Source of the DNA: Blastococcus sp. TML/M2B
GTDB taxonomy: Bacteria > Actinomycetota > Actinomycetes > Mycobacteriales > Geodermatophilaceae
DNA length: 64,000 nucleotides
Assembly (NCBI RefSeq): GCF_016612865.1
Contig: NZ_JAENZZ010000001.1
Location: 806,001-870,000 of the forward strand
Reading direction: 5' to 3'
Part shown: in pieces, positions 1 to 64,000 of the stretch
Numbering within the stretch: position 1 is the stretch's first letter
How the letters are laid out: every line of letters begins with the position of its first letter
Notes under the pieces: model-generated
The model's input: only the letters and a program-made list of their open reading frames with translations
What the model was told of the DNA's origin: nothing
Databases searched by the model: none
Position numbers and translations under genes: made by a program

Positions 1-107
1 TGGAGGTGACCGTCTGCCCCGGCGCGGTGCACGTCTACCCGCTGGTGCCCGCGCCCGAGGGCCGGTCCGCGGCGAAGCGGATCGTCGAGGAGATCGCCCG
101 GGGCTGA
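1..107 (+). CDS. C-terminal fragment, possible alpha/beta hydrolase
   Basis: The window opens inside a gene. The last 34 codons, read in the third frame, end at the TGA at 105-107. The tail has an HVYPL segment followed by an Arg/Ala/Lys-rich helix ending in IARG. This resembles the end of HSL-type alpha/beta hydrolases, where the catalytic His sits in an H-V-F/Y context just before the last helix. Only the tail is visible, so the assignment is a guess from one motif. The following isochorismatase remnant converges on it, with its stop only 5 bp away. Confidence 0.4.
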   Translation, partial: EVTVCPGAVHVYPLVPAPEGRSAAKRIVEEIARG

Positions 108-111
108 CCGG

Positions 112-447
112 TCAGGCCGGCGCGAGCTCCACCTCCGCGGCCGGGGTCACCGCCGTCGCCCGGCCGGGCGCCTCGGTGTAGCGCCAGTAGGTGTTCGTGC
201 AGGCGATCGCGTCCTCCGGCCCGATCGGCATGCCGAAGCGGCGGAGGTCCTCGGTGGTGTGCGCGTCCTCCACCAGCGTCGTGTCGTACCCGCGCACCAG
301 CGCGCCGTGCAGCGTGGCGCGGATGCAGGCGTCGGTCTGCGCCCCGGTGACCAGCAGCCGGCCCACCCGCGCTCGGCCAGCCGCTGCTCCAGCTCGGTCT
401 CCTCGAAGGAGTCGTCGAACCGCTTGTGCACCACCGGCTCGCCGTCC
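112..447 (-). pseudogene. Isochorismatase-family cysteine hydrolase remnant (5' truncated, frameshifted)
   Basis: Two reading frames together rebuild the C-terminal two thirds of an isochorismatase-like hydrolase. The upstream frame gives VVHKRFDDSFEETELEQRL; the downstream frame gives LLVTGAQTDACIRATLHG, which holds the family's catalytic-Cys region (TDACI), followed by the usual AHTTEDLRRFG loop. The frames join near position 365 if one G is restored to a G run (GCGGGTGGG). The N-terminal Rossmann part, which in this family begins with an LLVIDVQ-type strand, is absent: before GEPVVHKR the frame holds unrelated sequence running into an inverted repeat. The gene is therefore a remnant even if the frameshift is a sequencing error. 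The substrate is unknown. Confidence 0.7.
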
Positions 448-462
448 CTGCTTCCCCCGTCT

Positions 463-533
463 CCCCGTTGATCATCGTCAGGTGGTCGGGCCCGACGGCG
501 TGTCGACCAGCCTTATGACGATGATCAACGGGG
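463..533. repeat. Long imperfect hairpin with 18-bp perfect inverted repeat
   Basis: The left arm CCCCGTTGATCATCGTCA (463-480) is perfectly complementary to 516-533. The 35-bp centre adds further pairing (TGGTCG with CGACCA), giving a hairpin about 70 bp long. It sits between the broken isochorismatase gene and the cyclase gene. A long stem with a short structured centre fits a REP/MITE-like miniature element or a strong transcription barrier. No target duplication was recognised. Confidence 0.6.
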
Positions 534-601
534 GAGGTGGCGGTGAGCACGATCGGGGGACGGGGCGGAACCGGGATGCCCGGGGTGTCGTTGCGCAGGT
601 C

Positions 602-2128
602 ATGACCTCGGACGGGAGCCCGTGGCCGGTTCCGGTGGCCCGGGCCGCCGCGTGGGCGGAGTGGGCCCCCAGCGGCAGGTCCGCCGTCCCGTTCATCGCG
701 CTGCTGGTCATCGTGGCGAACCTGGTGGGGGTCGGCACCGTCGTCCTCCTGCTCCTGGGCGTCGACGACGGCAGCGGGCGGACCGGCCGGACGGAGGTGC
801 TCTGGACCGCGGTGGCCTACCTCGTCCTCGCCCTGCCGGCCGGCGGTCTCGCGGGCCTGCGGCGCCAGCGGTCCACCACGCGCTGGCTCCTGCAGCGCCG
901 CGAGCCGACCCCGGCCGAGGCCGGGCAGGCGCTGCGCCTGCCGCTGGACGTCGCGCTCGTCGCCGCCGCGATCTGGCTGGTCGCCGCCGTGCTGATGTCG
1001 ACGGTCGTGGCCATGCTCTTCCCCGAGCCGCTGGTGGGGCTGCGCGTCGCGGTGGTGGTGACGCTGGGCGGCGTCGTCACCGCCGGTGTCACCTACCTGC
1101 TCACCGCCCGCGCCGCGCGAGCGGTCACCGCGATCGCGCTGGCCGCGCACCCGCCGGTCGGCGCGCTGGTCCTGGGCGTGCGGCCGCGCCTGCTGCTCAC
1201 CTGGGCGCTGACCAGCGGCGTGCCCATGCTCGGCGTCGTCCTGCTGTTCCTCGACCCGAGCGACCCCGACGGGCCGGGAGAGGCGGCGGTGGTCTTCCTC
1301 GTCGTCGTCGCGCTGCTCGTCGGGGCACTCGCGACGCTGCTGACCGCCCGCGCCGTCGGGCAGCCGCTGCGCGAGCTGCGCCGGGCGGTGCAGCAGGTCG
1401 GGCGGGGCGACTACGGCGTCGACGTGCTGGTGGACGACGCCGGTGAGATCGGGCTGCTCCAGGAGGGCGTGAACACGATGGTCGCCGGGCTCGCCGAGCG
1501 CGAGCGGCTGCGCGACCTGTTCGGCCGGCACGTGGGGACGACGGTGGCCCAGGAGGCGCTGCGGACCGGCGTGAGTCTGGGCGGTGAGGAGCGGGTCGTC
1601 GCCGCCCTGTTCGTGGACATCGCCGGCTCGACGTCGCTGGTGCGCCGCACCGGGCCCGAGCAGATGGTCGGCCTGCTCAACCGGTTCTTCGCCGTCGTCG
1701 TCGAGACCGTGGAGGAGGAGGGCGGGCTGGTGAACAAGTTCGAGGGCGACGCCGCGCTGTGCGTGTTCGGCGCCCCGACCGACCACCCGGACCCGGCGGG
1801 CGCGGCGCTGCGGGCGGCCCGGCGGATCTGCGACGCCGTCGCCGTGGCCGGCGAGGTCGACGTCGGCGTGGGCGTCGCCTGCGGCCCGGTGTGGGCCGGC
1901 CAGGTCGGGGCGGCCAGCCGGCTGGAGTACACGGTCATCGGCGACCCGGTGAACGAGGCGGCCCGGCTGACCGAGCTGGCCAAGGACCACCCCGGCCGCG
2001 CGGTCGCCAGCGGGCCGACGGTGCTCGGCGCCCCGCCCGATGAGCGGGAGCAGTGGGTCCGCGGCGCCGAGGTCACCCTCCGCGGGCGCGACGAGGCGAC
2101 CACCACCTGGGTGCGCGCTCCCGCCTGA
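602..2128 (+). CDS. Membrane-bound class III adenylate/guanylate cyclase (HAMP-CHD)
   Basis: The product (508 aa from ATG 602) should make cyclic nucleotides from ATP or GTP at the inner face of the membrane. An N-terminal membrane region of about six helices runs to roughly residue 245. A HAMP linker follows (QPLRELRRAVQQVGRGDYGVDV), then a class III cyclase domain. Visible catalytic residues are metal-binding Asp339 (FVDIAGST) and Asp383 (KFEGDA), purine-contact Lys379 and Thr444 (EYTVIG), and transition-state Asn451 and Arg455 (NEAAR). Lys plus Thr favours ATP, but this is inference. A GTG at 543 behind a good GGAGG opens a 20-codon reading frame ending in TGA 603-605 that overlaps the ATG, so the cyclase may be translationally coupled to a short leader. 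The in-frame ATG at 515 lies inside the hairpin arm and is less likely. Confidence 0.88.
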   Translation: MTSDGSPWPVPVARAAAWAEWAPSGRSAVPFIALLVIVANLVGVGTVVLLLLGVDDGSGRTGRTEVLWTAVAYLVLALPAGGLAGLRRQRSTTRWLLQRREPTPAEAGQALRLPLDVALVAAAIWLVAAVLMSTVVAMLFPEPLVGLRVAVVVTLGGVVTAGVTYLLTARAARAVTAIALAAHPPVGALVLGVRPRLLLTWALTSGVPMLGVVLLFLDPSDPDGPGEAAVVFLVVVALLVGALATLLTARAVGQPLRELRRAVQQVGRGDYGVDVLVDDAGEIGLLQEGVNTMVAGLAERERLRDLFGRHVGTTVAQEALRTGVSLGGEERVVAALFVDIAGSTSLVRRTGPEQMVGLLNRFFAVVVETVEEEGGLVNKFEGDAALCVFGAPTDHPDPAGAALRAARRICDAVAVAGEVDVGVGVACGPVWAGQVGAASRLEYTVIGDPVNEAARLTELAKDHPGRAVASGPTVLGAPPDEREQWVRGAEVTLRGRDEATTTWVRAPA

Positions 2129-2134
2129 GCGGGA

Positions 2135-3196
2135 TCAGGACTGCGAGAGGGGCTGAGCCGGCTTCCCCGGCTCGTGGGCCTTCACCACGACCAGGACGTC
2201 CTCGGGCTGGAGGGTGCCGATCAGCGGGTCGTCGAAGCGCAGGGTGCGGCCGCCGCGGGTGACCGACAGGACGATGTCGCGCAGGTCGCGCGGGCCCAGC
2301 CCCACCTCGCTGGCCTGCGCGGTGCGCTGGTGCAGGTCGAGGCCCTGCCCGCCGGTGACGAGGTCCTCGACCACCGACACCACCCGCGGCGCGTCCGTGG
2401 AGAGCCCGAGCAGCCGGCCGGAGGTGGCCGAGGTGGTGATGACGGTGTCGGCGCCGGACTGGCGGAGCAGGTTGGCGTTCTCCTCCTCCCGGACGCTGGT
2501 GGTGATCGGCACGCTCGGGTTCAGCTGCCGCACGGTGAGGGTGATCATGACCGCGGCGTCGTCCCGGTTCGCGGCGACGATGACCGCGCGGGCCCGCTCG
2601 ACCGAGGCCCTGCGCAGCACCTCGGTGCGGCCGGCGTCGCCGACGATGCCGGTGAGACCGACGGAGTTCGCCTCGTCGATGGCGCGCGGCTCCGGGTCGA
2701 CGACGACGATCTTGTCCGGGGGCGTCCCGTTGGCGATCAGCGAGCGGATGGCGCTGCGGCCCTTGGTGCCGTAGCCGCACACGATGACGTGCTGGCGCAC
2801 GCGGGACCTCCAGCGGTGGATGCGGAACTCCTCCCGCGAGCGCGCGGTGAGCGCCTCGAGGGTCGTCCCGATGAGGACGATCAGGAACATGATCCGCAGC
2901 GGCGTGATCAGGATGATGTTGACCAGGCGCGCCTCGGGCGTGACCGGCGTGATGTCGCCGTAGCCGGTCGTGGAGAGGGTGACCGTCGCGTAGTAGGTCG
3001 CGTCGAGCAGCGAGAGGCCGACCTCGTCGCCGTCGCGGTAGCCGTCGCGGTCGAGGTAGACCACGAGGACGACGGCGACGAGCACGAGCGCCGCGATCCA
3101 CACCCGGCGCAGCACCTGGCGGACCGGGGAGATCTCCTCGTGGGCGATGCGGACACCGGTGTGCTCGGTCTCGCTGCCCTCCCACTCGCTGCCCAC
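2135..3196 (-). CDS. Potassium channel family protein with RCK/TrkA-N domain
   Basis: The product (353 aa) is a two-helix K+ channel subunit with a cytoplasmic ligand-gated domain. Helix 1 spans about residues 33-48. A pore loop follows with the K+ selectivity filter TTGYGD at 76-81, then the inner helix to about residue 110. After it comes a Rossmann RCK domain beginning HVIVCGYGTKG (a GxGxxG nucleotide-binding loop), and a TrkA-C-like domain at about 270-340. The layout matches MthK-like channels, whose conductance is set by Ca2+ or nucleotides; the ligand here is unknown. The gene converges with the cyclase gene, with 6 bp between the stop codons. Confidence 0.92.
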   Translation of the reverse strand: MGSEWEGSETEHTGVRIAHEEISPVRQVLRRVWIAALVLVAVVLVVYLDRDGYRDGDEVGLSLLDATYYATVTLSTTGYGDITPVTPEARLVNIILITPLRIMFLIVLIGTTLEALTARSREEFRIHRWRSRVRQHVIVCGYGTKGRSAIRSLIANGTPPDKIVVVDPEPRAIDEANSVGLTGIVGDAGRTEVLRRASVERARAVIVAANRDDAAVMITLTVRQLNPSVPITTSVREEENANLLRQSGADTVITTSATSGRLLGLSTDAPRVVSVVEDLVTGGQGLDLHQRTAQASEVGLGPRDLRDIVLSVTRGGRTLRFDDPLIGTLQPEDVLVVVKAHEPGKPAQPLSQS

Positions 3197-3237
3197 GCCG
3201 CGGACAGTAGTGAGCCGCGGCGCCGGGCGCGCGCGAA

Positions 3238-3271
3238 CCGCCCCGAACGGGTCAGGACCCGGTCGGGGCGG
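3238..3271 (-). terminator. Hairpin terminator after acyl-CoA synthetase gene
   Basis: The 15-bp GC-rich arms at 3238-3252 and 3257-3271 pair, with one mismatch or wobble, around a 4-nt loop. The hairpin lies 25 bp beyond the stop of the synthetase gene at 3296 and just before the K+ channel start. There is no clear U tract, as is common in high-GC actinobacteria. Confidence 0.6.
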
Positions 3272-3295
3272 CTGCGGGTGGACAGGGGGTCGGCG

Positions 3296-5035
3296 TCAGC
3301 CGCCGACCTTCTCGCGCTCCAGGGCGGCGAGCTCGCGCTTGAGCACCTTGCCGGCGGCGGAGACCGGGATGGCGTCGATGAAGACGACGTCGCGCAGCCG
3401 CTTGTAGTGCGTCACCCGGTCGTTCACCGTGGCGAGCACCGACTCGAGGGTAAGCGCGGCGCCCGCGGCGTCGTCCTTGCGCACGATGTAGGCGACCGGC
3501 AGCTCGCCGGCCTCCTCGTCGGGGCGGCCGACGACGGCGGCACCGGCCACGCCCGGGACGCCGAAGAGGATCTCCTCCAGCTCGCGCGGGTACACGGTGT
3601 AGCCCTTGAAGATCAGCATGTCCTTGGTGCGGTCGACGATCGCCAGGTAGCCGTCCTCGTCGAGGATGCCGACGTCGCCGGTGTGGAACCAGCCGTCGGC
3701 GTCGATGACCTCCGCGGTGGCCTCGGGCCGTCCGGCGTAGCCGCGCATGACCTGCGGGCCGCGGATGCAGACCTCGCCGCGCTCGCCCTGCGGCAGGGCC
3801 TCGCCGGTCTCCAGCGAGCGGATGCTGATCTCGGTGTCGAAGACCGGCACGCCGACGGTGCCCGGCTTGCGTGTCCCGGAGAGGAAGGACGGGTTGCTCG
3901 TGGCCATCATCGTGACCTCGGTCAGCCCGTAGCCCTCGCCGATCTTGGCGTTGGGCAGCGTCGCCTTGAGCTTCTCGATCAGCGGGACCGGCAGGGGGGC
4001 CGCGCCGCTGGAGACGCCGCGCACGCCGGACCAGTCGCCCTCGGTGAAGGCGGGCACCTGGAGCAGCGCCACGAAGATCGGCGGCGCACCGCCGATCGAG
4101 GTGACGTCGTATCGGGCCATGTCCGCGACATAGGCGGCCGGGTCGAACCGGGCGTGGATGACCACGGTGGTGCCGCTGAGCACCATGCCGTTGAGGTAGC
4201 CGACGGCGCCCATCGCGTGGAACCAGGGCGTCAGGTTGATGATCCGGACGGTGCCCAGCGGCACCGGGTACTCCTCGGCGCTGCACACCTGGCGGACCGT
4301 GACGTCGCCGTGCTCGTCGAGCTCCGGCAGCGCGCCGTTGCTCCAGCACGCCGACTGCAGCACGTTGGTGACGACGTTGCGGTGCAGGATCTCGACGCCC
4401 TTGCTGACGCCGGTCGTGCCGCCGGTGTAGGCGAGGTGCGCCAGGTCGGTGTCCACGTCGACCGCGGCGTCGAGGTGCCGGTCGGTGGGGTCGCCGCCCA
4501 GCAGGTCGGCGGCGTCGACGTCGCCGTCGGCGAGGTCGAGGCGGGCGGTGAAGTCCCGGGCGTGCACGTCGCCGGTGACGATGACCGTCGTGACGGGGGA
4601 GGCGGCCAGTGCCGGGCGCACCAGCGGCAGCACCTGGTCCCAGGTGATCAGCGCGGTGGCGCCGGCGTCGGTGAGCTGCGCGGCGAGGTCGGCGGCCGGG
4701 AGCAGCGGGTTGGTGGGGGAGAAGGTCGCCCCCGACAGCATGATCCCGAAGTAGAGCGCCGGGTACTGCAGGCAGTTCGGGATGTGCAGGGCGACGACGT
4801 CGCCGCGGCCGATGCCGTGGTCGGCCAGCCAGCCGGCGACGGCGTGCGCCCGCTCGCCGAGCTCGGTGAAGGTGATCGGCCGGTCGTGCTGGATGAAGGC
4901 CGTCCGGTCGCCCCACCGCCGGACGCCCGCCCGGAGGATCGAGCCCACCGGCACCGCGGGGTAGTCCAGCGACCGCGGCAGCCCCGGGGGCCAGCTCGCG
5001 GTCGTCGTGTCGGGTGCCGGCTGCGGTGCGGTCAT
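3296..5035 (-). CDS. AMP-forming acyl-CoA synthetase (long-chain fatty-acid-CoA ligase type)
   Basis: The product (579 aa) belongs to the ANL superfamily and activates a carboxylic acid through an acyl-adenylate to the CoA thioester. The P-loop YTGGTTGVSKGVEI, the GYGLTE motif (A5), the YAGRPEAT-WFHTGD segment and the hinge VDRTKDMLIFKGYTVYPREL are all present. The near-C-terminal catalytic Lys lies in AAGKVLKREL. Length and motifs fit medium/long-chain or 4-coumarate-CoA-ligase-like enzymes; chain specificity cannot be read. The start ATG at 5035 is chosen because GAAGGGA lies 8 bp upstream; earlier in-frame ATGs have no better site. It is divergent from the patatin gene, so both may belong to one lipid-use block. 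Confidence 0.9.
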   Translation of the reverse strand: MTAPQPAPDTTTASWPPGLPRSLDYPAVPVGSILRAGVRRWGDRTAFIQHDRPITFTELGERAHAVAGWLADHGIGRGDVVALHIPNCLQYPALYFGIMLSGATFSPTNPLLPAADLAAQLTDAGATALITWDQVLPLVRPALAASPVTTVIVTGDVHARDFTARLDLADGDVDAADLLGGDPTDRHLDAAVDVDTDLAHLAYTGGTTGVSKGVEILHRNVVTNVLQSACWSNGALPELDEHGDVTVRQVCSAEEYPVPLGTVRIINLTPWFHAMGAVGYLNGMVLSGTTVVIHARFDPAAYVADMARYDVTSIGGAPPIFVALLQVPAFTEGDWSGVRGVSSGAAPLPVPLIEKLKATLPNAKIGEGYGLTEVTMMATSNPSFLSGTRKPGTVGVPVFDTEISIRSLETGEALPQGERGEVCIRGPQVMRGYAGRPEATAEVIDADGWFHTGDVGILDEDGYLAIVDRTKDMLIFKGYTVYPRELEEILFGVPGVAGAAVVGRPDEEAGELPVAYIVRKDDAAGAALTLESVLATVNDRVTHYKRLRDVVFIDAIPVSAAGKVLKRELAALEREKVGG

Positions 5036-5129
5036 GCCCATCCCTTCGTGGCGGTGCTCCCCGGTCGGGACACCCCCGACAGGGTGGCCCACACCACACG
5101 GGCTGTCGAGCGTCTGTGACCATCAGTGG

Positions 5130-5984
5130 ATGAGCGACCAGCGCACGGCCCTCGTCCTCGGCGGCGGCGGCATCACCGGCATCGCCTGGGAGATCGGCCT
5201 GCTGGCCGGTCTGGCCGAGGCCGGCGTCGACCTCACCACCGCCGACCTCGTCGTCGGCACGTCGGCCGGGTCGGTGGTCGGTGCGCAGGTGACAAGCGGC
5301 GCCGAGCTCGAGGCGATGTACGCCCGCCAGCTCGAGCCGCCGGCGCAGGAGAAGGTGGCGCGCATGTCGCGGGCGAACCTGGCCCGCTACGCCTGGGCGA
5401 TGCTGGTCAGCCGCGGCCGCGACGAGGAGTTCCGCCGCCGGGTCGGGCAGGTGGCGCTGGCCGCGGAGAAGGCCGGGCTGACACCGACCGAGCAGGAGCG
5501 GCTCGACGTCATCGGCGGGCGGCTGGTCGGTCGCGACTGGCCCGAGCGGCAGCTGACCGTCACCGCGGTCGACGCCGCCACGGGGGAGTTCCGCGCGTTC
5601 GACCGCGACTCCGGAGTCCCGCTGGTCCAGGCGGTCGCCGCGAGCTGCGCCGTCCCGGGCGTCTACCCGCCGGTCACCATCGACGGGCGGCGCTACGTCG
5701 ACGGCGGGATGCGCTCGGCGGCCAACGCCGACCTCGCCCAGGGCTACGACCGGCTGGTCGTGCTCGCCCCCATCGCGCGCGGCATCGGGCCGATCACCAG
5801 CGTCGACGCGCAGGTGACCGGGATGGTGTCCGCGCGGGTCGCCGTCGTCTCGCCGGACCAGGGCAGCAGGGCCGCGATCGGCCGCAACGTGCTCGACCCC
5901 GCGGCGCGCGCGGGGTCGGCGCGCGCCGGCCGGGCCCAGGCCGCGACGGTGCTCGAGCGGGTGGCCGAGGCCTGGACCGGCTGA
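5130..5984 (+). CDS. Patatin-like phospholipase
   Basis: The product (284 aa) is a patatin-fold acyl hydrolase of bacterial type, with no signal peptide, so it probably acts on lipids or acyl esters in the cytoplasm or at the inner membrane face. The glycine-rich oxyanion motif LGGGGITG, the nucleophile elbow GTSAGS (Ser of GxSxG) and the DGG motif of the Ser-Asp dyad (YVDGGMRS) are all intact. The segment VAASCAVPGVYPPVTIDGRRYVDGG is typical of the family. Start ATG 5130 (MSDQRT) places the first beta strand at the usual distance. The gene converges with the second acyl-CoA synthetase (stops 4 bp apart), which would activate released fatty acids. Confidence 0.92.
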   Translation: MSDQRTALVLGGGGITGIAWEIGLLAGLAEAGVDLTTADLVVGTSAGSVVGAQVTSGAELEAMYARQLEPPAQEKVARMSRANLARYAWAMLVSRGRDEEFRRRVGQVALAAEKAGLTPTEQERLDVIGGRLVGRDWPERQLTVTAVDAATGEFRAFDRDSGVPLVQAVAASCAVPGVYPPVTIDGRRYVDGGMRSAANADLAQGYDRLVVLAPIARGIGPITSVDAQVTGMVSARVAVVSPDQGSRAAIGRNVLDPAARAGSARAGRAQAATVLERVAEAWTG

Positions 5985-5987
5985 CCG

Positions 5988-7559
5988 CTAGACGACCGGC
6001 TCGGCGACCAGCGAGCCGGCGGAGTGCTCCTGGCGCAGCGCCGTCTTGAGCACCTTGCCGCTCGGGTTGCGGGGCAGCGCGCCGACGACGGAGTACTCAC
6101 GCGGGTTCTTGTAGCGCGCCAGCCGCTCCCGGCACCACGCCGCGAGCTCCTCGGAGGTCGGCGGGTCCTCGGCGTCCCGCGGGGCGACGACGGCCAGCGG
6201 CGCCTCGCCGTACTTCGCGTCCGGGACGCCGATGAGCGCGACCTCGGCGACCTTGGGGTGCGCGGCGAGCACGTCCTCGACCTCGGCGCAGTAGATGTTC
6301 TCCCCGCCGGAGATGATCATGTCCTTCTTGCGGTCGACGACGTAGAAGTAGCCGTCCTCGTCCTGGCGCACGAGGTCGCCGGAGTGGAACCAGCCGCCGT
6401 GGAACGCTTCCGCCGTCGCCTCCGGCTTGCCCCAGTACTCCTTCATCACCATCGGGCTGCGGTAGACGATCTCGCCCACCTCGCCGCGGGGGACGTCCTG
6501 CATCGCGTCGTCCACCACCCGGACCTCGACGTTGAGGATCGGGGTGCCGATCGAGCCGATCTTGCGCACCGAGTCCTCGCCGCGCAGCAGGCAGGTGACC
6601 GGGCTGCACTCGGTCTGCCCGAAGGCGGTGATCACCTCGGCCTGCGGGAACGCCTCGATCAGCCCGCGCAGCAGCGTGGTGGAGGCCGGCGCCGCGCCCC
6701 AGGAGATCCGCCGCAGGTGCGAGAGGTCGCGCTCCGCGAGGTCGGGGACGGCGAGGACGGCGGCCCACATCGCGGGCACCAGGAAGATGTTGGAGACCTT
6801 CTCCCGCTCCATCATGTCCAGCGTCTCGGCCGGGTCGAACGAGCCGGACCGGATGATCACGTGCGTGCCGCCCAGCAGCAGCGGCGGCATCCCGCCGGCG
6901 AGCCCGGCGATGTGGAACAGCGGCGCGCCGGGCACGCCGACCCGGTCCTCGGGGTCCGAGCCGAGGGTGGCCAGCTGGCTGAACACGTGCATGAGCAGGT
7001 TGCGGTGGGTGAGCACCGCGCCCTTCGGCCGGCCGGTGGTCCCCGAGGTGTACATGAGGAAGGCCGGGTCCTCCTCGGCGACGACGACGTCGAGCGGCTC
7101 GTCGCCGGCGGCGGCCAGCGCGTCCTCGTAGTCCCCGCCGATCACCAGCGTGCTGGTCACCGACGGCGACTGCGCCCGCGCCTTCTCGCCGACCTCGGCC
7201 AGGGCGGTGTCGACGACGAGCGCCACCGCGCCGGAGTCGGTGAGCACGTAGGCGACCTCGTCGGGCACCAGCCGGAAGTTGACCGGGACGACGATCGCGC
7301 CCAGGCGCACGCCGGCGAGGTAGGCCTCCCAGGTTTCCATCCCGTTGAGCGCCAGCACCGCGACGCGGTCGCCCTGGCCGACGCCGCGCTCGCGCAGGGC
7401 GCGGGCCAGCCGGGTCACCCGCCGGTCGAGCTCGCCGTAGGTGCGGCCCGCCCCGTCGAAGCGCAGCGCCGTGGCGTCGGGGATCGTGCGGGCGTGCCGC
7501 GCGAGCTGGTCGCTCAGGGTCATGCCGCGGCCCTGCAGGACGGGGATCTCGACGGTCAC
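5988..7559 (-). CDS. AMP-forming acyl-CoA synthetase
   Basis: The product (523 aa) is a second ANL-family acyl-CoA ligase. It shows the P-loop YTSGTTGRPKGAVLTHRN, the A5 motif AFGQTE, the hinge VDRKKDMIISGGENIYCAEV and the catalytic Lys of NPSGKVLKT. The WFHSGDL motif is also present. The overall pattern is like FadD3/FadD13-type or 4-coumarate-like ligases; the substrate is not predictable. The GTG start at 7559 follows a strong GAGGAG at 5-bp spacing. It lies 63 bp downstream of the TetR gene on the same strand, so the regulator and ligase probably form one transcript, with the hydratase gene divergent. Confidence 0.92.
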   Translation of the reverse strand: MTVEIPVLQGRGMTLSDQLARHARTIPDATALRFDGAGRTYGELDRRVTRLARALRERGVGQGDRVAVLALNGMETWEAYLAGVRLGAIVVPVNFRLVPDEVAYVLTDSGAVALVVDTALAEVGEKARAQSPSVTSTLVIGGDYEDALAAAGDEPLDVVVAEEDPAFLMYTSGTTGRPKGAVLTHRNLLMHVFSQLATLGSDPEDRVGVPGAPLFHIAGLAGGMPPLLLGGTHVIIRSGSFDPAETLDMMEREKVSNIFLVPAMWAAVLAVPDLAERDLSHLRRISWGAAPASTTLLRGLIEAFPQAEVITAFGQTECSPVTCLLRGEDSVRKIGSIGTPILNVEVRVVDDAMQDVPRGEVGEIVYRSPMVMKEYWGKPEATAEAFHGGWFHSGDLVRQDEDGYFYVVDRKKDMIISGGENIYCAEVEDVLAAHPKVAEVALIGVPDAKYGEAPLAVVAPRDAEDPPTSEELAAWCRERLARYKNPREYSVVGALPRNPSGKVLKTALRQEHSAGSLVAEPVV

Positions 7560-7622
7560 GCAGTCTCCTCGGGGTGGGGCCGGGTGTGATCTGCGTCATG
7601 CTGGCCGGGACCGGCCGGGGGG

Positions 7623-8264
7623 TCAAGCCTCGGCGTCGAGGCCCAGCAGGCGGGCGGCCAGCCGCTTCCAGACCGGGAGGTGCGGATCGGTGGCCGCCGG
7701 CCGCTCCTCGAAGGCGTAGACGAGCGCCACCCCGCGCATGCTGGTGAACAGCAGCTCGGTGAGGTCGGGGTAGACCGGCGAGGCGGCGAACTCCGGGCCC
7801 CAGATGCCGTCGCCGACGGCGCTCATCGCCGCGCGCAGCCGGCCCTCGCCGCCGCGCAGCGCCGCGCGCAGGGCGGGGTCGGTGCGCGCCGCCGTCCACA
7901 GCTCGGCCGCCGCCCAGAACGGCGGCTCCTGGAACGTGGCCCACATGAGGTCGATGGCGCGGTCCACCCGCTCGCGGCCGGTGGGCCCGTCGGCCATGAG
8001 CGCCACCGAGCGCTCGCGCACCTCGTCGAGCTTCGTCGTCGCCAGGTGGTCGGCGGCGGCCACGAGCAGCTCGGCCCGCGAGGGGAAGTGGTGCAGCAGC
8101 CGGCCGCGCGAGACGCCGGCCCGCGCCTGGACCGCCAGGGTCGAGGCGCCGGCGTAGCCGTCCTCCACCAGGCAGGCGACCGCCGCGTCGAGGATCAGCA
8201 GCCTGCTCCCGGCGGTGCGCGCGGACCGGGACCGGGGCCCCGTCGGCTGCTCGAGGACGGTCAT
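7623..8264 (-). CDS. TetR/AcrR family transcriptional regulator
   Basis: The product (213 aa) has an N-terminal TetR helix-turn-helix at about residues 15-60 (ILDAAVACLVEDGYAGASTL, then AGVSRGRLLHHFPSRAELL) and a variable all-helical ligand-binding half. It is the last gene before the divergent enoyl-CoA hydratase. The 207-bp gap between them carries three copies of a 22-bp palindrome, which makes a local repressor of the fatty-acid block the simplest reading. The effector is unknown; an acyl-CoA would fit the neighbours, by inference. Confidence 0.9.
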   Translation of the reverse strand: MTVLEQPTGPRSRSARTAGSRLLILDAAVACLVEDGYAGASTLAVQARAGVSRGRLLHHFPSRAELLVAAADHLATTKLDEVRERSVALMADGPTGRERVDRAIDLMWATFQEPPFWAAAELWTAARTDPALRAALRGGEGRLRAAMSAVGDGIWGPEFAASPVYPDLTELLFTSMRGVALVYAFEERPAATDPHLPVWKRLAARLLGLDAEA

Positions 8265-8354
8265 GGCTCGAACCTAGGCGCGGACGGCGGCTTCCGACAG
8301 TCACCGTTGACTGCCGTTCCTCACCGGTGCCAGGCTGCCCGCGACCCCGCCCCC

Positions 8355-8442
8355 GGACTTCCGGTACCGAAAGTCCGGTCGGGGGAGGGACTTTCGGTAC
8401 CGAAAGTCCGGTCGGGGGAGGGACTTTCGGTACCGAAAGTCC
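8355..8442. repeat. Three 22-bp palindromes at an exact 33-bp period
   Basis: Copies lie at 8355-8376, 8388-8409 and 8421-8442. The half-site is GGACTTTCGGT followed by its exact complement; copy 1 has one mismatch (C for T). The 11-bp spacer GGTCGGGGGAG is identical between copies 1-2 and 2-3. The array lies in the divergent TetR/enoyl-CoA hydratase region, ending 29 bp before the hydratase ATG. It could be a multi-site operator or a dispersed palindromic (REP-like) genome repeat; the perfect spacer identity favours recent tandem duplication. Confidence 0.85.
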
Positions 8443-8471
8443 GGTCGGCGGCGTGCGCACCAGGACGGGAG

Positions 8472-9374
8472 ATGGCGTTGGAACTCACCGAGCTCCGCTA
8501 CGAGGTCGCCGACCGGATCGCCACCGTGCACCTGCACCGACCGGACCGGCTGAACGCCTTCACGCCCACCATGGCCGCCGAGCTGACCCGGGTGGCGGCC
8601 GCCGCCGATGCTGACGACGACGTGCGCGTGGTCGTCGTCACCGGCTCGGGCCGCGGCTTCTGCGCGGGTGCCGACCTCTCCGGCGGGCCCACCAGCTTCG
8701 CCGACCGGCGGGACCGGGTGCTGCCCGAGGGTCCGCTGCGGCAGACGATCGGCGGCTACCGCCGGGACGCCGGCGGGGTCTCCGCGCTGGCCTTCGCCGC
8801 CCTCCGCAAGCCGGTCATCGCCGCGGTCAACGGGCCGGCGGTGGGCGTCGGCGCGACCCTCACGCTGCCCATGGACATCCGGATCGCCGCCGAGTCGGCG
8901 CGGTTCGGCTTCGTCTTCGGCCGGGTCGGCCTCCCACCCGAGGCTGCTTCGTCGTGGTTCCTGCCCCGGGTCGTGGGGATCAGCCAGGCGATGGAGTGGG
9001 TGGCCACCGGCCGGGTCTTCGACGCCGCCGAGGCGCTGCGTGGCGGGCTGGTCTCCCGCGTCGTCCCGGACGAGGAGCTGCTGCCGACCGCGTACGCCCT
9101 GGCCCGCGAGATCGTCGTCAACACCAGCGGGGTCGCCGTCGGCGCCGCCCGCCAGCTGCTGTGGTCGATGCTCGGAGCGCCGTCGCCCTGGGACGCGCAC
9201 CGCGCGGACTCGCGCGCCGTCGTGGAGCTCGGCGAGGGCGCCGACAGCGCCGAGGGCGTGGCGGCGTTCCTGGAGAAGCGGCCGGCGGAGTTCACCGCGC
9301 CGCTCGGTGACGGCCCGATCGCCGGGGTGCCGCGCTGGCCGGCGCCGCCGCCGGACCTGGCGCCCGGCGACTGA
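8472..9374 (+). CDS. Enoyl-CoA hydratase/isomerase family protein
   Basis: The product (300 aa) is a crotonase-fold enzyme. The first oxyanion-hole segment lies in VTGSGRGFCAGADLS and the second in AAVNGPAVGVGATLTLPMD; a Glu follows in the GLPPEAASSWFLP segment. These fit enoyl-CoA hydratase chemistry on 2-enoyl-CoA, although isomerase or other crotonase reactions cannot be excluded. The ATG at 8472 follows GACGGGAG. The neighbours (TetR, two acyl-CoA ligases, patatin) point to fatty-acid or aromatic-acid degradation. Confidence 0.92.
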   Translation: MALELTELRYEVADRIATVHLHRPDRLNAFTPTMAAELTRVAAAADADDDVRVVVVTGSGRGFCAGADLSGGPTSFADRRDRVLPEGPLRQTIGGYRRDAGGVSALAFAALRKPVIAAVNGPAVGVGATLTLPMDIRIAAESARFGFVFGRVGLPPEAASSWFLPRVVGISQAMEWVATGRVFDAAEALRGGLVSRVVPDEELLPTAYALAREIVVNTSGVAVGAARQLLWSMLGAPSPWDAHRADSRAVVELGEGADSAEGVAAFLEKRPAEFTAPLGDGPIAGVPRWPAPPPDLAPGD

Positions 9375-9413
9375 TCCGGTCGCCCCACCGCACCGCTCGG
9401 GAACAGGTGCTCG

Positions 9414-9929
9414 TCAGCGGAGGGGGCGCAGCGCGGTCTCGTCCAGGTGGGCGAGCAGCGTCTCGCCGAGGTCCCGCATGTTCTCGACCTGCTGCGGGCT
9501 GAGCTGGTCGAACAGGTGGGTGCGGACGCTCTCGACGTGGATCGGCGCGGCCGCCTCCAGTGCGCCGAACCCCTCGTCGGTGAGGACGGCGAGCTGGCCG
9601 CGACCGTCCTCGGCACAGGTCTGCCGGCGCACCCAGCCGCGCTCCTCGAGGCGGGAGACCGCGTGCGAGAGCCGGCTGCGGGAGGAGAGGCAGCGGTCGG
9701 CGAGCTCGCTCATCCGCATTCGGCGGTCGTCGGCCTCGGAGAGCGCCACGAGGATCTCGTAGTACGCGTGGGAGATGCCGGTGGCCTGGGTGAGCTCGCG
9801 GTCGAGGCGGTCCTGCAGCAGCTGCGCGCTGTAGAGCCAGGCCCGCCAGGCGCGCTGCTCGTCGGCGTCCAGCCAGCGGGCGGCGGCGGTCGGGACGCTG
9901 TCCGGGGCGGGCGACACGTGCGCGGTCAT
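9414..9929 (-). CDS. MarR family transcriptional regulator
   Basis: The product (171 aa) has a winged helix-turn-helix: DRRMRMSELADRCLSSRSRLSHAVSRLEERGWVRR at about residues 65-100 is the recognition part, followed by the wing (DGRGQLAVLTDEG). N- and C-terminal helices form the dimer. It is divergent from the yceI gene, and an 18-bp near-palindrome lies in the 88-bp gap between the two starts. It probably represses itself and yceI in response to a small lipophilic or oxidising compound; this is inferred from family behaviour and layout. Confidence 0.92.
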   Translation of the reverse strand: MTAHVSPAPDSVPTAAARWLDADEQRAWRAWLYSAQLLQDRLDRELTQATGISHAYYEILVALSEADDRRMRMSELADRCLSSRSRLSHAVSRLEERGWVRRQTCAEDGRGQLAVLTDEGFGALEAAAPIHVESVRTHLFDQLSPQQVENMRDLGETLLAHLDETALRPLR

Positions 9930-9950
9930 GCCGACATCCTACCGGCGGAA

Positions 9951-9968
9951 TAGTTCAGCGCTCAACTA
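9951..9968. promoter_or_regulatory. Probable MarR operator
   Basis: TAGTTCAGCGCTCAACTA is palindromic at 16 of 18 positions around AGCGCT. It lies 22 bp upstream of the marR start and 49 bp upstream of yceI, where both promoters must overlap. Size and symmetry fit MarR-family sites. Confidence 0.65.
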
Positions 9969-10017
9969 CGCTAGGCTCGAGCAAGAAGGTCAAACGCTCA
10001 ACGACATGGAGGACACC

Positions 10018-10578
10018 ATGACCAGCACGCTCCGACAGATCCCCGGTTACGTCGTCGGCACCTGGGACATCGACGCCAGCCACTCGACCGTGGGCTTCTC
10101 CGTCCGCCACATGATGGTCAGCAAGGTCCGTGGCTACTTCCGCGAGTTCTCCGGCGTGCTCGTGACCGCCGAGGACCCGGCGCAGTCGTCGGTCACCGCC
10201 ACGATCGACATGGACTCCATCGACACCCGTCAGGAGCAGCGTGACGCGCACATCCGCTCCGCCGACTTCTTCGACGTGGGCAACCACACCGTCATGACCT
10301 TCCGCTCGACGGCCGTCGTCGCCAAGGGCGAGGACTGGACCATCGAGGGCGACCTGACCCTCAAGGGCATCACCAAGCCGGTCACCCTGGAGCTCGAGCT
10401 CAACGGCTTCGGCCCGGACGCCTACGGCGGCACGCGCGCCGGCTTCAGCGCCAAGACCGTCATCTCCCGCTCCGCCTTCGGCGTCGACATCGACATGCCC
10501 ATGGACGGCGGCGGCGTCGTCGTCGGCGACAAGATCAACGTCGAGCTCGAGATCGAGGCCGTGCTCCGCGCCGCCTGA
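10018..10578 (+). CDS. YceI family protein
   Basis: The product (186 aa) is a YceI-like lipocalin-fold protein that binds isoprenoid or other lipophilic molecules in a beta barrel. The characteristic start GTWDIDASHSTVGFSVRHMM, the central segment DSIDTRQEQRDAHIRSADFFD and the end of the barrel (VGDKINVELEIEAVL) are all present. There is no signal peptide, so this is the cytoplasmic type common in actinobacteria. ATG 10018 is chosen because GGAGG lies at 10008-10012; an ATG 12 bp earlier overlaps this site. Transcription is divergent from marR. A strong hairpin follows at 10596. Confidence 0.95.
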   Translation: MTSTLRQIPGYVVGTWDIDASHSTVGFSVRHMMVSKVRGYFREFSGVLVTAEDPAQSSVTATIDMDSIDTRQEQRDAHIRSADFFDVGNHTVMTFRSTAVVAKGEDWTIEGDLTLKGITKPVTLELELNGFGPDAYGGTRAGFSAKTVISRSAFGVDIDMPMDGGGVVVGDKINVELEIEAVLRAA

Positions 10579-10595
10579 TCACCCCCGCTCTCCCC

Positions 10596-10632
10596 GAGAG
10601 GCCCCGGACGCATCGTGCGTCCGGGGCCTCTC
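10596..10632 (+). terminator. Strong hairpin terminator after yceI
   Basis: A 17-bp perfect stem (GAGAGGCCCCGGACGCA and its complement) with a TCG loop begins 17 bp after the yceI stop. Confidence 0.85.
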
Positions 10633-10690
10633 GCGTCCTCCCTCACCGGAGCGCGTCCTCCCTCACCGGAGCGCGTCCTCCCTCACCGCA
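10633..10690. repeat. Three tandem copies of a 20-bp unit
   Basis: The unit GCGTCCTCCCTCACCGGAGC starts at 10633, 10653 and 10673. The third copy breaks off after CTCACCG. It directly follows the yceI terminator and precedes the next promoter region. No function is evident; it looks like replication slippage. Confidence 0.85.
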
Positions 10691-10760
10691 CACCACGAGG
10701 GAGGAAGCGCCATGATCAGGTGACCTGATCCCAGCGGGGCGGGTCGGGGACACTGGGGGC

Positions 10761-11108
10761 ATGACGACCAGCAGCCTCGTCCGCACCCGGTTCCCGTCCG
10801 CCGTCCTCGTCGCCGTCGGCCTGGCCGCCGGGTTCGGTCTCGCGCAGGGCACCGGCATCCGGGCGCTGGGCGGCGCGGTGTTCGCCGCCGCCGGGCTCGC
10901 GGCCGGGGTGCTGTGGCTGCGCCGGAGGGGGCCGGCCACCGCCGTCGCGCTCGCCGCCCTCTACGTCGGCGCTTTCGTGCTGGCCCACGTGCTGGCCATC
11001 GGGGTCGGGATGTCGGCCTGGCTGGCGGTGAGTCTGGTCACTCTGACCGCTGCGGGGGTCACCTTCGGGGTGGCCGATGCCCCGCGCGAGGGCTCGCCCG
11101 TCGGTTGA
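10761..11108 (+). CDS. Small four-helix membrane protein, function unknown
   Basis: The product (115 aa) has four hydrophobic segments at about residues 13-30, 35-52, 58-78 and 82-102, with a basic LRRRG loop between helices 2 and 3. No family was recognised. Codon use, high GC at third positions and a clean ATG support a real gene. It precedes typA on the same strand with a 101-bp gap, so co-transcription is possible. It resembles the many short actinobacterial membrane proteins without an assigned role. Confidence 0.7.
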   Translation: MTTSSLVRTRFPSAVLVAVGLAAGFGLAQGTGIRALGGAVFAAAGLAAGVLWLRRRGPATAVALAALYVGAFVLAHVLAIGVGMSAWLAVSLVTLTAAGVTFGVADAPREGSPVG

Positions 11109-11209
11109 GCGACTACTCTGGGAAGGTCGCCGGGCCGGCGGCCGTTGAACGAGATGCCGCGCGCTGACGCAGCGGCGTCCCCCGAAACCCTTCTGAGGTG
11201 CCCTTCCGC

Positions 11210-13102
11210 ATGCCCACCCGCGACGACCTGCGCAACGTGGCGATCATCGCTCACGTCGACCACGGCAAGACGACCCTGGTCGACGCCCTCCTCCGCCAGG
11301 CAGGCGCCCTCGGGCGCGCCAAGGGCGAGGGGACGGACAACGACACCACGCAGGACCGCGTGATGGACTCGATGGACCTCGAGCGCGAACGCGGCATCAC
11401 CATCCTGGCGAAGAACACCGCCATCCACCTGGCCGACGAGAACGGCAACCCCGTCGTCGTCAACATCGTCGACACCCCCGGTCACGCCGACTTCGGTGGC
11501 GAGGTCGAGCGCGGCCTGTCGATGGTCGACGGCGTCTGCCTGCTCGTCGACGCCTCCGAAGGCCCGCTCCCGCAGACCCGCTTCGTGCTGCGCAAGGCGC
11601 TGGGCAAGGGGATGCCGGTCATCCTCGCGGTCAACAAGACCGACCGCTCCGACGCGCGCATCGCCGAGGTCGTCGACGAGTGCTACGAGCTGTTCATGGA
11701 GCTGATGGAGGACGCCGGCCTCGACGCCTCCGCCCTCGAGTTCCCGATCGTCTACTGCAGCGGCCGCTCCGGGAAGGCGTCGCTGACCCGCCCGGAGAAC
11801 GGCGAGGAGCCCGACAGCGAGGACCTCGCCCCGCTGGTCAAGACGCTGCTGGACACCGTCCCGGCGCCGGTCTACGACGCCGAGGAGCCGCTGCGCGCGC
11901 AGGTCACCAACCTCGACGCCTCGCCCTACCTCGGCCGCCTGGCCCTGCTGCGCATCCACTCCGGTGAGATGAAGAGCGGCCAGCAGGTCGCCTGGTGCCG
12001 CACCGACGGCACCATCAAGAACGTCAAGATCACCGAGCTGCTGGTCACCGAGGGCCTCACCCGCACCCCGGCCGCGAGCGCCGGCCCGGGCGAGCTCGTG
12101 GCCATCGCCGGCATCGAGGACGTCATGATCGGCGACACCCTCGCCGACCCGAGCGACCCGCGCCCGCTGCCCCCGCTCACCGTCGACGAGCCGTCGATCT
12201 CGATCACCATCGGGATCAACACCTCGCCGCTGTCGGGCAAGTCGGGCAAGAAGCTCACCGCCCGCCTGATCAAGAACCGGCTCGACCAGGAGCTCGTCGG
12301 CAACGTGTCGGTCCGCATGCTGCAGACCGACCGCCCCGACACCTGGGAGATGCAGGGCCGTGGCGAGCTGGCGCTGGCCATCCTCGTCGAGCAGCTTCGC
12401 CGCGAGGAGTTCGAGCTCACGGTCGGCCGGCCCACCGTCGTCACCAAGACGATCGACGGCAAGCTGCACGAGCCGGTCGAGCGGGTCACCATCGACACCC
12501 CCGGCGAGTACGTCGGCACGCTGACCCAGGCGCTGGCCACCCGCCGCGGCCGCCTGGAGAACCTGGTGCACCACGACACCGGCTGGGCGCGGATGGAGTA
12601 CATGGTCCCGTCCCGCGGGCTCATCGGGTTCCGCACCGAGTTCCTCACCGAGACCCGCGGTACCGGCGTCCTCAACCACAACCTCGAGGGCTACGAGCCG
12701 TGGCTGGGCGACATGCGCGCCCGCCCGACCGGCTCGCTGGTCGCCGACCGCCAGGGCGTGGCGACGACGTACTCGATGTTCTCGCTGCAGGAGCGCGGCC
12801 AGCTCATGGTCCAGCCCGGCACCGAGGTCTACGAGGGCATGATCGTCGGTGAGAACTCCCGTCCGGACGACATGGACGTGAACATCACCAAGGAGAAGAA
12901 GCTCACCAACATGCGCAAGAGCACCTCCGAGGAGCTCGAGCGCCTGGTGCCGCCGCGGATCCTGAACCTGGAGCAGGCGCTGGAGTTCTGCGCCGAGGAC
13001 GAGTGCGTCGAGGTCACCCCGGCCACCGTCCGCATCCGCAAGGTCGTGCTCGACCAGACCGAGCGCGGCAAGGCGAAGAACAAGAAGCCCAAGCCCGTCT
13101 GA
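11210..13102 (+). CDS. typA: Translational GTPase TypA/BipA
   Basis: The product (630 aa) is a ribosome-associated GTPase of the EF-G group, needed for 50S assembly or translation under stress. G-domain motifs are complete: G1 [10 protein letters not shown]2 RERGITI, G3 DTPGHADF, G4 NKTD. Domains II, III and V follow, and the C-terminal TypA-specific region ([35 protein letters not shown]) is intact, ending in a basic tail. The length matches the family. ATG 11210 is preferred because GAGG lies at 11195-11198, 11 bp upstream; the GTG at 11198 would overlap that site. Confidence 0.97.
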
Positions 13103-13115
13103 TCGACCGGCTCAC

Positions 13116-13150
13116 GGAGGGCCCCCGGCGCATCGCGCCGGGGGCCCTCC
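13116..13150 (+). terminator. Hairpin terminator after typA
   Basis: A perfect 15-bp stem (GGAGGGCCCCCGGCG and complement) with a CATCG loop begins 13 bp after the typA stop. The 13151-13333 gap that follows also holds TCACGAATCGTGA (13192-13204), a small near-palindrome of unknown role. Confidence 0.85.
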
Positions 13151-13333
13151 CTGCTTTCCCCGAGAAGAGCCGAGGGGGAGTGGTCGGGAGGTCACGAATC
13201 GTGATGACCGGCCGCAGGGGTGCGGCGCGCCGGTCGTGTGGTCCGTGGGGCGGGTGTGTCGCGACGCCTACGTTCTCCTCGGGGTCATGGGTCATGACTC
13301 CGGGGGACGAGTGCACGAGAGGCGGCCGCACGC

Positions 13334-13835
13334 ATGACGACGATCACCCGAACGGCTCCGGTGGAGAACAGCTTCCGGGGCGGGATCGATGTCCGGGTGA
13401 GCCTGCGGGAAGGCGCCGGTGACGGCGGCTCCGCCTTCGACGGCGCGTGGTTCCCGCGCAGCCACGACCTCGAGGCCGAGCTGCCCGAGCTCATCCGCCG
13501 AGCTCGACCGCCGCGGGGTGCGGATCGAGCGCTTCACCTACTCGCTGGACGCCTGGGACCGGCCCACCGCCCGCAAGCTCGTCGTCCGCGACCGCGTCGT
13601 GCGCACCGGCGGCTTCCGCAGCATGGACCCGCTCGTGGTCTGCCTGACCTGGGACGGCGGCGCCCGGCGCGCCGACCTGCTCGTCGTGCCGCCGGAGACC
13701 GACGTCCTCACCGGCGCCCGCGCGCTGCGGCTGTGCACCCGCCGCGGGCTGCCCCGCTCGCCGCAGATGGTCCTGGCCGCCGCGCGGTCCACGCCGCTGC
13801 CGCAGGTCCCGCAGGCGTACCGCCGGGCGGTCTGA
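13334..13835 (+). pseudogene. DUF5994 family protein, frameshifted
   Basis: Frame 1 gives the N-terminal half (RVSLREGAG, then FDGAWFPRSHDLEAELPELI) and frame 2 continues ELDRRGVRIERFTYSLDAWD, SMDPLVVCLTWDG and ADLLVVPPETD. Together they give the layout of DUF5994, a short actinobacterial family with a DGAWWPRSRDL-type motif and an RSMDP motif. Deleting one C in ATCCGCCGAG near 13499 restores an open frame of about 166 codons. The break therefore looks like a one-base length change in a CC pair, either real or a sequencing error. Function is unknown. A bidirectional-looking terminator follows at 13853. Confidence 0.75.
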
Positions 13836-13852
13836 GCGCCCCCAGGACGAGG

Positions 13853-13887
13853 CGAGGCCCCTCCCGGCAGTGCCGGGAGGGGCCTCG
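13853..13887. terminator. Hairpin terminator between convergent genes
   Basis: A 17-bp stem (CGAGGCCCCTCCCGGCA and complement) with a single-base loop lies between the DUF5994 gene and the convergent TauE gene. It can serve both strands. Confidence 0.85.
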
Positions 13888-13910
13888 CGTGCGTCGTGCG
13901 GGGAGCGGCG

Positions 13911-14933
13911 TCAGTCGCGCGGGGCGCTGGGCCGGCCGGCGGGCACCGGCTCGACCGCGGACTCGGCCACCTCGACGACGACGTTGCGGTCCCCGGCAGC
14001 AGCCGCGGCCGCCTCGCTGACCGCGGCCGCCTCGGCTTCGGCGGTGAGGGCGTCCGCGGACTCGAGCGCGGCCTCCTGGCGGTACTGGCGGAACGAGTGC
14101 GTGACCGCCAGCGCCCAGATCACGTAGAGCACCGCGTAGACGGCGTAGCGGGTGGCGTCGTCGGCGTCGATCCAGTCGCTCTTGAGCAGCGTCCGGGTGT
14201 TGGTCAGCACGATGAGGCCGCCGACCAGCGAGCCGAGCATCCGCGGCGGGATGTGCCGCACCAGCCAGGCCGCGAGCGGCGCGGCGATCGAGCCGCCGAT
14301 CAGCAGGGCGGCCACCCAGGTGAAGTCGATGCCCTGCGAGCCGAGCGCGAAGAGGAAGCCGAGGCTGGCGGCCAGCGCGACGAGGAACTCGGCGGTGCTC
14401 ACCGAGCCGATGACCTTGCGGGGCTCCATCCGTCCGCTGGCCAGCAGGGCCGGCGTGCCGACCGGCCCCCATCCGCCACCGCCGGTCGCGTCGACGAAGC
14501 CGGCCACCAGGCCCAGCGGGCCGAGGAAGCGCGTGCGGACCGGCTTGCCGAGGTTGCGCCGGTTGATCCCGCGGAGGGTGAACCGGATCAGCAGGTAGAT
14601 GCCGAGGGCCAGCAGGATGAGCGACATCACCGGGGCGGCGACCTCGGTGGACAGGTTCGACAGCACGGTGGCGCCGGCGAAGGCGCCGACCGCGCCGGGG
14701 ATGCCGATCTTCGCGACGACCTTCCAGTCGACGTTGCCGAACTTCCAGTGCGCGAGGCCGGAGGTCAGCGTGGTCCCGATCTCCGCGAGGTGGATCGTGG
14801 CGGAGGCGGCGGCGGGGCTGGTGCCGATGGCGAGCAGCAGGGTCGACGACGTGGCGCCGTAGGCCATGCCGAGGCTGCCGTCGACGAGCTGGGCGCCGAG
14901 GCCCACGAGGGCGAGCAGGACGAGCGTCTTCAC
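13911..14933 (-). CDS. TauE/SafE (TSUP) family sulfite/sulfur-compound exporter
   Basis: The product (340 aa) is a membrane transporter with about eight helices in two inverted repeats. The first carries LVGLGAQLVDGSLGMAYGAT and the second VAGFVDATGGGGWGPVGTPA, the family's paired glycine-rich re-entrant motifs. A long Ala/Glu-rich C-terminal tail lies in the cytoplasm. Family members export sulfite, sulfoacetate or related anions. A 28-codon Cys-containing leader peptide lies 91 bp upstream on the same strand, tying expression to cysteine supply and supporting a sulfur substrate. Confidence 0.9.
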   Translation of the reverse strand: MKTLVLLALVGLGAQLVDGSLGMAYGATSSTLLLAIGTSPAAASATIHLAEIGTTLTSGLAHWKFGNVDWKVVAKIGIPGAVGAFAGATVLSNLSTEVAAPVMSLILLALGIYLLIRFTLRGINRRNLGKPVRTRFLGPLGLVAGFVDATGGGGWGPVGTPALLASGRMEPRKVIGSVSTAEFLVALAASLGFLFALGSQGIDFTWVAALLIGGSIAAPLAAWLVRHIPPRMLGSLVGGLIVLTNTRTLLKSDWIDADDATRYAVYAVLYVIWALAVTHSFRQYRQEAALESADALTAEAEAAAVSEAAAAAAGDRNVVVEVAESAVEPVPAGRPSAPRD

Positions 14934-15024
14934 GGGAACGGACTCCGGGTCGCGAGGAGGGGCGCGGGCGCGCGGGGGCCCACGGGAGAGCGAGTACGAA
15001 CGGCGCCGGGTACGGCGCGGGAGG

Positions 15025-15111
15025 TCAGCGGCCCGGACAGGCGGCGGTGCAGACGCGCAGCAGGTCGACGTGCAGGCGGCTCACCAGGAGCAGCGTCGTC
15101 GGTCGCGTCAC
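15025..15111 (-). CDS. Cysteine-containing leader peptide (putative sulfur attenuator)
   Basis: A 28-codon frame (GTG start, TGA stop) reads a basic/hydrophobic start, then SRLHVDLLRVCTAACPGR. The core R-L-H-V-D-L-L-R-V plus late cysteines is the hallmark of actinobacterial putative leader peptides that sit upstream of sulfur uptake and cysteine genes. Related cysteine-coding leader ORFs in mycobacteria act as cysteine-responsive attenuators. Here it precedes the TauE-type exporter gene. A TAGACAT -10-like hexamer (15118-15124) ends 6 bp before the GTG, so the transcript probably starts at or next to the start codon (leaderless). Confidence 0.85.
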   Translation of the reverse strand: MTRPTTLLLVSRLHVDLLRVCTAACPGR

Positions 15112-15117
15112 GGCGCT

Positions 15118-15124
15118 ATGTCTA
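15118..15124 (-). promoter_or_regulatory. -10 element for leaderless leader-peptide transcript
   Basis: On the minus strand TAGACAT is followed by 6 bp and then the GTG of the leader peptide. That spacing puts the transcription start at the start codon. No good -35 was seen. Confidence 0.5.
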
Positions 15125-15160
15125 CCAGACCGATGCACTTAGGCGTACGGCCCGTTCCGG

Positions 15161-16585
15161 TCAGTGGGACGGCTCGCGCAGGAGGTCGTTGCGGATCGTC
15201 ATCCACGCCCCGGCTGCCCCGACCGCGAACAGGCCCGCGCACACGGCCATGGCCGCCCGGTAACCGCCGGTGAGCGCCTCGGGGTCGACGTAGTCCGCGC
15301 CGGAGAGCCCCACGACCACGGGGAGCGCGGCGACCGTGAGCAGTTGCGCGGCGCGCGCCACCGCGTTGTTCACGCCGCTGGCCACCCCGGCCAGGGCGTC
15401 GGGCGCCGCGCCCAGGACGCTGGCGGTCAGCGGCGCCACGGTCAGCGCCATCCCCAGCCCCTGCAGGACGGTGCCGGGCAGCACCTCCAGCCAGTACGGG
15501 CTCCCGCCGTCCACCCCGACCAGCAGCAGCGTGCCGACGGCGACGGTCAGCGGGCCGGCGCTCATCGGCAGCCGCGGCCCGATCCGGGTCGCCAGCGCAC
15601 CGGCGCGGGGGGACAGCAGCGTGATCAGCAGGATGGTCGGCAGGGTCGCGGCCCCCGCCGCGGTGGCGCCGTAGCCGAGCACGCCCTGCAGCTGGAGCAC
15701 TAGGAACAGCGAGCTGCCCCCGAGCGCCCCGTAGACGGCCAGGGTGGTCAGGTTGGCGCCGGTGAACTGCCGGTCGGCGAACAGCCGCGGCGGCAGCATG
15801 GGGGAGGGCGTGCGCCGCTCGCGGACGACGAACAGCGCCCCGGTACCGGCCGCGACGACGGCGGAGACGACGACGGCGGGGCCGCCCTGCTCGCCGGCGG
15901 TGATGAGCGCGTAGGTGAGCGCGCCGAGGGCGACCGCACCCAGCAGCGCGCCGGGGGCGTCGAAGCGGCCGTGCGGGCCGGGGTCCCGGCTCTCGGGCAC
16001 GTGCCGCCCGGCGACGGCGACGACGAACAGCGCCAGCGGCACGTTGAGCAGGAAGACCAGCCGCCAGCTGACCAGGTCGATGAGCGCGCCGCCCAGGAAC
16101 GGCCCGACCAGCCCCGCGACGCCGGACAGCGACGACCACACCCCGATCGCGGGCGCGCGGTCGCTGGGGCGGAACGAGGCCTGGATGAGCGCGAGGCTGC
16201 CCGGGGTCAGCAGCGCGCCGCCGACGCCCTGGAGCGCGCGGGCGGCGATCAGCTGGCCCGGGGACTGCGCCAGCCCGCAGAGCAGCGAGGCGGCGGCGAA
16301 CCAGGCGACGCCGACGAGGAAGACCCGCCGCCGCCCGTAGCGGTCACCGAGCGAGCCGCCGAGCAGGATCAGCGCGGCCAGCGGCAGCGTGTAGCCGTTG
16401 ATGATCCACTGCAGGTCCGACAGCGACGCGCCGAGCTCGCGACCCAGCGTGGGCAGGGCGACCTGGACGGCGGTGGCGTCGAGGAACGCCATGCCCGAGG
16501 CGAGCACCGTGGCGCTGAGCAGCCACCGGCCCGACGCCGTCCCCAGGGCGACGGTGGACGGAGCGGCGTCAGCGGGCCCGGCCAC
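15161..16585 (-). CDS. MFS multidrug exporter, DHA2 (EmrB/QacA) type
   Basis: The product (474 aa) has about 14 membrane helices. It shows the helix 1 pattern SGMAFLDATAVQVALPTLGREL (motif D1, LDxTxVNVALP), motif A in GGSLGDRYGRRRVFLVGV and motif C in GVGGALLTPGSLALI. These mark the DHA2 proton-driven drug exporters. The likely substrate is a toxic organic cation or antibiotic, not predictable further. It lies 10 bp upstream (in coordinates) of the Pit gene, on the same strand, so it could be read through from the phosphate genes. Confidence 0.92.
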   Translation of the reverse strand: MAGPADAAPSTVALGTASGRWLLSATVLASGMAFLDATAVQVALPTLGRELGASLSDLQWIINGYTLPLAALILLGGSLGDRYGRRRVFLVGVAWFAAASLLCGLAQSPGQLIAARALQGVGGALLTPGSLALIQASFRPSDRAPAIGVWSSLSGVAGLVGPFLGGALIDLVSWRLVFLLNVPLALFVVAVAGRHVPESRDPGPHGRFDAPGALLGAVALGALTYALITAGEQGGPAVVVSAVVAAGTGALFVVRERRTPSPMLPPRLFADRQFTGANLTTLAVYGALGGSSLFLVLQLQGVLGYGATAAGAATLPTILLITLLSPRAGALATRIGPRLPMSAGPLTVAVGTLLLVGVDGGSPYWLEVLPGTVLQGLGMALTVAPLTASVLGAAPDALAGVASGVNNAVARAAQLLTVAALPVVVGLSGADYVDPEALTGGYRAAMAVCAGLFAVGAAGAWMTIRNDLLREPSH

Positions 16586-16595
16586 CGGAGGGGTC

Positions 16596-17597
16596 CTAGC
16601 CGACCGCGAAGTCGGTGATGAAGAAGGCGACGGCGGCGACCGCGGCGGCGGCCGGCAGGGTCACGACCCAGGCGACGACGATGTTGCCGGCCACGCCCCA
16701 GCGGACCGCGGACAGCCGCCGCGTCGAGCCCACGCCCATGATCGAGGTGGTCGTGATGTGCGTCGTCGACACCGGGACGGCGAAGACCGTCGCGGTCGTG
16801 ACCATCACGCCGGACGCCACCGTCTGCGCGGCGAAGCCGCCGGCGGGCGTGAGCTGGATGATCCCGCGGCCCAGGGTGCGCATGATGCGGAAGCCGCCGG
16901 CGTACGTGCCGGCGCTGATGGCGCCGGCCGCGGCCAGCACCACCCAGAACGGGACGGTGAAGTCGTCGATCTCGCCGGCGGTGAACAGCGCCAGCGTGAT
17001 GATGCCCATCGTCTTCTGGGCGTCCTGCATGCCGTGGCCCAGCGCCATGGTCGCCGAGCTGATGATCTGGGCGTACCGGAAGTTGCGGTTGGCCCGGTGC
17101 TGGTTGGCGCGCCGGAAGGTCCAGAGGATCGTCAGCATGAAGAGGTAGCCGAGACCGAAGCCGACCAGCGGCGACACGATCATCGGGATGACGACCTTGT
17201 CCAGGACGCCCATCCACTGCACGGAGTGCGCCGCGGCCAGCGCCGCACCCACGAGGCCGCCGATCAGCGCGTGGGAGGACGACGACGGGATGCCGTACCA
17301 CCAGGTGATCAGGTTCCAGACGATCGCGCCCACCAGTGCGGCGAACACGATCTCCAGCCCGTTGTTGCCTTCGGGAGGGTCGATGATCCCGGCGCCGACG
17401 GTCTTGGCGACCTCGGTGGAGAGCAGCGCCCCGACCAGGTTCATGACCGCCGCGAGGGCCAGGGCGACGCGCGGGGTGAGCGCCTTGGTCGACACCGCGA
17501 CGGCGATCGCGTTGGCCGCGTCGTGGAAGCCGTTGGTGTAGTCGAACGCCAGCGCCACCACGACGATGATGATCAAGCCGAGGAAAGCCGCATCCAT
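16596..17597 (-). CDS. Inorganic phosphate transporter, Pit family
   Basis: The product (333 aa) is a low-affinity H+-coupled metal-phosphate symporter. The N-terminal signature ALAFDYTNGFHDAANAIA and the second repeat signature (VSTTHITTTSIMGVG) are intact, as expected for the two inverted PHO4 repeats. About ten membrane helices are visible. Length is normal for actinobacterial Pit. It starts 5 bp after the stop of the upstream PhoU-like gene, forming the usual DUF47-pit pair. ATG 17597 (MDAAFLG) gives the normal N-terminus. Confidence 0.94.
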   Translation of the reverse strand: MDAAFLGLIIIVVVALAFDYTNGFHDAANAIAVAVSTKALTPRVALALAAVMNLVGALLSTEVAKTVGAGIIDPPEGNNGLEIVFAALVGAIVWNLITWWYGIPSSSSHALIGGLVGAALAAAHSVQWMGVLDKVVIPMIVSPLVGFGLGYLFMLTILWTFRRANQHRANRNFRYAQIISSATMALGHGMQDAQKTMGIITLALFTAGEIDDFTVPFWVVLAAAGAISAGTYAGGFRIMRTLGRGIIQLTPAGGFAAQTVASGVMVTTATVFAVPVSTTHITTTSIMGVGSTRRLSAVRWGVAGNIVVAWVVTLPAAAAVAAVAFFITDFAVG

Positions 17598-17602
17598 GCG
17601 GC

Positions 17603-18220
17603 TCAGGACTCCTTGACGGCGATCGTCTCGACCACGTTGGCGACGTGTTCGAAGTGGTCGGCCGCCTCCTCGAGCTGGTCGGCGACCTCCTTGAGCTTGA
17701 GGATCTCGAGGGCGTCGAACTCGCCGCTGTAGAGCCGGGAGAGCAGCCGCCGGTAGAGCTTGTCGGCCTCGTTCTCGATCCGGTTCACCTCGATCCAGTA
17801 GTCGGAGAGGTCCTTGAGCGTCCTGAGCCGGGGCATCGCCTCGGCGGTGACCTGCGCGCAGCGCTGCAGCAGCGCGGCCTGCTGGCTCATCTCGGCCGGG
17901 AGGGTGCCGAGGCCGGTGAGGATCACCAGGTCGGCGGCGGCCTCGATGGCGTCCATGACGTCGTCGAGGTAGCTGGCCAGGTTGTAGATGTCGTCGCGGT
18001 CGAACGGCGTCACGAAACTGGTGTTGAGCTGCCGGAAGATCGCATGGGTGGCCTGGTCGCCGACGTGCTCCAGCTCGCGGAGCTGGACGGCCAGCTCGGC
18101 GCGGCGCGCGTGGTCGTGGACGAAGTCGCCGAGGACCTCGGTCGCCTGCACCAGGTTCTCCGCGGAGGCGGTGAACAGGGGGTAGAACGTCGAGTCCTTG
18201 GGCGTCAGGCTGAAGGGCAC
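17603..18220 (-). CDS. DUF47 / PhoU-like phosphate transport regulator
   Basis: The product (205 aa) is an all-helical PhoU-like protein. Characteristic segments are FYPLFTASAENLVQA, the E-H-x-G-D-x-x-T-H motif in LRELEHVGDQATHAI, RDDIYNLASYLDDVMDAI and IEVNRIENEADKLYRRLL. The E/D-rich motifs bind metal clusters in PhoU folds. Proteins of this family sit next to Pit transporters and are thought to gate them. Here the gene directly precedes pit with a 5-bp gap. Confidence 0.93.
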   Translation of the reverse strand: MPFSLTPKDSTFYPLFTASAENLVQATEVLGDFVHDHARRAELAVQLRELEHVGDQATHAIFRQLNTSFVTPFDRDDIYNLASYLDDVMDAIEAAADLVILTGLGTLPAEMSQQAALLQRCAQVTAEAMPRLRTLKDLSDYWIEVNRIENEADKLYRRLLSRLYSGEFDALEILKLKEVADQLEEAADHFEHVANVVETIAVKES

Positions 18221-18327
18221 GCGGGGCTCCGATTCGGTGTGGGCACCGGTCGCCGCCGCACGGGGGTGGACACACGACCGTCCGGCATCCTAGGTCGCCC
18301 CCCGGTCACCTCTCCGACACCGGGGCG

Positions 18328-18891
18328 TCACCTGTGAGCGACGTCGCCCTCCGCGCCGTGGTCCTCCACCCGGGCGAGCGAGCCGACCAGGTCGGCCCGC
18401 CCGCGGGCCACGCGGGAGCGGATCGTCCCGACCGCGCAGCCGGCCACCTCGGCGGCCTCGGCGTAGGACAGGCCGAGCAGCTGGGTGAGCACGAACGCCT
18501 CGCGGCGGTCGGGCTCCATCCGGGCCAGCAGGTCGGCCACGCCGGCGCCCTCGCCCACCGGGTCGGCACCCCCCGCGGCGGGGAGCGCGGCCAGGTCGAC
18601 GTCCTCGGTGACGAACGCCTGGCGACGGCGGCGCCGGCTGCGGACGGCGTCGGCGCAGGTACGGCGGGCGATGGCGAGCAGCCAGGTGCGCAGGGAGGAC
18701 CGGCCCTCGAAGCGGTGCAGCGAGGAGAACGCGCGCAGGTAGGTCTCCTGCGTGAGGTCGTCGGCCGTGCCCGGGTCGCCGAGGGCGGCGCAGAGCCGCC
18801 AGACGTCGGACTGGGTGGCCCGGACGAGGGCCGCGGCGGCGAGGGGGTCGCCGGCGGCGGCGTCGGCCGCGAGGGCGTCCAGCTCGTCCAT
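18328..18891 (-). CDS. ECF RNA polymerase sigma factor
   Basis: The product (187 aa) has sigma region 2 (ADDLTQETYLRAFSSLHRFEG, then SSLRTWLLAIARRTCADAVR) and region 4 (LTQLLGLSYAEAAEVAGCAVGTIRSRVARGRADL), joined by a linker, with no region 1 or 3, as in ECF factors. The start ATG 18891 follows GGGGGC. Divergent transcription from the anti-sigma/copper operon 114 bp away suggests this is the sigma factor controlled by that anti-sigma protein. A role in copper or redox sensing is inferred from the neighbours. Confidence 0.93.
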   Translation of the reverse strand: MDELDALAADAAAGDPLAAAALVRATQSDVWRLCAALGDPGTADDLTQETYLRAFSSLHRFEGRSSLRTWLLAIARRTCADAVRSRRRRRQAFVTEDVDLAALPAAGGADPVGEGAGVADLLARMEPDRREAFVLTQLLGLSYAEAAEVAGCAVGTIRSRVARGRADLVGSLARVEDHGAEGDVAHR

Positions 18892-19005
18892 GCCCCCATC
18901 CTCCCGCACCGCGGGCCGGGGGAGGGCGGAGGGCGGACCGGGGCCAGGTCGGGTGTGAGGGAGGTCTCGGGAACTCCGGAGGGGGCTCGCGCGACGCAAG
19001 AGGAC

Positions 19006-19650
19006 ATGCCGTGCTCCCCCTACCGCGAGGCGGTCTCCGCGCGCCTGGACGGCGAGCCCCTCGGGATGCCCGCCCGCGCGCTCGAGGACCACCTCGGCGT
19101 CTGCAGCGCCTGCGCCGCCTGGGCGGACCGGGCCGCCCTGGTCACCCGCCGCGCCCGGCTCGCTGCCGCGCCGCCGGTCCCGGACCTCACCGCCGACGTG
19201 CTGGCCGCGCTGCCCCGCGAGCTGCCCGGTGCGGCTCCGGCCGCCCGCGCGCGGCTGGTGGGGACCGCGCTGCGGTTCGCGCTGCTGGTCGTCGGCGTCG
19301 CGCAGGCCGGCATCGCCTGGCCGGTGCTGGTGACCGGCGTCGGCGCCATGAGCGCACCCGCGCACATGGCGCACGAGACCGGCGCCTGGAACCTCGCCGT
19401 CGCCGCGGCGCTGCTCGCCGTCGCCGCCCGCCCCGGGCTGGCCGCCGGCGCGCTGACGGCGCTGGGCTCGCTCGCGGTCCTGCTGGTCCCGGTCACGCTG
19501 GCCGACCTGGGGGCCGGGCACGTGCACCTCGACCGCGCCGTCGCCCACCTGCTGCTGGTGGCCGGCGCCCTCCTCGTCGCCGTCGTGGCCTGGCGCGGTT
19601 CGCGCCGGCGCCTCTCGCCGGCCGTGCCCGGGCGGCGGTTGGCCGCGTGA
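19006..19650 (+). CDS. Zinc-finger anti-sigma-type membrane protein
   Basis: The product (214 aa) starts with a short zf-HC2 domain containing H-x3-C-x2-C (HLGVCSAC, about residues 29-36), the anti-sigma zinc-binding motif. After about residue 80 come four hydrophobic helices, so it is membrane-anchored with a cytoplasmic N-terminus. The His-rich loop (SAPAHMAHETG) could contact metal. It is divergent from the ECF sigma gene and overlaps the copC-copD gene by 4 bp (GTGA). It probably holds the sigma factor inactive and releases it on a copper or redox signal; that trigger is inferred. Confidence 0.85.
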   Translation: MPCSPYREAVSARLDGEPLGMPARALEDHLGVCSACAAWADRAALVTRRARLAAAPPVPDLTADVLAALPRELPGAAPAARARLVGTALRFALLVVGVAQAGIAWPVLVTGVGAMSAPAHMAHETGAWNLAVAAALLAVAARPGLAAGALTALGSLAVLLVPVTLADLGAGHVHLDRAVAHLLLVAGALLVAVVAWRGSRRRLSPAVPGRRLAA

Positions 19651-21429
19651 CCGCTGCCGTCCGCGTGCCGGGTCGCCGCGCCGCGGCCCTGCTCGTGCTG
19701 CTGGCCGGATGGCTGCTCGCCGCGCTCGTCTCGGCCGGGCCGGCCGCCGCGCACGCCACCCTCGTCTCCACCGACCCCGCCGAGGGCTCCCGGCTGGACG
19801 CCGCGCCGTCGGAGGTGACGCTCTCGTTCAGCGAGGGCGTCTCCCTCGGCGCGGGCTACGCGCGGGTGCTCACCGCCTCCGGCGACGAGGTGGGCGGCGG
19901 GGAGCCGTCGGTCGACGGCGACGAGCTGCGCATCCCGCTCCCGGGCGACCTGGGCGACGGCGGCTACCTGGTCACCTACCGGGTCGTGTCGGCCGACTCG
20001 CACCCCATCTCCGGGGCCTTCTCCTTCGTCGTGGGCGAGGGGGAGCTGGTCCCGGCCGGCGTCGGCGCGGGGGAGGCCGACGCCGATCCGGTGGTGGCGG
20101 CGCTGCTGCCGGCCGTGCGCGCGATCGGCTTCGCCGGCACCGCGCTCGCCGTCGGCGTCCCGGTGCTGGCGCTGCTGTGCTGGCCCGGCGGCTGGGCGTC
20201 GCCGCGGCTGCGCCGGCTCGCGGGCGGGGGAGCGCTCACGGTCGCCGGTGCCGCCGCCCTGTCGTTCCTGCTGCAGGGGCCCTACTCGGCAGGGACGGGG
20301 GTGGGCACGGTCTTCCGCCCGTCGCTGCTCTCCGCGACCGCCGCCTCGGGCACCGGCTGGTCGCTGCTGGCCCGGATCGTGCTCGCGCTCGCCCTGGCCG
20401 CGGCGCTGCTGCCGGCCTGGCGCTCCGGGCGCGCCCCCGAGCCGCCCGCACTGGCGGGCGGGGCGGTGTTCGCCGGGGGGCTCGTCGTCGCCACGGCCCG
20501 CCACCGGGCACCCGGTCGCCGGGCCCTGGCCGCTGCTGGCGGTTGCCGTGGCGACCGTGCACGTGGCGGCGATGGCGGTCTGGCTCGGTGGGCTGGCCGG
20601 CCTGCTGGTCGGCCTGGTCCGGCCCGGCCCGGAGGCCGCCGACGTGGCCGACGCGATGCCGCGCTACTCCCGCCTCGCGTTCGCCGCCGTCGCCGCGCTG
20701 GTGGTCAGCGGGATCATCCAGGCGGTGCGCGAGGTCGGCTCGCCCACCGCGCTGCTGGAGAGCACCTACGGCGGGCTGCTGCTCGTCAAGGTGCTGCTCG
20801 TGCTCGTCGTGCTGGGCGCCGCCGGGGTCTCCCGCGTGTGGGTGCAGCAGCGGCTGGGCGTGCGCCCGGCCCGAGCGGCGAGCCGTCCCCGGGTGACCGC
20901 GCAGGCCTTCGCCGCCGCCGCCGCCGAGGACGACGACGCCGCCGCCCGCGGGCGGGTGCAGCAGGAGAACGCCGTCGAGCACCTGCCCTCGCTGCGCCGC
21001 TCGATGCTCGTCGAGGTGGCCGTGGCCGCCGTCGTCCTGGCGCTGTCGGCCGTGCTGGTCGGCACGCCCCCGGCCCGCTCCGCGGTCGCCCAGCCGGTCG
21101 ACGTCACCCTGCCGCTCCAGGGCACCGCGGGGGAGGCGGGCAGCGTGCAGGTGTCGGTCGACCCGGCGCTGGCCGGGTCGAACGTGCTGCACGTCTACCT
21201 CTTCGACGAGGACGGCCGCCCCACCCAGCCCGTCGGCATCGAGGTCTCGCTCACCGAGGAGGCCCAGGACATCGGGCCGGTCGACGTCGAGATCGCCGGC
21301 GCCGGCCCCGGCCACTACACGGCCGACGCCATGACCATCCCGAAGGCGGGCACCTGGACCCTCACCGTGACCCTGCGGCTCGACGAGTTCACCGCCACCC
21401 GGGCCAGCACCGACTTCCCGGTGCGCTGA
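19647..21429 (+). pseudogene. CopC-CopD fusion copper-handling protein, frameshifted
   Basis: The first frame encodes a signal peptide ending PAAAHA, then a CopC domain starting with the mature His (HATLVSTDPAEGSRL) and containing SADSHPISGAFSF, then the first CopD helices. Near 20498 the frame breaks. The second frame resumes at ATGHPVAGPWPLLAVAVATVHVAA and runs through the CopD helices (AMAVWLGGLAGLL) and a C-terminal YtkA-like beta domain. Removing one C from GGCCCGCC gives one frame of about 593 codons, typical of actinobacterial CopC-CopD fusions that bind and import periplasmic copper. The GTG at 19647 overlaps the preceding stop. The downstream half is well conserved, so a sequencing error is plausible. 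Confidence 0.85.
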
Positions 21430-21467
21430 CCGTGATCCACCCCGTTCCGAACAGGAGACCCGTGTCC

Positions 21468-22181
21468 ATGTCCCGTCCCCTCTCCCGGCTGGCCGTCGTC
21501 CTCGCGGCCGCCCTCGTGGCGCTCGCCGCGTCCGTCACCGGGGCCTCCCTGGCGTCGGCGCACGTCACGGCGGCCTCCGCCGACGCCGCGCCCGGCGGGT
21601 ACGGGAAGGTCGTCTTCCGCGTGCCCAACGAGAGCGACACCGCCAGCACCGTCGGGCTGCGCATCCAGGTGCCGGCCGAGGCGGCGCTGGCCTCGCTGCG
21701 CGTGCAGCCGGTGCCGGGCTGGACGGCCACGCTGACCAGCTCCGAGCTGCCGGAGCCGCTGGAGGCGCACGGGCAGGAGATCACCTCCTACGTCTCGGTC
21801 GTGGAGTTCCGCGCGACCGGCCCCGGCATCGCACCCGGGGAGTTCCAGGAGTTCGCGCTGTCGGGCGGGCCGTTCCCCGACGCCGACGAGCTGACCTACC
21901 CGACCGTGCAGTCCTACAGCGACGGCACCGAGTCGGCCTGGATCGAGCCGGCGGTGGACGGCGAGGAGCCCGAGCGGCCCGCCCCCGTGCTGTCGCTGGC
22001 CGCCGACAGCGGCGCCGACGGCGCGGGCGGGGACGAGTCGTCCACGGAGTCCGCCGCGGAGAGCGGGTCCGACGACGGCACCGCGACCGCGGCGCTCGTC
22101 GTCGCCGTCATCGCCCTCGTGGGCGCCGTCGCGGCGGTCGTCCTCGGCCTCCGCGCCGGCCGTCGTACCGTGGCTCCGTGA
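21468..22181 (+). CDS. YcnI family copper-binding membrane-anchored protein
   Basis: The product (237 aa) has a signal peptide cleaved before the mature N-terminal His (LASAHVTAASADAAPGGYGK). The His at the mature N-terminus is the YcnI Cu(II) ligand. The YcnI/DUF1775 domain continues with VVFRVPNESDTASTVGL and a conserved W. An Asp/Ser-rich linker leads to a C-terminal helix and a basic tail, the usual cell-surface anchor. AGGAGA lies 10 bp upstream of ATG 21468; a GTG at 21462 is an alternative. It lies in the copCD-ycnI-sco operon and overlaps the next gene by 4 bp. Confidence 0.9.
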   Translation: MSRPLSRLAVVLAAALVALAASVTGASLASAHVTAASADAAPGGYGKVVFRVPNESDTASTVGLRIQVPAEAALASLRVQPVPGWTATLTSSELPEPLEAHGQEITSYVSVVEFRATGPGIAPGEFQEFALSGGPFPDADELTYPTVQSYSDGTESAWIEPAVDGEEPERPAPVLSLAADSGADGAGGDESSTESAAESGSDDGTATAALVVAVIALVGAVAAVVLGLRAGRRTVAP

Positions 22182-22894
22182 GCCGATCCGTCCTGCGCCG
22201 TGCCCGCTCCCGCTGGGCCCCCGCCCGCCGGCTCCCCGCGGGTGCGGCGCTGCTGCTCGCCGCGGGGGTGGCCCTCACCGGCTGCGGCGGGTCCTCGGCC
22301 GAGGAGCCGTCGTCGCAGGCCGAGGGCGGGCACGACCACTCCGGCAGCGAGCCGCCGGCCACGGTGGAGGGGCCGGACGAGGTGTACGCCGGGTTCGACC
22401 TGGCCGAGCCCTACCGGCGGCCTGCGTTCACGTTGACCGACACCACCGGCGCGGCCTACGACTTCCGCGCCGAGACCGCCGGGCGCCCGACGCTGCTGTT
22501 CTTCGGCTACACGAACTGCCCTGACGTCTGCCCCACGACCATGGCCGACCTGACGGTGGCGCTGCGCACCGTGGACCCGGCGATCGCCGAGCAGGTGCAG
22601 GTCGTGTTCGTCACCACCGACCCGGCGTTCGACACCCCCGAGGTGCTGGGGAAGTACCTGGCGCAGTTCGACGCCGACCTGCCGGTCCGCTACGTCGGGC
22701 TGACCGGTGACCAGCAGACGATCGAGCAGGCGCAGCTGTCGGCGGGCGTTCCGCTGGCCGAGGACGAGGGGCGCCTGCACTCGACGCTGCTGCTGCTGTA
22801 CGGCGCCGACGACGAGGCGAACGTGGCCTTCGACACCGGGAACACTTCCCGCGACATCGCCGTCGACCTCGGGCTCGTCGTCGACGGGCGCTGA
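22178..22894 (+). CDS. SCO1/SenC family lipoprotein
   Basis: The product (238 aa) is a thioredoxin-fold copper chaperone for the CuA site of cytochrome c oxidase. The N-terminus is a lipoprotein signal with lipobox LTGC. The copper-binding CPDVC motif (TNCPDVCPTTM) and the distal His of LHST are present, together with the GRPTLLFFGYT strand. It is exported and tethered to the outer face of the membrane. The GTG start overlaps the ycnI stop (GTGA). Its place after copCD and ycnI supports a copper delivery operon. Confidence 0.93.
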   Translation: MSRSVLRRARSRWAPARRLPAGAALLLAAGVALTGCGGSSAEEPSSQAEGGHDHSGSEPPATVEGPDEVYAGFDLAEPYRRPAFTLTDTTGAAYDFRAETAGRPTLLFFGYTNCPDVCPTTMADLTVALRTVDPAIAEQVQVVFVTTDPAFDTPEVLGKYLAQFDADLPVRYVGLTGDQQTIEQAQLSAGVPLAEDEGRLHSTLLLLYGADDEANVAFDTGNTSRDIAVDLGLVVDGR

Positions 22895-22896
22895 CC

Positions 22897-22931
22897 GCGC
22901 GGCCGGCCGGGGCAGCCCCCGGCCGGCCGCG
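22897..22931. terminator. Bidirectional hairpin terminator
   Basis: CGCGGCCGGCCGGGG pairs with CCCCGGCCGGCCGCG around a small loop between the convergent SCO and nucleotidyltransferase genes. It starts 3 bp after the SCO stop. Confidence 0.8.
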
Positions 22932-22933
22932 GC

Positions 22934-23755
22934 TCAGCCGACGTCGGCGACGGTGTTCAGCGGCGCCGGGAACAGCGTGTTGGCACGCGCCAGGTCGGTC
23001 TCGAAGTCGACCTCGACGGCGCTGTACGCGGAGATGTCGACCGGGCGGACGCGCAGCCCCGCGGACTCGATCGCGGTCTCGATGCCCCGCTCGAAGTAGT
23101 CCTGGTCGCCGCAGGCGGCCAGGTGCTCGATCAGCGTGGCCTTGTCCGCCGAGGAGATGAAGTTGATCCCCACGGCCTCGCCGAGGCCGCCGACGACGGT
23201 CTTGGACAGCTCGTCGACGTAGCCGTCGGCGTCGAGGGTGTACTTGACCTCCTCGTCGGCGACGGCGCTGGTGTCCACGCAGACGAAGCTCTGGTCGGCG
23301 GCCATGCTGGGCAGCGCCAGCTCGAGCACCGCCGGGTCGAAGACCACGTCGCCGTTGAGCCACAGCACGCCGCCGTCGCGGGTGGAGCGCAGCCCGCGCA
23401 GCAGGCTCTTCGACGTGTTGGTCACCGCGAAGTCCGGGTTGTACGCGAACAGCAGGTCCGGGGCGGCCTTCATGATCTTCTTGCTGCGGTAGCCGACGAC
23501 GGCGGTGATGCTGACGTCCGCGCCGAGGACGGCGCGCAGCCCGTCGAGCTGGCGCTGCAGGATGCTGCGGCCGTCGCGGAGCTCGGTGAGGGGCTTGGGG
23601 TCCGAGCGGCCCAGGCGGGTGCCCATGCCGGCGGCCAGGATGACCACCTGGACCGACGCCCCGGAGGCCCGCCGGCCGGCGGCACGCGTCGAGAGGGGCG
23701 CCATCCCCCGGCGGACGGGGTTGAGCACGCGATCACCGTTGCGCACGAGCGTCAT
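22934..23755 (-). CDS. Sugar/polyol-phosphate nucleotidyltransferase (NTP transferase)
   Basis: The product (273 aa) has the nucleotidyltransferase signature VVILAAGMGTRLGRSDPKPL (GxGxRxxxxxPK) at about residues 36-55, with the metal-binding NGD motif (LWLNGDVVF). The fold resembles LicC or phosphocholine/sugar-1-phosphate nucleotidyltransferases; the exact substrate is not visible. The gene overlaps the upstream glycerophosphotransferase-like gene by 23 bp. A GTG at 23746, 8 bp after GGGAG, is an alternative start. It likely provides the activated precursor for the neighbouring transferase. Confidence 0.85.
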   Translation of the reverse strand: MTLVRNGDRVLNPVRRGMAPLSTRAAGRRASGASVQVVILAAGMGTRLGRSDPKPLTELRDGRSILQRQLDGLRAVLGADVSITAVVGYRSKKIMKAAPDLLFAYNPDFAVTNTSKSLLRGLRSTRDGGVLWLNGDVVFDPAVLELALPSMAADQSFVCVDTSAVADEEVKYTLDADGYVDELSKTVVGGLGEAVGINFISSADKATLIEHLAACGDQDYFERGIETAIESAGLRVRPVDISAYSAVEVDFETDLARANTLFPAPLNTVADVG

Positions 23756-24860
23756 CTCCCTCTGTGGTGCTGAGCTGCCCGGACGCGGTTGCGGACGGGA
23801 GGACGAGATCGAGGACCCGCCGGGTCGCGGCGCCGTCCTCGAGGTGGCTGAACATCGCCTGGAACCGCGCGTAGCGGTCGGCGTGCTGCTCGGCGAGCCG
23901 ATCGATGTCGGCGATGGCGTCGACGAGCTCCTCGCTGGTGCGGACGAGCGGCCCGGGGGCGACGTCCTCGAGGTCGAAGTAGAAGCCTCGCAGCTGGTCC
24001 CGGTAGCGGTCCAGGTCGTAGGTGAAGAAGACCATCGGCCGCCCGGTGATGGCGAAGTCGAACATCGTCGACGAGTAGTCGGTGACCATGAGGTCCGCGG
24101 CCAGGTACAGGTCGCGGATGTCCGGGTGGCCGCAGACGTCGCGGACGACGGAGCCCTCGGTGACCTCCAGCCGGCTCATCACCATGTTGTGCAGCCGCAG
24201 CAGCAGGACGTGGTCGTCGCCGAGGCGCGCGGTGAAGGCGTCCAGGTCGATGGGGAACTCGAAGTCCTGCCCCTCGTTGCCCTCGAAGACCAGGTCGTCG
24301 CGCCAGGTCGGGGTGTAGAGGACGACCTTCTGCCCGTCGTCGATGCCGAGGTCGGCACGCACCCGTGCCCGCACCGCGTCCCGCTCGGGGCTGCTCAGCA
24401 GATCGTTGCGCGGCAGGCCGGTCTCGTGGACGGGGCCGGTGAAGCCGAACGCCTTGCGCAGCCGCTCGGTGGTCACCGCGTTGGGGGACAGCAGCAGGTC
24501 CCACCGGGCGATGTCCTGGTCCAGGTAGGCCAGCCGGCCCTCGGGCGCCCACAGCACGTCGTTGTGGATGCGCTTGAGCATCGTGCCGTGCCACGTCTGC
24601 AGGTAGGTGGTGCCCGGCCGCTTCTCCCAGTCCAGCGGGATGTGGTCGTTGGAGATGACCAGGTCGGCGCCCTCGAGCGCGGCGATCGACTCCGGGCTGC
24701 CGAAGGTCACCGTCGCGATGTCGGCGGGGAAGGTGGCCTGCGTGTGCGGCGCGGCCAGCCAGGTGTGCGTGGCGTCCACCCCGCGGGCGAGCAGCTCCTC
24801 GTAGAGGGCGCGCGGGCTGTCGGAGAAGTGGCCGCGGAAGGCGACGTAGACGATGTTCAC
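23733..24860 (-). CDS. CDP-glycerol glycerophosphotransferase (TagF/TagB) family protein
   Basis: The product (375 aa) is a glycosyltransferase-B-like enzyme of the teichoic-acid polymerase family. It shows the family motifs QTWHGTMLKRI (a WHG motif), GLPRNDLL, VLYTPTWRDD, LRLHNM and VTDYSSTMFDFAITGRPMVF. Such enzymes move glycerol-phosphate or ribitol-phosphate from a CDP-polyol to a membrane acceptor. The GTG at 24860 overlaps the HAD gene stop by GTGA, so translation is coupled. With the nucleotidyltransferase and polyol dehydrogenase it suggests a polyol-phosphate cell-surface polymer. Confidence 0.9.
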   Translation of the reverse strand: MNIVYVAFRGHFSDSPRALYEELLARGVDATHTWLAAPHTQATFPADIATVTFGSPESIAALEGADLVISNDHIPLDWEKRPGTTYLQTWHGTMLKRIHNDVLWAPEGRLAYLDQDIARWDLLLSPNAVTTERLRKAFGFTGPVHETGLPRNDLLSSPERDAVRARVRADLGIDDGQKVVLYTPTWRDDLVFEGNEGQDFEFPIDLDAFTARLGDDHVLLLRLHNMVMSRLEVTEGSVVRDVCGHPDIRDLYLAADLMVTDYSSTMFDFAITGRPMVFFTYDLDRYRDQLRGFYFDLEDVAPGPLVRTSEELVDAIADIDRLAEQHADRYARFQAMFSHLEDGAATRRVLDLVLPSATASGQLSTTEGDDARAQR

Positions 24861-25613
24861 CGGGCACCGGCCCCGGCGAGCACCGGCAGGAGCAGGTCGG
24901 CGAGCTCGGCCCACGAGCTGACGACGGTCAGCGCGCCGGCGGCCAGCAGGGCCGCCTCCCGCTCCGCGCGCTCCTCGGGCAGCACGAACAGCAGGTTGCC
25001 GACGACGGGGCAGCCGGCGGCGACCGCGGACCGGACCCCGGCGACGGCGTCCTCCACGGCCAGGCCCTGCTCGGGGGCGATGCCCAGCTGCGCGCAGGCG
25101 TGCGCGTAGACCGCCGGATCGGGCTTGCTGGTGGGGACGGGCAACGAGTCCTCCGCGCTGTACCGCCGCTCGGGCGGGAGCAGCGCGTCCAGGCCGGTGG
25201 CGGTGAAGCAGGCGGCCAGCCGGGCGAGCGCGCTGGAGCTGACCACGGCCAGCTCGAGGTGCGCGGCCAGGGCGGTGAGCGCGGCCTGCGTCGGCGGGTG
25301 CGGCTGCAGGGTGCGCGCCAGGTGCTCGGTCACCGCACGGCGCTCCTCGGCGACCCACGGCTCGAGATCGACGCCGGTGACCCCGGCCTGCTCGGCGAGG
25401 GTCCGCGCCGTCGACCGGAAGTTCATGCCGGTGGCGGCAGCCCGGAGTTCGGGAGCGGTGAAGCGCCGGTCGATCCCGAGCGAGGCGAGGAAGGCGGTTC
25501 GTGACCTCGGTGGAGGCGTCGAACGCCGGCTCCTCGGACGGGAAGAGGTTGCCGTCGGCGTCGCAGAGCAGGTGCGTGACCTGCTCGGGGAGCGTCGGCG
25601 GAACGGTCGGCAC
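24857..25613 (-). pseudogene. HAD-family phosphatase, frameshifted
   Basis: The N-terminal part (VTHLLCDADGNLFPSEEPAF) carries HAD motif I with the nucleophile Asp in DADGN. Near 25494 the frame breaks and continues as NFRSTARTLAEQ in another frame, followed by motif II (VVSSSALARL), motif III Lys (TSKPDPAVY) and motif IV (LAVEDAVAGVRSAVAAG). Removing one C from CGCCTTCC gives NRFLASLGIDRRF and one frame of about 251 codons, the normal size of a beta-phosphoglucomutase-like or polyol-phosphate phosphatase. The GTG start has a good AGGAG. All catalytic motifs survive, so sequencing error is a fair explanation. Confidence 0.8.
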
Positions 25614-25661
25614 CGGGGTTCTCCTGTCGGTCGGTCTGTCGTGGGTGGGGGGGTGGGTGGA

Positions 25662-27191
25662 TCAGCGGAGCGGGACGGCGGTGCCGGTGGCCAGCGAGGC
25701 GCGGACGCCGTCGCGGTCCAGGCGTTCGAGGGCGGCGCGCAGCCCGTCGACGAACCCGGCGTCGTCCCCCAGGTCGCCGAAGACCGAGCGGAGCCCGAGC
25801 AACGGGCGGGGATCGGTGCCGCCGGCCCGCGCGAGCGCCTGCAGCCGTGCTGCGTGCGGGTCGTCGACGGTCCACCGGCCGGCGTCGTCCCCGCGCAGGT
25901 ACCGGAACCAGCCGGCGACGGCGAGGGTGAGCAGCCGGTGCGGGCGGCCGGCGGCGAGCGCCTCCTGCAGCGAGGGCAGCAGGTGGTGCGGCATCTTCGT
26001 CGAGCCGCGGCGGCACAGCCGGGGGAGGCCGTCGGAGATCGCCGGGTTGGCGAACCGCTGGAGCAGGGTGCGCTTGTAGTCGGCCAGGTCGATGCCGTCC
26101 GGCCGGGGTAGCAGCGGCGTCACCTCGTCGTCCATCAGCCGCTCGACGTAGTGGGCGAACACCGGCTCGGCCATGACCTGGTCGAGCGTGGCGAGCCCGG
26201 CGAGCGAGCCGAGGTAGCCCAGCGCGCAGTGGCTGGCGTTGAGCAGCCGGGTCTTCATCAGCTCGTAGGCGGCGACGTCGGGGACGAAGCGGACGCCGAC
26301 CTGGTCCAGCGGCGGGCGGCCGTGGCTGAAGTCGTCCTCGATGATCCACTGCGAGAACGGCTCGGTGATGACCGGCCAGCGGTCGTCGACGCCGTAGCGG
26401 CGGGCCACGGCCTCGCGCTCGCCCGGGGACGTGTGGGGCGTGATCCGGTCGACCATGCTGCTGGGGAAGGCGACCCGGTCGGCGATCCAGCGGGCCAGCA
26501 CCTCGTCGCGCAGCCGGGCGAAGCCGACGACGGCGGCGCGGGCGGCGTCCCCGTTGCGGTGCATGTTGTCGCAGGAGACGACGGTGAACGGCGCCAGGCC
26601 GGCCCGGCGACGGCGGTCGAGCGCCTCGACGAGGTAGCCGAAGACCGTCCGCGGGCGGTCGGGGCAGCGCAGGTCGGCCCGGATGTCGACGTCGTCGGCG
26701 TCGAAGGCGCCGCTGGACGGGCTCAGCCGGTAGCCGCTGCCGGTGATGGTCAGGGAGACCATGCGGGTGCGCTCGTCGGCGAGCAGGTCCAGGACGCGGG
26801 CAGGGTCCTCCGGCGCGAAGTGGTAGTCGACCATCACGCCGACGACGCGGGCGCGCTCACCGTCGGGGCTGCGCTCGACGACGGTGTAGAGGTGGTCCTG
26901 GGGCGCCAGCGCTTCCTTCATCGTGCGGCTGCGCAGGCCGACACCGACCACGCCCCAGCCGTCACTGATGCGGCGCTGGGCGACCTCGTCGAAGTAGAGC
27001 AGCTGGTGGGCGCGGTGGAAGCCGCCGACGCTGAGGTGGACGACGGCGGGTGTGAGGGCGGACCGGTCGTAGGTCGGCACGACCAGCGACTCGTCGTAGG
27101 ACCCGAGCGACTGCTCGGTGAGGGGCCGGATCTCCGGCGACTGCGCCTCGGGGGCGGCGGGGGAGAACGGGAAGATCTCGACCTGCGTCAA
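25662..27191 (-). CDS. Mannitol dehydrogenase family protein
   Basis: The product (509 aa) is a long-chain NAD(P)-dependent polyol dehydrogenase of the mannitol/arabinitol/fructuronate family. The N-terminal Rossmann region holds VVHLSVGGFHRAHQLLYFDE, and the C-terminal domain holds the catalytic K-x4-N-x2-H motif (KTRLLNASHCALGYL). The TTG at 27191 is chosen as the start because GGAGG lies 7 bp upstream; the GTG at 27197 abuts that site. Neighbouring polyol-phosphate genes suggest it makes or consumes the polyol for surface-polymer synthesis, but plain sugar-alcohol catabolism is also possible. Confidence 0.92.
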   Translation of the reverse strand: MTQVEIFPFSPAAPEAQSPEIRPLTEQSLGSYDESLVVPTYDRSALTPAVVHLSVGGFHRAHQLLYFDEVAQRRISDGWGVVGVGLRSRTMKEALAPQDHLYTVVERSPDGERARVVGVMVDYHFAPEDPARVLDLLADERTRMVSLTITGSGYRLSPSSGAFDADDVDIRADLRCPDRPRTVFGYLVEALDRRRRAGLAPFTVVSCDNMHRNGDAARAAVVGFARLRDEVLARWIADRVAFPSSMVDRITPHTSPGEREAVARRYGVDDRWPVITEPFSQWIIEDDFSHGRPPLDQVGVRFVPDVAAYELMKTRLLNASHCALGYLGSLAGLATLDQVMAEPVFAHYVERLMDDEVTPLLPRPDGIDLADYKRTLLQRFANPAISDGLPRLCRRGSTKMPHHLLPSLQEALAAGRPHRLLTLAVAGWFRYLRGDDAGRWTVDDPHAARLQALARAGGTDPRPLLGLRSVFGDLGDDAGFVDGLRAALERLDRDGVRASLATGTAVPLR

Positions 27192-27609
27192 TCGCACCCC
27201 TCCTACGTCGCGTCCGTGCTGCCTCCAGCGGCCGATCCGGTTTCGGACCACTACTGATCAGCAGTACACGGGGTGCGGCACCAGCCGCGCAATGGTTCCC
27301 GTGCCGATGTATCCAGGTCGCAACCGGAGTCGGGCACACGGTCGACGCGGGATGTTCCACGCCGGGAGAGGGGACATTGCCAGTCCGGCGGCTCCGCAAA
27401 CGGCCTGGTCGCCCGCTCGGGTGTGATGCCGCTCATCGGGATCGAATGACAACGCCGTGATTCCCGCGTGGGACGCATGTGACGTGTGGGGCGGGTCACG
27501 CGGCGTGTCGTGGGCGGCACGCCGAACGGCTGGTCACGAACTCGTCACGGAATGTTTCGATGTGCGCGGCCACTTCCTCTGGCCACTCCTCGCACGGATG
27601 GGCTCCTGA
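27192..27609. other. Divergent intergenic region
   Basis: This 418-bp gap separates the polyol dehydrogenase from the M23 peptidase gene. It holds a palindromic CTGATCAG core (27253-27260), the GTCAC repeats listed separately, and the leader of the peptidase gene. No convincing gene and no recognisable c-di-AMP riboswitch were found. Confidence 0.6.
27533..27548 (+). promoter_or_regulatory. GTCAC direct repeat upstream of M23 peptidase
   Basis: GTCAC-GAACTC-GTCAC has a start-to-start spacing of 11 bp and lies 62 bp before the peptidase ATG. Loose direct repeats of this kind bind the response regulator MtrA before cell-wall hydrolase genes in actinobacteria. The match is suggestive only. Confidence 0.35.
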
Positions 27610-28422
27610 ATGCGCGCACGGATCGGTTCCGACACCCCGACCGAGCTCCTGGTCGCGGTCGACCCGAACCCCGTCCGGCGCTCCGCGGCCCGGCACTCGC
27701 GCCGTGCCGCCCGCCCGCCGCGCCGGCCCGGCCTGCTGCTCGGCGCGGTGCTCGCCGGCGGCGTCGTCGCCGCGCTGGGGTTCACCGGCCCCGCGGGGGC
27801 TTCCGGGGAGAGCACGTCGGTGCTCGCCGCCCAGCAGCAGCTGCTCGGCGCGGAGGAGCAGCTCGAGGTGCTGCCCCAGGCGTCGGTGTCCGTCGCGGAG
27901 GCACAGGCCCGGCTGCAGGAGGTCGCCGCCTCGCGGGCGGCCCGCGCCGAGGCGGCGGCGGAGGCCGAGGCGGCAGCGGCGGAGGCCGAGGCGGCTGCCG
28001 CGGAGGCTGCCCGGCCGAAGGCGGTTTTCCCCATCGAGGGGGCGAGGCTGACGAGCAGCTTCGGTCCGCGATGGGGAACGACCCACAGGGGCCTGGACCT
28101 TGCTGCTCCGATGCTCACCCCGGAGTACGCGGCAGCCGACGGAGTCGTCCTCAAGGCGGGCGCGGCGAGTGGCTTCGGCCTGGCTGTCTACATCCTGCAC
28201 GACAACGGCGACGTGACCGTCTACGGGCACATGGAGAAGATCCTCGTGGAGGCAGGGCAGTACGTGGACGCGGGACAGACGATCGCCCTCGTCGGCAGCC
28301 GCGGCCAGTCGACCGGCCCGCACCTGCACTTCGAGGTGCACGAGGGGGGCATCGACGGACGGCGAGTCGATCCGATGGTCTGGCTCCGCGAGCGCGGCGT
28401 GGACGTGGATGCGGAGGTCTGA
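27610..28422 (+). CDS. M23 family metallopeptidase with coiled-coil
   Basis: The product (270 aa) is a secreted or membrane-anchored peptidoglycan endopeptidase. A basic N-terminus is followed by a hydrophobic helix at about residues 42-58, then an Ala/Glu-rich coiled coil (about 65-135) and an M23/LytM domain. Zinc ligands are visible in HRGLDLA (H-x3-D) and in HLHFE (H-x-H). The last domain spans about residues 140-262. Coiled coil plus LytM is the layout of division-linked hydrolases or their activators. Its stop overlaps the next start by 14 bp. Confidence 0.92.
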   Translation: MRARIGSDTPTELLVAVDPNPVRRSAARHSRRAARPPRRPGLLLGAVLAGGVVAALGFTGPAGASGESTSVLAAQQQLLGAEEQLEVLPQASVSVAEAQARLQEVAASRAARAEAAAEAEAAAAEAEAAAAEAARPKAVFPIEGARLTSSFGPRWGTTHRGLDLAAPMLTPEYAAADGVVLKAGAASGFGLAVYILHDNGDVTVYGHMEKILVEAGQYVDAGQTIALVGSRGQSTGPHLHFEVHEGGIDGRRVDPMVWLRERGVDVDAEV

Positions 28423-28861
28423 ACCGGCCGATGTGGTGAGCGGTGGGCCGGCGCATCGCGCGGAGGAGTCCAACCGCAGGTTGCTGCGGGCGCGGGACGC
28501 CATGGACCGGCGCTACGCGGAGCCGCTCGACGTCCCGACGCTCGCCCGGATCGCGTACGTCTCCGAGGCGCACTTCATCCGGACCTTCCGTGCGACCTTC
28601 GGCGAGACGCCCAACCGCTACCTGCAGCGGCGGCGGGTAGAGCGGGCGATGTTCCTGCTGCGCTCCACCGAGGACACCGTCACCGACATCTGCATGGCGG
28701 TGGGCTTCTCCAGCCTGGGCACGTTCAGCCGGGTGTTCCGGGACGTCGTGGGGGAGTCGCCCTCGGTCTACCGGCGCCGCGGGCCGCTGCCGCCGGTGCC
28801 CTCGTGCTTCGCCATGGCCTGGCTGCGACCGAGCAGTTTCGGAGAAGCCCCGGGCCGGTGA
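28409..28861 (+). CDS. AraC-type helix-turn-helix transcriptional regulator
   Basis: The product (150 aa) is a stand-alone AraC DNA-binding domain. It has the first HTH at LDVPTLARIAYVSEAHFIRTFR and the second at VTDICMAVGFSSLGTFSRVF, followed by the conserved GESPSVYRRR. No separate effector domain is present. Short AraC proteins of this sort are often paired with a VOC/glyoxalase-like protein, as here. The exact start is uncertain: ATG 28409 overlaps the M23 stop, and GTGs near 28433 are also possible. Confidence 0.85.
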   Translation: MRRSEPADVVSGGPAHRAEESNRRLLRARDAMDRRYAEPLDVPTLARIAYVSEAHFIRTFRATFGETPNRYLQRRRVERAMFLLRSTEDTVTDICMAVGFSSLGTFSRVFRDVVGESPSVYRRRGPLPPVPSCFAMAWLRPSSFGEAPGR

Positions 28862-30707
28862 GCCGCCCTAGCGTTCGCGGCATGCTCACCTCGACACCAT
28901 CACCCAGATCTACGTCCCCGACCAGGACCAGGCGCTCGACTTCTACGTCGGCAAGCTCGGCTTCGAGGTCCAGGCCGACATGGACTTCGGCCCGATGCGC
29001 TGGCTGACCGTCGTCCTCCCGGGTGCGCCCGACCGCGCGGTCCTGCTGGAGAAGCCCGGGCCGCCCTCGATGAGCGAGGAGACCGCGGCCGAGGTGCGGG
29101 CCGCGATCAGCAAGGGCGTGGCCGGCGGGCACCTCTTCTTCGCCTGCGACGACGCCTACCGGACCCACGCCGAGCTCAAGGCCAAGGGCGTGGAGATCAC
29201 CGAGGAGCCGGTCGACCAGCCGTACGGCATCGACTTCGGCCTGCGCGACCCGTTCGGCAACCACATCCGGATCGCGCAGATGAAGGGCGCCTGAGCCGTC
29301 GGCAGGCGACCGCCGCTCCTCGGTGCCGCGCCGCCACCCCTGCGCGGTGGCACGTCGCCAGCCCTGTACAGTTACCTCCGGCTCGGGCGCACCACTCCGG
29401 GTCGGTACGGGGCTGTGGCGCAGCTGGTAGCGCACCACACTGGCAGTGTGGGGGTCAGGGGTTCGAGTCCCCTCAGCTCCACCCCGATGACCAGGCCGTT
29501 CTCCATTTGGAGGACGGCCTGAGTCGTCTCTGGTTGCAGTTGTGGTTGCAGTTTGCCCACCCTTACCTGGCAGCAGCAGGGCGCCCATCCGGTCGGCGGC
29601 CTCGCGGGCGAGGGCCGGCATGACGTGGCTGTAGATGTCCATCGTGGTGCGCATCTGGCTGTGGCCGAGCAGCTCCATGACCACCCTCGGGTGGACGTTC
29701 TCGCTCAGCAGCAGGGTGGCGGCGGTGTGCCGGCCGTCGTGCAGCCGGACGTGCCGGACGCCGGCCACCTGGAGCAGCCGCGTCCAGTCGTCGTGGTCGG
29801 TCTTCTTGTCGATCGGCCGGCCGTTCGGCTGAGCGAAGACCAGGTCCTCGTCGTGCCACTCGGAGCCGGCCAGCATCTGCTCGCCGAGCTGGGCCGCCTT
29901 GTGCCGGTGGAGGTCGGCGGCCAGCGGGACCGGGAGGGCCAAGGTGCGCTGGCTGCGCCGGGTCTTGGGCTCCTCGTAGATCAGCCCGCCGCCGCGGACG
30001 CGGTGGATGCTGCGCCGGACCGTCAGCGTGCCGGTGAGCAGGTCGATGTCCTTCCACTGCAGCGCCAAGGCCTCGGACTGCCGCAGGCCGAGGGCGAGGG
30101 CGACGGTCCAGCGGGCGGAGTTGCGCACACGAGCCGCGGCTCCCAGGACGGCGCGGGCCTCATCGAGGTCGAGGGCGGTGGCGATGTCGCTCTGCTTCTG
30201 GGCCGGTGGATCGACGAGGCCGGCCACGTTGCGGGCGACGTGGCCGCGTTGCATGGCGACGGTGAGCGCTCGGGACAGGATGCGGTGATGGCGCAGCACG
30301 GTGGCGGGGGAGTAGCCGGCGTCGAGGAGCGCGGTGTAGAGCTGGTCGAGGTGCTCGGGGCGCAGCCGGTCGAGGCGGTGCCGTCCGAGTCCGGGGATCA
30401 GGTGCTTGCGGACGGCGGACTCGTAGCTCTCCAGCGTCCGTTGCCGCACCCGGCGCGGGGCGATGGTGGTCAGCCAGTGCTCGAGCCACTCGGCGAGCGT
30501 CGGGGTGGAGACGGCGCTGAGAGTGCCGGCGTCGCGCTTGCGCTCCAGGTCGCGGACTTTCGCGACGACCACGGCCCGGGTCTTGCCGGTGACGTGCCGG
30601 CGGTCTGGCTTGCCGGTGAGGGTGAAGCCGACGGAGACGTAGCCGTGCCACCGCCCGTCGGCGTCCTGGTAGATCGTCGACTCGCCGTTCGCTGAGCGCC
30701 CTGCCAT
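28725..30707 (-). CDS. Tyrosine recombinase/phage-type integrase, reading through the tRNA
   Basis: The recognisable integrase is the first 385 or so residues (about 29555-30707). It has an N-terminal AP2-like arm-binding region, a SAM-like core-binding domain (LAEWLEHWLTTIAPRRVRQ), and a catalytic domain with Arg in ALGLRQSEALAL, HxxR in LHDGRHTAATLLL and Tyr in TMDIYSHVMP. After KGGQT the frame has no stop: it runs antisense across tRNA-Ala and the VOC gene to 28725, adding about 270 meaningless residues. This fits an int gene whose 3' end overlaps attP, so that its original stop was exchanged for host sequence on integration. ATG 30707 starts the MAGRS N-terminus. Confidence 0.85.
   Translation of the reverse strand: MAGRSANGESTIYQDADGRWHGYVSVGFTLTGKPDRRHVTGKTRAVVVAKVRDLERKRDAGTLSAVSTPTLAEWLEHWLTTIAPRRVRQRTLESYESAVRKHLIPGLGRHRLDRLRPEHLDQLYTALLDAGYSPATVLRHHRILSRALTVAMQRGHVARNVAGLVDPPAQKQSDIATALDLDEARAVLGAAARVRNSARWTVALALGLRQSEALALQWKDIDLLTGTLTVRRSIHRVRGGGLIYEEPKTRRSQRTLALPVPLAADLHRHKAAQLGEQMLAGSEWHDEDLVFAQPNGRPIDKKTDHDDWTRLLQVAGVRHVRLHDGRHTAATLLLSENVHPRVVMELLGHSQMRTTMDIYSHVMPALAREAADRMGALLLPGKGGQTATTTATRDDSGRPPNGERPGHRGGAEGTRTPDPHTASVVRYQLRHSPVPTRSGAPEPEVTVQGWRRATAQGWRRGTEERRSPADGSGALHLRDPDVVAERVAQAEVDAVRLVDRLLGDLHALGLELGVGPVGVVAGEEEVPAGHALADRGPHLGRGLLAHRGRPGLLQQDRAVGRTREDDGQPAHRAEVHVGLDLEAELADVEVERLVLVGDVDLGDGVEVSMPRTLGRLTGPGLLRNCSVAARPWRSTRAPAAAARGAGRPRATPPRRPGTPG
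28882..29294 (+). pseudogene. VOC/glyoxalase family protein, frameshift at the start codon
   Basis: The main frame reads LDTITQIYVPDQDQALDFYV, then GHLFFACDDAYRTHAELKAKGVEI and FGLRDPFGNHIRIAQ, a complete VOC domain with the paired beta-alpha-beta units and the metal-ligand region (DPFGNHIRI). This frame has no start codon after its upstream TAG. The ATG at 28882 is one base out of register; restoring a second G (ATGGCTCAC) would give M-A-H-L-D-T-I-T-Q. The gene is otherwise intact (about 138 aa), so a lost G in a GG pair, real or sequencing-derived, is likely. It pairs with the upstream AraC gene. Confidence 0.8.
29409..29481 (+). tRNA. tRNA-Ala (GGC)
   Basis: The 73-nt cloverleaf has a 7-bp acceptor stem (GGGGCTG with CAGCTCC, one G-U). 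The anticodon stem CCACA/TGTGG encloses the loop CTGGCAG with anticodon GGC at 29442-29444. The T-loop sequence GGGGTTCGAGTCCCC is perfect. CCA is not encoded. Its 3' end is the probable attachment site of the integrated element that follows. Confidence 0.97.
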
Positions 30708-30780
30708 CGGTCACCCCTGGGTCGTGGGCCGGAGTGTCAGTCTCGCCGAGCGATCCGACACCGGCGGAGCGGTTGTGGAC

Positions 30781-31080
30781 TCACGCGGCATCGGGTGACG
30801 TCGGGCCCAGTTCGAAGAGTCCGCGCTGGTCCGTGGTGGTCCCGGACCGGCGCAGCGCGCGAGGAGCGGTGCGGGGAGCTTCCAGGCCGCGAACGTAACG
30901 TTCGAGCTCGCTGCGGGAGAGACGGCAGCTCCGGCCGATGTGGACGGGGTGCAGGTCGCCCGCCTTCATCAACGCATAGACCGTCGTGCGCCCGAGGCGG
31001 AGCACCGTGGCGGCCTCCTCGGGGGTGAGGAGCAGCGGGTCGCTGGAGACCGGTTGTCGAGGTCGCTGCGCGTCGCTCAT
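30781..31080 (-). CDS. Excisionase-like helix-turn-helix protein
   Basis: The product (99 aa) has a MerR/excisionase-type winged HTH in LLTPEEAATVLRLGRTTVYALM and the continuation HIGRSCRLSRSELERYVRGL. This layout is typical of recombination directionality factors next to tyrosine integrases. The ATG at 31080 has a strong GAGGAGGG upstream. It is followed at 73 bp by the integrase gene on the same strand, so both are probably one transcript. It could instead act as a regulator of element genes. Confidence 0.88.
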   Translation of the reverse strand: MSDAQRPRQPVSSDPLLLTPEEAATVLRLGRTTVYALMKAGDLHPVHIGRSCRLSRSELERYVRGLEAPRTAPRALRRSGTTTDQRGLFELGPTSPDAA

Positions 31081-32267
31081 CTCGCCCTCCTCGTCGCGTG
31101 GCCTCGTGCGCCGGCGGCGGCCGGCGCCGCACGCCCACCTGGAGAAGGCGCCATTCCCGGCCTGTTGGTGACAGTGCCGCGCAAAGTTCCTGCTCTTCTC
31201 CAGTTCCTGTTGTCCGAGCTCTTGGTCACCTAGGGCCCGACGTCCGTCGGCTTGCTGGGTCTCCTGATCTGCTCCGGCGCGTCCCCGGTCTTCCTCCAGT
31301 ACGGCGACGGAGCGAGTCGATTCGTCGGTCGCAGGCCGCTTACGACCCTCGCTGGCCCGTGAGCGACGGAAGTGACCAAAGCCCAAATGAACGGCCACGA
31401 CCAGGTCCTTGGCAGGAGCCCGGCAGCGACGGCGCCCCGTCACCCCTCAGCGGTTCTTCGCACGGTGAACCCTCGTCCACGTTCACGCGTCCTGGCCTGA
31501 GCGCTTTCCGCGGCCATCTCGACTGCCCAGGCGGAGAAGACCACGACCTGACACACCTCATGCATCCAGGACTCTGCGACCGTCATGCCAGCAGACGACG
31601 AAGGGGTGACAGGGTGCGTGCGCCGGCGCTCGGCAAATCGCGCGACGGTGACCGGGCGCCTGAGATCGCCCGCCGAGGACCTGAGCCTGGCGTGCTGCCG
31701 CTCAGTGGCGCGCCGGTCGGGGTGACATCAGAGACGGCTTGCTCGTCGCCGGCATCCCCCCGTCTTGTCGTCGTCCGTAGCCACCTGCTCTACGGAGGAC
31801 GGTTCCGACGTCACCGACGACGCCGATGCCTACCGGAGGAAAGCCACCGTGCGGCTGTGGGCCCTGACGGCAGGTCGGGCGCACCACTTCAGCGGCAACC
31901 AGCACCACAAGTCTCCGAGCCCGAAATGCAAGACGTGTGTCGGTCGTGATCGCGGTGTGATTGCAGGGAGCGTTGGCGCTGGAGGAGACGCAGCAGTCGG
32001 TTGACTAGGGCACGGGCTTGCCCTAGATGCCAACGCGTCTCGCTGCGGACGATGGGCGAGCGTTGCGTTGCCGTCTTGTCCGCGGGTGCGCATAGGGTCG
32101 CTGCGCGTAGCCCGGCCGGCACCGTCCAGGATCCGGCAGCGCCTCCGTCGGCTACCTGGGAGGGCGAGCAGTCTGATGTCGGTCAGGTCCCTGTTGATGA
32201 CCAGGGGTGTACGCGCCTGGCGCCGTCTGTTCCAGGCTGAGCGACTCACCCAGGGGAGCGCTCGCTG
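31081..32267. other. Long non-coding region of the mobile element
   Basis: About 1.2 kb lies between the excisionase and hsdM genes. Open frames exist on both strands, but their products are low-complexity Ser/Arg/Pro-rich and match no family, and third-position bias is absent. It must contain the hsdM promoter and probably the integrase/excisionase control region. A perfect hairpin lies at 32005-32026 with possible outer pairing of GCGTTGGC (31972) with GCCAACGC (32029). Otherwise nothing was recognised. Confidence 0.55.
32005..32026. repeat. Perfect 8-bp stem hairpin in non-coding region
   Basis: CTAGGGCA and TGCCCTAG flank the 6-nt loop CGGGCT. An outer 8-bp pairing (GCGTTGGC with GCCAACGC) would close a stem-loop of about 65 nt. 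It could be part of a small RNA or a protein-binding site in the element's control region. Confidence 0.5.
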
Positions 32268-34673
32268 ATGGCGCGGCTGACGCTGCCGCAGCTGGAGCGG
32301 CACCTCTTCGCTGCGGCCGACGTACTGCGGGGCTCGATGGAGGCCTCCGCGTACAAGGAATACATCTTCGGCATGCTGTTCCTGAGGTACGCCTCAGATC
32401 AGTTCGAGGATGAGCGGCAGCAGGTGATCGCCGAGCAGCTGGCCCGCGGGCGATCACAGGCTGAGGCTGAACAGCGCGCCGAGTCGCCGTCCTTCTACAA
32501 GACCTTCTACGTCCCCGTCCGCGCGCGTTGGGAGCAGATCCGCGACCACGCACACCACAGTGTCGGCAGCGAGCTCAACAAGGCGCTTCAAGCGCTGGAG
32601 CATGAGAACCGGTCGCTGGACGGCGTTCTGCAGCACATCGACTTCACCCGCAAGGTCGGGCAGTCGTCGATGTCGGACAAGAAGCTGCGTGAACTGATCA
32701 TGCACTTCAACAAGGTTCCACTGCGCCAGAAGGACTTCGAGTTCCCTGACCTGCTCGGGGCCGCCTACGAGTACCTGATCCGCGACTTCGCGGACTCGGC
32801 CGGCAAGAAGGGCGGCGAGTTCTACACGCCCCGCGACGTCGTGCGGCTCATGGTTCAGATCGCCGATCCCCACGAGGGCATGAGCGTCTACGACCCCTGC
32901 ACTGGATCCGGCGGCATGCTGATCCTGTCCAAGGAGTACGTCGAGGAGAGCGGCGGCGACGGGCGCAACTTGGCCCTCGCCGGCCAGGAGCGCGACGGCA
33001 GCGTCTGGGCCATCTCCAAGATGAACATGCTTCTGCACGGCATTCCGGACGCCGATCTCCGCAACAACGACGACGGCACCCTGGAGGACCCAGCGCACAT
33101 CAGCGGGGGAGAGCTCCAGCGGTTCGACCGTGTGATCACCAACCCGCCGTTCTCGATGAACTACTCCGCCGAGGGGATCCCGTTTTCGGAGCGGTTCCGC
33201 TACGGCTACACGCCCGAGAAGGGCAAGAAGGCCGACCTGATGTTCGTCCAGCACATGCTGGCGGTCACGCGGTCTGGCGGCATGGTCACCACCGTCATGC
33301 CGCATGGTGTGCTCTTCCGCGGCGGCGACGAGGGCAAGATCCGCACGGGCTTCCTCGAGCATGACGTGATCGAGGCGGTGATCGGCCTCGGCCCGCAGCT
33401 CTTCTATGGCACGGGCATCCCGGCCTGCATCCTGGTGCTGCGTCCCGTCGGGTCCAAGCCTGCCGAGCGCGAGGACAAGGTGCTTTTCATCAACGCCGAC
33501 CGGGACTACCGCGAAGGCCGGGCCCAGAACTACCTTGAGCCCGAGCACGTCGAAAAGATCGTCTCGGCCTTCCGTGCCTTCGAGGACGTTCCCGGGTTCG
33601 CTCGCGTGGTCAGTCGCCAGGAGCTGGCTGATAACGACGACAACCTCAACATCCGTCGGTATGTCGACACCACGCCCGAGCCTGAGCCGCAGGACGTCCG
33701 GGCACATCTGCACGGCGGCATCCCGATCGCGGAGGTCCAGGCCAAGGCTGACCTGTTCGCCGCGCATGGCATGAAGCCGGAGCGCCTGCTCGTCCCCAAG
33801 GCAGAGGGATACCTGCAGTACGCCGACGTGGTGGCTGACCGGAGGGACCTGCGTCGCCTCGTTGAAAGCGACCCGGGTGTCGTCGCTGCCGAGGCGGCTG
33901 TGAAGACGGCGATCGAACGGTGGTGGAAGTACGAGGAGCCGCGCTTCGACAAACTGGAGACTGTCGCGGATCTTGTTGCGCTCCGTAAGGAACTGATCGG
34001 AACTTTCCGGTCGGCCCTGCAGGCGACGCCTCTTCTCGACCACTTCGCAGTCAGCGGCATCGTTGCCTCCTGGTGGGGCACAAGCCTGCCCGACCTCAAG
34101 GCCCTCGCCACCCTCGGCTACAAGGGGCTTGTCGAGGCCTGGGTGACCACCGTCCTCGATGCTCTCGAAGAGGACAAGGCCAAGGTCGACCCGCTCGACC
34201 ACAAGGCCGCCAAGGCCCTGCTCCCTGAGTACCTCGACCGGCTCGCCGCTCTGGAAGCCGAGGTGGCCGAACTCAACAGCACGATCAAGGCGGCCACTGC
34301 GTCTGATGACGAGGAAGAGGGAGACGGAGTAGCCGAGGAGGCCCTCTCGCCGACCGAGCTAAAGAAGCTGAAGAGCAAGCTGACGGCCGTAAAGAAGCAA
34401 CTCAAGTCGGAGAAGGTCGCCTTCGCCGACCGTCTCGCAGCAGCCAGCGCGGCGCTCGATGACACCGCCGCGCGCCAGATCGTCCTTGACGGCCTGGAAA
34501 GCGACCTGCTGGCAGAGGCCGAAGACCGCGTCGCCCGGCATCGCCGGGCGGTGATCTTAGCCTTCCAGGCGTGGTGGGATAAGTACCGGACGCCGCTGTC
34601 GGCGCTTGAAGCCGAGCGTGACGCGGCCGCCACGGCGCTTGCCGGATTTCTGAAAGAGCTTGGATATGAGTGA
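32268..34673 (+). CDS. hsdM: Type I restriction-modification methyltransferase subunit HsdM
   Basis: The product (801 aa) is an N6-adenine DNA methyltransferase of the type I HsdM family. The N-terminal helical HsdM_N domain ([19 protein letters not shown]) is followed by the catalytic domain with SAM motif DPCTGSGGM at 209-217 and motif IV NPPF at 292-295. A long C-terminal extension from about residue 470 includes a coiled-coil, Lys/Glu-rich region, longer than E. coli HsdM (529 aa) and similar to large HsdM proteins of actinobacteria. It methylates the recognition site when bound to HsdS. It overlaps hsdS by 8 bp. Confidence 0.96.
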
Positions 34674-35947
34674 CAACTCGACACCGAGCGACTGGCTTCA
34701 GTGTGAACTTGGAGAGCTTACTGAGATTATTCTCGGGGGGACGCCAAGTACGGAAGTCTCAGCCTTTTGGGGCGGAACTATTCCCTGGATGTCCTCAGGG
34801 GATGTCCACATGAAGATCATCGACGACGTGCCGGGACGCATCACCAAACTTGGACTCGAGTCGAGCAATGCTCGACTTGTCAGTCCGCCTACCGTCGCGG
34901 TCGCCCTCGCAGGTCAAGGGAAGACTCGGGGCACAGCTGCATTGGTGCAGGCTACGGTCAGCACTAATCAGTCGGTGGCGCTGCTCCGACCCATCGACGA
35001 GCGCCTCGATGCGAGGTTCCTGTATTTCAATCTTGATCATCGCTACGAGGAGTTGCGTAATCGCTCGATGGGTGGCGGCCGCGCTGGCCTTTCGGCCGGA
35101 GTGCTCACGAAGGTGCCGATTGCACTTCCCCCTCGCGATGCTCAGCGGCGAATTGCGGCGGTTCTGGATGCGCTCGATGCTGAGATCTCTTCCTTGCAGA
35201 GCATCATCGAGAAGCTGTCTGTCGTCAGGCTAGGCCTCCTCAGGGACCTGATGACGCGCGGAGTTGCGTCCACGGGGCGACTGAGGCCGTCGCCCCACCA
35301 GGACGCGGCGATATATGTCGACGGCGTCTACGGCTTACGGCCCAAGGCGTGGCGCGTTGGTTTGCTTGATCAATTCGCCAAGAGGGGTAGTGGTCACACA
35401 CCCAATAAGAATGTTCCATCATACTGGAACGGTGGCATCAAATGGGTCTCACTTGCCGACTCCTCCAAGCTGGACCGATTTCTTATAGAAGACACGCGAC
35501 AAACAGATAAGTCACACGGGAATTGCGAACTCATCGGCAGTGCTACACCCAGTTGGAACTGTTATCCTGAGCCGAGATGCCGGAGTGGGGAAGAGTGCGA
35601 TCCTTGCCGAAGGCATGGCCGTTAGTCAGCACTTCGTGGCTTGGCAGGCGGGGCGCGAACTGAACAACGTCTACCTGTACTACTGGCTACAGTTTATGAA
35701 GAGGGCATTTGAAGGGATTGCCCTTGGTAGTACGATTCAGACAATCGGTCTGCCGTATTTCCGCAAGCTGCACATCACCGTCCCGCCGCTTGAGGAGCAG
35801 GAGGAAATAGCTCACCGCATGCGTCTGGTCGATGTCGATCTAGATCGCACGCGCGATGAGTTGGCCGCGCTCAAATTGCTCAAGCAGGGGTTGGCTGCAG
35901 ACCTGTTATCCGGACGTGTTCGGGTGCCAGTCGGGGTGACCTCATGA
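34666..35947 (+). pseudogene. hsdS: Type I specificity subunit HsdS, frameshifted in second TRD
   Basis: Two target-recognition domains are visible. TRD1 starts DWLQCELGELTEIILGGTPST and ends in the conserved coiled-coil spacer (LPPRDAQRRIAAVLDALDAEI). TRD2 starts GSGHTPNKNVPSYWNGGIKW. Near 35506 the first frame goes wrong (TDKSHGNCEL); the next frame reads ISHTGIANSSAVLHPVGTVI, the normal family continuation, through LPPLEEQEEIAHRM to the end. Dropping the G at 35506 rebuilds about 427 codons. As read, the complex would lack half of its second recognition domain, so DNA specificity would change or be lost. ATG 34666 overlaps hsdM, and the stop overlaps hsdR (ATGA). Confidence 0.88.
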
Positions 35948-38900
35948 GCCTGGGCTCCGAGTACACGGAAGTCGAGAAGCCCCTGCTGGACCAACTGGCA
36001 GGTCTCGGCTGGGAGGTCATCGAGGGCTCCAAGTCAGATCCGTCGGTGACCGGGCGCGACTCCTTCCGTGGCTCACTGCTGGAGGAGCGGCTGCGCGCAG
36101 CCCTGCGCAAGATCAACGCAGGCCCTGGCGGCTCTCCATGGCTCGACGACTCGCGGCTCTCCGAGGCCGTCTCGTCCCTGACACGGTCTGAAGTAGGCAA
36201 GCTCATCGAGCTCAACGAGCGGATGACTGAACGCCTTCTTGAGGGCGTGTCTGTGGCAGGGCTTCCCGACTGGGACCAGGGGCGAACGCAGCGGATCAGG
36301 TTCATCGACTTCGAAGAGCCGGCCAACAACGACTTTCTGGCCATCAACCAGTTCCGGGTGGACGAGCCCGGCGGCCAGGCCAAGAAGTTCGTCGTCCCTG
36401 ACGTGGTGCTCTTCGTCAACGGCATCCCGCTGGTCGTGATCGAGTGCAAGAGCCCCTACGTCACTGACCCGATGGCCGAGGGAATCAACCAGCTCCGCCG
36501 CTACGCCAACCAGCGCGATTTGGGCGCGCCGGAGGGCAACGAGCAACTCTTCTGGACCAACCAGTTCGTCGTTTCCACGTACGGGGACAGGGCGCGGGTC
36601 GGCACCTTCACGGCAGGGGCCGAGCACTATTTGGAGTGGCGAGACAGCGCCCCCATGTCGCGTGACGATCTCGCCCAGTCGCTTGGCAAGCCCGTGTCGC
36701 AGTTGTCGGGTCAGGAGCTGCTGGTCGCCGGCATGCTGAGCCCAGCGAACTTGCTGGACATCGTTCGGCACTTCACGCTGTTCACGGAGGCCGGCGGCAA
36801 GCGCGTCAAGATCGTGGCGCGGTACCAGCAGTACCGCGCGGTCGGCCGGGCGCTGCCGCGACTGCGCACGGGCAAGACCCGGCAACAGGACGGCGAGAGC
36901 GACCGCCGCGGCGGCCTGATCTGGCACACCCAGGGCTCCGGGAAATCGCTCACCATGGTCTTTCTCGTCCGGGCGATGCGCTCGGATCCAGTGCTGCGGG
37001 CCTTCAAGGTCGTGGTCGTCACCGACCGCACCGACCTGGAAAAGCAGCTCGCCGAAACCGCGAAGCTCTCGGGCGAAGGCGTCGAGCGCGCCCGGAAAGC
37101 AAGCAAGCTCCGCAAGGTGCTGGCCGACAAGGGGCCGGCCCTAGTGTTCGCGATGATCCAGAAGTACCGCGACACCGACGTCCGGCAGGCCGATGGCACG
37201 GACGTCCAGCTCGCCGACGACGAGTCGCAGGAGTCTTTCGGTGTCCTGAACACCGACGAGACCATCGTGATCCTGGTCGACGAGGCGCACCGTTCCCAGA
37301 CCTCGACCCTGCACGCCAACCTCATGGCCGCGCTGCCCAACGCCGCCAAGATCGGCTTCACCGGTACGCCGATCATGCGCGAGGGCAAGAAGCGCACCAC
37401 AGCGATCTTCGGCGAGTTCATCGACAAGTACACGATCCGTCAGGCCGAGAGCGACGGCGCCGTCGTCCCGATCTTCTACGAAGGCCGCACGGCGAAGGGA
37501 GCCGTGGCCGGCGGCAGCGACCTCGATGAACTGTTCGAGGACATGTTCGACGAGCACACACCTGACGAGCTGGAGAAGCTCAAGGCCCGGTACGCCACGA
37601 CGGGCGCGGTCCTGGAAGCGCGGAAGCTGATCGCCGCCAAGGCCCGATCCATGCTGTGGCACTACGTCTCCACCGTCCTGCCAGGCGGCTTCAAGGCCCA
37701 GCTCGCGGCGACCAGCCGCCTGGCGACCGTGCGGTACCGCACCGCACTGCTCGCGGCCCGTGACGACCTCGTCGGTCAGATCAGCGCGCTACCCGACCAT
37801 CTCGTGGCCGGAGCATCCGACGGCAGCGTGGATATCGACGCGCTCGACCGCCGCACGCAGGTGCTGGTGCGGGCGCTGCCTTATCTCCCGCTCATCCGCG
37901 ACCTCGACTTCATCCCGGTGATCTCCGGCAGCCACAACGACGACCCGACGTGGGCGCAGTGGACGGACAAGGCACGCCAGGACGCCGTCATCGCCGACTT
38001 CAAGAACCCGCTCGGGCCGGCGGGGGAGCAGACCAGTCCCATTGCCTTCCTGATCGTGCGGACCATGCTGCTGACCGGGTTCGACGCCCCGGTCGAGCAG
38101 GCGCTCTATCTCGACCGCTTCATCCAGGACGCCGAACTGCTGCAAGCCATCGCCCGCGTCAATCGGACTGCTCCCGGCAAGCAGGCCGGGCTCCTCGTCG
38201 ACTACTTCGGGGTCGGTGCCCACCTGCAGCGGGCCCTGCAGGCGTACGCGCCGGAAGACGCCGAAGACGCGGTCGGCGCGTTGGCGTCCATCAAGGACGA
38301 AGTGCCGAAGCTGCGGGACCGGCACCACCGCGTGGTCGCCGTCTTCGCCCAGGCAGGCATCGAGACCTTCGATGCGGACGAGGACATCGAAGCGTGCGTC
38401 GCGGTGCTCGCCGATGAGGCGCTGCGTGCCCGCTTTGGTGTGCTGCTCAAGCAGTTCCTCAGCACCCTCGACACCGTCCTCCCGCGGCCGGAGGCGCTGC
38501 CCTTCGTGCTTGACGCCAAGCGGTTCGGGGTCATCCAGAAGGTGGCGCGCCGCCGCTACCGCGACGATGGGCTCGGCGACTTCGACCCATCCCTCTACGG
38601 CGAGAAGGTGCGCGCGCTCATCGATGAGCACGTCACCGCCCTGGGCATCGCCACCAAGATTCCTCCGGTGTCGGTGACCGATCCGGACTTCCTCGCCAAG
38701 GTCAAGGGCCTCACGTCAGCCAAGGCCAAGGCGTCGGAGATGGAACACGCGCTGCGGTTCCACATCAGGAAGAACTTTGACGAGGACCCGGCCCGTTACA
38801 CGAAGCTCTCCGAGCGGCTTGACGAGATCCTCAAGGGGCTCACGGGCAAGTGGGATGAGCTCACGCTCGCACTGGAAGAGCTGCTCAAAGACGCCACTGA

Positions 38901-39249
38901 CGAGGTCGATAAGGAGGCCGTCCACCACGATCCGCTGGTGGCTCGCTTCTACGGCCTGCTGGAGACCGAGCTCGCGACCAGCGCCGACTTGCCCGCCGAA
39001 GTCCGAGTCGACCTTGTCTACCTCTCTGAGCGGATCGTGGTCGAGGTCGTCGACCACGCTGGCATCGTGCGCTTCTGGCACAACCCGCATGCGCAAGACG
39101 ACCTGCGCAAGGAACTCATCCACGCCCTCGACGACCGCGATCTGTTCCCGTTCGAGGGACAGGCCGCGATCGCGGACCGCCTGATGGAGCTGGCCAAGGC
39201 CAATCAGGCATTGATCGCCGAGCGCGTCGGCGGCGGGAGGGCATCATGA
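35944..39249 (+). CDS. hsdR: Type I restriction endonuclease subunit HsdR
   Basis: The product (1101 aa) is the DNA-translocating, cutting subunit. The N-terminal PD-(D/E)xK nuclease shows Asp153 (VPDVVLFVNG) and Glu167-x-Lys169 (VIECKSP). Two RecA-like helicase domains follow, with Walker A QGSGKS at 330-335, DEAH at 446-449 and the downstream motif IGFTGTPI. A helical C-terminal part contacts HsdM/HsdS. All motifs needed for ATP-driven translocation and cutting are intact. It overlaps both neighbours by 4 bp within one operon. Confidence 0.96.
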   Translation: MSLGSEYTEVEKPLLDQLAGLGWEVIEGSKSDPSVTGRDSFRGSLLEERLRAALRKINAGPGGSPWLDDSRLSEAVSSLTRSEVGKLIELNERMTERLLEGVSVAGLPDWDQGRTQRIRFIDFEEPANNDFLAINQFRVDEPGGQAKKFVVPDVVLFVNGIPLVVIECKSPYVTDPMAEGINQLRRYANQRDLGAPEGNEQLFWTNQFVVSTYGDRARVGTFTAGAEHYLEWRDSAPMSRDDLAQSLGKPVSQLSGQELLVAGMLSPANLLDIVRHFTLFTEAGGKRVKIVARYQQYRAVGRALPRLRTGKTRQQDGESDRRGGLIWHTQGSGKSLTMVFLVRAMRSDPVLRAFKVVVVTDRTDLEKQLAETAKLSGEGVERARKASKLRKVLADKGPALVFAMIQKYRDTDVRQADGTDVQLADDESQESFGVLNTDETIVILVDEAHRSQTSTLHANLMAALPNAAKIGFTGTPIMREGKKRTTAIFGEFIDKYTIRQAESDGAVVPIFYEGRTAKGAVAGGSDLDELFEDMFDEHTPDELEKLKARYATTGAVLEARKLIAAKARSMLWHYVSTVLPGGFKAQLAATSRLATVRYRTALLAARDDLVGQISALPDHLVAGASDGSVDIDALDRRTQVLVRALPYLPLIRDLDFIPVISGSHNDDPTWAQWTDKARQDAVIADFKNPLGPAGEQTSPIAFLIVRTMLLTGFDAPVEQALYLDRFIQDAELLQAIARVNRTAPGKQAGLLVDYFGVGAHLQRALQAYAPEDAEDAVGALASIKDEVPKLRDRHHRVVAVFAQAGIETFDADEDIEACVAVLADEALRARFGVLLKQFLSTLDTVLPRPEALPFVLDAKRFGVIQKVARRRYRDDGLGDFDPSLYGEKVRALIDEHVTALGIATKIPPVSVTDPDFLAKVKGLTSAKAKASEMEHALRFHIRKNFDEDPARYTKLSERLDEILKGLTGKWDELTLALEELLKDATDEVDKEAVHHDPLVARFYGLLETELATSADLPAEVRVDLVYLSERIVVEVVDHAGIVRFWHNPHAQDDLRKELIHALDDRDLFPFEGQAAIADRLMELAKANQALIAERVGGGRAS

Positions 39250-39953
39250 ACGCGCTAGTCCTTCACCTCGATGGCATCCCGGTCCCGGTCGAGACCGCCG
39301 GGAGCAGCCGCAAGGCTCGGCTCACGGTCGAGGCAGACGGCTCGCTCAGCTTGCGAGCCCCCAGCGACGTGGCTCCCGACGAGCTCGAGCGGTTCCTGGT
39401 CTCCAAGCGGGCCTGGATTTACCGCAAGCTTTCGGAGAAGGAGGCCCTCCAACACGAGCCAATCACCAAGGAGATGGTGGACGGAGAGGGCTTCTCCTAC
39501 TTGGGCCGCAGCCACCGCCTGCAGCTCTCCGACGACGCGACGACTGTGCGGCTGGAGCGCGGGGGCCTGGTGCTTCCGCGGACGAAAGCCGACGCGGGCG
39601 CTGAGCCGATCATCGAGTGGTACCGCCGGCGAGGGGAGGCCTGGCTCAAGCCACGCACCCGGTCGTGGGCCGAACGGCTCCGGGTCGAGCCGGAGGGTAT
39701 CTCGGTGGCCGATCTCGGACGCAAGTGGGGGAGCGCCTCCGCTCACGGACGTGTGCGGCTGCATTGGGCGACCTTCCAGCTCCCACCGGCTCTGGTGGAC
39801 TACGTCCTCGTCCACGAGCTGGCCCACCTCCGAGAACCGCACCACGGACCGGCCTTCTGGCAGGTCCTCGCGCGGGCCATGCCGGACTACGACGGGAAGA
39901 AGGAAGAGCTAGCACAGCGCGGGGCACGCTTGTGGTTTGGAGAAACGCGATGA
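39246..39953 (+). CDS. YgjP/SprT-like M48-type metallopeptidase
   Basis: The product (235 aa) has the DUF45/YgjP layout: a beta-rich N-terminal half and a zinc protease half with HELAH at 190-194 (YVLVHELAHLREPHHGPAFW) and a third ligand in the following helix. The KWGSASAHGRVRLHWAT strand before it is typical. Proteins of this family are regularly encoded at the end of type I restriction operons; their job there is not established. It overlaps hsdR and the PHP-ATPase gene by 4 bp each, so it is made together with them. Confidence 0.93.
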   Translation: MNALVLHLDGIPVPVETAGSSRKARLTVEADGSLSLRAPSDVAPDELERFLVSKRAWIYRKLSEKEALQHEPITKEMVDGEGFSYLGRSHRLQLSDDATTVRLERGGLVLPRTKADAGAEPIIEWYRRRGEAWLKPRTRSWAERLRVEPEGISVADLGRKWGSASAHGRVRLHWATFQLPPALVDYVLVHELAHLREPHHGPAFWQVLARAMPDYDGKKEELAQRGARLWFGETR

Positions 39954-42574
39954 CCACAAGTCACAGCGCCGGCGCCCGGTGGATACGGGCCGCGTTGCAA
40001 GTGAATCCCTACGCCTACAACGGACGCGGGGCGCCGGCCAGCGCCTTCAGAAGTGAGAACGAGTACAACGACGCACTACTCGACCGATGCACTGCCGAAG
40101 GCATAGAACTCATCGCCATAACCGATCACTGGTGCGTCGATACTGCGCGATCACTGATCGATGCCGCGACAGCCCGCGACATAGTTGCGCTCCCGGGATT
40201 TGAAGCAAACTCAGCGGAAGGCGTCCACCTCCTGGTCATCTTTGAGGCGGGCACCGACTTCGCGGATATCAACGCTGCAATCGGGGTCTGCGGCGGCACG
40301 CCTGGTTGCGCTAACGGCACGGCAGGGGAGCCCTTCGCGGACATCCTGCGGAAGATGGGCGAGAGGGGTGCCCTGGTCATCCCGGCGCACGTCAATGTCG
40401 CGAACGCCGGCATGCTGACCGGCCGCTCGGGACCTCCGCTCGTCAACATGGTGACCCACCCCGATCTGCACGCCATCGCGGTCTCGCCGGACTCGTCAGC
40501 TGCGACCGACCAGGAAGCTGTCTGTGCCGGGCGCAAGCCCTACGACCGGGTGCACCCGCTCTCCGTCGTCTTCGCCGATGACGTCACGCACCCGAACGCC
40601 CTCGGCTCCAGAGGCGCGGCGACCTGGTTCAAGGTCAGTTCAACGCGCCTAGAGAACCTCAAGCTCGCGGTGCGGACACCCTCCACACGGATTGCGGTTG
40701 AAGATCCGCGATCTACTCCACGCCCCTTGGTCCGTCAGATTTCCTGGGTCGGCGGGTTCCTCGACGGCGTCACAGTCCCGCTGTCTCCCGACTTGACCGC
40801 ATTGATCGGCGGACGAGGGACGGGCAAGTCCACAGTAATCGAGAGCCTGCGCTATGTGCTGGGCGTGGATGCTCTGGGCGAGCAAGCCAAGCGTGACCAC
40901 ACGGCAATCGTGTCGGGCGTCTTGCGTTCCGGGACGACCGTAAGGCTCGAAGTCGAGACGACCTCGCCGGTCCCGCGGCGGTACACGATTGAGCGTTCCG
41001 TGCCGAACCTTCCAGTGGTTCGTGACGCCGCCGGATCGCACACGAATCTTCGCCCGGTCGACGTTATCGGCACAGTGGAAATATTCGGACAACACGAGTT
41101 GGCCGAGCTTGCGCACGACAAGGCGAGCGTCGCCCGCATGTTGGAGCGGTTCTCGGGCGCTACCGGTCCAGACGCAGAGCACGATCGGATCGTGGGTCAA
41201 CTCCGAGCGAACCGCGAAAAACTGCAGCGGGCAGAGATGGCTCGGGATGACTTGGAAGAAGAGCTCGCGGATATCCCGAGACTGGAAGAACATGTAGCGC
41301 ACTACACCGCCACGGACTTGCCCACTCGACTCTCGGAACTGCAGAGACTCGAGCGCGACTCGGGAGTATTCAGGGAGGCGACCGAGCGCGTCGCCAATGT
41401 GCGTACAGTCCTCCAGTCGCTCACGGACCAGCAGGTGGTGGATTCGCTAACGGCGCCCATCGACGCGATCGACGAGTCCCCGCAGAAGACAGTCTTGGAA
41501 AGGGTGACGGCCGCAACCCAGTCGCTGAGCGAGAAGCTCACTGAACTGCAGGCGTCGGCCGACGTGGCTGTGCAGGCGGCGGTTCAGGCGATCGAAACTG
41601 CCGAAGCGGAGTGGAAGCTTTCGACAGAATCTCAGCGGGCCGGCCATGCGGAGGTCCTCCGCAAGCTAGTTGAGGATGGCCACGATCCCGACAAGTACCT
41701 GGCCACAACAAAGGCGCTGGACACTCTCGAAGCCAAGGCGCAGCGGCGCGAGGGCATCGCCAGGACGCTCTCCGAGCTGTCGCGGCAGCGCGGCGAACTT
41801 CTAGAGGAGCTGGCTACCAACGAGACCAAGCGGTTAGACGACCTCCACGAGGCCATCAGGTCGGCGAACGCCGCCACGAAGGGGGTCGTGATAGTACGGC
41901 CGGTAGCGGCACCTGACCGTAAGCACATCAAGGCCGTGGTCGAGCGAGGAGTCAAGGGAGCTCGCACCCAGATAATGGCGGCGATTGACTCGGAGAATTT
42001 CTCACCGCGAGCCTTTGTGGCAGCGGCCCGGGTCAGCGGAGAGGAGCTTGACCAGAAGTTTAACGTCAAGGGCGCACAGGCGGCCAACCTCCTGGCTGCT
42101 GGGGAACCCTTGCTCCGGGAGCTCGAAGAACTGAGTGTCGGACAGGCGGTCGACGTCCGGCTCGACATAGCAGCAGGCTCGGGGCTACGCGAGTATCGAA
42201 GTCTTGACGATCTGTCGAAGGGTCAGCGCGCAACCGCGCTGCTGCTTCTGCTGCTAGGAGCATCGACTGCCCCCCTCGTAATCGACCAGCCGGAAGATGA
42301 CCTGGACAACCGGTTTGTGTACGACGGGATTGTGCAGAAGCTGCGGGAGCTGAAGGGAGCGCGGCAGATCATCGCCAGCACCCACAACGCCAACGTGCCG
42401 GTGCTTGGTGATGCCGAACTTATCGTGGCGCTGGAGGGGGACGGTCAACACGGGTGGCCCGCGGAGCAGGGTGTTGGCTCACTGGATGACGCCAAAATTC
42501 GTTCGCTCGCCGAGAACCTTCTTGAGGGAGGACCGACTGCCTTCAACGCACGCCAGCATCTCTACGGGTTCTGA
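39950..42574 (+). CDS. PHP-domain and SMC-like AAA ATPase protein (TrlF-like)
   Basis: The product (874 aa) joins an N-terminal PHP-type phosphoesterase domain (about 1-250) to an SMC/RecN-like ATPase. ITDHW at 57-61, VIPAHVN and DDVTHPN match PHP motifs II-IV, but the first motif, normally D-x-H-x-H, is ALQVN here. The ATPase has Walker A GGRGTGKST at 287-295, a long coiled-coil middle (about 400-640) and Walker B LVIDQPEDDLDN with a signature motif LSKGQRA. The order resembles TrlF-type PHP-ATPases. The 4-bp overlap with the metallopeptidase gene puts it in the type I operon, suggesting an accessory defence role. Confidence 0.85.
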   Translation: MTTSHSAGARWIRAALQVNPYAYNGRGAPASAFRSENEYNDALLDRCTAEGIELIAITDHWCVDTARSLIDAATARDIVALPGFEANSAEGVHLLVIFEAGTDFADINAAIGVCGGTPGCANGTAGEPFADILRKMGERGALVIPAHVNVANAGMLTGRSGPPLVNMVTHPDLHAIAVSPDSSAATDQEAVCAGRKPYDRVHPLSVVFADDVTHPNALGSRGAATWFKVSSTRLENLKLAVRTPSTRIAVEDPRSTPRPLVRQISWVGGFLDGVTVPLSPDLTALIGGRGTGKSTVIESLRYVLGVDALGEQAKRDHTAIVSGVLRSGTTVRLEVETTSPVPRRYTIERSVPNLPVVRDAAGSHTNLRPVDVIGTVEIFGQHELAELAHDKASVARMLERFSGATGPDAEHDRIVGQLRANREKLQRAEMARDDLEEELADIPRLEEHVAHYTATDLPTRLSELQRLERDSGVFREATERVANVRTVLQSLTDQQVVDSLTAPIDAIDESPQKTVLERVTAATQSLSEKLTELQASADVAVQAAVQAIETAEAEWKLSTESQRAGHAEVLRKLVEDGHDPDKYLATTKALDTLEAKAQRREGIARTLSELSRQRGELLEELATNETKRLDDLHEAIRSANAATKGVVIVRPVAAPDRKHIKAVVERGVKGARTQIMAAIDSENFSPRAFVAAARVSGEELDQKFNVKGAQAANLLAAGEPLLRELEELSVGQAVDVRLDIAAGSGLREYRSLDDLSKGQRATALLLLLLGASTAPLVIDQPEDDLDNRFVYDGIVQKLRELKGARQIIASTHNANVPVLGDAELIVALEGDGQHGWPAEQGVGSLDDAKIRSLAENLLEGGPTAFNARQHLYGF

Positions 42575-42707
42575 GCCTGCTCAGTCACAACTCTGCGGTG
42601 ACAGATCTGCCGACCGCTGAGAGCGTGCCTTACCCGTGCCTTAAGCCCCGCCTAAGTTCGTAGAGGTAGAGCTACAAATCGCGCGTAGTAGTCTGGAGAA
42701 CCGTCGT

Positions 42708-44813
42708 ATGAAAGCAACTGAAGCCTCCCTCCTGCAGTTCCTCAAGAAGTCACCGCAGTTTGTTATCCCGATCTACCAGCGGACGTACAGCTGGCGGCGC
42801 GACGAGTGCTTGCAGCTGTGGGCGGACATTCTGCGGGCCGGGCGGGAGGACAGCGTCAACGCCCACTTCGTCGGATCGGTGGTTTACGTCGAGCAGGGGC
42901 TGTACCAGGTGTCCAGCCAGTCGCCGCTACTCGTCATCGACGGGCAGCAGCGCCTAACGACCGTGACGCTGCTGCTCGAGGCGCTGGCGCGGCACCTCGG
43001 CGACGACGAGCCGGTGGAGGGCTTCTCGGCCCGGAAGCTGCGCAGCTACTACCTGCTCAACCCGCTCGAGGACGGCGACAAGGCCTTCAAGTTGCTGCTG
43101 ACGCAGACCGACCGGGACAGCCTGACGGCGCTCGTCCAGCAGCGGCCGCTGCCGGAGAGGGGCTCGCTGCGCATCGCGCAGAACTTCGAGCTGTTCGACG
43201 AGCAGGTCACGGCTCTCAAGGGCGACTTGGCGCCGCTCTGCCGCGGGCTGGCCAAGCTGGTCATCGTCGACGTCTCGCTCAATCGCGCTCAGGACAACCC
43301 GCAGCTCATCTTCGAGAGTATGAACTCGACCGGCCGCGAGCTCAGCCAGGCCGACCTGATTCGCAACTACGTGCTCATGGGGCTGGAGCCGCAGCACCAA
43401 ACCGAGCTGTATGAGCGGCACTGGCGCCCAATGGAGCTCGGCTTCGGCCAGGAGGGCTACGGCGCCCACTTCGACTCCTTCATGCGCCATTACCTGACGG
43501 TCAAGACCGGCGACATCCCGAACGTGCGAGCCGTCTACGACGCCTTCAAGGCCTACGCCCGGCCGGTCATCGACCAGGCCGGCGTCGATGCACTCGTGGC
43601 AGACGTCCACGCCTACGCCGGCTACTACTGCGCCATGGCCCTGAAGCGCGAGGACAACAGGGACCTCGCCGCAGCGTTCGCGGACTTGCGCGACCTCAAG
43701 GTCGACGTCGCCTACCCGCTGCTGCTCGAGCTGTACCGCGACTACGCCACCGACGTGTTGGCACGCGACGACTTCGTCAAGGCGCTGCGCCTCGTCGAGG
43801 CCTATGTCTTCCGGCGGGCAGTCTGCGCCATCCCGACCAACTCGCTAAACAAGACCTTCGCCACCTTCGGCCGGTCGCTCAAGAAGGACCGTTACCTGGA
43901 GAGCATTGAGGCCGCGTTCCTGCTGCTGCCGTCGTACCGGCGCTTCCCGGGCGACGAGGAGTTCCAGCGGGAGCTCGTCAGCCGCGACCTGTACAACCAG
44001 CCGCGCCGCTCCTACTGGCTGCGCCGGCTGGAGAACCACGGCCGTAAGGAACGTGTCATCGTTGACGAGTACACAATCGAGCACATCATGCCGCAGAACG
44101 ACAATCTGTCAGAGGCGTGGCGGCAGGCGCTCGGGCTGGACTGGGAGCGCATTCACGCCGCCAAACTGCACACCCTCGGCAACCTGACGCTCACTGGCTA
44201 CAACAGCGAGTACAGCGACCGACCCTTCGGCGAGAAGCGCGACATGGCGGGCGGCTTCAAGCACAGCCCGCTTCGTCTCAACGAGGGGCTCGGCGCTGTC
44301 GAGCGCTGGGACGAGGCCGCAATCGACGCCCGGGCCGCCCGCCTGGCAGAGCGGGCGACGACCGTCTGGGGTCAGCCGGCGCTGGAGGAAGGCGTGCTCG
44401 CCGCCTACCGTCCGAAGGCGGCCGCCGGGGAGTCCCGCTACAGCTTGGACGATCACCCGCAGCTGGCGCCTGGCCGGGCGATGCGACCGCTGTTCGAGCA
44501 GCTCCGCAGCGCCTTGCTGGGGCTGGATCCGAACGTCACCGAGGAAGTCCTCAAGCTGTACATCGCCTACAAGGCTGAGACCAACGTGGTCGACGTCGTG
44601 CCGCAGGCGTCCCGGCTGCGGCTGTCGCTCAACATGCCCTTCCCGGCGCTCAACGATCCGAAGGGCATCGCTAAGGACGTCACCAATCTTGGTCGCTGGG
44701 GCAATGGCGATGTCGAGGTCGGCCTCGCTCATGCCGACGACATCCCGTACGTCCTCGGCCTGGCGCGGCAGGCCCTGGAGCGCCAATTCGGTAGCGAGAC
44801 CGAGGCAGCCTGA
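42708..44813 (+). CDS. DUF262/DUF1524 (GmrSD-like) nuclease protein
   Basis: The product (701 aa) has an N-terminal DUF262 (ParB/sulfiredoxin-like) domain with IPIYQRTYSWRRDECLQLW and the DGQQR motif at 78-82. A helical middle follows, then a DUF1524 HNH-type domain with E458-H459-I-M-P-Q and LGNLTLTGYNSEYSDRPFGEKR, and a C-terminal DUF5655-like segment. Fused GmrS-GmrD proteins of this kind use nucleotide hydrolysis to find and cut modified phage DNA (type IV restriction). A 133-bp gap with a TACAAAT box separates it from the type I operon, so it likely has its own promoter. It overlaps the next gene by one base (TGATG). Confidence 0.93.
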   Translation: MKATEASLLQFLKKSPQFVIPIYQRTYSWRRDECLQLWADILRAGREDSVNAHFVGSVVYVEQGLYQVSSQSPLLVIDGQQRLTTVTLLLEALARHLGDDEPVEGFSARKLRSYYLLNPLEDGDKAFKLLLTQTDRDSLTALVQQRPLPERGSLRIAQNFELFDEQVTALKGDLAPLCRGLAKLVIVDVSLNRAQDNPQLIFESMNSTGRELSQADLIRNYVLMGLEPQHQTELYERHWRPMELGFGQEGYGAHFDSFMRHYLTVKTGDIPNVRAVYDAFKAYARPVIDQAGVDALVADVHAYAGYYCAMALKREDNRDLAAAFADLRDLKVDVAYPLLLELYRDYATDVLARDDFVKALRLVEAYVFRRAVCAIPTNSLNKTFATFGRSLKKDRYLESIEAAFLLLPSYRRFPGDEEFQRELVSRDLYNQPRRSYWLRRLENHGRKERVIVDEYTIEHIMPQNDNLSEAWRQALGLDWERIHAAKLHTLGNLTLTGYNSEYSDRPFGEKRDMAGGFKHSPLRLNEGLGAVERWDEAAIDARAARLAERATTVWGQPALEEGVLAAYRPKAAAGESRYSLDDHPQLAPGRAMRPLFEQLRSALLGLDPNVTEEVLKLYIAYKAETNVVDVVPQASRLRLSLNMPFPALNDPKGIAKDVTNLGRWGNGDVEVGLAHADDIPYVLGLARQALERQFGSETEAA

Positions 44814-47092
44814 TGACGACCGCGCGGCGCCCGGACAGTCCCCTGTTTGAGCAGGCCATGCGTTTGCGGGCGGAGGGCTTGTTCAGCCTGCCGGCGGTCG
44901 TGGCCAGGGCACGGGAGGCGGGCCCGGTCTTCTGGCGGGACGTGGCCGCGCTCGCGCCGTACGAGCGGTCGGCAGTCGCCCGGCCAACCCACGTCCTTGA
45001 CTTCCTCGGGCAGCTCACCCGGCGGCTGGCACCGGGCTCGGTGCTCGACCCCTACGCCACCTCTCCTTTGCCTCTGGCGGCGGTCGCTGAGGCCGTCCCC
45101 GGCGCACGCCTCGTCGCGGCAGCTGCCGATCCCGCCGTCCGGGACATCGGGGCGGCCCTGACGCCGTCGGCTGACTGGTCGCTTGATCCGGAGGCGTTGT
45201 TTGAGCGCACGCAGGGTCAGACCTTCGACGTGGTGCTGCTGTCGCCGCCGCTCGGTATGCGGGCACGGCCAGCCCAGCTGCCGGCGCTACCGGCGCTGTC
45301 CCGCCCGGAGCTGGCGGACTACGCCCTGCTGCGTTCGCTCGACCGGGCCGCCCCCGGCGGCCGAATCATCTATCACTGCGCCGACAATCTGTTCTGGGGT
45401 GGAGAGGGGCAGGTGCTCGCGGCCTGCGCAGAGCGCGGCTGGCATCTGACGGCCGCCATCTCCGTCGACCGAGGCTTCTGGCCGACCACTTCACTTCAGT
45501 CGTCGATTGCCGTTTTTGAGGCGCAGCCGACCGAGCAGCTCTTCGTCGCCCGGCTTGACGAGCGCACCGCCACGGCGGCGCTCGTGGCCAATCTGCTGGC
45601 TCGGCGGCCGGATACGGTCAATTTCCACCTCGGGCTGCTCACTGACCGCAGCTACCGCAGCTGGCAGACCCTGGTGGTGCAGCGTGAGCTTGCAGACGCC
45701 TTCCGTGCCGACGAGCTCATCGCGCTCGCGACCGTGGGTAGGTTGCGCGCCGTCACGCTGCGCGCCAACCGCGACTACGAGCCACCTGACAACGCCGTCT
45801 TCGTCCCCGGCATCGGCATGGGCGACGTCACGACGTACCCGCCGACCTATGAGGGACGCAGCGGATACCGCTTGCTGGAGGTGCAGCTCGACCCGGATCG
45901 CGCCCGCGCCGAATACGTCGCCGCGCTGCTGTCCAGTCCGATTGGCAAGCGCCTGCGCGAAGTCTCATCCCGCGGATCGACGCTGCCGCATGTTGACCTT
46001 GCCGCGCTGTCCTCCGTTCGCATCCCGCTCCCGTCGCTGATCGCCCAGCAAGAGGCCATTGCAGCGGCCGGCCACCTCGCCAGCATGGAGGCCACTGTCG
46101 AGCGGCTGCGCAGCGACTTGTGGCGCCGCCCGGAGAAGGCGAAGCGCGTCGTCGAGCAGCTCGAGCAGGCCGCGCGGCTTGACCCGGTCCGCCGCTGGCT
46201 CGAGTCGATGCCGTACCCGCTGGCGTCCGTCCTGCAGCGGTACGTCGCGCTGCGCGACCCGGAAGCGCGCGTGCAGAGCCTCGTCAACTTCTTCGAAGCC
46301 ATGGCGCAGTTCGGCTGCGCCGTGCTCCTCAGCGTCTTCCGAGCCGACGATGTCCTCTTCCAGCAGGTACAGGCTGACCTCGCTAAGGCAGCCCCACCGG
46401 GGCGCCAGCTGTTTGACCGCGCCGACTTTGGGCTGTGGCGCAATCTCGGCACGACGCTGGCAAAGAATGTCCGCCGGCTGGCTGGCGATAAGGAGCATCA
46501 GGAGGCGTTCGAAGCGGCGAGCGGACCGGCCGGAGTGCTGATCGAACGGCTGGCTGACAAGCGCTTTTGGGCGCTGCTGGACCGCGCGCGGGTAGTCCGC
46601 AATCAACGGTCCCACGGCGGCGTCGTCTCGCCTGAACAGCTGTCGGGGTGGCTATCTGGGTTGGAGTCGCTGCTGAGCGACGTTGAGCAGGCGCTCGGTA
46701 CGGCCTTTGAGGACGTTGATCTGGCCTTGGCCGCGGAAGGTCGCTACCGGCACGGCCTGTACACCTACCACCAGGCTGAGCGGCTCCGCGGGCCGAGTGC
46801 CATCTTCCAGCAGTTCGAGGTCCAGACCCGTCAGCCGCTGGAAAGCGACCACCTCACGTTCGTGTCGCGGGATGCGGCCGTGAGTCCTGTGCTTCATCTG
46901 GTGCCGCTCGTCCGTGTCGGGCCGACCCCGCGCAGCGCCAACAACGCCTGCTACTTCTTCGAGTCGCGGCAGGGCGGAGCCATCTCGTACGTGTCATACC
47001 ACTTCGAAGGTGAGCCGCGCGTTGAGCTGCACGACGATGACCTCGAGGACTTGGCGCGGCAGGTCGCCGGTCAGCCGGACGCTCCCGCATGA
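44813..47092 (+). CDS. Fusion protein: degenerate N6-methyltransferase, HsdS-like recognition segment, HEPN-type RNase motif
   Basis: The product (759 aa) has no clear single family. Residues about 1-260 follow the N6-adenine methyltransferase fold, but the SAM motif is D79-P-Y-A (DPYATSP instead of DPxxGxGG) and motif IV is S144-P-P-L instead of NPPF/Y. Residues about 325-440 look like one HsdS half: a recognition segment (NAVFVPGIGMGDVTTYP), then LPHVDLAALSSVRIPLPSL and a helix. Residues about 560-640 form a helical unit with R596-N-Q-R-S-H601, the R-N-x3-H signature of HEPN ribonucleases. A beta-rich C-terminus follows (YFFESR, SYHFEGE). It probably recognises DNA without methylating it and may cut RNA. 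Start ATG overlaps the DUF262 stop by one base. Confidence 0.8.
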   Translation: MTTARRPDSPLFEQAMRLRAEGLFSLPAVVARAREAGPVFWRDVAALAPYERSAVARPTHVLDFLGQLTRRLAPGSVLDPYATSPLPLAAVAEAVPGARLVAAAADPAVRDIGAALTPSADWSLDPEALFERTQGQTFDVVLLSPPLGMRARPAQLPALPALSRPELADYALLRSLDRAAPGGRIIYHCADNLFWGGEGQVLAACAERGWHLTAAISVDRGFWPTTSLQSSIAVFEAQPTEQLFVARLDERTATAALVANLLARRPDTVNFHLGLLTDRSYRSWQTLVVQRELADAFRADELIALATVGRLRAVTLRANRDYEPPDNAVFVPGIGMGDVTTYPPTYEGRSGYRLLEVQLDPDRARAEYVAALLSSPIGKRLREVSSRGSTLPHVDLAALSSVRIPLPSLIAQQEAIAAAGHLASMEATVERLRSDLWRRPEKAKRVVEQLEQAARLDPVRRWLESMPYPLASVLQRYVALRDPEARVQSLVNFFEAMAQFGCAVLLSVFRADDVLFQQVQADLAKAAPPGRQLFDRADFGLWRNLGTTLAKNVRRLAGDKEHQEAFEAASGPAGVLIERLADKRFWALLDRARVVRNQRSHGGVVSPEQLSGWLSGLESLLSDVEQALGTAFEDVDLALAAEGRYRHGLYTYHQAERLRGPSAIFQQFEVQTRQPLESDHLTFVSRDAAVSPVLHLVPLVRVGPTPRSANNACYFFESRQGGAISYVSYHFEGEPRVELHDDDLEDLARQVAGQPDAPA

Positions 47093-47571
47093 ATGGGCTT
47101 GATCCTGCACCGCATCCTGCAGGCTAACCAGCGGTCTTGCTGCGGGCCGCCGTGATGTCGTTCGGTAGCGCCGCGATTGACCAGTCGTTTCAGTGTCAGA
47201 TCGACGACGTCTTCGTGACTGCTCACACGCCCCTGCGCATTGACGGCACCGGCGGGGACGCTCGTCTGGCCGCCCCGGGTCTGGTGGAGGCGCTGAAGCC
47301 CCGGAACGGTTCGCGTGGCGCTCCGGTCGCTCCTGCTGGCCCTCGTCCTGCTGTCGGTCGCGGCCGGGAACGCCGCTCCGGGCATGAGGCGCTACGGCCA
47401 TGAGCGAGGAGCCACAGGACCCGTCTCCGGCGACGCGGCCGCGGCCGCATCTGGCCCCGCCCTGCAGGGACCGGTCCTAGAGACGCCTGTCTACGGGACC
47501 GCCGAGAAGCGTTGAGGCGCGGAAACCGAGGAAACTCGCTAGCCCGGCCGGCGGCATTCCACCGCTTGCGC
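47093..47571. other. Gap without a convincing gene
   Basis: This 479-bp stretch separates the defence module from the acidic-protein gene. A GTG-started 66-codon frame at 47315-47515 begins with a signal-peptide-like LLLALVLLSVAAGNAAPG segment, but has no ribosome-binding site and no family. Nothing else was recognised. Confidence 0.5.
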
Positions 47572-48285
47572 TCACAGGCGCATGCAATCGGTCGTCCAGT
47601 TGAAGGCCGCCATCTTCTCCCAGGGGTCCTCGTTGACCGCCTCGTGGTACCGACGGTCGTTCAGGGGGAACCGAACGCCGGGCGACGACGAGGCCCAGAG
47701 GGAAGCGAACAGGAAGTTCTCCCCGAGCTGATCGAGAAGAGCCTTCGCCACCTCCGGCGCGTAGTGCCAGACAAGCACCTTGGCGAACTCGTCAGGGAGC
47801 TCGTCGTCGTCGTCGCTGTACGCGGCGAACCCCCGACGTTCGCTGAGCTGCCCCCACACGAACGCCGGGACGAGCGGCTCGGAGCCGCAGACCTGATCGC
47901 CCATGTCCTGCCACTCGTCGACGTGCTCGGTCTCGTGGGCGTACGCGTGGAAGACGCGGTAGAGCTTGGTCAGGGCCAGGAGCCTCGCGACCGCCTCAGC
48001 CCGGTCCACCGGGTCGCCGACTGCGGTCAGGCCCGCCTCGTGGAGCGCCGACCACGCGTACCTGAGCCAAGCGTGCTCCGAGCCCTCGTACCAAACGTGC
48101 GACCACTCCTGGGCCAGCTCGCCGACCACCGCCCAGCCGGTCTCCTCGTCCTCCGCCTGCGCCTCGTCCGCGTCCTGCGGCTCGTCGTCCTCGTCGTCCT
48201 CGTCCTCGTCGTCCTCGTGCTCGTCGTCCTCGTGCTCGTCGTCGTCGTCCTCGTCGCGTCCCGCCGGGGGCCGCTGCTCCTGCAT
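47572..48285 (-). CDS. Protein with Asp/Glu-rich N-terminal tract, function unknown
   Basis: The product (237 aa) starts with a long run of Asp and Glu with scattered His (residues 11-48), like a disordered or histone/DNA-mimic-type tail. A folded, aromatic-rich domain follows (EEWSHVWYEG-like segment, LTKLYRVFHAYAHETEHVDEW, WHYAPEVAKALLDQLGENFLF). No family was recognised. Codon bias supports this strand. The IS5-type element is inserted 30 bp upstream of the ATG, so the native promoter is displaced; before insertion the frame had no earlier start. An acidic tract next to defence genes could suggest a DNA-mimic role, but this is speculation. Confidence 0.7.
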   Translation of the reverse strand: MQEQRPPAGRDEDDDDEHEDDEHEDDEDEDDEDDEPQDADEAQAEDEETGWAVVGELAQEWSHVWYEGSEHAWLRYAWSALHEAGLTAVGDPVDRAEAVARLLALTKLYRVFHAYAHETEHVDEWQDMGDQVCGSEPLVPAFVWGQLSERRGFAAYSDDDDELPDEFAKVLVWHYAPEVAKALLDQLGENFLFASLWASSSPGVRFPLNDRRYHEAVNEDPWEKMAAFNWTTDCMRL

Positions 48286-48318
48286 CCAGCGTTCCCAGAC
48301 GGCATCCCGGTCGCCTAG

Positions 48319-49248
48319 AGCGTGTCTGCTAACTGCGGACCCGGTGGTGGATGATCATGCAGGCGAGGAGGACGCCGCCCAGGTAGGTGGTGGCGTACTT
48401 GTCGTATCGGGTGGCGATGGCGCGCCACTGCTTGAGCCGGCCGAAGCCGCGTTCGACGGTGTTGCGGTCCTTGTAGCGCTCCGGATCGCAGGCAGGTGGC
48501 CGGCCTCCGGCCGAGCCCTTCGCCTTGCGGCGGGCGATCTGGTCGCTGCGTTCGGGAATGGTGTGAGCGATCCTTTTCGCCCGTAGGTGCGCCCGGGTGC
48601 TGGGGTGGGAGTACGCCTTGTCGGCCAGCAGCCGGAAGGCGCCGGTGTCGCCGCGGTCGTGGGCTTCCAACAGCGGGATCAGCTGCGGGTTGTCACCGGC
48701 CTGGCCCGGTGAGAGCAGCACCGTCAGCGGGCAGCAGTACCGGTCGGTCAGCGCGTGGATCTTGGTGCTCAGCCCGCCGCGGGAACGACCCAGAGCGTGA
48801 TCGGCGGGCTCGTTGGTCAGGTTCTTGTCATTCGACAGGGCCCCCTGTGTGGCCCTCGTGCCGCGCGCCGGCGGAGTGCTGATGGGCACGGGCGATGGTC
48901 GAGTCGACCGACAACAGGCTGCGCAGCTGCTCGTCGCGCTCGGGGGCTGCGGCGCGAACCGCGGCGAACATGCGCAGGTAGGTGCCGTCGTCAGACCACC
49001 GACGGTGGCGCTCCCACACCGACTGCCAGGCCCCGAAGTGCTCGGGCAGGTCACGCCACGGCGACCCCGTGCGAAACCTCCAACTGATCCCCTCCAGCGT
49101 CAGCCGGTGGTCATTCCACGGCCGCCCTTGATGGCCGCCTGCCGGCAGCACCGGCTCGATCAGCTCCCACAACTCGTCTGGAATCTCGTCCGCGCGCAGC
49201 ATTCGTCGAGCGTCGCCTGCGAACCCTCAGATCTTTGGCAGACACGCT
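48319..49248 (-). mobile_element. IS5-family insertion sequence (about 930 bp)
   Basis: The terminal inverted repeats are AGCGTGTCTGCTAA (left) and AGCGTGTCTGCCAA (right, read inward), 13 of 14 matching. Both ends are flanked by CTAG (48315-48318 and 49249-49252), a 4-bp YTAR target duplication typical of IS5-type elements. Two overlapping reading frames encode the transposase. The element looks complete. Confidence 0.93.
48329..49202 (-). CDS. IS5-family DDE transposase, two-frame (orfA/orfB)
   Basis: orfA (48828-49202, 124 codons) has the DUF4096-type start DEIPDELWELIEPVLPAGG and the first catalytic Asp in LLSVDSTIARAHQHSAG. orfB (48329 to about 48880) continues with HALGRSRGGLSTKIHALTD, the second Asp in RLLADKAYSHP and the Glu in VERGFGRLKQWRAIATRYDK. 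The frames overlap at a G/C slip region (CAGGGGGCCC on the coding strand), the usual place for programmed frameshifting in this IS group, so a single fusion protein is expected. The catalytic triad is complete. Confidence 0.92.
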
Positions 49249-49252
49249 CTAG

Positions 49253-49727
49253 GCGGGTGTGAGTCGCGAGGCCCTACCCCAGCGTGTTGCGGCGCGCAGC
49301 CCTCTGGCCGAGAGGTCGCACAGTGGTGAGGTCGGGCAGTCATGGTCGGCGTTCTTGGTCCTCTCGCACGGCGGCAAGGCGCTCGCATCCCCGCCCCGAG
49401 GGCTTGATCTGGCTTCCGCCGCAGCGGTGCTGACTCGCGGCGCGTGTAAAAATGTAGCAGATAGTACAATCTACTACCACGGATTGGTCCGCGTCGACCG
49501 CGTCGGTGTCAGCCTCGGGCGAAGGGAACGTGACTGTCCCGAACCGCTGCAGGTGGACACTCCGTGGTCAAGAGTGCTGTTCACGCGTATTGGGACGTGT
49601 CCTGACCTCCGCCGTGAACACGTCCGGCGGTATTGCAGGCTTCGAGACCCCGGAGTCCCTGGGTGCATCAGCGCACCAGTATTTCGTACTTGACAGTACA
49701 TAAAAGGCTCTGGCATCGTGATGTCCT
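49253..49727. other. Promoter region upstream of the RraA-like gene
   Basis: This 475-bp gap is notably AT-richer around 49445-49480 and 49685-49710. It holds the 24-bp palindrome listed separately and a GTACT-TGAC-AGTAC inverted repeat (49687-49700) that includes a TTGACA hexamer. No gene was recognised. Confidence 0.55.
49454..49477. promoter_or_regulatory. 24-bp palindromic operator-like site
   Basis: Half-sites GTAGCAGATAGT and ACAATCTACTAC are symmetric at 20 of 24 positions around GTAC. The site lies in the AT-rich leader 250 bp before the RraA-like gene. A TetR- or GntR-type repressor is the likely binder. Confidence 0.55.
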
Positions 49728-50426
49728 GTGAGTGGAGAACCTCGTGCGACCAACCGCGCAAGCGCCAAGGACCGGCGGGCGCAGGCCGAGCAGATCGGTT
49801 GTGCCGACATAGTCGATGCGTTGGGTCGTCGCCACCGCCACGGCGCGCACATCCTGGGGCTGGAGAGCCCCACCCCCGGCAGGGTCCTCTTCGGACCAGC
49901 CGTGACGATCGCCTTCTTCCCCAGTTGCGCTGCAAGCGTCGACCCCGCAGTGCACGATTTCCGATCGCTGTTCCGTGAGGCAGTTGGGGACGACTCTGAG
50001 GGAAAAGTTCTTGTGCTCGCGACCAATGGCCATCCAGGCGTCTCGGTAGGCGGTGGAACGAAGCTGGGTCGCGTGCACCACTACGGGCTCGACGGAGTGC
50101 TGACAGATGGCCGACTCCGGGACTTCACTGAGCTCCGAACGTACGGGTTCACCTCGTACTGCGCTGGTGAGGCGGTGGAGGCTGGCGGTGCGCTGATCAC
50201 TCCACACCGGGCGAATGTTCCCGTGGTGCTGCGCGGTGTCGGCGTCATGCCGGGCGACTATGTTTTCGCCGACGGGTCGGGTGCGGTCATCATCCCCGCT
50301 GCAGAGATCGACGAGATCCTGCTCGGTGCCATAGCGGTCAAGCAGGAGGACGCGCACTTCCGCGAGCAGATCGCGCAGGAACGCGCCAGTGCCGGGGAGA
50401 GCACCCGGGGAGAGCGAGAGCGATGA
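49728..50426 (+). CDS. RraA/HMG-aldolase family protein
   Basis: The product (232 aa) belongs to the RraA-like fold, whose members are RNase E inhibitors or class II 4-hydroxy-4-methyl-2-oxoglutarate aldolases. Motifs: ADIVDALGRR near the N-terminus, GGGTKLGRVHHYGLDGVLTDG, and the D-G-x-x-R-D metal/substrate motif (DGRLRDFTEL), then PGDYVFADGSGAVIIPA. The D-G-R-x-R-D motif favours the aldolase/decarboxylase type over RraA, though activity cannot be decided. GTG 49728 is taken as the start. It overlaps the next gene by 4 bp (ATGA). Confidence 0.85.
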   Translation: MSGEPRATNRASAKDRRAQAEQIGCADIVDALGRRHRHGAHILGLESPTPGRVLFGPAVTIAFFPSCAASVDPAVHDFRSLFREAVGDDSEGKVLVLATNGHPGVSVGGGTKLGRVHHYGLDGVLTDGRLRDFTELRTYGFTSYCAGEAVEAGGALITPHRANVPVVLRGVGVMPGDYVFADGSGAVIIPAAEIDEILLGAIAVKQEDAHFREQIAQERASAGESTRGERER

Positions 50427-51046
50427 CCAAGCCGGAGCGCGACGAGCAAACAGAGCAGTCACCAGAGTCTGGAAAGGGAAGTGGCGCCGGTTTGCACCGC
50501 GCTTCTCGACACCATTCCGAGCCCGAGATGGACGGCCACTTCAGCGACATCGTAGGCCGCGAGATGTTCGCTTGCCCGCACTGCGGGCACCAACTCAGCA
50601 TGTTCAGAGAAGCGCGGTCGAGCCCTGGAGACAAGGCCGCTGCCTGGGTGGCGAGCGTCGCGGGCTCATGGCCGTTCCTGCTGATCCTGGTGGTGGCGAT
50701 TCTCGCGTGGTTTGTCGTGAACACCATCTTGCCGTTCTTCTATCCCCACCCGACGGCCATGCTGGACTATCTAGGAACGGCTCTGGCGATCGTCGCTGCT
50801 CTGCAGGGACCGCTGATTCTGCTCACTCAGCGACGGGAGTCCGACCGGGACCGTGCGCGAGACATCGAGACGTTCCACATCTCTCAGAACACCGAAGCCG
50901 ATCTGCACTCGATCAGTCATGCCATCAACTCGGTTCTTGAGCAGTGGGAACGCGACCGGTCGTCAGGTGCCGTTGACGCACCGGGAGGTAGCGGTGCGCC
51001 TGAGAAACCACGGACGGGAGCGACTCGATCGCAGGACTCATCGTGA
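50423..51046 (+). CDS. DUF1003 family membrane protein with CxxC
   Basis: The product (207 aa) has a polar N-terminus with a CPHCGH zinc-ribbon-like motif (about 50-55), then two membrane helices (SWPFLLILVVAILAWFVVNT and the AIVAALQGPLILL segment) and a charged C-terminal coiled helix. The two-helix core with QGPLILLTQRRES is the DUF1003 signature. Its function is unknown. Its start overlaps the RraA-like stop, so the two are co-expressed. The two-Cys motif could sense redox or metals, in line with the neighbouring redox genes. Confidence 0.85.
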   Translation: MTKPERDEQTEQSPESGKGSGAGLHRASRHHSEPEMDGHFSDIVGREMFACPHCGHQLSMFREARSSPGDKAAAWVASVAGSWPFLLILVVAILAWFVVNTILPFFYPHPTAMLDYLGTALAIVAALQGPLILLTQRRESDRDRARDIETFHISQNTEADLHSISHAINSVLEQWERDRSSGAVDAPGGSGAPEKPRTGATRSQDSS

Positions 51047-51085
51047 CCCCCGAGGCTGGCGGCTCCAGTCCAGATTGGGGGCACG

Positions 51086-51709
51086 GTGAGTGAGAAGAAG
51101 CCGCGACGGCTGACCGCCAAGGGCGAGGCCACCCGTCTGCGTATCGTCGCGGCAGCCGCCGATCTCATGTACACGCAGGGCGTTGAGGCCACCAGCGTTG
51201 ACGATGTCATAGAGGCCAGCGGAACGGGCAAGTCTCAGGTTTACCACTACTTCTCGGACAAGACCGAGTTGGTTGAGGCAGTCGTGAGGGCCCAGATTGA
51301 ACGGGTGCTTGGCGAGCAGGCACCATTCCTCGACGACCTGCGCACGATGCGCGGCTTCGAGCGTTGGCGGGATGCGATCGTGGTAGGAGTGCGTGGTTGG
51401 CGAGGTGCTCACGGCTGTCCGATGGGGTCGCTGGCGGGCGAGATCGCTGGCCGGTGTGAAACTGCGCGTGAGAATCTCCAACGAGGATTCAGCGTCTGGC
51501 AGCACTGGTTCCGTCTCGGACTGGAGCGCATGCAGGACTCAGGCGAGCTACGGCCGGACGCAGACCCTGAAGAGCTAGCCGTCGGTCTGATGGCCGCTGT
51601 CCAAGGCGGGTACCTCCTCGTCAAGACCACACGGGACGAGCGCAGCATGGCGATCGCGCTCGACATGGCTCTCGATTCCATCCGCGTCGCGCTGAGCGCC
51701 GCAGAGTGA
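51086..51709 (+). CDS. TetR family regulator, LmrA/YxaF-like
   Basis: The product (207 aa) has the HTH in IVAAAADLMYTQGVEATSVD and IEASGTGKSQVYHYFSDKTEL. The C-terminal half carries G-C-P-M-G-S-L-A-G-E and AVQGGYLLVKTTRD, the pattern of LmrA/YxaF-type TetR proteins. It is clearly related to the TetR encoded at 60395 (same segment order and similar motifs). The GTG at 51086 follows GGGGGCACG. It lies 39 bp after the DUF1003 gene and overlaps the next by 4 bp. Conserved Cys in the ligand domain may respond to oxidants or electrophiles, by inference. Confidence 0.9.
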   Translation: MSEKKPRRLTAKGEATRLRIVAAAADLMYTQGVEATSVDDVIEASGTGKSQVYHYFSDKTELVEAVVRAQIERVLGEQAPFLDDLRTMRGFERWRDAIVVGVRGWRGAHGCPMGSLAGEIAGRCETARENLQRGFSVWQHWFRLGLERMQDSGELRPDADPEELAVGLMAAVQGGYLLVKTTRDERSMAIALDMALDSIRVALSAAE

Positions 51710-52119
51710 ACTGCGGGGGAGGGCACATGCCTTCTGAAGCACGAGTTCCAGAGCTCGCGCGCGATTCCACGAGCCATGCCATGGTGAGGAGTTGTGCCCC
51801 CGACTCTCACAGTTCGAGCTCTATCCACTCGATGCCTCCCGAGCATGATGGTGCGAGTCAGGCCACAGCCAGCTTGCAGGCAATGGTCGATCGGGTTCCT
51901 GAAGGCTGGACCGTCGTCGCATACGAAGGTCGCTCATACGGATTGACCCGTACCACGCGAGTGCATGGCCAGAGCATCAGCATCTCGGCCGAGGAGCTAG
52001 GAGGGGACGACCTGATCAGCGCCAACGTGTACCGCACTCGCAAAGCAGAGCACCTACGGCCCTGTGAGGTATCCGAAGCCAAGGTGCTGGCATTCCTGCG
52101 CGGATGGACGCCCGCATGA
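51706..52119 (+). CDS. Small conserved actinobacterial protein, function unknown
   Basis: The product (137 aa from GTG 51706, or 130 from ATG 51727) has a disordered Ser/Pro-rich first half and a compact second half: [20 protein letters not shown], then [22 protein letters not shown] and [11 protein letters not shown]. The compact part reads like a conserved alpha/beta domain seen as a stand-alone protein in many actinobacteria. It is co-oriented with and overlaps the TetR gene and precedes mshC by 82 bp. No reaction can be assigned. Confidence 0.7.
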
Positions 52120-52201
52120 GCCCTCGCGACACTCTGTCAGCAGGATCAGGAATCCACGCCGAATCCTCTGGTGTGGCTTCATCGACTACGAGGACCACGA
52201 C

Positions 52202-53440
52202 ATGTTGGCATGGCCCCGTCTAGAGATTCCACGCTTGGATGTACACGGGCCCGCAGTCTCGGTCTATGACACTGAGAACCGATCCTTGGTGACGTTGCCG
52301 CCGAATGACGCCGCGCGGATGTACGTCTGCGGCATCACACCCTACGACTCCACTCATCTCGGCCATGCGGCAACCTACGTCGGCTTTGACCTACTCAACC
52401 GCGCCCTTCGAAACGCCGGGCACGATGTCATCTATGTTCAGAACGTCACCGACATCGATGACCCGCTGCTGGAACGCGCCCACGCGCGAGGCATTCCCTG
52501 GAGTGATCTCGCACAACGCGAGACCGAGCGATTCCGACAGGACATGACAGCCTTACGCGTCCTGCCACCCGCACACTTCGTCGGAGTCTCCGAGGCCGTC
52601 ACCAAGATCATCTCTCGCATCGAGATGTTGAAGGAGCGCGGCTCTATCTACCGAGTGGGAACCGACCTCTACTTCGAGGTGTCTGCCGACCCATCCTTCG
52701 GCCGCGTATCGTCACTCGACCGCGATGTGATGTTGAAGGACTTCGCCGAGCGTGGCGGTGACCCCGATCGGAGAGGCAAGCGCGACCCGCTCGACTGCCT
52801 GGTTTGGCGCGGCGAGCGGCAAGGGGAGCCGTCCTGGCCCAGTCCGTGGGGGCCGGGACGACCCGGTTGGCACATCGGATGCACCACAATCGCCCAGGAA
52901 CATCTGGGATCATCCTTCGACGTACAGGGCGGAGGACGAGACCTGGCATTCCCGCACCACGAGATGTCCGCAGGACTCGGTCATGTCATTCATCCACAGC
53001 ATCGGTTCGCGCAGACCTTCGTCCATGCCGGGATGGTTGCGTACGACGGCGAGAAGATGTCGAAGTCGCGCGGAAACCTGGTCTTCGTCTCCTCTCTGCG
53101 AAAGCAAGGAGTGGACCCTGCGGCCATCCGCCTCGCCCTCATGCGGCACCACTATCGATCAAGCTGGGAGTGGACAGACGCCGAAATCTCGGCCGCACTC
53201 GACACATTGAAGCAGTGGCGTCGTGCCCTGGCTCTCGGTAGCGGGGCGCCGGCAGCACCGGTCGAGCAGGCCGTGCTCTCGGCACTAGCCGCCGACCTTG
53301 ACGCTCCGGCCGCAGTCACCATTTTGCAGGAGTGGGTTGACGCCTCGCTTGGTACCGACACAGTGGCAGACAAGCGAGACAGCTCTGCCCCTATGACGGT
53401 TCGACGTCTGGCGGACGCCTCACTCGGTCTCTTGCTCTGA
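52202..53440 (+). CDS. mshC: Mycothiol cysteine ligase MshC
   Basis: The product (412 aa) joins cysteine to GlcN-inositol in mycothiol synthesis and is a relative of cysteinyl-tRNA synthetase. The MshC-specific start [20 protein letters not shown] includes the HIGH-like motif and the zinc Cys. [13 protein letters not shown], the zinc-site segment WHIGCTTIA with FPHHEM, and the KMSKS loop ([10 protein letters not shown]) are intact. The length matches MshC rather than CysS. ATG 52202 ([12 protein letters not shown]) matches the usual N-terminus. The gene sits on the mobile element, so it is probably a second copy that reinforces mycothiol production. Confidence 0.9.
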
Positions 53441-53487
53441 TCGGATCACCCCGGAACGGAAGTATTCGACCATCGTGCACGAGTTGG

Positions 53488-54885
53488 CTACGCCTGCGTC
53501 CAGGTGGTGCCTGAGGTGTGGTCCTGGATGGCGATCCCAGCGCTAGCCAGTTCGTTCCGGATGCGGTCGGCGGTGGAGAAATCTCCTGCGTCCCGCGCAT
53601 GAGAGCGATTCGCGAGTAGAACCTCGACGAGGGTAGAGATCGTGCTGCCATGAACGTCGGCTCGCGGGGCGGTCGTGAAGCCGCCGGGCTCGATCCCTAA
53701 CACTTCGGTCATCGCGAGCACCGATTCGTACGTAGACATGGCGGCAGCTGGATCGCCGTTATCCAGAGCGATGTTGCCCGCGCGCACGTGGTCGTGCAGG
53801 ACTGCGAGCGCCGCTGGGACATTCAGGTCGTCGTCGAGCGCGGCCGCGAAGGCAATGGGCGGCGTCGGGGCGTCGGATGCTGTGTTCGCGAGTCGTGTGC
53901 GTGCTCGGTGCTGGAACGTCGCGATTCTCGTGACTGCAGCCTCGGTGTGCGTGAGATCCTTCTCCTGATAGTCCAAGGCACTGCGGTAGTGCGCGCTGAG
54001 CAGGTAGTAACGCAGCGTCGCCGGGCCGACACGGCGGAGGAGTTCATCGGCATACAGAGAGTTGTTCAGCGACTTGGCCATCTTCTGCCCGTCGATCGTG
54101 ACGAGGCCGTTGTGTATCCAGTACTTGGCGAACTCGTCGCCTGCTGCGGTGGACTGGGCAAGCTCGTTCTCATGGTGCGGGAATCGCAGGTCGAGGCCGC
54201 CTCCGTGGATGTCGAACGCACGTCCGAGGTAGTGCTGGGACATCGCTGAGCACTGTATGTGCCATCCCGGCCTGCCGGTTCCCCACGGTGAGCGCCAACG
54301 CGCGGATTCTGGGTCGCTGGGCTTGGCTCCCTTCCAAAGCGCGAAGTCGCGGGGATCGATCTTTGCCCCGCCAGGCCCTTTATCAGGGTCCGCTACGGCG
54401 CCGGGGGTCTGCCTGGTGAGCTTGCCGTATGCCCGCCAGCTGCTGACATCGAAGTAGACGTCGCCGGAGCCGTCGCTGGCGACGTAGGCGTGTCCGCGGC
54501 GAAGGAGTCGTTCGATCAGGGTCAGTGCCTGCGGGATGTGACCGGAAGTTCGGGGCTCATGGGTTGGCGGGAGAACACCCAGCGCGGCGTACGAGCGCGC
54601 GAACTCCGTCTCGACACGGTAGGCGCGTGCCCACCATGGTTCAGTCTCGGTTGCCAGGTCCAGAACCTTGTCGTCGACGTCGGTGACGTTGCGAACGAGG
54701 GTGACCGCGTAGCCGCGGTGGGTGAGCCAGCGTCGCCAGAGATCGTAGACGAGGGCGCTACGAAGGTGCCCGATGTGAGGCGCGGACTGCACGGTTGGCC
54801 CGCACACATAGATTGAGACTCGTCCTGGGTTCAGCGGGACGAAGTTGCGTAGCTTCCGGACAGCACTGTCGTAGATGCGAAGCAT
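53488..54885 (-). CDS. cysS: Cysteinyl-tRNA synthetase
   Basis: The product (465 aa) charges tRNA-Cys. It has YVCGPTVQSAPHIGHLRSA (zinc Cys and HIGH motif), NVTDVDDKVLD, WHIQCSAMS and FPHHENELAQS (zinc site), the KMSKS variant KMAKS, and a C-terminal DALR-like anticodon region. Length is normal. It converges with mshC (47-bp gap), so the two related cysteine-activating enzymes face each other on the element. Likely an extra copy beside the housekeeping gene, perhaps tolerant to oxidised or electrophile-stressed cysteine pools (inference). Confidence 0.95.
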   Translation of the reverse strand: MLRIYDSAVRKLRNFVPLNPGRVSIYVCGPTVQSAPHIGHLRSALVYDLWRRWLTHRGYAVTLVRNVTDVDDKVLDLATETEPWWARAYRVETEFARSYAALGVLPPTHEPRTSGHIPQALTLIERLLRRGHAYVASDGSGDVYFDVSSWRAYGKLTRQTPGAVADPDKGPGGAKIDPRDFALWKGAKPSDPESARWRSPWGTGRPGWHIQCSAMSQHYLGRAFDIHGGGLDLRFPHHENELAQSTAAGDEFAKYWIHNGLVTIDGQKMAKSLNNSLYADELLRRVGPATLRYYLLSAHYRSALDYQEKDLTHTEAAVTRIATFQHRARTRLANTASDAPTPPIAFAAALDDDLNVPAALAVLHDHVRAGNIALDNGDPAAAMSTYESVLAMTEVLGIEPGGFTTAPRADVHGSTISTLVEVLLANRSHARDAGDFSTADRIRNELASAGIAIQDHTSGTTWTQA

Positions 54886-54937
54886 CAGTCCGCAGCCCCC
54901 TGCCTGGTAGAAGCCGCGATCGCGGCGAGCGGACCAG

Positions 54938-55195
54938 TCATAGGTGGGGCACCCTGATGTAGTCCAGGCCCGAGAGGTTCACTAGCGTCTCTCGGAAACC
55001 GCGGACGATGACGCCCAGCACCGCCTGACAATGGCCGCACCGCATGACTGCACCCATGGCTGTGATGAAGACATGCGCGCAAGCGAGGTTGAAAGAGCTG
55101 CCGCAGCTCCGGCACCTACCGACCGTCACAGTGATCTCGATACCGAGAGTAGTCGCGAAGGCACCTGCGAGGGCGTTTCCGTCGACGTGCGTCAT
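54938..55195 (-). CDS. DUF6510 family zinc-ribbon-like protein
   Basis: The product (85 aa) begins THVDGNALAGAF and contains two Cys pairs (GRCRSCG and RCGHCQ) that likely bind zinc, ending with LSGLDYIRV. This is the DUF6510 pattern. It overlaps the FNR reductase gene by 4 bp (ATGA) and follows the sulfite-oxidase-like gene, the usual three-gene arrangement of this family. It may be an assembly or electron-transfer partner; the role is not established. Confidence 0.85.
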   Translation of the reverse strand: MTHVDGNALAGAFATTLGIEITVTVGRCRSCGSSFNLACAHVFITAMGAVMRCGHCQAVLGVIVRGFRETLVNLSGLDYIRVPHL

Positions 55196-55923
55196 GGACT
55201 GCCTCCGAATCGTTCCGTACGAATCTGTGCGGGGTCGTGACCGAGTTCGACAAGCCAACCCGCGACGGCCTCGACGAACGGCGTTGGTCCGCAGACGAAG
55301 ATGCGTGGCGACAACGATGCGGGAAAGGTCGACGCGGCGAGCGCCTCGCGCGTCAATCGTCTAGGTGGCCGGCCCGCTCCGGGCGCTGATTCGCGCGTGT
55401 GGACAATCTCGACGATGGTTCGTGAGAGTTCTGCCAGTTCGTCAGCGAAGAACTCATCGCGCGGACTGCGGACCGAGTACAGCAGCCGAAAGTCAGCGCC
55501 TTTCGGCTCACGTTCACGTGCTGAGGCCATTGAGAACAACGGCACAACCCCCGATCCGCCTGCGATGAGCTGAACCGGTGACTGCTCGGGCTCAGCGGGG
55601 ATCCAGACGAAGAAGCGTCCGAGCGGTCCTTGTACTTCGACTTCTTCACCTTCTGCGAGTTGGCGCACGAGAAAGGGCGACACCTCGCCCCCGGGCAGCT
55701 CCTGGATCACCAGTACAACCCGTGTCGACTCACCCGAGGACGCCAGCGAGTAAGACCGGGACGCCTGGTACCCGTCCGGTGCCGTGAGCCGGATGTCGAG
55801 ATGAGCTCCGGCGACGTTTCCAGGCCAGGTCGGAACATCCAGCTCAAGGCGGATGGCCGCCTCGGTCTCAAACTGCCGACTGAGCACCCGCCCGAGGTGC
55901 CACCGGACTCGGCTAGGAGTCAT
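55192..55923 (-). CDS. FAD/NAD(P) ferredoxin-reductase-like oxidoreductase
   Basis: The product (243 aa) is an FNR-superfamily reductase without a [2Fe-2S] domain. The FAD-binding R-x-Y-S motif is in RSYSLAS, a following glycine-rich region binds the NAD(P) phosphate (LIAGGSGVVPLFSM), and the end holds FVCGPTPFVEAV. It should pass electrons from NAD(P)H to a partner protein. Its stop overlaps the DUF6510 start, and its ATG (55923) shares one base with the stop of the molybdopterin-enzyme gene, so it is probably the electron partner of that enzyme. Confidence 0.9.
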   Translation of the reverse strand: MTPSRVRWHLGRVLSRQFETEAAIRLELDVPTWPGNVAGAHLDIRLTAPDGYQASRSYSLASSGESTRVVLVIQELPGGEVSPFLVRQLAEGEEVEVQGPLGRFFVWIPAEPEQSPVQLIAGGSGVVPLFSMASAREREPKGADFRLLYSVRSPRDEFFADELAELSRTIVEIVHTRESAPGAGRPPRRLTREALAASTFPASLSPRIFVCGPTPFVEAVAGWLVELGHDPAQIRTERFGGSP

Positions 55924-56516
55924 CACCAGTAGCGTTCCTCTCGCCATGGGTCGCCACGGAGGTGGTAGCCGTTCTGTTCCCAGAACCCCGGGTCGTCCGA
56001 GGGCATCATTTCCATTCCTCGAACCCACTTCGCGCTCTTCCAGAAGTAGAGGTGGGGCACGAGGAGCCGGGCCGGACCTCCGTGCTCGGGAGTAAGGGGT
56101 TCGCCCTCCGCCTCGGTGGCTAGCCATGCCTGCCCATCGAGGAGGTCTTCGAGTGGGAGGTTGGTGGTGTATCCGCCGTAGCTACGGACCATCACGTAGT
56201 CGTAACTGGTCTCGACATCCTCGAACAGCCGGTCCATGGGCACGCCACGCCAAGCCATGTCCAGTTTCGACCAGTGGGTGACGCAGTGGATATCGGTGAC
56301 GACGTCTTCGACGCCTACCTCCTGAAGCTCACCCCAGTTCCACCGGTGCGTGACCTCGTCTTCGGTCGTGATCGTGAAGCTCCATCGGCCCTCGTCGACA
56401 TTGGGCGTGGGTCCCGTCGAGAGCACCGGCCAGTCGTAGACGTGGGTCTGCCCAGGAGGCAGTCGCGGGTCGCTGGAGCCATGCCGTCCTCCGAACCCGC
56501 CGTTGATCACTCCCAT
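55923..56516 (-). CDS. Sulfite-oxidase-like molybdopterin-dependent oxidoreductase
   Basis: The product (197 aa) has the SUOX-type Moco domain. The expected Moco-ligand Cys is in DIHCVTHWSKLDMAW, and the domain continues with PMDRLFEDV, SYGGYTTNLPLEDLL and GGPARLLVPHLYFWKSAKW. No twin-arginine signal and no C-terminal dimer domain are present, as in the short cytoplasmic group (YedY-like/SUOX-like). The reaction could be oxidation of sulfite or reduction of an oxidised compound such as a sulfoxide. Translation of the reductase partner is coupled by TGATG. Confidence 0.92.
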   Translation of the reverse strand: MGVINGGFGGRHGSSDPRLPPGQTHVYDWPVLSTGPTPNVDEGRWSFTITTEDEVTHRWNWGELQEVGVEDVVTDIHCVTHWSKLDMAWRGVPMDRLFEDVETSYDYVMVRSYGGYTTNLPLEDLLDGQAWLATEAEGEPLTPEHGGPARLLVPHLYFWKSAKWVRGMEMMPSDDPGFWEQNGYHLRGDPWREERYW

Positions 56517-56908
56517 GACTGCCCCTCCTGCGGGAACTCGCTACTGTGGCCTGCGCGAACGGTCGGCGTCGCTGACGAGGGAGCGATGCTGGGTAGGTGT
56601 TCCGGACGAACATCGCTCTTGACATGGCGTTCGACGACTTCGCGGACTGCGACGTCGTAACTCGTGAACACGTACCGCTTGCCCGACGCCTTGGCGATCC
56701 TGTGGTCGGGGTTTTCGCCCCATTCTTCAAGGCTCTGCAGGTCGTCGAACTCGACGACCAGTGCCGACTCCCCGTCCTCAGCGGTGAACATCTTGTGCTC
56801 GATGTGGTTAGGACTCTGTTGGATGAGGATGTGCATCTGGTTGTAGAGCCGGTCGTGTTCGGCCCGCTGCTCGGGCGCGACGTAGCACCGGAAGACGGCG
56901 AGGGTCAT
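56507..56908 (-). CDS. Antibiotic-biosynthesis-monooxygenase-like (ABM) dimeric barrel protein
   Basis: The product (133 aa) opens with an ABM-type ferredoxin-like fold: VFRCYVAPEQRAEHDRLYNQMH, then GESALVVEFDDLQSLEEWGENPDHRIAKASGKRYVFTSY. Proteins of this group include heme-degrading, quinol-oxidising and stress-linked enzymes, so the reaction is open. The last 35 residues are disordered. GGAGG lies 7 bp upstream of ATG 56908. It overlaps the sulfite-oxidase-like gene by 10 bp and heads this four-gene operon. The 179-bp gap before it must contain the promoter. Confidence 0.85.
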   Translation of the reverse strand: MTLAVFRCYVAPEQRAEHDRLYNQMHILIQQSPNHIEHKMFTAEDGESALVVEFDDLQSLEEWGENPDHRIAKASGKRYVFTSYDVAVREVVERHVKSDVRPEHLPSIAPSSATPTVRAGHSSEFPQEGQSWE

Positions 56909-57087
56909 TGTGAAACCTCCCGTTTCTTGGTGTCGATGGTCTTGAGCCACTGCCGGCAGTTCGTCGCCGGAGTGTCCTGGCAGAGAGCCGACCGAGCGGC
57001 GTGGCCACCGGCGCGTGATCCGCTGGACATAGGTGCCAGTCACCACGCCAGTGCCCTCGATACGGCGGCTGGATCGGCAGGACGCAG

Positions 57088-57939
57088 TCACGCTCTGACA
57101 GCCATGTACTCGTTGACGACGCCGCGGAGGTGTATCCGAGCGCGATGCAGAGCGTCGACGGCATCGACCTTGTCGAGGCGAAGCACGTAGGCCGCGTCCG
57201 CCAGTGATACGTCATCGATGTCGACGAGTTGTACCAACTGGCCGAGCGGATCGGCCAAACGTGCGACGGCGCCGTCCACCACTCGATACAGATCGGTGGT
57301 GAACACCTCGTCGTCCGGGCTCAGGGTATTGGTCTGGCCCCAGCGGTTCGGTGCGTCAATGTGGCGTCCAGCATCGGGTCCAATGTCGTAGAAGTCGGGG
57401 TAGAAGAACTCCGCAGTATCAGCGTCGGGATCCAGCTCGGCGGTCTGGTTCTCGGCTCTTGTTCGATAGTCGTCGAGGCTCCGTACCGTTGGCTCAGGCT
57501 CAGCGAATGCTCGATCGGCTAGGTCCCGGGCGAGCGCCAGAGGGTCCAACCCCCTTGGGCTTTCCTCGAATGCTGAGAGCAGAGTCTCTTGGACCAGGTC
57601 TTCCGCAACGTGTGGGGCGAGACTCCGGGCGAGTCCAAAGAGGAGGCGAGTGATCTCACTGGGATCGCTGGGCCTCTCGGTCTCGCCGTCGACGATGTCG
57701 TGAAGTAGGAGCGAGACACTGTCGGGCAGATGGGGCAGATCATGCGGTTCGGCATCAGCCACGAGATCAGTGACGGTCTCGACCTGGTGCGTGAACAGCC
57801 GGCAGTCCGGGCATGCGTAGAGATGCTGCTGGGCTACCTCGGCGTCGGCTTCATCCAGAAGACCCATTCGGAACTGGGTGAGTTCCTCGGTGTACTCGGC
57901 GCATGACAGCTCGGTCGCGTTGACTGGTGCGTGGCTCAT
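57088..57939 (-). CDS. Zinc-finger (zf-HC2)/sigma-70-like fusion protein
   Basis: The product (283 aa) starts with a zf-HC2-like unit (CAEYTEELTQFRMGLLDEADAEVAQQ, then H-L-Y-A-C-P-D-C), the anti-sigma H-x3-C-x2-C motif. Its second half resembles an ECF sigma factor: AEDLVQETLLSAFEE (region 2-like) and LGQLVQLVDIDDVSLADAAYVL followed by VDAVDALHRARIHL (region 4-like). Both sigma parts are divergent. One chain thus joins what are normally a sigma factor and its inhibitor. It could be a redox-switched regulator: oxidation of the Cys pair would release zinc. It overlaps the AhpD-like gene by 4 bp. Confidence 0.75.
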   Translation of the reverse strand: MSHAPVNATELSCAEYTEELTQFRMGLLDEADAEVAQQHLYACPDCRLFTHQVETVTDLVADAEPHDLPHLPDSVSLLLHDIVDGETERPSDPSEITRLLFGLARSLAPHVAEDLVQETLLSAFEESPRGLDPLALARDLADRAFAEPEPTVRSLDDYRTRAENQTAELDPDADTAEFFYPDFYDIGPDAGRHIDAPNRWGQTNTLSPDDEVFTTDLYRVVDGAVARLADPLGQLVQLVDIDDVSLADAAYVLRLDKVDAVDALHRARIHLRGVVNEYMAVRA

Positions 57940-58448
57940 GGCGACTCCTTTGACGCCAGGCTCGGAGTGGCACCCTGAGCCAGCTTCAGGCGGGTCCACA
58001 CGTTCATGTTGATGACGACCGCGGCGATCTCTGCGACTTCGCGCTCCGTGAAGTGAAGCCGCAGTTCTTCGTGCAGGGCCGGAATCTCCTCGTGACGGAA
58101 CGAGGTGAGACCTTCGCAGTAGGCGAGCGCGGCTCTCTGCCTGGGCGAGTACATGGTGCTCTCACGCCACGACGCCAGGTGTGCGGCTTGTTCGGGCCGG
58201 ATCCCGATCCTGGCCGCCACCTCGGCGTGGAGAATCAGGCAGTACGAGCAGGGGTTGAGCTGTGCGACGCGCAGACGGAGGAGCTGTAGCAGGACACGGT
58301 CTCCCGACAGCTCTGCGGCGTAGCCGAACTGCGTGGCCATGTCTTTGGCGAGTTCGTGGAACGGCGTGAGGTCTGGGTCGAAGCGAGTGTTCTCGAACCG
58401 GAGACTCCCGAGTACCGGCTTCGGGTTTTCGGTGCCGGGCTCAGACAT
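57936..58448 (-). CDS. Carboxymuconolactone decarboxylase/AhpD-like protein
   Basis: The product (170 aa) has the AhpD-like C-x-x-C-x3-H motif in NPCSYCLILHAE, within the all-helical CMD fold, and a following helix rich in Ala/Arg (RQRAALAYCEGL). Such proteins act as peroxidase partners that reduce alkyl hydroperoxide reductase, or as decarboxylases. The start ATG 58448 is supported by similarity of the N-terminal KPVLGSLRFENTRF segment. It overlaps the zinc-finger/sigma gene by 4 bp and the GNAT gene by 8 bp, forming one operon. Confidence 0.88.
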   Translation of the reverse strand: MSEPGTENPKPVLGSLRFENTRFDPDLTPFHELAKDMATQFGYAAELSGDRVLLQLLRLRVAQLNPCSYCLILHAEVAARIGIRPEQAAHLASWRESTMYSPRQRAALAYCEGLTSFRHEEIPALHEELRLHFTEREVAEIAAVVINMNVWTRLKLAQGATPSLASKESP

Positions 58449-58893
58449 CGCCCCGACCGTCCCGTCCAACGCCCGGAATGTCCACCATGGCGGCGTACTC
58501 GGGGTTGCGCTCGATGAAGGACCGGAACACGGGACACCTCACGGTCGCGCTCTTGCCCTCCGCGCGGATGCTGTCCAGCACCCTGCGGGTGAGTTCGGTC
58601 GCCAAGCCCTGTCCTCGGTAGTCCGGCAGGATCGAGGTCGCCAGCAGCGTCACTCTGCCGTTCTTCTCCGCGAACGGGACGGCTCCGAACTCGACACCAT
58701 CCTTGATTGCGACGAAGGTGCTGGCCTGAGCATCCACCGCGATCGAGAACGACGAGCCGTTCTCGAGGTTCGTCGACCTGGCACCGGGCTCGTGATGCCG
58801 TTCGCCTGCGTCCGTGAAGGCGCCACCAGCCTGATTCTGGTCCTGTGAGTCCACAGTTTCTGTCACCTGACCCAGGTCCTCGGGTTCGTTCAT
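58441..58893 (-). CDS. GNAT-like N-acetyltransferase (YjdJ type)
   Basis: The product (150 aa) has a disordered N-terminal 40 residues and then a compact GNAT_2/YjdJ-type domain. The acetyl-CoA pyrophosphate loop is in [20 protein letters not shown], and the family pattern LATELTRR[29 protein letters not shown] is complete. The substrate is unknown. It is the first gene of the operon that includes the AhpD-like and zinc-finger/sigma genes; the divergent msrBA genes begin 235 bp upstream. Confidence 0.85.
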
Positions 58894-59062
58894 GTCGCTT
58901 CCTCTCCGACCTCTGTCGCCGGAACTGCATCGCCGAAGAGTCTTGTTTCAGCCCTTGATAGCCTGGTTACATCGGTCTTGTCGGTCGTCGCGAGACCAGC
59001 CGCCCCGCCTCGGGGGCGACGCATCGTCTGGCCTCGACTCTACCGCAGGACATGTGGAATAG

Positions 59063-59080
59063 TTGGACCGCCGGGTCCGT
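59063..59080. promoter_or_regulatory. Probable TetR operator before msrB
   Basis: TTGGACCGCCGGGTCCGT contains GGACC-GCCG-GGTCC, 47 bp before the msrB start, within the divergent GNAT/msrBA promoter region. The same layout occurs upstream of the thioredoxin gene at 61239. Confidence 0.65.
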
Positions 59081-59127
59081 TACAGCATGTGATGGCGCGG
59101 CCGCGTCACCTGCTAGGAGGAGCCAAA

Positions 59128-59604
59128 GTGACCACCAACGACTACCGCAAGACCCCTGAGTCGCTCAGCCGCCTGAGCGACGAGCAGCATCGGGTGACGC
59201 AACAGGACGGCACAGAGCCGGCCTATCGGAACGAGTACTGGGACAACCACGAGCCTGGCATCTACGTCGACATCGTCTCGGGTCAGCCGCTGTTCTCGTC
59301 CACCGACAAGTACGACAGCGGCACGGGATGGCCGAGTTTCACGGCGCCCATCGCCGCCGACGCTGTCGCGACCAAGGCGGATCGGACGCACGGCATGATC
59401 CGCACAGAGGTGCGCTCGGCGGGCGCCGACAGTCATCTCGGGCACCTGTTCCACGACGGACCCGCCGCCGGGGGCCAGAGGTACTGCATGAACTCGGCCG
59501 CGATGCGCTTCGTTCCTGCCTCCAAGCTCGTCGAGGAGGGCTACGGCCAATTCAGTGCACTGTTCGACACCGACCAGGACTCTACGAAGGGAGCCACCGC
59601 ATGA
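59128..59604 (+). CDS. msrB: Peptide-methionine (R)-S-oxide reductase MsrB
   Basis: The product (158 aa) reduces the R-epimer of methionine sulfoxide in proteins using thioredoxin. The resolving part with GTGWPSF, the His pattern in GHLFHDGP and the catalytic Cys in [11 protein letters not shown] are present. The zinc Cys pairs found in many MsrB proteins are absent (VSGQPLFSS in their place). The GTG at 59128 follows the strong AGGAGGAGCC. It overlaps msrA by 4 bp. Thioredoxin is encoded downstream, so the repair pathway is complete here. Confidence 0.94.
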
Positions 59605-60161
59605 CCAGCGGGACCAACGACAGCGGGGAGATCACGCAAGTCTCGGGAGCGGAGACAGCCGTTCTGGCGGGCGGGTGCTTCTGGGGCATGCAGGACCTGA
59701 TCCGCCGCCGGCCCGGCGTCCTCGAAACCCGCGTCGGGTACACGGGCGGGCAGAACGAACACCCGACCTACCGCGACCACCCAGGCCATGCGGAGGCGAT
59801 CGAGGTCGTCTTCGACCCTTCGAGGACGAGCTATCGCGACATCCTGGCGCTGTTCTTCCAGATCCATGATCCCTCGACGTTGAATCGTCAGGGGAACGAC
59901 CGGGGCACGAGTTACCGGTCCGCGATCTTCCCGGTCACGCCGGAGCAGGAGCGGATCGCCCACGACACGATCGCGGATGTCAACGCGTCGGGTCTGTGGC
60001 CGGGCAAGGCAGCCACCAGTATCGAGCCTGTCGGTCCGTTCTGGGAGGCGGAGCCCGAGCACCAGGACTACCTGGAGAAGTATCCGAACGGCTACACCTG
60101 CCACTTCCCCCGCGACGGCTGGGTGCTGCCTGAGCGGCGTTCGCCCAGCGTGGCGACGTAG
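59601..60161 (+). CDS. msrA: Peptide-methionine (S)-S-oxide reductase MsrA
   Basis: The product (186 aa) reduces the S-epimer of methionine sulfoxide. The catalytic Cys lies in [11 protein letters not shown] and the substrate-binding [13 protein letters not shown] follows. [15 protein letters not shown] and the C-terminal [12 protein letters not shown] complete the domain. The gene overlaps msrB by ATGA and is expressed with it. Length and motifs are normal. Confidence 0.95.
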
Positions 60162-60394
60162 CAAGGTTCTGCGGTTGGGCCCGGGCATCTGGGGTCGAGA
60201 TCCACCTCTCCACTCCCGACGGGCCGCGACGGGAGTCGCCTGGGCAGCCTGGCCCAACCGTGAGAAGCCCTGGTCCTTGACGTACGGCATGAGGCTCTCG
60301 TCGACTGCTCGCGAGGGTGGTCCACATGGATGGTCGTTGGCATCTGAGTGCCGGCGAGAGCGCCCGACCAATCCGAGACGATTAGCCTTGGGGC

Positions 60395-61036
60395 ATGACC
60401 GACAGCGCCAGCGGCCCCCGTCCGCGCCGCTTGACGGCTCGCGGCGCCGCAACGAAGGCACGGATTATCGAGGCGGCCGATCAGTTGATGTACGAGCGCG
60501 GCGTTGCCTCGACGACTCTGGCGGACGTCCGTGCGTCGAGTGGGACGTCGAAGTCGCAGCTCTATCAGCACTTCGCCGAGAAGGACGCACTGGTGAAGGA
60601 AGTCATTGAGGCACGCGCGGAGGCTCTGCTGTCGCAGCAACGTCGTCGCCTTACGAGGGTCGAGTCGCTGCGCGGACTCGAACTCTGGCGCGATGAGCTA
60701 GTTGAGCGCAATGGTCTCCGGAACGGCGCCTTTGGGTGCCCACTCGGAGCGCTGGCGAATGAGATCGCTGATCATGACGAAGACACACGAAAGGTCATTG
60801 CTGCTCATTTTGACGTCTGGCTCCAACTCTTGACCGACGCGATTGAAGAGTTGAAGAAGCGCGGCGTGCTAACCGCGAGCGCCGATGCGCACGCGTTGGC
60901 TACCGGGCTGCTGGCTGCTCTGCAGGGAGGGTATCTACTCGCCAAGACGGCCCGAGACGTCCGTCCCATGCGGGTGGTCCTCGACATGGCCATCGCACAG
61001 GTGCGTGCGTACTCGACGGAGAGTGGCTCTGTGTGA
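60395..61036 (+). CDS. TetR family regulator, LmrA/YxaF-like (paralogue)
   Basis: The product (213 aa) has the HTH in IIEAADQLMYERGVASTTLAD and RASSGTSKSQLYQHFAEKDAL. The C-terminal part shows G-F-G-C-P-L-G-A-L-A-N-E and LAALQGGYLLAKTARD, close to the TetR at 51086. It lies between msrBA and the thioredoxin gene, both preceded by GGACC-N4-GGTCC-type palindromes, so it is the likely binder and local repressor. A Cys in the ligand-domain GCPLG motif might be the sensor (inference). Confidence 0.9.
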   Translation: MTDSASGPRPRRLTARGAATKARIIEAADQLMYERGVASTTLADVRASSGTSKSQLYQHFAEKDALVKEVIEARAEALLSQQRRRLTRVESLRGLELWRDELVERNGLRNGAFGCPLGALANEIADHDEDTRKVIAAHFDVWLQLLTDAIEELKKRGVLTASADAHALATGLLAALQGGYLLAKTARDVRPMRVVLDMAIAQVRAYSTESGSV

Positions 61037-61098
61037 CTGTGCCGCGGCTCGCTCGGCTGCTGTGAGCCTGAGCCTCGTCCGGGGTCGGTAGATTTTCT

Positions 61099-61112
61099 GG
61101 ACTCTCAGGTCC
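61099..61112. promoter_or_regulatory. Imperfect GGACC-N4-GGTCC site
   Basis: GGACTCTCAGGTCC differs from the GGACC-N4-GGTCC pattern by one base and keeps the same spacing. It lies between the TetR stop and the trx gene. Confidence 0.45.
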
Positions 61113-61238
61113 TAGAATCGTTCACGACCCTACGCGCGGGGACGTACTGTATTGTCTCCGCTTGCCCCATGAAGCCAGCCATAGCTACTGCGGGAGTCAT
61201 GCAGGTTGCGCAGCTCGGAGCGAGCAACCATCATATGG

Positions 61239-61256
61239 ATGGACCCTTGGGTCCAT
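61239..61256. promoter_or_regulatory. Probable TetR operator before the thioredoxin gene
   Basis: ATGGACCCTTGGGTCCAT has perfect 8-bp arms around TT and contains GGACC-CTTG-GGTCC. It ends 29 bp before the trx ATG, where it would overlap the promoter or early transcript. Confidence 0.7.
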
Positions 61257-61285
61257 TTAGGAGTCGCCGAGCGATTGGACGGAAG

Positions 61286-61654
61286 ATGGCAACGGTTGAT
61301 GTGACAGACAAGAACTTCCGCGAAGTGACCGAGCGGGATGGGATCGCGATCCTCGACTTCTGGGCCACCTGGTGCGGTGCGTGCAAGGCGTTTGCACCAG
61401 TCTACGAGGCAGCCTCTGAGAACCACCCGGATATCCTCTTCGGCAAGGTCGACACCGAGGCGGCGCACCAGTTGTCTGAGTCACTCGGAATCCGCGCGCT
61501 ACCAACAATCGCGGTCTACCGCGACTCGATCAGGGTGTTCTTCCAGGCCGGGGCGCTCCCGAGGCCCGCGCTTGACGACCTGATCACGCAGGTACGGGCC
61601 CTCGATATGGTGCAAGTGCGAGCCGAGATCGAGAGCCATGCCCACGTCCACTAG
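61286..61654 (+). CDS. Thioredoxin
   Basis: The product (122 aa) has the thioredoxin fold. The active site WCGAC lies in LDFWATWCGACKAFAPVY (Pro of the usual WCGPC replaced by Ala). KVDTEAAHQLSESLGI and the cis-Pro segment ALPTIAVY are normal. It reduces protein disulfides and recycles MsrA and MsrB, which are encoded just upstream. The Ala for Pro change would alter the redox potential slightly. ATG 61286 follows GGAAG; the earlier in-frame ATGs would span the operator palindrome and are rejected. Confidence 0.92.
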   Translation: MATVDVTDKNFREVTERDGIAILDFWATWCGACKAFAPVYEAASENHPDILFGKVDTEAAHQLSESLGIRALPTIAVYRDSIRVFFQAGALPRPALDDLITQVRALDMVQVRAEIESHAHVH

Positions 61655-61956
61655 TAGTTGCTGTGCGCTGGACGATCGAGTCTCAGGCGAGGTTTCGTCC
61701 AGCGGACTCCGGAGATGGGCAGGCCATGAAGAACGGCGATGTATTCCTGCCCTGAGGATATCCGCTACGCGGTGACCAGAGGGTCGCGAGGATCGCTCAA
61801 AGCAGACCTTCATATGGCAGGCAAGACCACGTATCCGGAGAACAGGGACCCGACCCGCAGACGGCGCCTGCCAGCAGGGGTGTGGTCGCGCATGGTGGCT
61901 CCGGCGGCTCGGTGACCCCGGACCCGAACTTCTCGTGGAGCCCTTCGCCGGGCTGG

Positions 61957-62129
61957 TCACTCGCCAGGTGCACGACCTTGCTCAACCGCCGCTGACGCCT
62001 CGCCGAACGACACAACGAGACGCACCCATTCCCGGCGATCAGGCCGCCGCCGATCCGTCTCTCGCTCAGCCCGCCATCGGAGTTGCCACGCGTCTTGCAG
62101 GTCGAGGTAGAGTGTCGCGAATCGCTCAC
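61957..62129 (-). pseudogene. Small conserved-looking protein, frameshifted at start
   Basis: A frame reading FATLYLDLQDAWQLRWRAER, then RREWVRLVVSFGEASAAVEQ ends at TGA 61957-61959. It is amphipathic, helical and reads like a real small protein, but it has no start codon. The GTG at 62127-62129 (8 bp after the mrr stop) is one base out of register; adding a C (GTGAGCCGATTC) gives V-S-R-F-A-T-L-Y and a 57-aa product. The competing frame from the same GTG is Ser/Cys/Pro-rich and unlike protein. The rest of 61655-62136 holds nothing recognised. Confidence 0.45.
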
Positions 62130-62136
62130 GTCGGAC

Positions 62137-63309
62137 TTACGAGCGGAGGCCGTAGCTCGCGATCAAGTCCGGTCGTTGCGACAACTGCGTTTCGAGGCGG
62201 CTATCTGCCCAAAGCTCGATGAACGGAAGTTTCCCATCGACGTTGTGCTTCTCGACGATCGCCACCGCGTCGGTGGTGAAGCGACCGCTCGTCGCGATCA
62301 CCAAAGTCCGAACGACCGGCGGCTCCCAGAGCGACAGCGCCGCCAAGGTATTCGTGATGTCGGCAGGTGCGACAGATTTGGACGTCCAGTGCTTGGCCTG
62401 CACGATGACCCGCTCGGTTCGCGTCGTCCCGCCGTCGTCCCTTATGACGCGTTCAGCGGACAGATCGCGGCCCCGATCGGGCGCGCGCGTCTTCATCAAC
62501 CACTCGACGTTCTGGTAACTGGGAAAGCCGCGTAAAAGGTCAAACAGCAGTCGCTCGAAGCCGTCGTCATCAAGAGCACCCCAATCGAGCCCGATGCTTG
62601 CACCACCTGCGGGTTTCGCGGAAGCAGCTACGCCGAGGTCGACCGCTGGCACCGGCAAAGGGTCGGATTCGGAGAGACTCGCGGCCTCAATGTCAGCCCG
62701 GACAGACGGCCAATCCATCTCGGCGATGTCGTGCCAATCGTGCCCCTGACTGAAACGGAGATGCCGGTGAAGATCGCCCCATCGTCCCTTTCGGTCAGTG
62801 GTGTCGCCGAGCAACCGCTCGATCTCGCTGATCGACTCCTCCACCGCCTTCGTTCTGAGATCGTCCACGCGATCGGACGAGTCCCGCGCAACGGAATCAG
62901 TGATCTGACCAAGGGTCGCGTTGATCGTCGACACGAGATCGTCGAGGCGCTCGTGAATCGCCCGGCGACGCGCTTGAGCAAGTTTGAATCTGTACTCGTC
63001 GAGCTGTTGGCCCGGCTTCTCCAACTCGTTCATGAGAGCGAAAGCAGGCTCGCCGATCTCGAAGTAATCGATGAAAGATTGCCCCGCCTCGTCGATGTCG
63101 GGCAGCTCCTCGGTGACTGTGAACCCGTCGATCGGGGGCAGCCCCGCGAGCAGCGGCGTCCACGCCCGACGCAGATCCTCATACTCCCGATTCGTACCCC
63201 GCTGAGGGCTCGACGGGATCATCGGCTCCGCGCGGTCCCAGATCGCTTGGAGCTTGGCAAGGTTTGCCGCGGCGCGATCCATCACCTGTAGCAACTCGTC
63301 GAGATTCAC
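62137..63309 (-). CDS. Mrr-type restriction endonuclease
   Basis: The product (390 aa) has a helical N-terminal half (about 1-240, coiled-coil-like Arg/Glu-rich) and a C-terminal Mrr_cat PD-(D/E)xK nuclease. The active site shows the acidic residue in APDRGRDLSAERVI and the Q-x-K motif in VIVQAKHW, with the following strand TLVIATSGRFTTDAV. Mrr-like enzymes cut methylated or otherwise foreign DNA. Its position next to the relaxase suggests an element-encoded defence or exclusion function. Confidence 0.85.
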   Translation of the reverse strand: MNLDELLQVMDRAAANLAKLQAIWDRAEPMIPSSPQRGTNREYEDLRRAWTPLLAGLPPIDGFTVTEELPDIDEAGQSFIDYFEIGEPAFALMNELEKPGQQLDEYRFKLAQARRRAIHERLDDLVSTINATLGQITDSVARDSSDRVDDLRTKAVEESISEIERLLGDTTDRKGRWGDLHRHLRFSQGHDWHDIAEMDWPSVRADIEAASLSESDPLPVPAVDLGVAASAKPAGGASIGLDWGALDDDGFERLLFDLLRGFPSYQNVEWLMKTRAPDRGRDLSAERVIRDDGGTTRTERVIVQAKHWTSKSVAPADITNTLAALSLWEPPVVRTLVIATSGRFTTDAVAIVEKHNVDGKLPFIELWADSRLETQLSQRPDLIASYGLRS

Positions 63310-63484
63310 CCCACTAGTCTCCCAGCACCCGAATTCCGGAGATGTATGTCAGCGTCGACGTGTCGAACTGACGGAGCCAAGCAGTGGATGCCGGATGTCG
63401 CGGCCGGCCGCACCAGCGGGCATTTCCGGGGCGGAGGTCACGGGCGTCTGCTGCTCACCTGACTGCCGAAAAGGCGGTGGTCTC
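63310..63484. other. Relaxase upstream region, candidate transfer origin
   Basis: The 175-bp gap between the divergent mrr and relaxase genes holds palindromes TCGACGTGTCGA (63355-63366) and GCGGCCGGCCGC (63400-63411). Transfer origins often lie beside relaxase genes, but no nic-site consensus can be read here. Confidence 0.35.
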
Positions 63485-64000
63485 GTGACGGTCTCGATGC
63501 GGGTGATGAGCGCTGGAGACGGCTACAAGTACCTCCTGCGTACGGTCGCGGCCGCAGACGGCGATCGGACTCTCTCGACGCCGTTGACGAGGTATTACGT
63601 GGAGGCGGGCACCCCACCCGGGCAGTGGCTCGGCTCCGGCGTCGCCTCACTCGGCAAGGGCCAGCTCGCGGTCGGGGACCGGGTTTCGGAGGCCCAGCTC
63701 CAGCTCGTGATGGGGATGGGTCGTGATCCGATCACCGGCGACGCGCTCGGCCTCGCGTTCCCCGCCTACAAGTCGGTCCCGGAGCGGATCGAGGCCCGGA
63801 TCGCCGATCTCGACCCATCGCTGAGTCCGGGCGCGAAAGGTGAGGCGGTCGCGCGAATTGAGGCTGAGGAGGCCGAGCGTGGGAAGCGTCGCGCGGTGGC
63901 CGGGTTCGACTTCACCTTCTCGATCCCGAAGTCGGCCTCGGCACTGTGGGCGGTCGCCGACGCCGGGACCCAAGCCCTGATCGGTGAGGCGCATCATGCG
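63485..64000 (+). CDS. MobF-type conjugative relaxase, N-terminal part
   Basis: The first 172 codons, cut off by the window end, read MRVMSAGDGYKYLLRTVAAA, TPLTRYYVEAGTPPGQWLG and GFDFTFSIPKSASALWAV. This is the TrwC/TraA relaxase start: the catalytic Tyr lies in the RYYVEAGTPPGQW region and the later SIPKSASALW precedes the three-His metal motif. It nicks oriT and leads the strand into the recipient. GTG 63485 is used; ATG 63497 is an alternative. It identifies the 29.5-64 kb DNA as a conjugative or mobilizable element. Confidence 0.92.
   Translation, partial: MTVSMRVMSAGDGYKYLLRTVAAADGDRTLSTPLTRYYVEAGTPPGQWLGSGVASLGKGQLAVGDRVSEAQLQLVMGMGRDPITGDALGLAFPAYKSVPERIEARIADLDPSLSPGAKGEAVARIEAEEAERGKRRAVAGFDFTFSIPKSASALWAVADAGTQALIGEAHHA

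Follow-up and report, generated by a model that had tools for sequence, protein, structure and literature searches.

The systems closest to the locus described here are PrrC, the HEPN-DUF499 ATPases and PARIS, and none of them has its protein chain. PrrC, in the accounts given in PMC3710099 and PMC3874165, is a HEPN RNase encoded in a type I operon, beside the type IC R-M system EcoprrI, where it acts as a second line when restriction fails. In this it resembles the protein we report, but PrrC has an ABC-type NTPase and neither a methylase nor a half-HsdS part, whereas in our protein neither Pfam nor NCBIfam matches an NTPase at E<=1; we rejected membership in PrrC on the missing NTPase, although the position in a type I operon is shared (12 of 21 loci). 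The HEPN-DUF499 ATPase of BREX-related/Hma systems, as outlined in PMC12839542, also has its HEPN domain fused to a central component of a defence system that includes a methylase, but there the HEPN is N-terminal on an ATPase, while in the family described here it is C-terminal on a methylase/half-HsdS chain. PARIS (AriA/AriB) is alike in its working only, being described in PMC9122126 as an abortive response that is fired by Ocr and for which a type I system is dispensable; it consists of an AriA ATPase and an AriB DUF4435 protein, neither of which is found in our protein (Pfam, E<=1).

For individual parts of the chain there are other precedents. The HsdM of EcoR124I has the same fold as the N-terminal part, and in the engineered EcoR124INT two copies of a half-HsdS replace the whole one and recognize a symmetrical site, according to the description in PMC2877798. 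Our protein differs from both in being one chain that has lost the methylase motifs and gained a HEPN domain, and its pairing is only presumed. For DUF86 HEPN domains, the HEPN-M row of a table in PMC3710099 mentions occasional fusion to methylases, but that row names no half-HsdS, and none of 18 family members has a Pfam DUF86 match. According to a passage of the same 2013 survey, the fusion partners of R-M-linked HEPN domains are nucleases, helicases and ATPases, with fusion "not to the methylases" (PMC3710099). Two further assignments were rejected: MADS, for which the MAD5 match scores 14.8 bits against a cutoff of 400, and BREX PglX, for which the Foldseek rows reach a TM of 0.19 or less. 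Among the matches listed in a literature search on HEPN with type I R-M or methylases, neither the titles nor the opening lines of the abstracts name a chain of this kind. The original prediction knew of no named system with this domain order; we found none either, nor any named defence system of this architecture to which the homologs already belong.

The window, a stretch of 64,000 nucleotides from Blastococcus sp. TML/M2B, contains a complete ORF of 759 amino acids (44813..47092, plus strand), which is a single copy in its own genome. On that strand it encodes, in order, a degenerate HsdM-like Rossmann methyltransferase domain (residues 1-263; 44813..45601), a half-HsdS made up of one TRD-like segment and a helical spacer (residues 301-455; 45713..46177; from PADLOC, Pfam and the structure model), a predicted HEPN-like helical bundle (residues 456-634; 46178..46714), and a conserved beta-rich C-terminal tail (residues 635-759; 46715..47089; from alignment and model). 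Domain mapping thus agrees with the original prediction, which placed a methyltransferase-like, an HsdS-like and a HEPN part in this order in one chain and put the HsdS-half-like segment at about residues 325-440. The observation itself stands, and the interpretation attached to it is supported in part. The full model is poor at residues 267-309, 384-404 and 700-759, and we therefore make no functional claim for the tail. No Pfam or NCBIfam model matches the protein above its curated cutoff, and the best 25 of the protein's 37 PADLOC matches include only weak models of R-M and MADS parts. We propose, with somewhat more confidence than doubt, that the family protein is an R-M-linked HEPN RNase with a methylase-core sensor.

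The family comprises 22 distinct loci, all named ones from Actinomycetota: the window, 18 loci from a search of genome contigs with a C-terminal alignment, A2 (all Actinomycetota by title), one from Gordonia (L003), one from a Streptomyces plasmid (L004), and L031. L005 encodes the same protein as L004, L029 is L018, and L030 is L021, and none of these was counted twice. A 19-row alignment omits L003 and L011 (split frames), L005 (the L004 protein) and L031 (a later find); the HEPN motif and motif IV of these omitted rows were examined separately. The Gordonia plasmid copy (L003:10780-13299) is interrupted by an in-frame stop, and both of its pieces are otherwise conserved. In the tree, the window protein pairs with the copy from Modestobacter altitudinis (L006; 58% identity, 100/100 support), and the other branches are a Streptomyces/Nocardiopsis clade and a main clade.

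The family is rare. Scanned whole against genome contigs, the window protein yields no relatives, and against plasmid records it yields four matches of ~28–29% identity over half its length, one in Gordonia and three in Streptomyces. Order searches with alignment A4 found members in four of 396 genomes including the centre, and in a second order in one of 391, the centre; a phylum search with A2 as a three-row profile found one in 396 genomes, its own genome only. These counts are lower bounds, because few first-look candidates were scored per genome. The whole protein found two in 396 across the phylum, the second of which (L002) is an ORF of 470 amino acids with an intact NPPY, its match being confined to residues 38-196. 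Viral contigs searched with A2 and A4 gave no matches, and phage records, queried with the relative P0001 in place of the window protein, gave five matches in 50,697, all to the methylase part of P0001.

Motif I of gamma-class N6 DNA methyltransferases is DPxxGxG. Their motif IV takes the form NPP(Y/F/W), as stated in a part of PMC3874165. Pfam, structure and profile comparisons all assign the N-terminal part to the HsdM Rossmann fold: at E<=1, 16 of 18 members match Pfam N6_Mtase, and the family profile matches EcoR124II HsdM at E 4e-21. Searched whole with Foldseek, the model matches best to 7eew_A (E 1e-8), titled as the intact MTase of Vibrio vulnificus YJ016 in an Ocr-bound state; since the VIA fit across both parts has an rmsd of 22 A, the match is secure for the methylase part only. 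It shows likeness to an Ocr-binding methylase and says nothing on Ocr binding by the window protein.

In the window protein, motif I is reduced to D79-PYATSP (45047..45067, plus strand), where the main clade has DPxxGxG, and motif IV to S144-PPL (45242..45253, plus strand), where the partner HsdM has NPPF/Y. The sister copy from Modestobacter, with DPYVTSP and GPPI, has likewise lost both. The Streptomyces clade has DPACGSA (DPACGFA in L022) and, in all four aligned rows, EIPY, while the 13 main-clade rows have DAPW (ten rows), DSPW, DAPL or DPPW (one row each) at motif IV. Motif I is intact in 13 of the 18 aligned relatives (13 of 19 proteins with the window's own), ten of them with DAPW. By comparison, DPxxGxG and NPP(F/Y) are both intact in 12 of the 12 operon HsdM proteins checked, the window's among them; those of L008 and L031 are outside this set. 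Because DPYATSP and SPPL replace motifs I and IV, the window protein is HsdM-derived but by motif no HsdM, and we rejected identity as an ordinary HsdM. The original prediction had singled out these same two sequences as degenerate methylase motifs, correctly for this copy, and had supposed that the protein could read a DNA site without methylating it; the absence of methylation fits the window protein and its sister better than it does the main clade, where DPxxGxG is retained, mostly together with DAPW, and where, from these motifs, the methylase may be live. Between the window protein and its sister, identity is 44% in the methylase, 57% in the linker, 58% in the half-HsdS, 63% in the tail and 74% in the HEPN part, the best kept of the domains, which together with the motif loss indicates a methylase in decay and a conserved HEPN in this branch.

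The half-HsdS is matched by the PADLOC model Specificity_I at residues 324-452 (E 8e-6) and, under the cutoff, by Pfam Methylase_S (E 0.0047), and the structure model has long helices at 409-455. In place of the two TRDs with spacers of an HsdS there is a single TRD-like segment, about residues 301-455, so an ordinary HsdS identity was also rejected. In loci L016, L018, L020 and L021, HsdM is 81–93% and HsdR 84–92% identical, and HsdS only 34–65%, whereas the half-HsdS of the family protein is 73–85% identical; within this half-HsdS the TRD core is 67–82% identical in the same four loci, and elsewhere in the family protein the methylase is 85–87% and the HEPN 87–92% identical. By these identities the half-HsdS does not track the specificity of the partner HsdS. 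Since it is conserved while HsdS varies, any DNA site that it reads would be nearly fixed and other than the operon's own; since it is less conserved than the methylase or the HEPN part, slow change in recognition is possible.

One alternative is a guard in a single chain, in which the protein recognizes an invariable DNA site, with an unmethylated site on incoming DNA switching the RNase on and, in the main clade, the protein's own methylase (DPxxGxG, DAPW) marking the host copy of the site. The 13 of 19 aligned proteins with an intact motif I, the ten with DAPW and the one with DPPW, the N6_Mtase matches (E<=1) of 16 of the 18 members, a half-HsdS conserved enough for a fixed site, and the copies that have no type I genes in the flank examined are all consistent with such a guard. 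However, with motifs I and IV gone, the window protein and its sister could not mark the host site, and the partner HsdS sequences vary, so that they are unlikely to protect one fixed site. We consider this reading unlikely.

The sensor that we propose instead has to be seen against the distribution of the gene among type I systems. It lies directly after hsdR, on the same strand, in 12 of the 21 loci with upstream sequence (L003, L006, L009, L014, L015, L016, L017, L018, L020, L021, L023 and L031); L007, whose contig starts within the gene, is outside the 21. L015 retains the end of hsdR only, 83% identical to that of L016, and there and in L021 and L023 the two genes overlap by four bases. 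In L013, hsdMSR is followed by two opposite ORFs ahead of the family gene, in L008 the type I genes are on the other strand, and the flank examined contains no type I genes in L004, L010, L011, L012, L019 and L022. The L017 partners are 28% (HsdM) and 24% (HsdR) identical to those of L016, with the family proteins 68% identical, and against the other main-clade loci compared the ranges are 27–28%, 22–24% and 62–69%. Over ten loci, distances of HsdM and HsdR correlate at r 0.99, and those of the family protein at r 0.63 with HsdM and 0.61 with HsdR, falling to 0.40 and 0.43 (p ~0.1) without L006. The correlation being largely due to that one locus, we dropped co-inheritance with hsdR as an argument for direct binding. 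On these comparisons, the gene is an add-on associated with unrelated type I systems.

Other neighbors occur in single loci. Directly downstream of the L007 member (L007:2740-6690) are an AAA_5/EVE protein and a McrBC-family protein (McrB- and McrC-like), a possible link with McrBC. Downstream of the L012 member (L012:12266-16042) is a pair comprised of an OLD-type ATPase/TOPRIM protein and a UvrD helicase, which we take to be Gabija-like.

In the window, the type I genes and those that follow are all on the plus strand. By look of the translations and likeness to other loci, they begin with hsdM (32268..34673; motifs intact as DPCTGSG and NPPF) and hsdS (34660..35625), whose frame is broken near the second half: across 34660-35940 the first 321 amino acids are in one frame and the remainder in another, a real break or a sequence error. 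Next is hsdR (35944..39249; TIGR00348, 422.9 bits, cutoff 284.55), which three genes separate from the 759-amino acid ORF: a YgjP-like metallopeptidase (39246..39953; Pfam), a TrlF family ATPase with PHP and SMC-like parts (39953..42574; NCBIfam NF045780, 445.7 bits, cutoff 350), and a protein with GmrSD_N, GmrSD_C and DUF5655 (42708..44813; best PADLOC match "Orf5", 638.6 bits), whose stop overlaps the start of our ORF (ATGA). By look of translation, an integrase-like ORF occupies 28725-30707 and encloses a tRNA-Ala gene of the opposite strand (29409-29483), which suggests an attachment site and an integrated island with defence genes. Translations also suggest transposase-like frames on the minus strand at 48329-49202, in two overlapping pieces adjoining the 759-amino acid ORF, and, at 52064-54885, a pair of cysteinyl-tRNA-synthetase-like ORFs that lie end to end and differ in strand.

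This gene order bears on a second alternative, in which the protein would be silenced by binding the intact neighboring type I complex and set free once restriction by it is knocked out. PrrC is the precedent, a type I operon gene whose product is held in the type I complex in the accounts of PMC3710099 and PMC3874165, and such latency would account for the 12 of 21 loci in which the gene directly follows hsdR, three of them with a 4-base overlap. But the HsdM and HsdR partners of L017 are just 22–28% identical to those of other main-clade loci, there are copies whose examined flank lacks type I genes, and in the window the hsdS frame is broken beside an intact 759-amino acid gene, which should be lethal under such latency unless the break is a sequencing error. 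We regard latency of this kind as improbable.

The reading that we favor depends on the C-terminal part, which, from its conserved residues, is probably a HEPN RNase. As given in PMC3710099, HEPN domains are defined by R-x(4-6)-H with a polar residue following the R. The window protein has R596-N-Q-R-S-H601 (46598..46615, plus strand) at a helix end ahead of the last core helix, and all 22 loci preserve R-N-x(3-4)-H-x-G. Helix 583-601 of the model carries R596 to H601 and is followed by helix 607-628, so that the motif falls where the last two core helices meet, and alignment and model together show a nearly invariant acidic residue upstream, E495 (E or D), within helix 483-511. In structure, this part is matched best by HEPN domains of the RNA-binding protein Roquin, at a middling level; Foldseek against PDB and BFVD gives no match of the HEPN part below E 0.001. 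Pfam gives no clear HEPN match, HEPN_Swt1 appearing in one of 18 members at E 0.2 only; a PDB profile search of the family gives no HEPN match, and nor does PADLOC, with just Cas12d in two of 16 at E 0.028. The original prediction took the R596–H601 motif for HEPN, and the invariance of the motif, its place in the helices and the middling structural match support this; the model of residues 560-640 is HEPN-like, and the Arg/His pair is present in the homologs from all 22 loci. That the protein is instead a non-catalytic subunit, as the Roquin matches and the HsdM-like fold might suggest, is very unlikely given the motif invariant in 22 of 22 loci, as expected of a catalytic HEPN, the copies with no type I genes in the flank, and the loss of motifs I and IV in the window copy.

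For the R-M-linked RNase, we envisage the following. The N-terminal part would be a copy of a type I methylase core (HsdM plus half an HsdS), its motifs lost in the window branch, and at rest the HEPN RNase would be held silent by the rest of the chain. The helices of the half-HsdS would pair two chains and bring two HEPN domains together. The trigger would most likely be type I restriction that is failing or blocked, and the favored form of it is an Ocr- or ArdA-type DNA mimic that binds the methylase/half-HsdS decoy and frees the HEPN pair, which would then cut cell RNA and stop the phage, a role in abortive infection. A non-canonical type I methylase is bound by both Ocr and ArdA, which are also described as inhibitors of the classical enzymes (PMC9613975), and firing by Ocr is known from PARIS (PMC9122126). 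A general mimic of the methylase core fits better than a reader of the partner's site or a binder of a single partner, because the HEPN is kept, the half-HsdS is not tied to the partner, and the motifs are dropped; a decoy also fits mobility among type I systems, because it need not match the partner enzyme. Taken whole, as a suicide RNase linked to R-M, with a methylase/half-HsdS sensor and restriction failure as the trigger, we judge this best explanation to be about evenly balanced between right and wrong. The narrower proposal, that the trigger is an anti-restriction DNA mimic binding the decoy, we put forward only tentatively.

That a HEPN RNase backs up restriction is known; a probable RNase on a methylase/half-HsdS chain contrasts with the cited statement of the 2013 survey (PMC3710099). 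The family gene is often carried as the fourth in type I operons that are unrelated to each other, and cells that carry it may die upon viral shutdown of restriction. It could be, although we hold this to be doubtful, that a dead methylase core serves as bait for DNA-mimic proteins of phages or plasmids, whose binding fires the RNase, in a plug-in fourth gene that moves among unrelated type I systems and whose most specialized branch, that of the window, has shed methylation; because such a bait would resemble methylase cores of every kind, a single decoy would protect type I systems that are unrelated. If the decoy reading is true, the family would be a portable bacterial means of punishing anti-restriction proteins.
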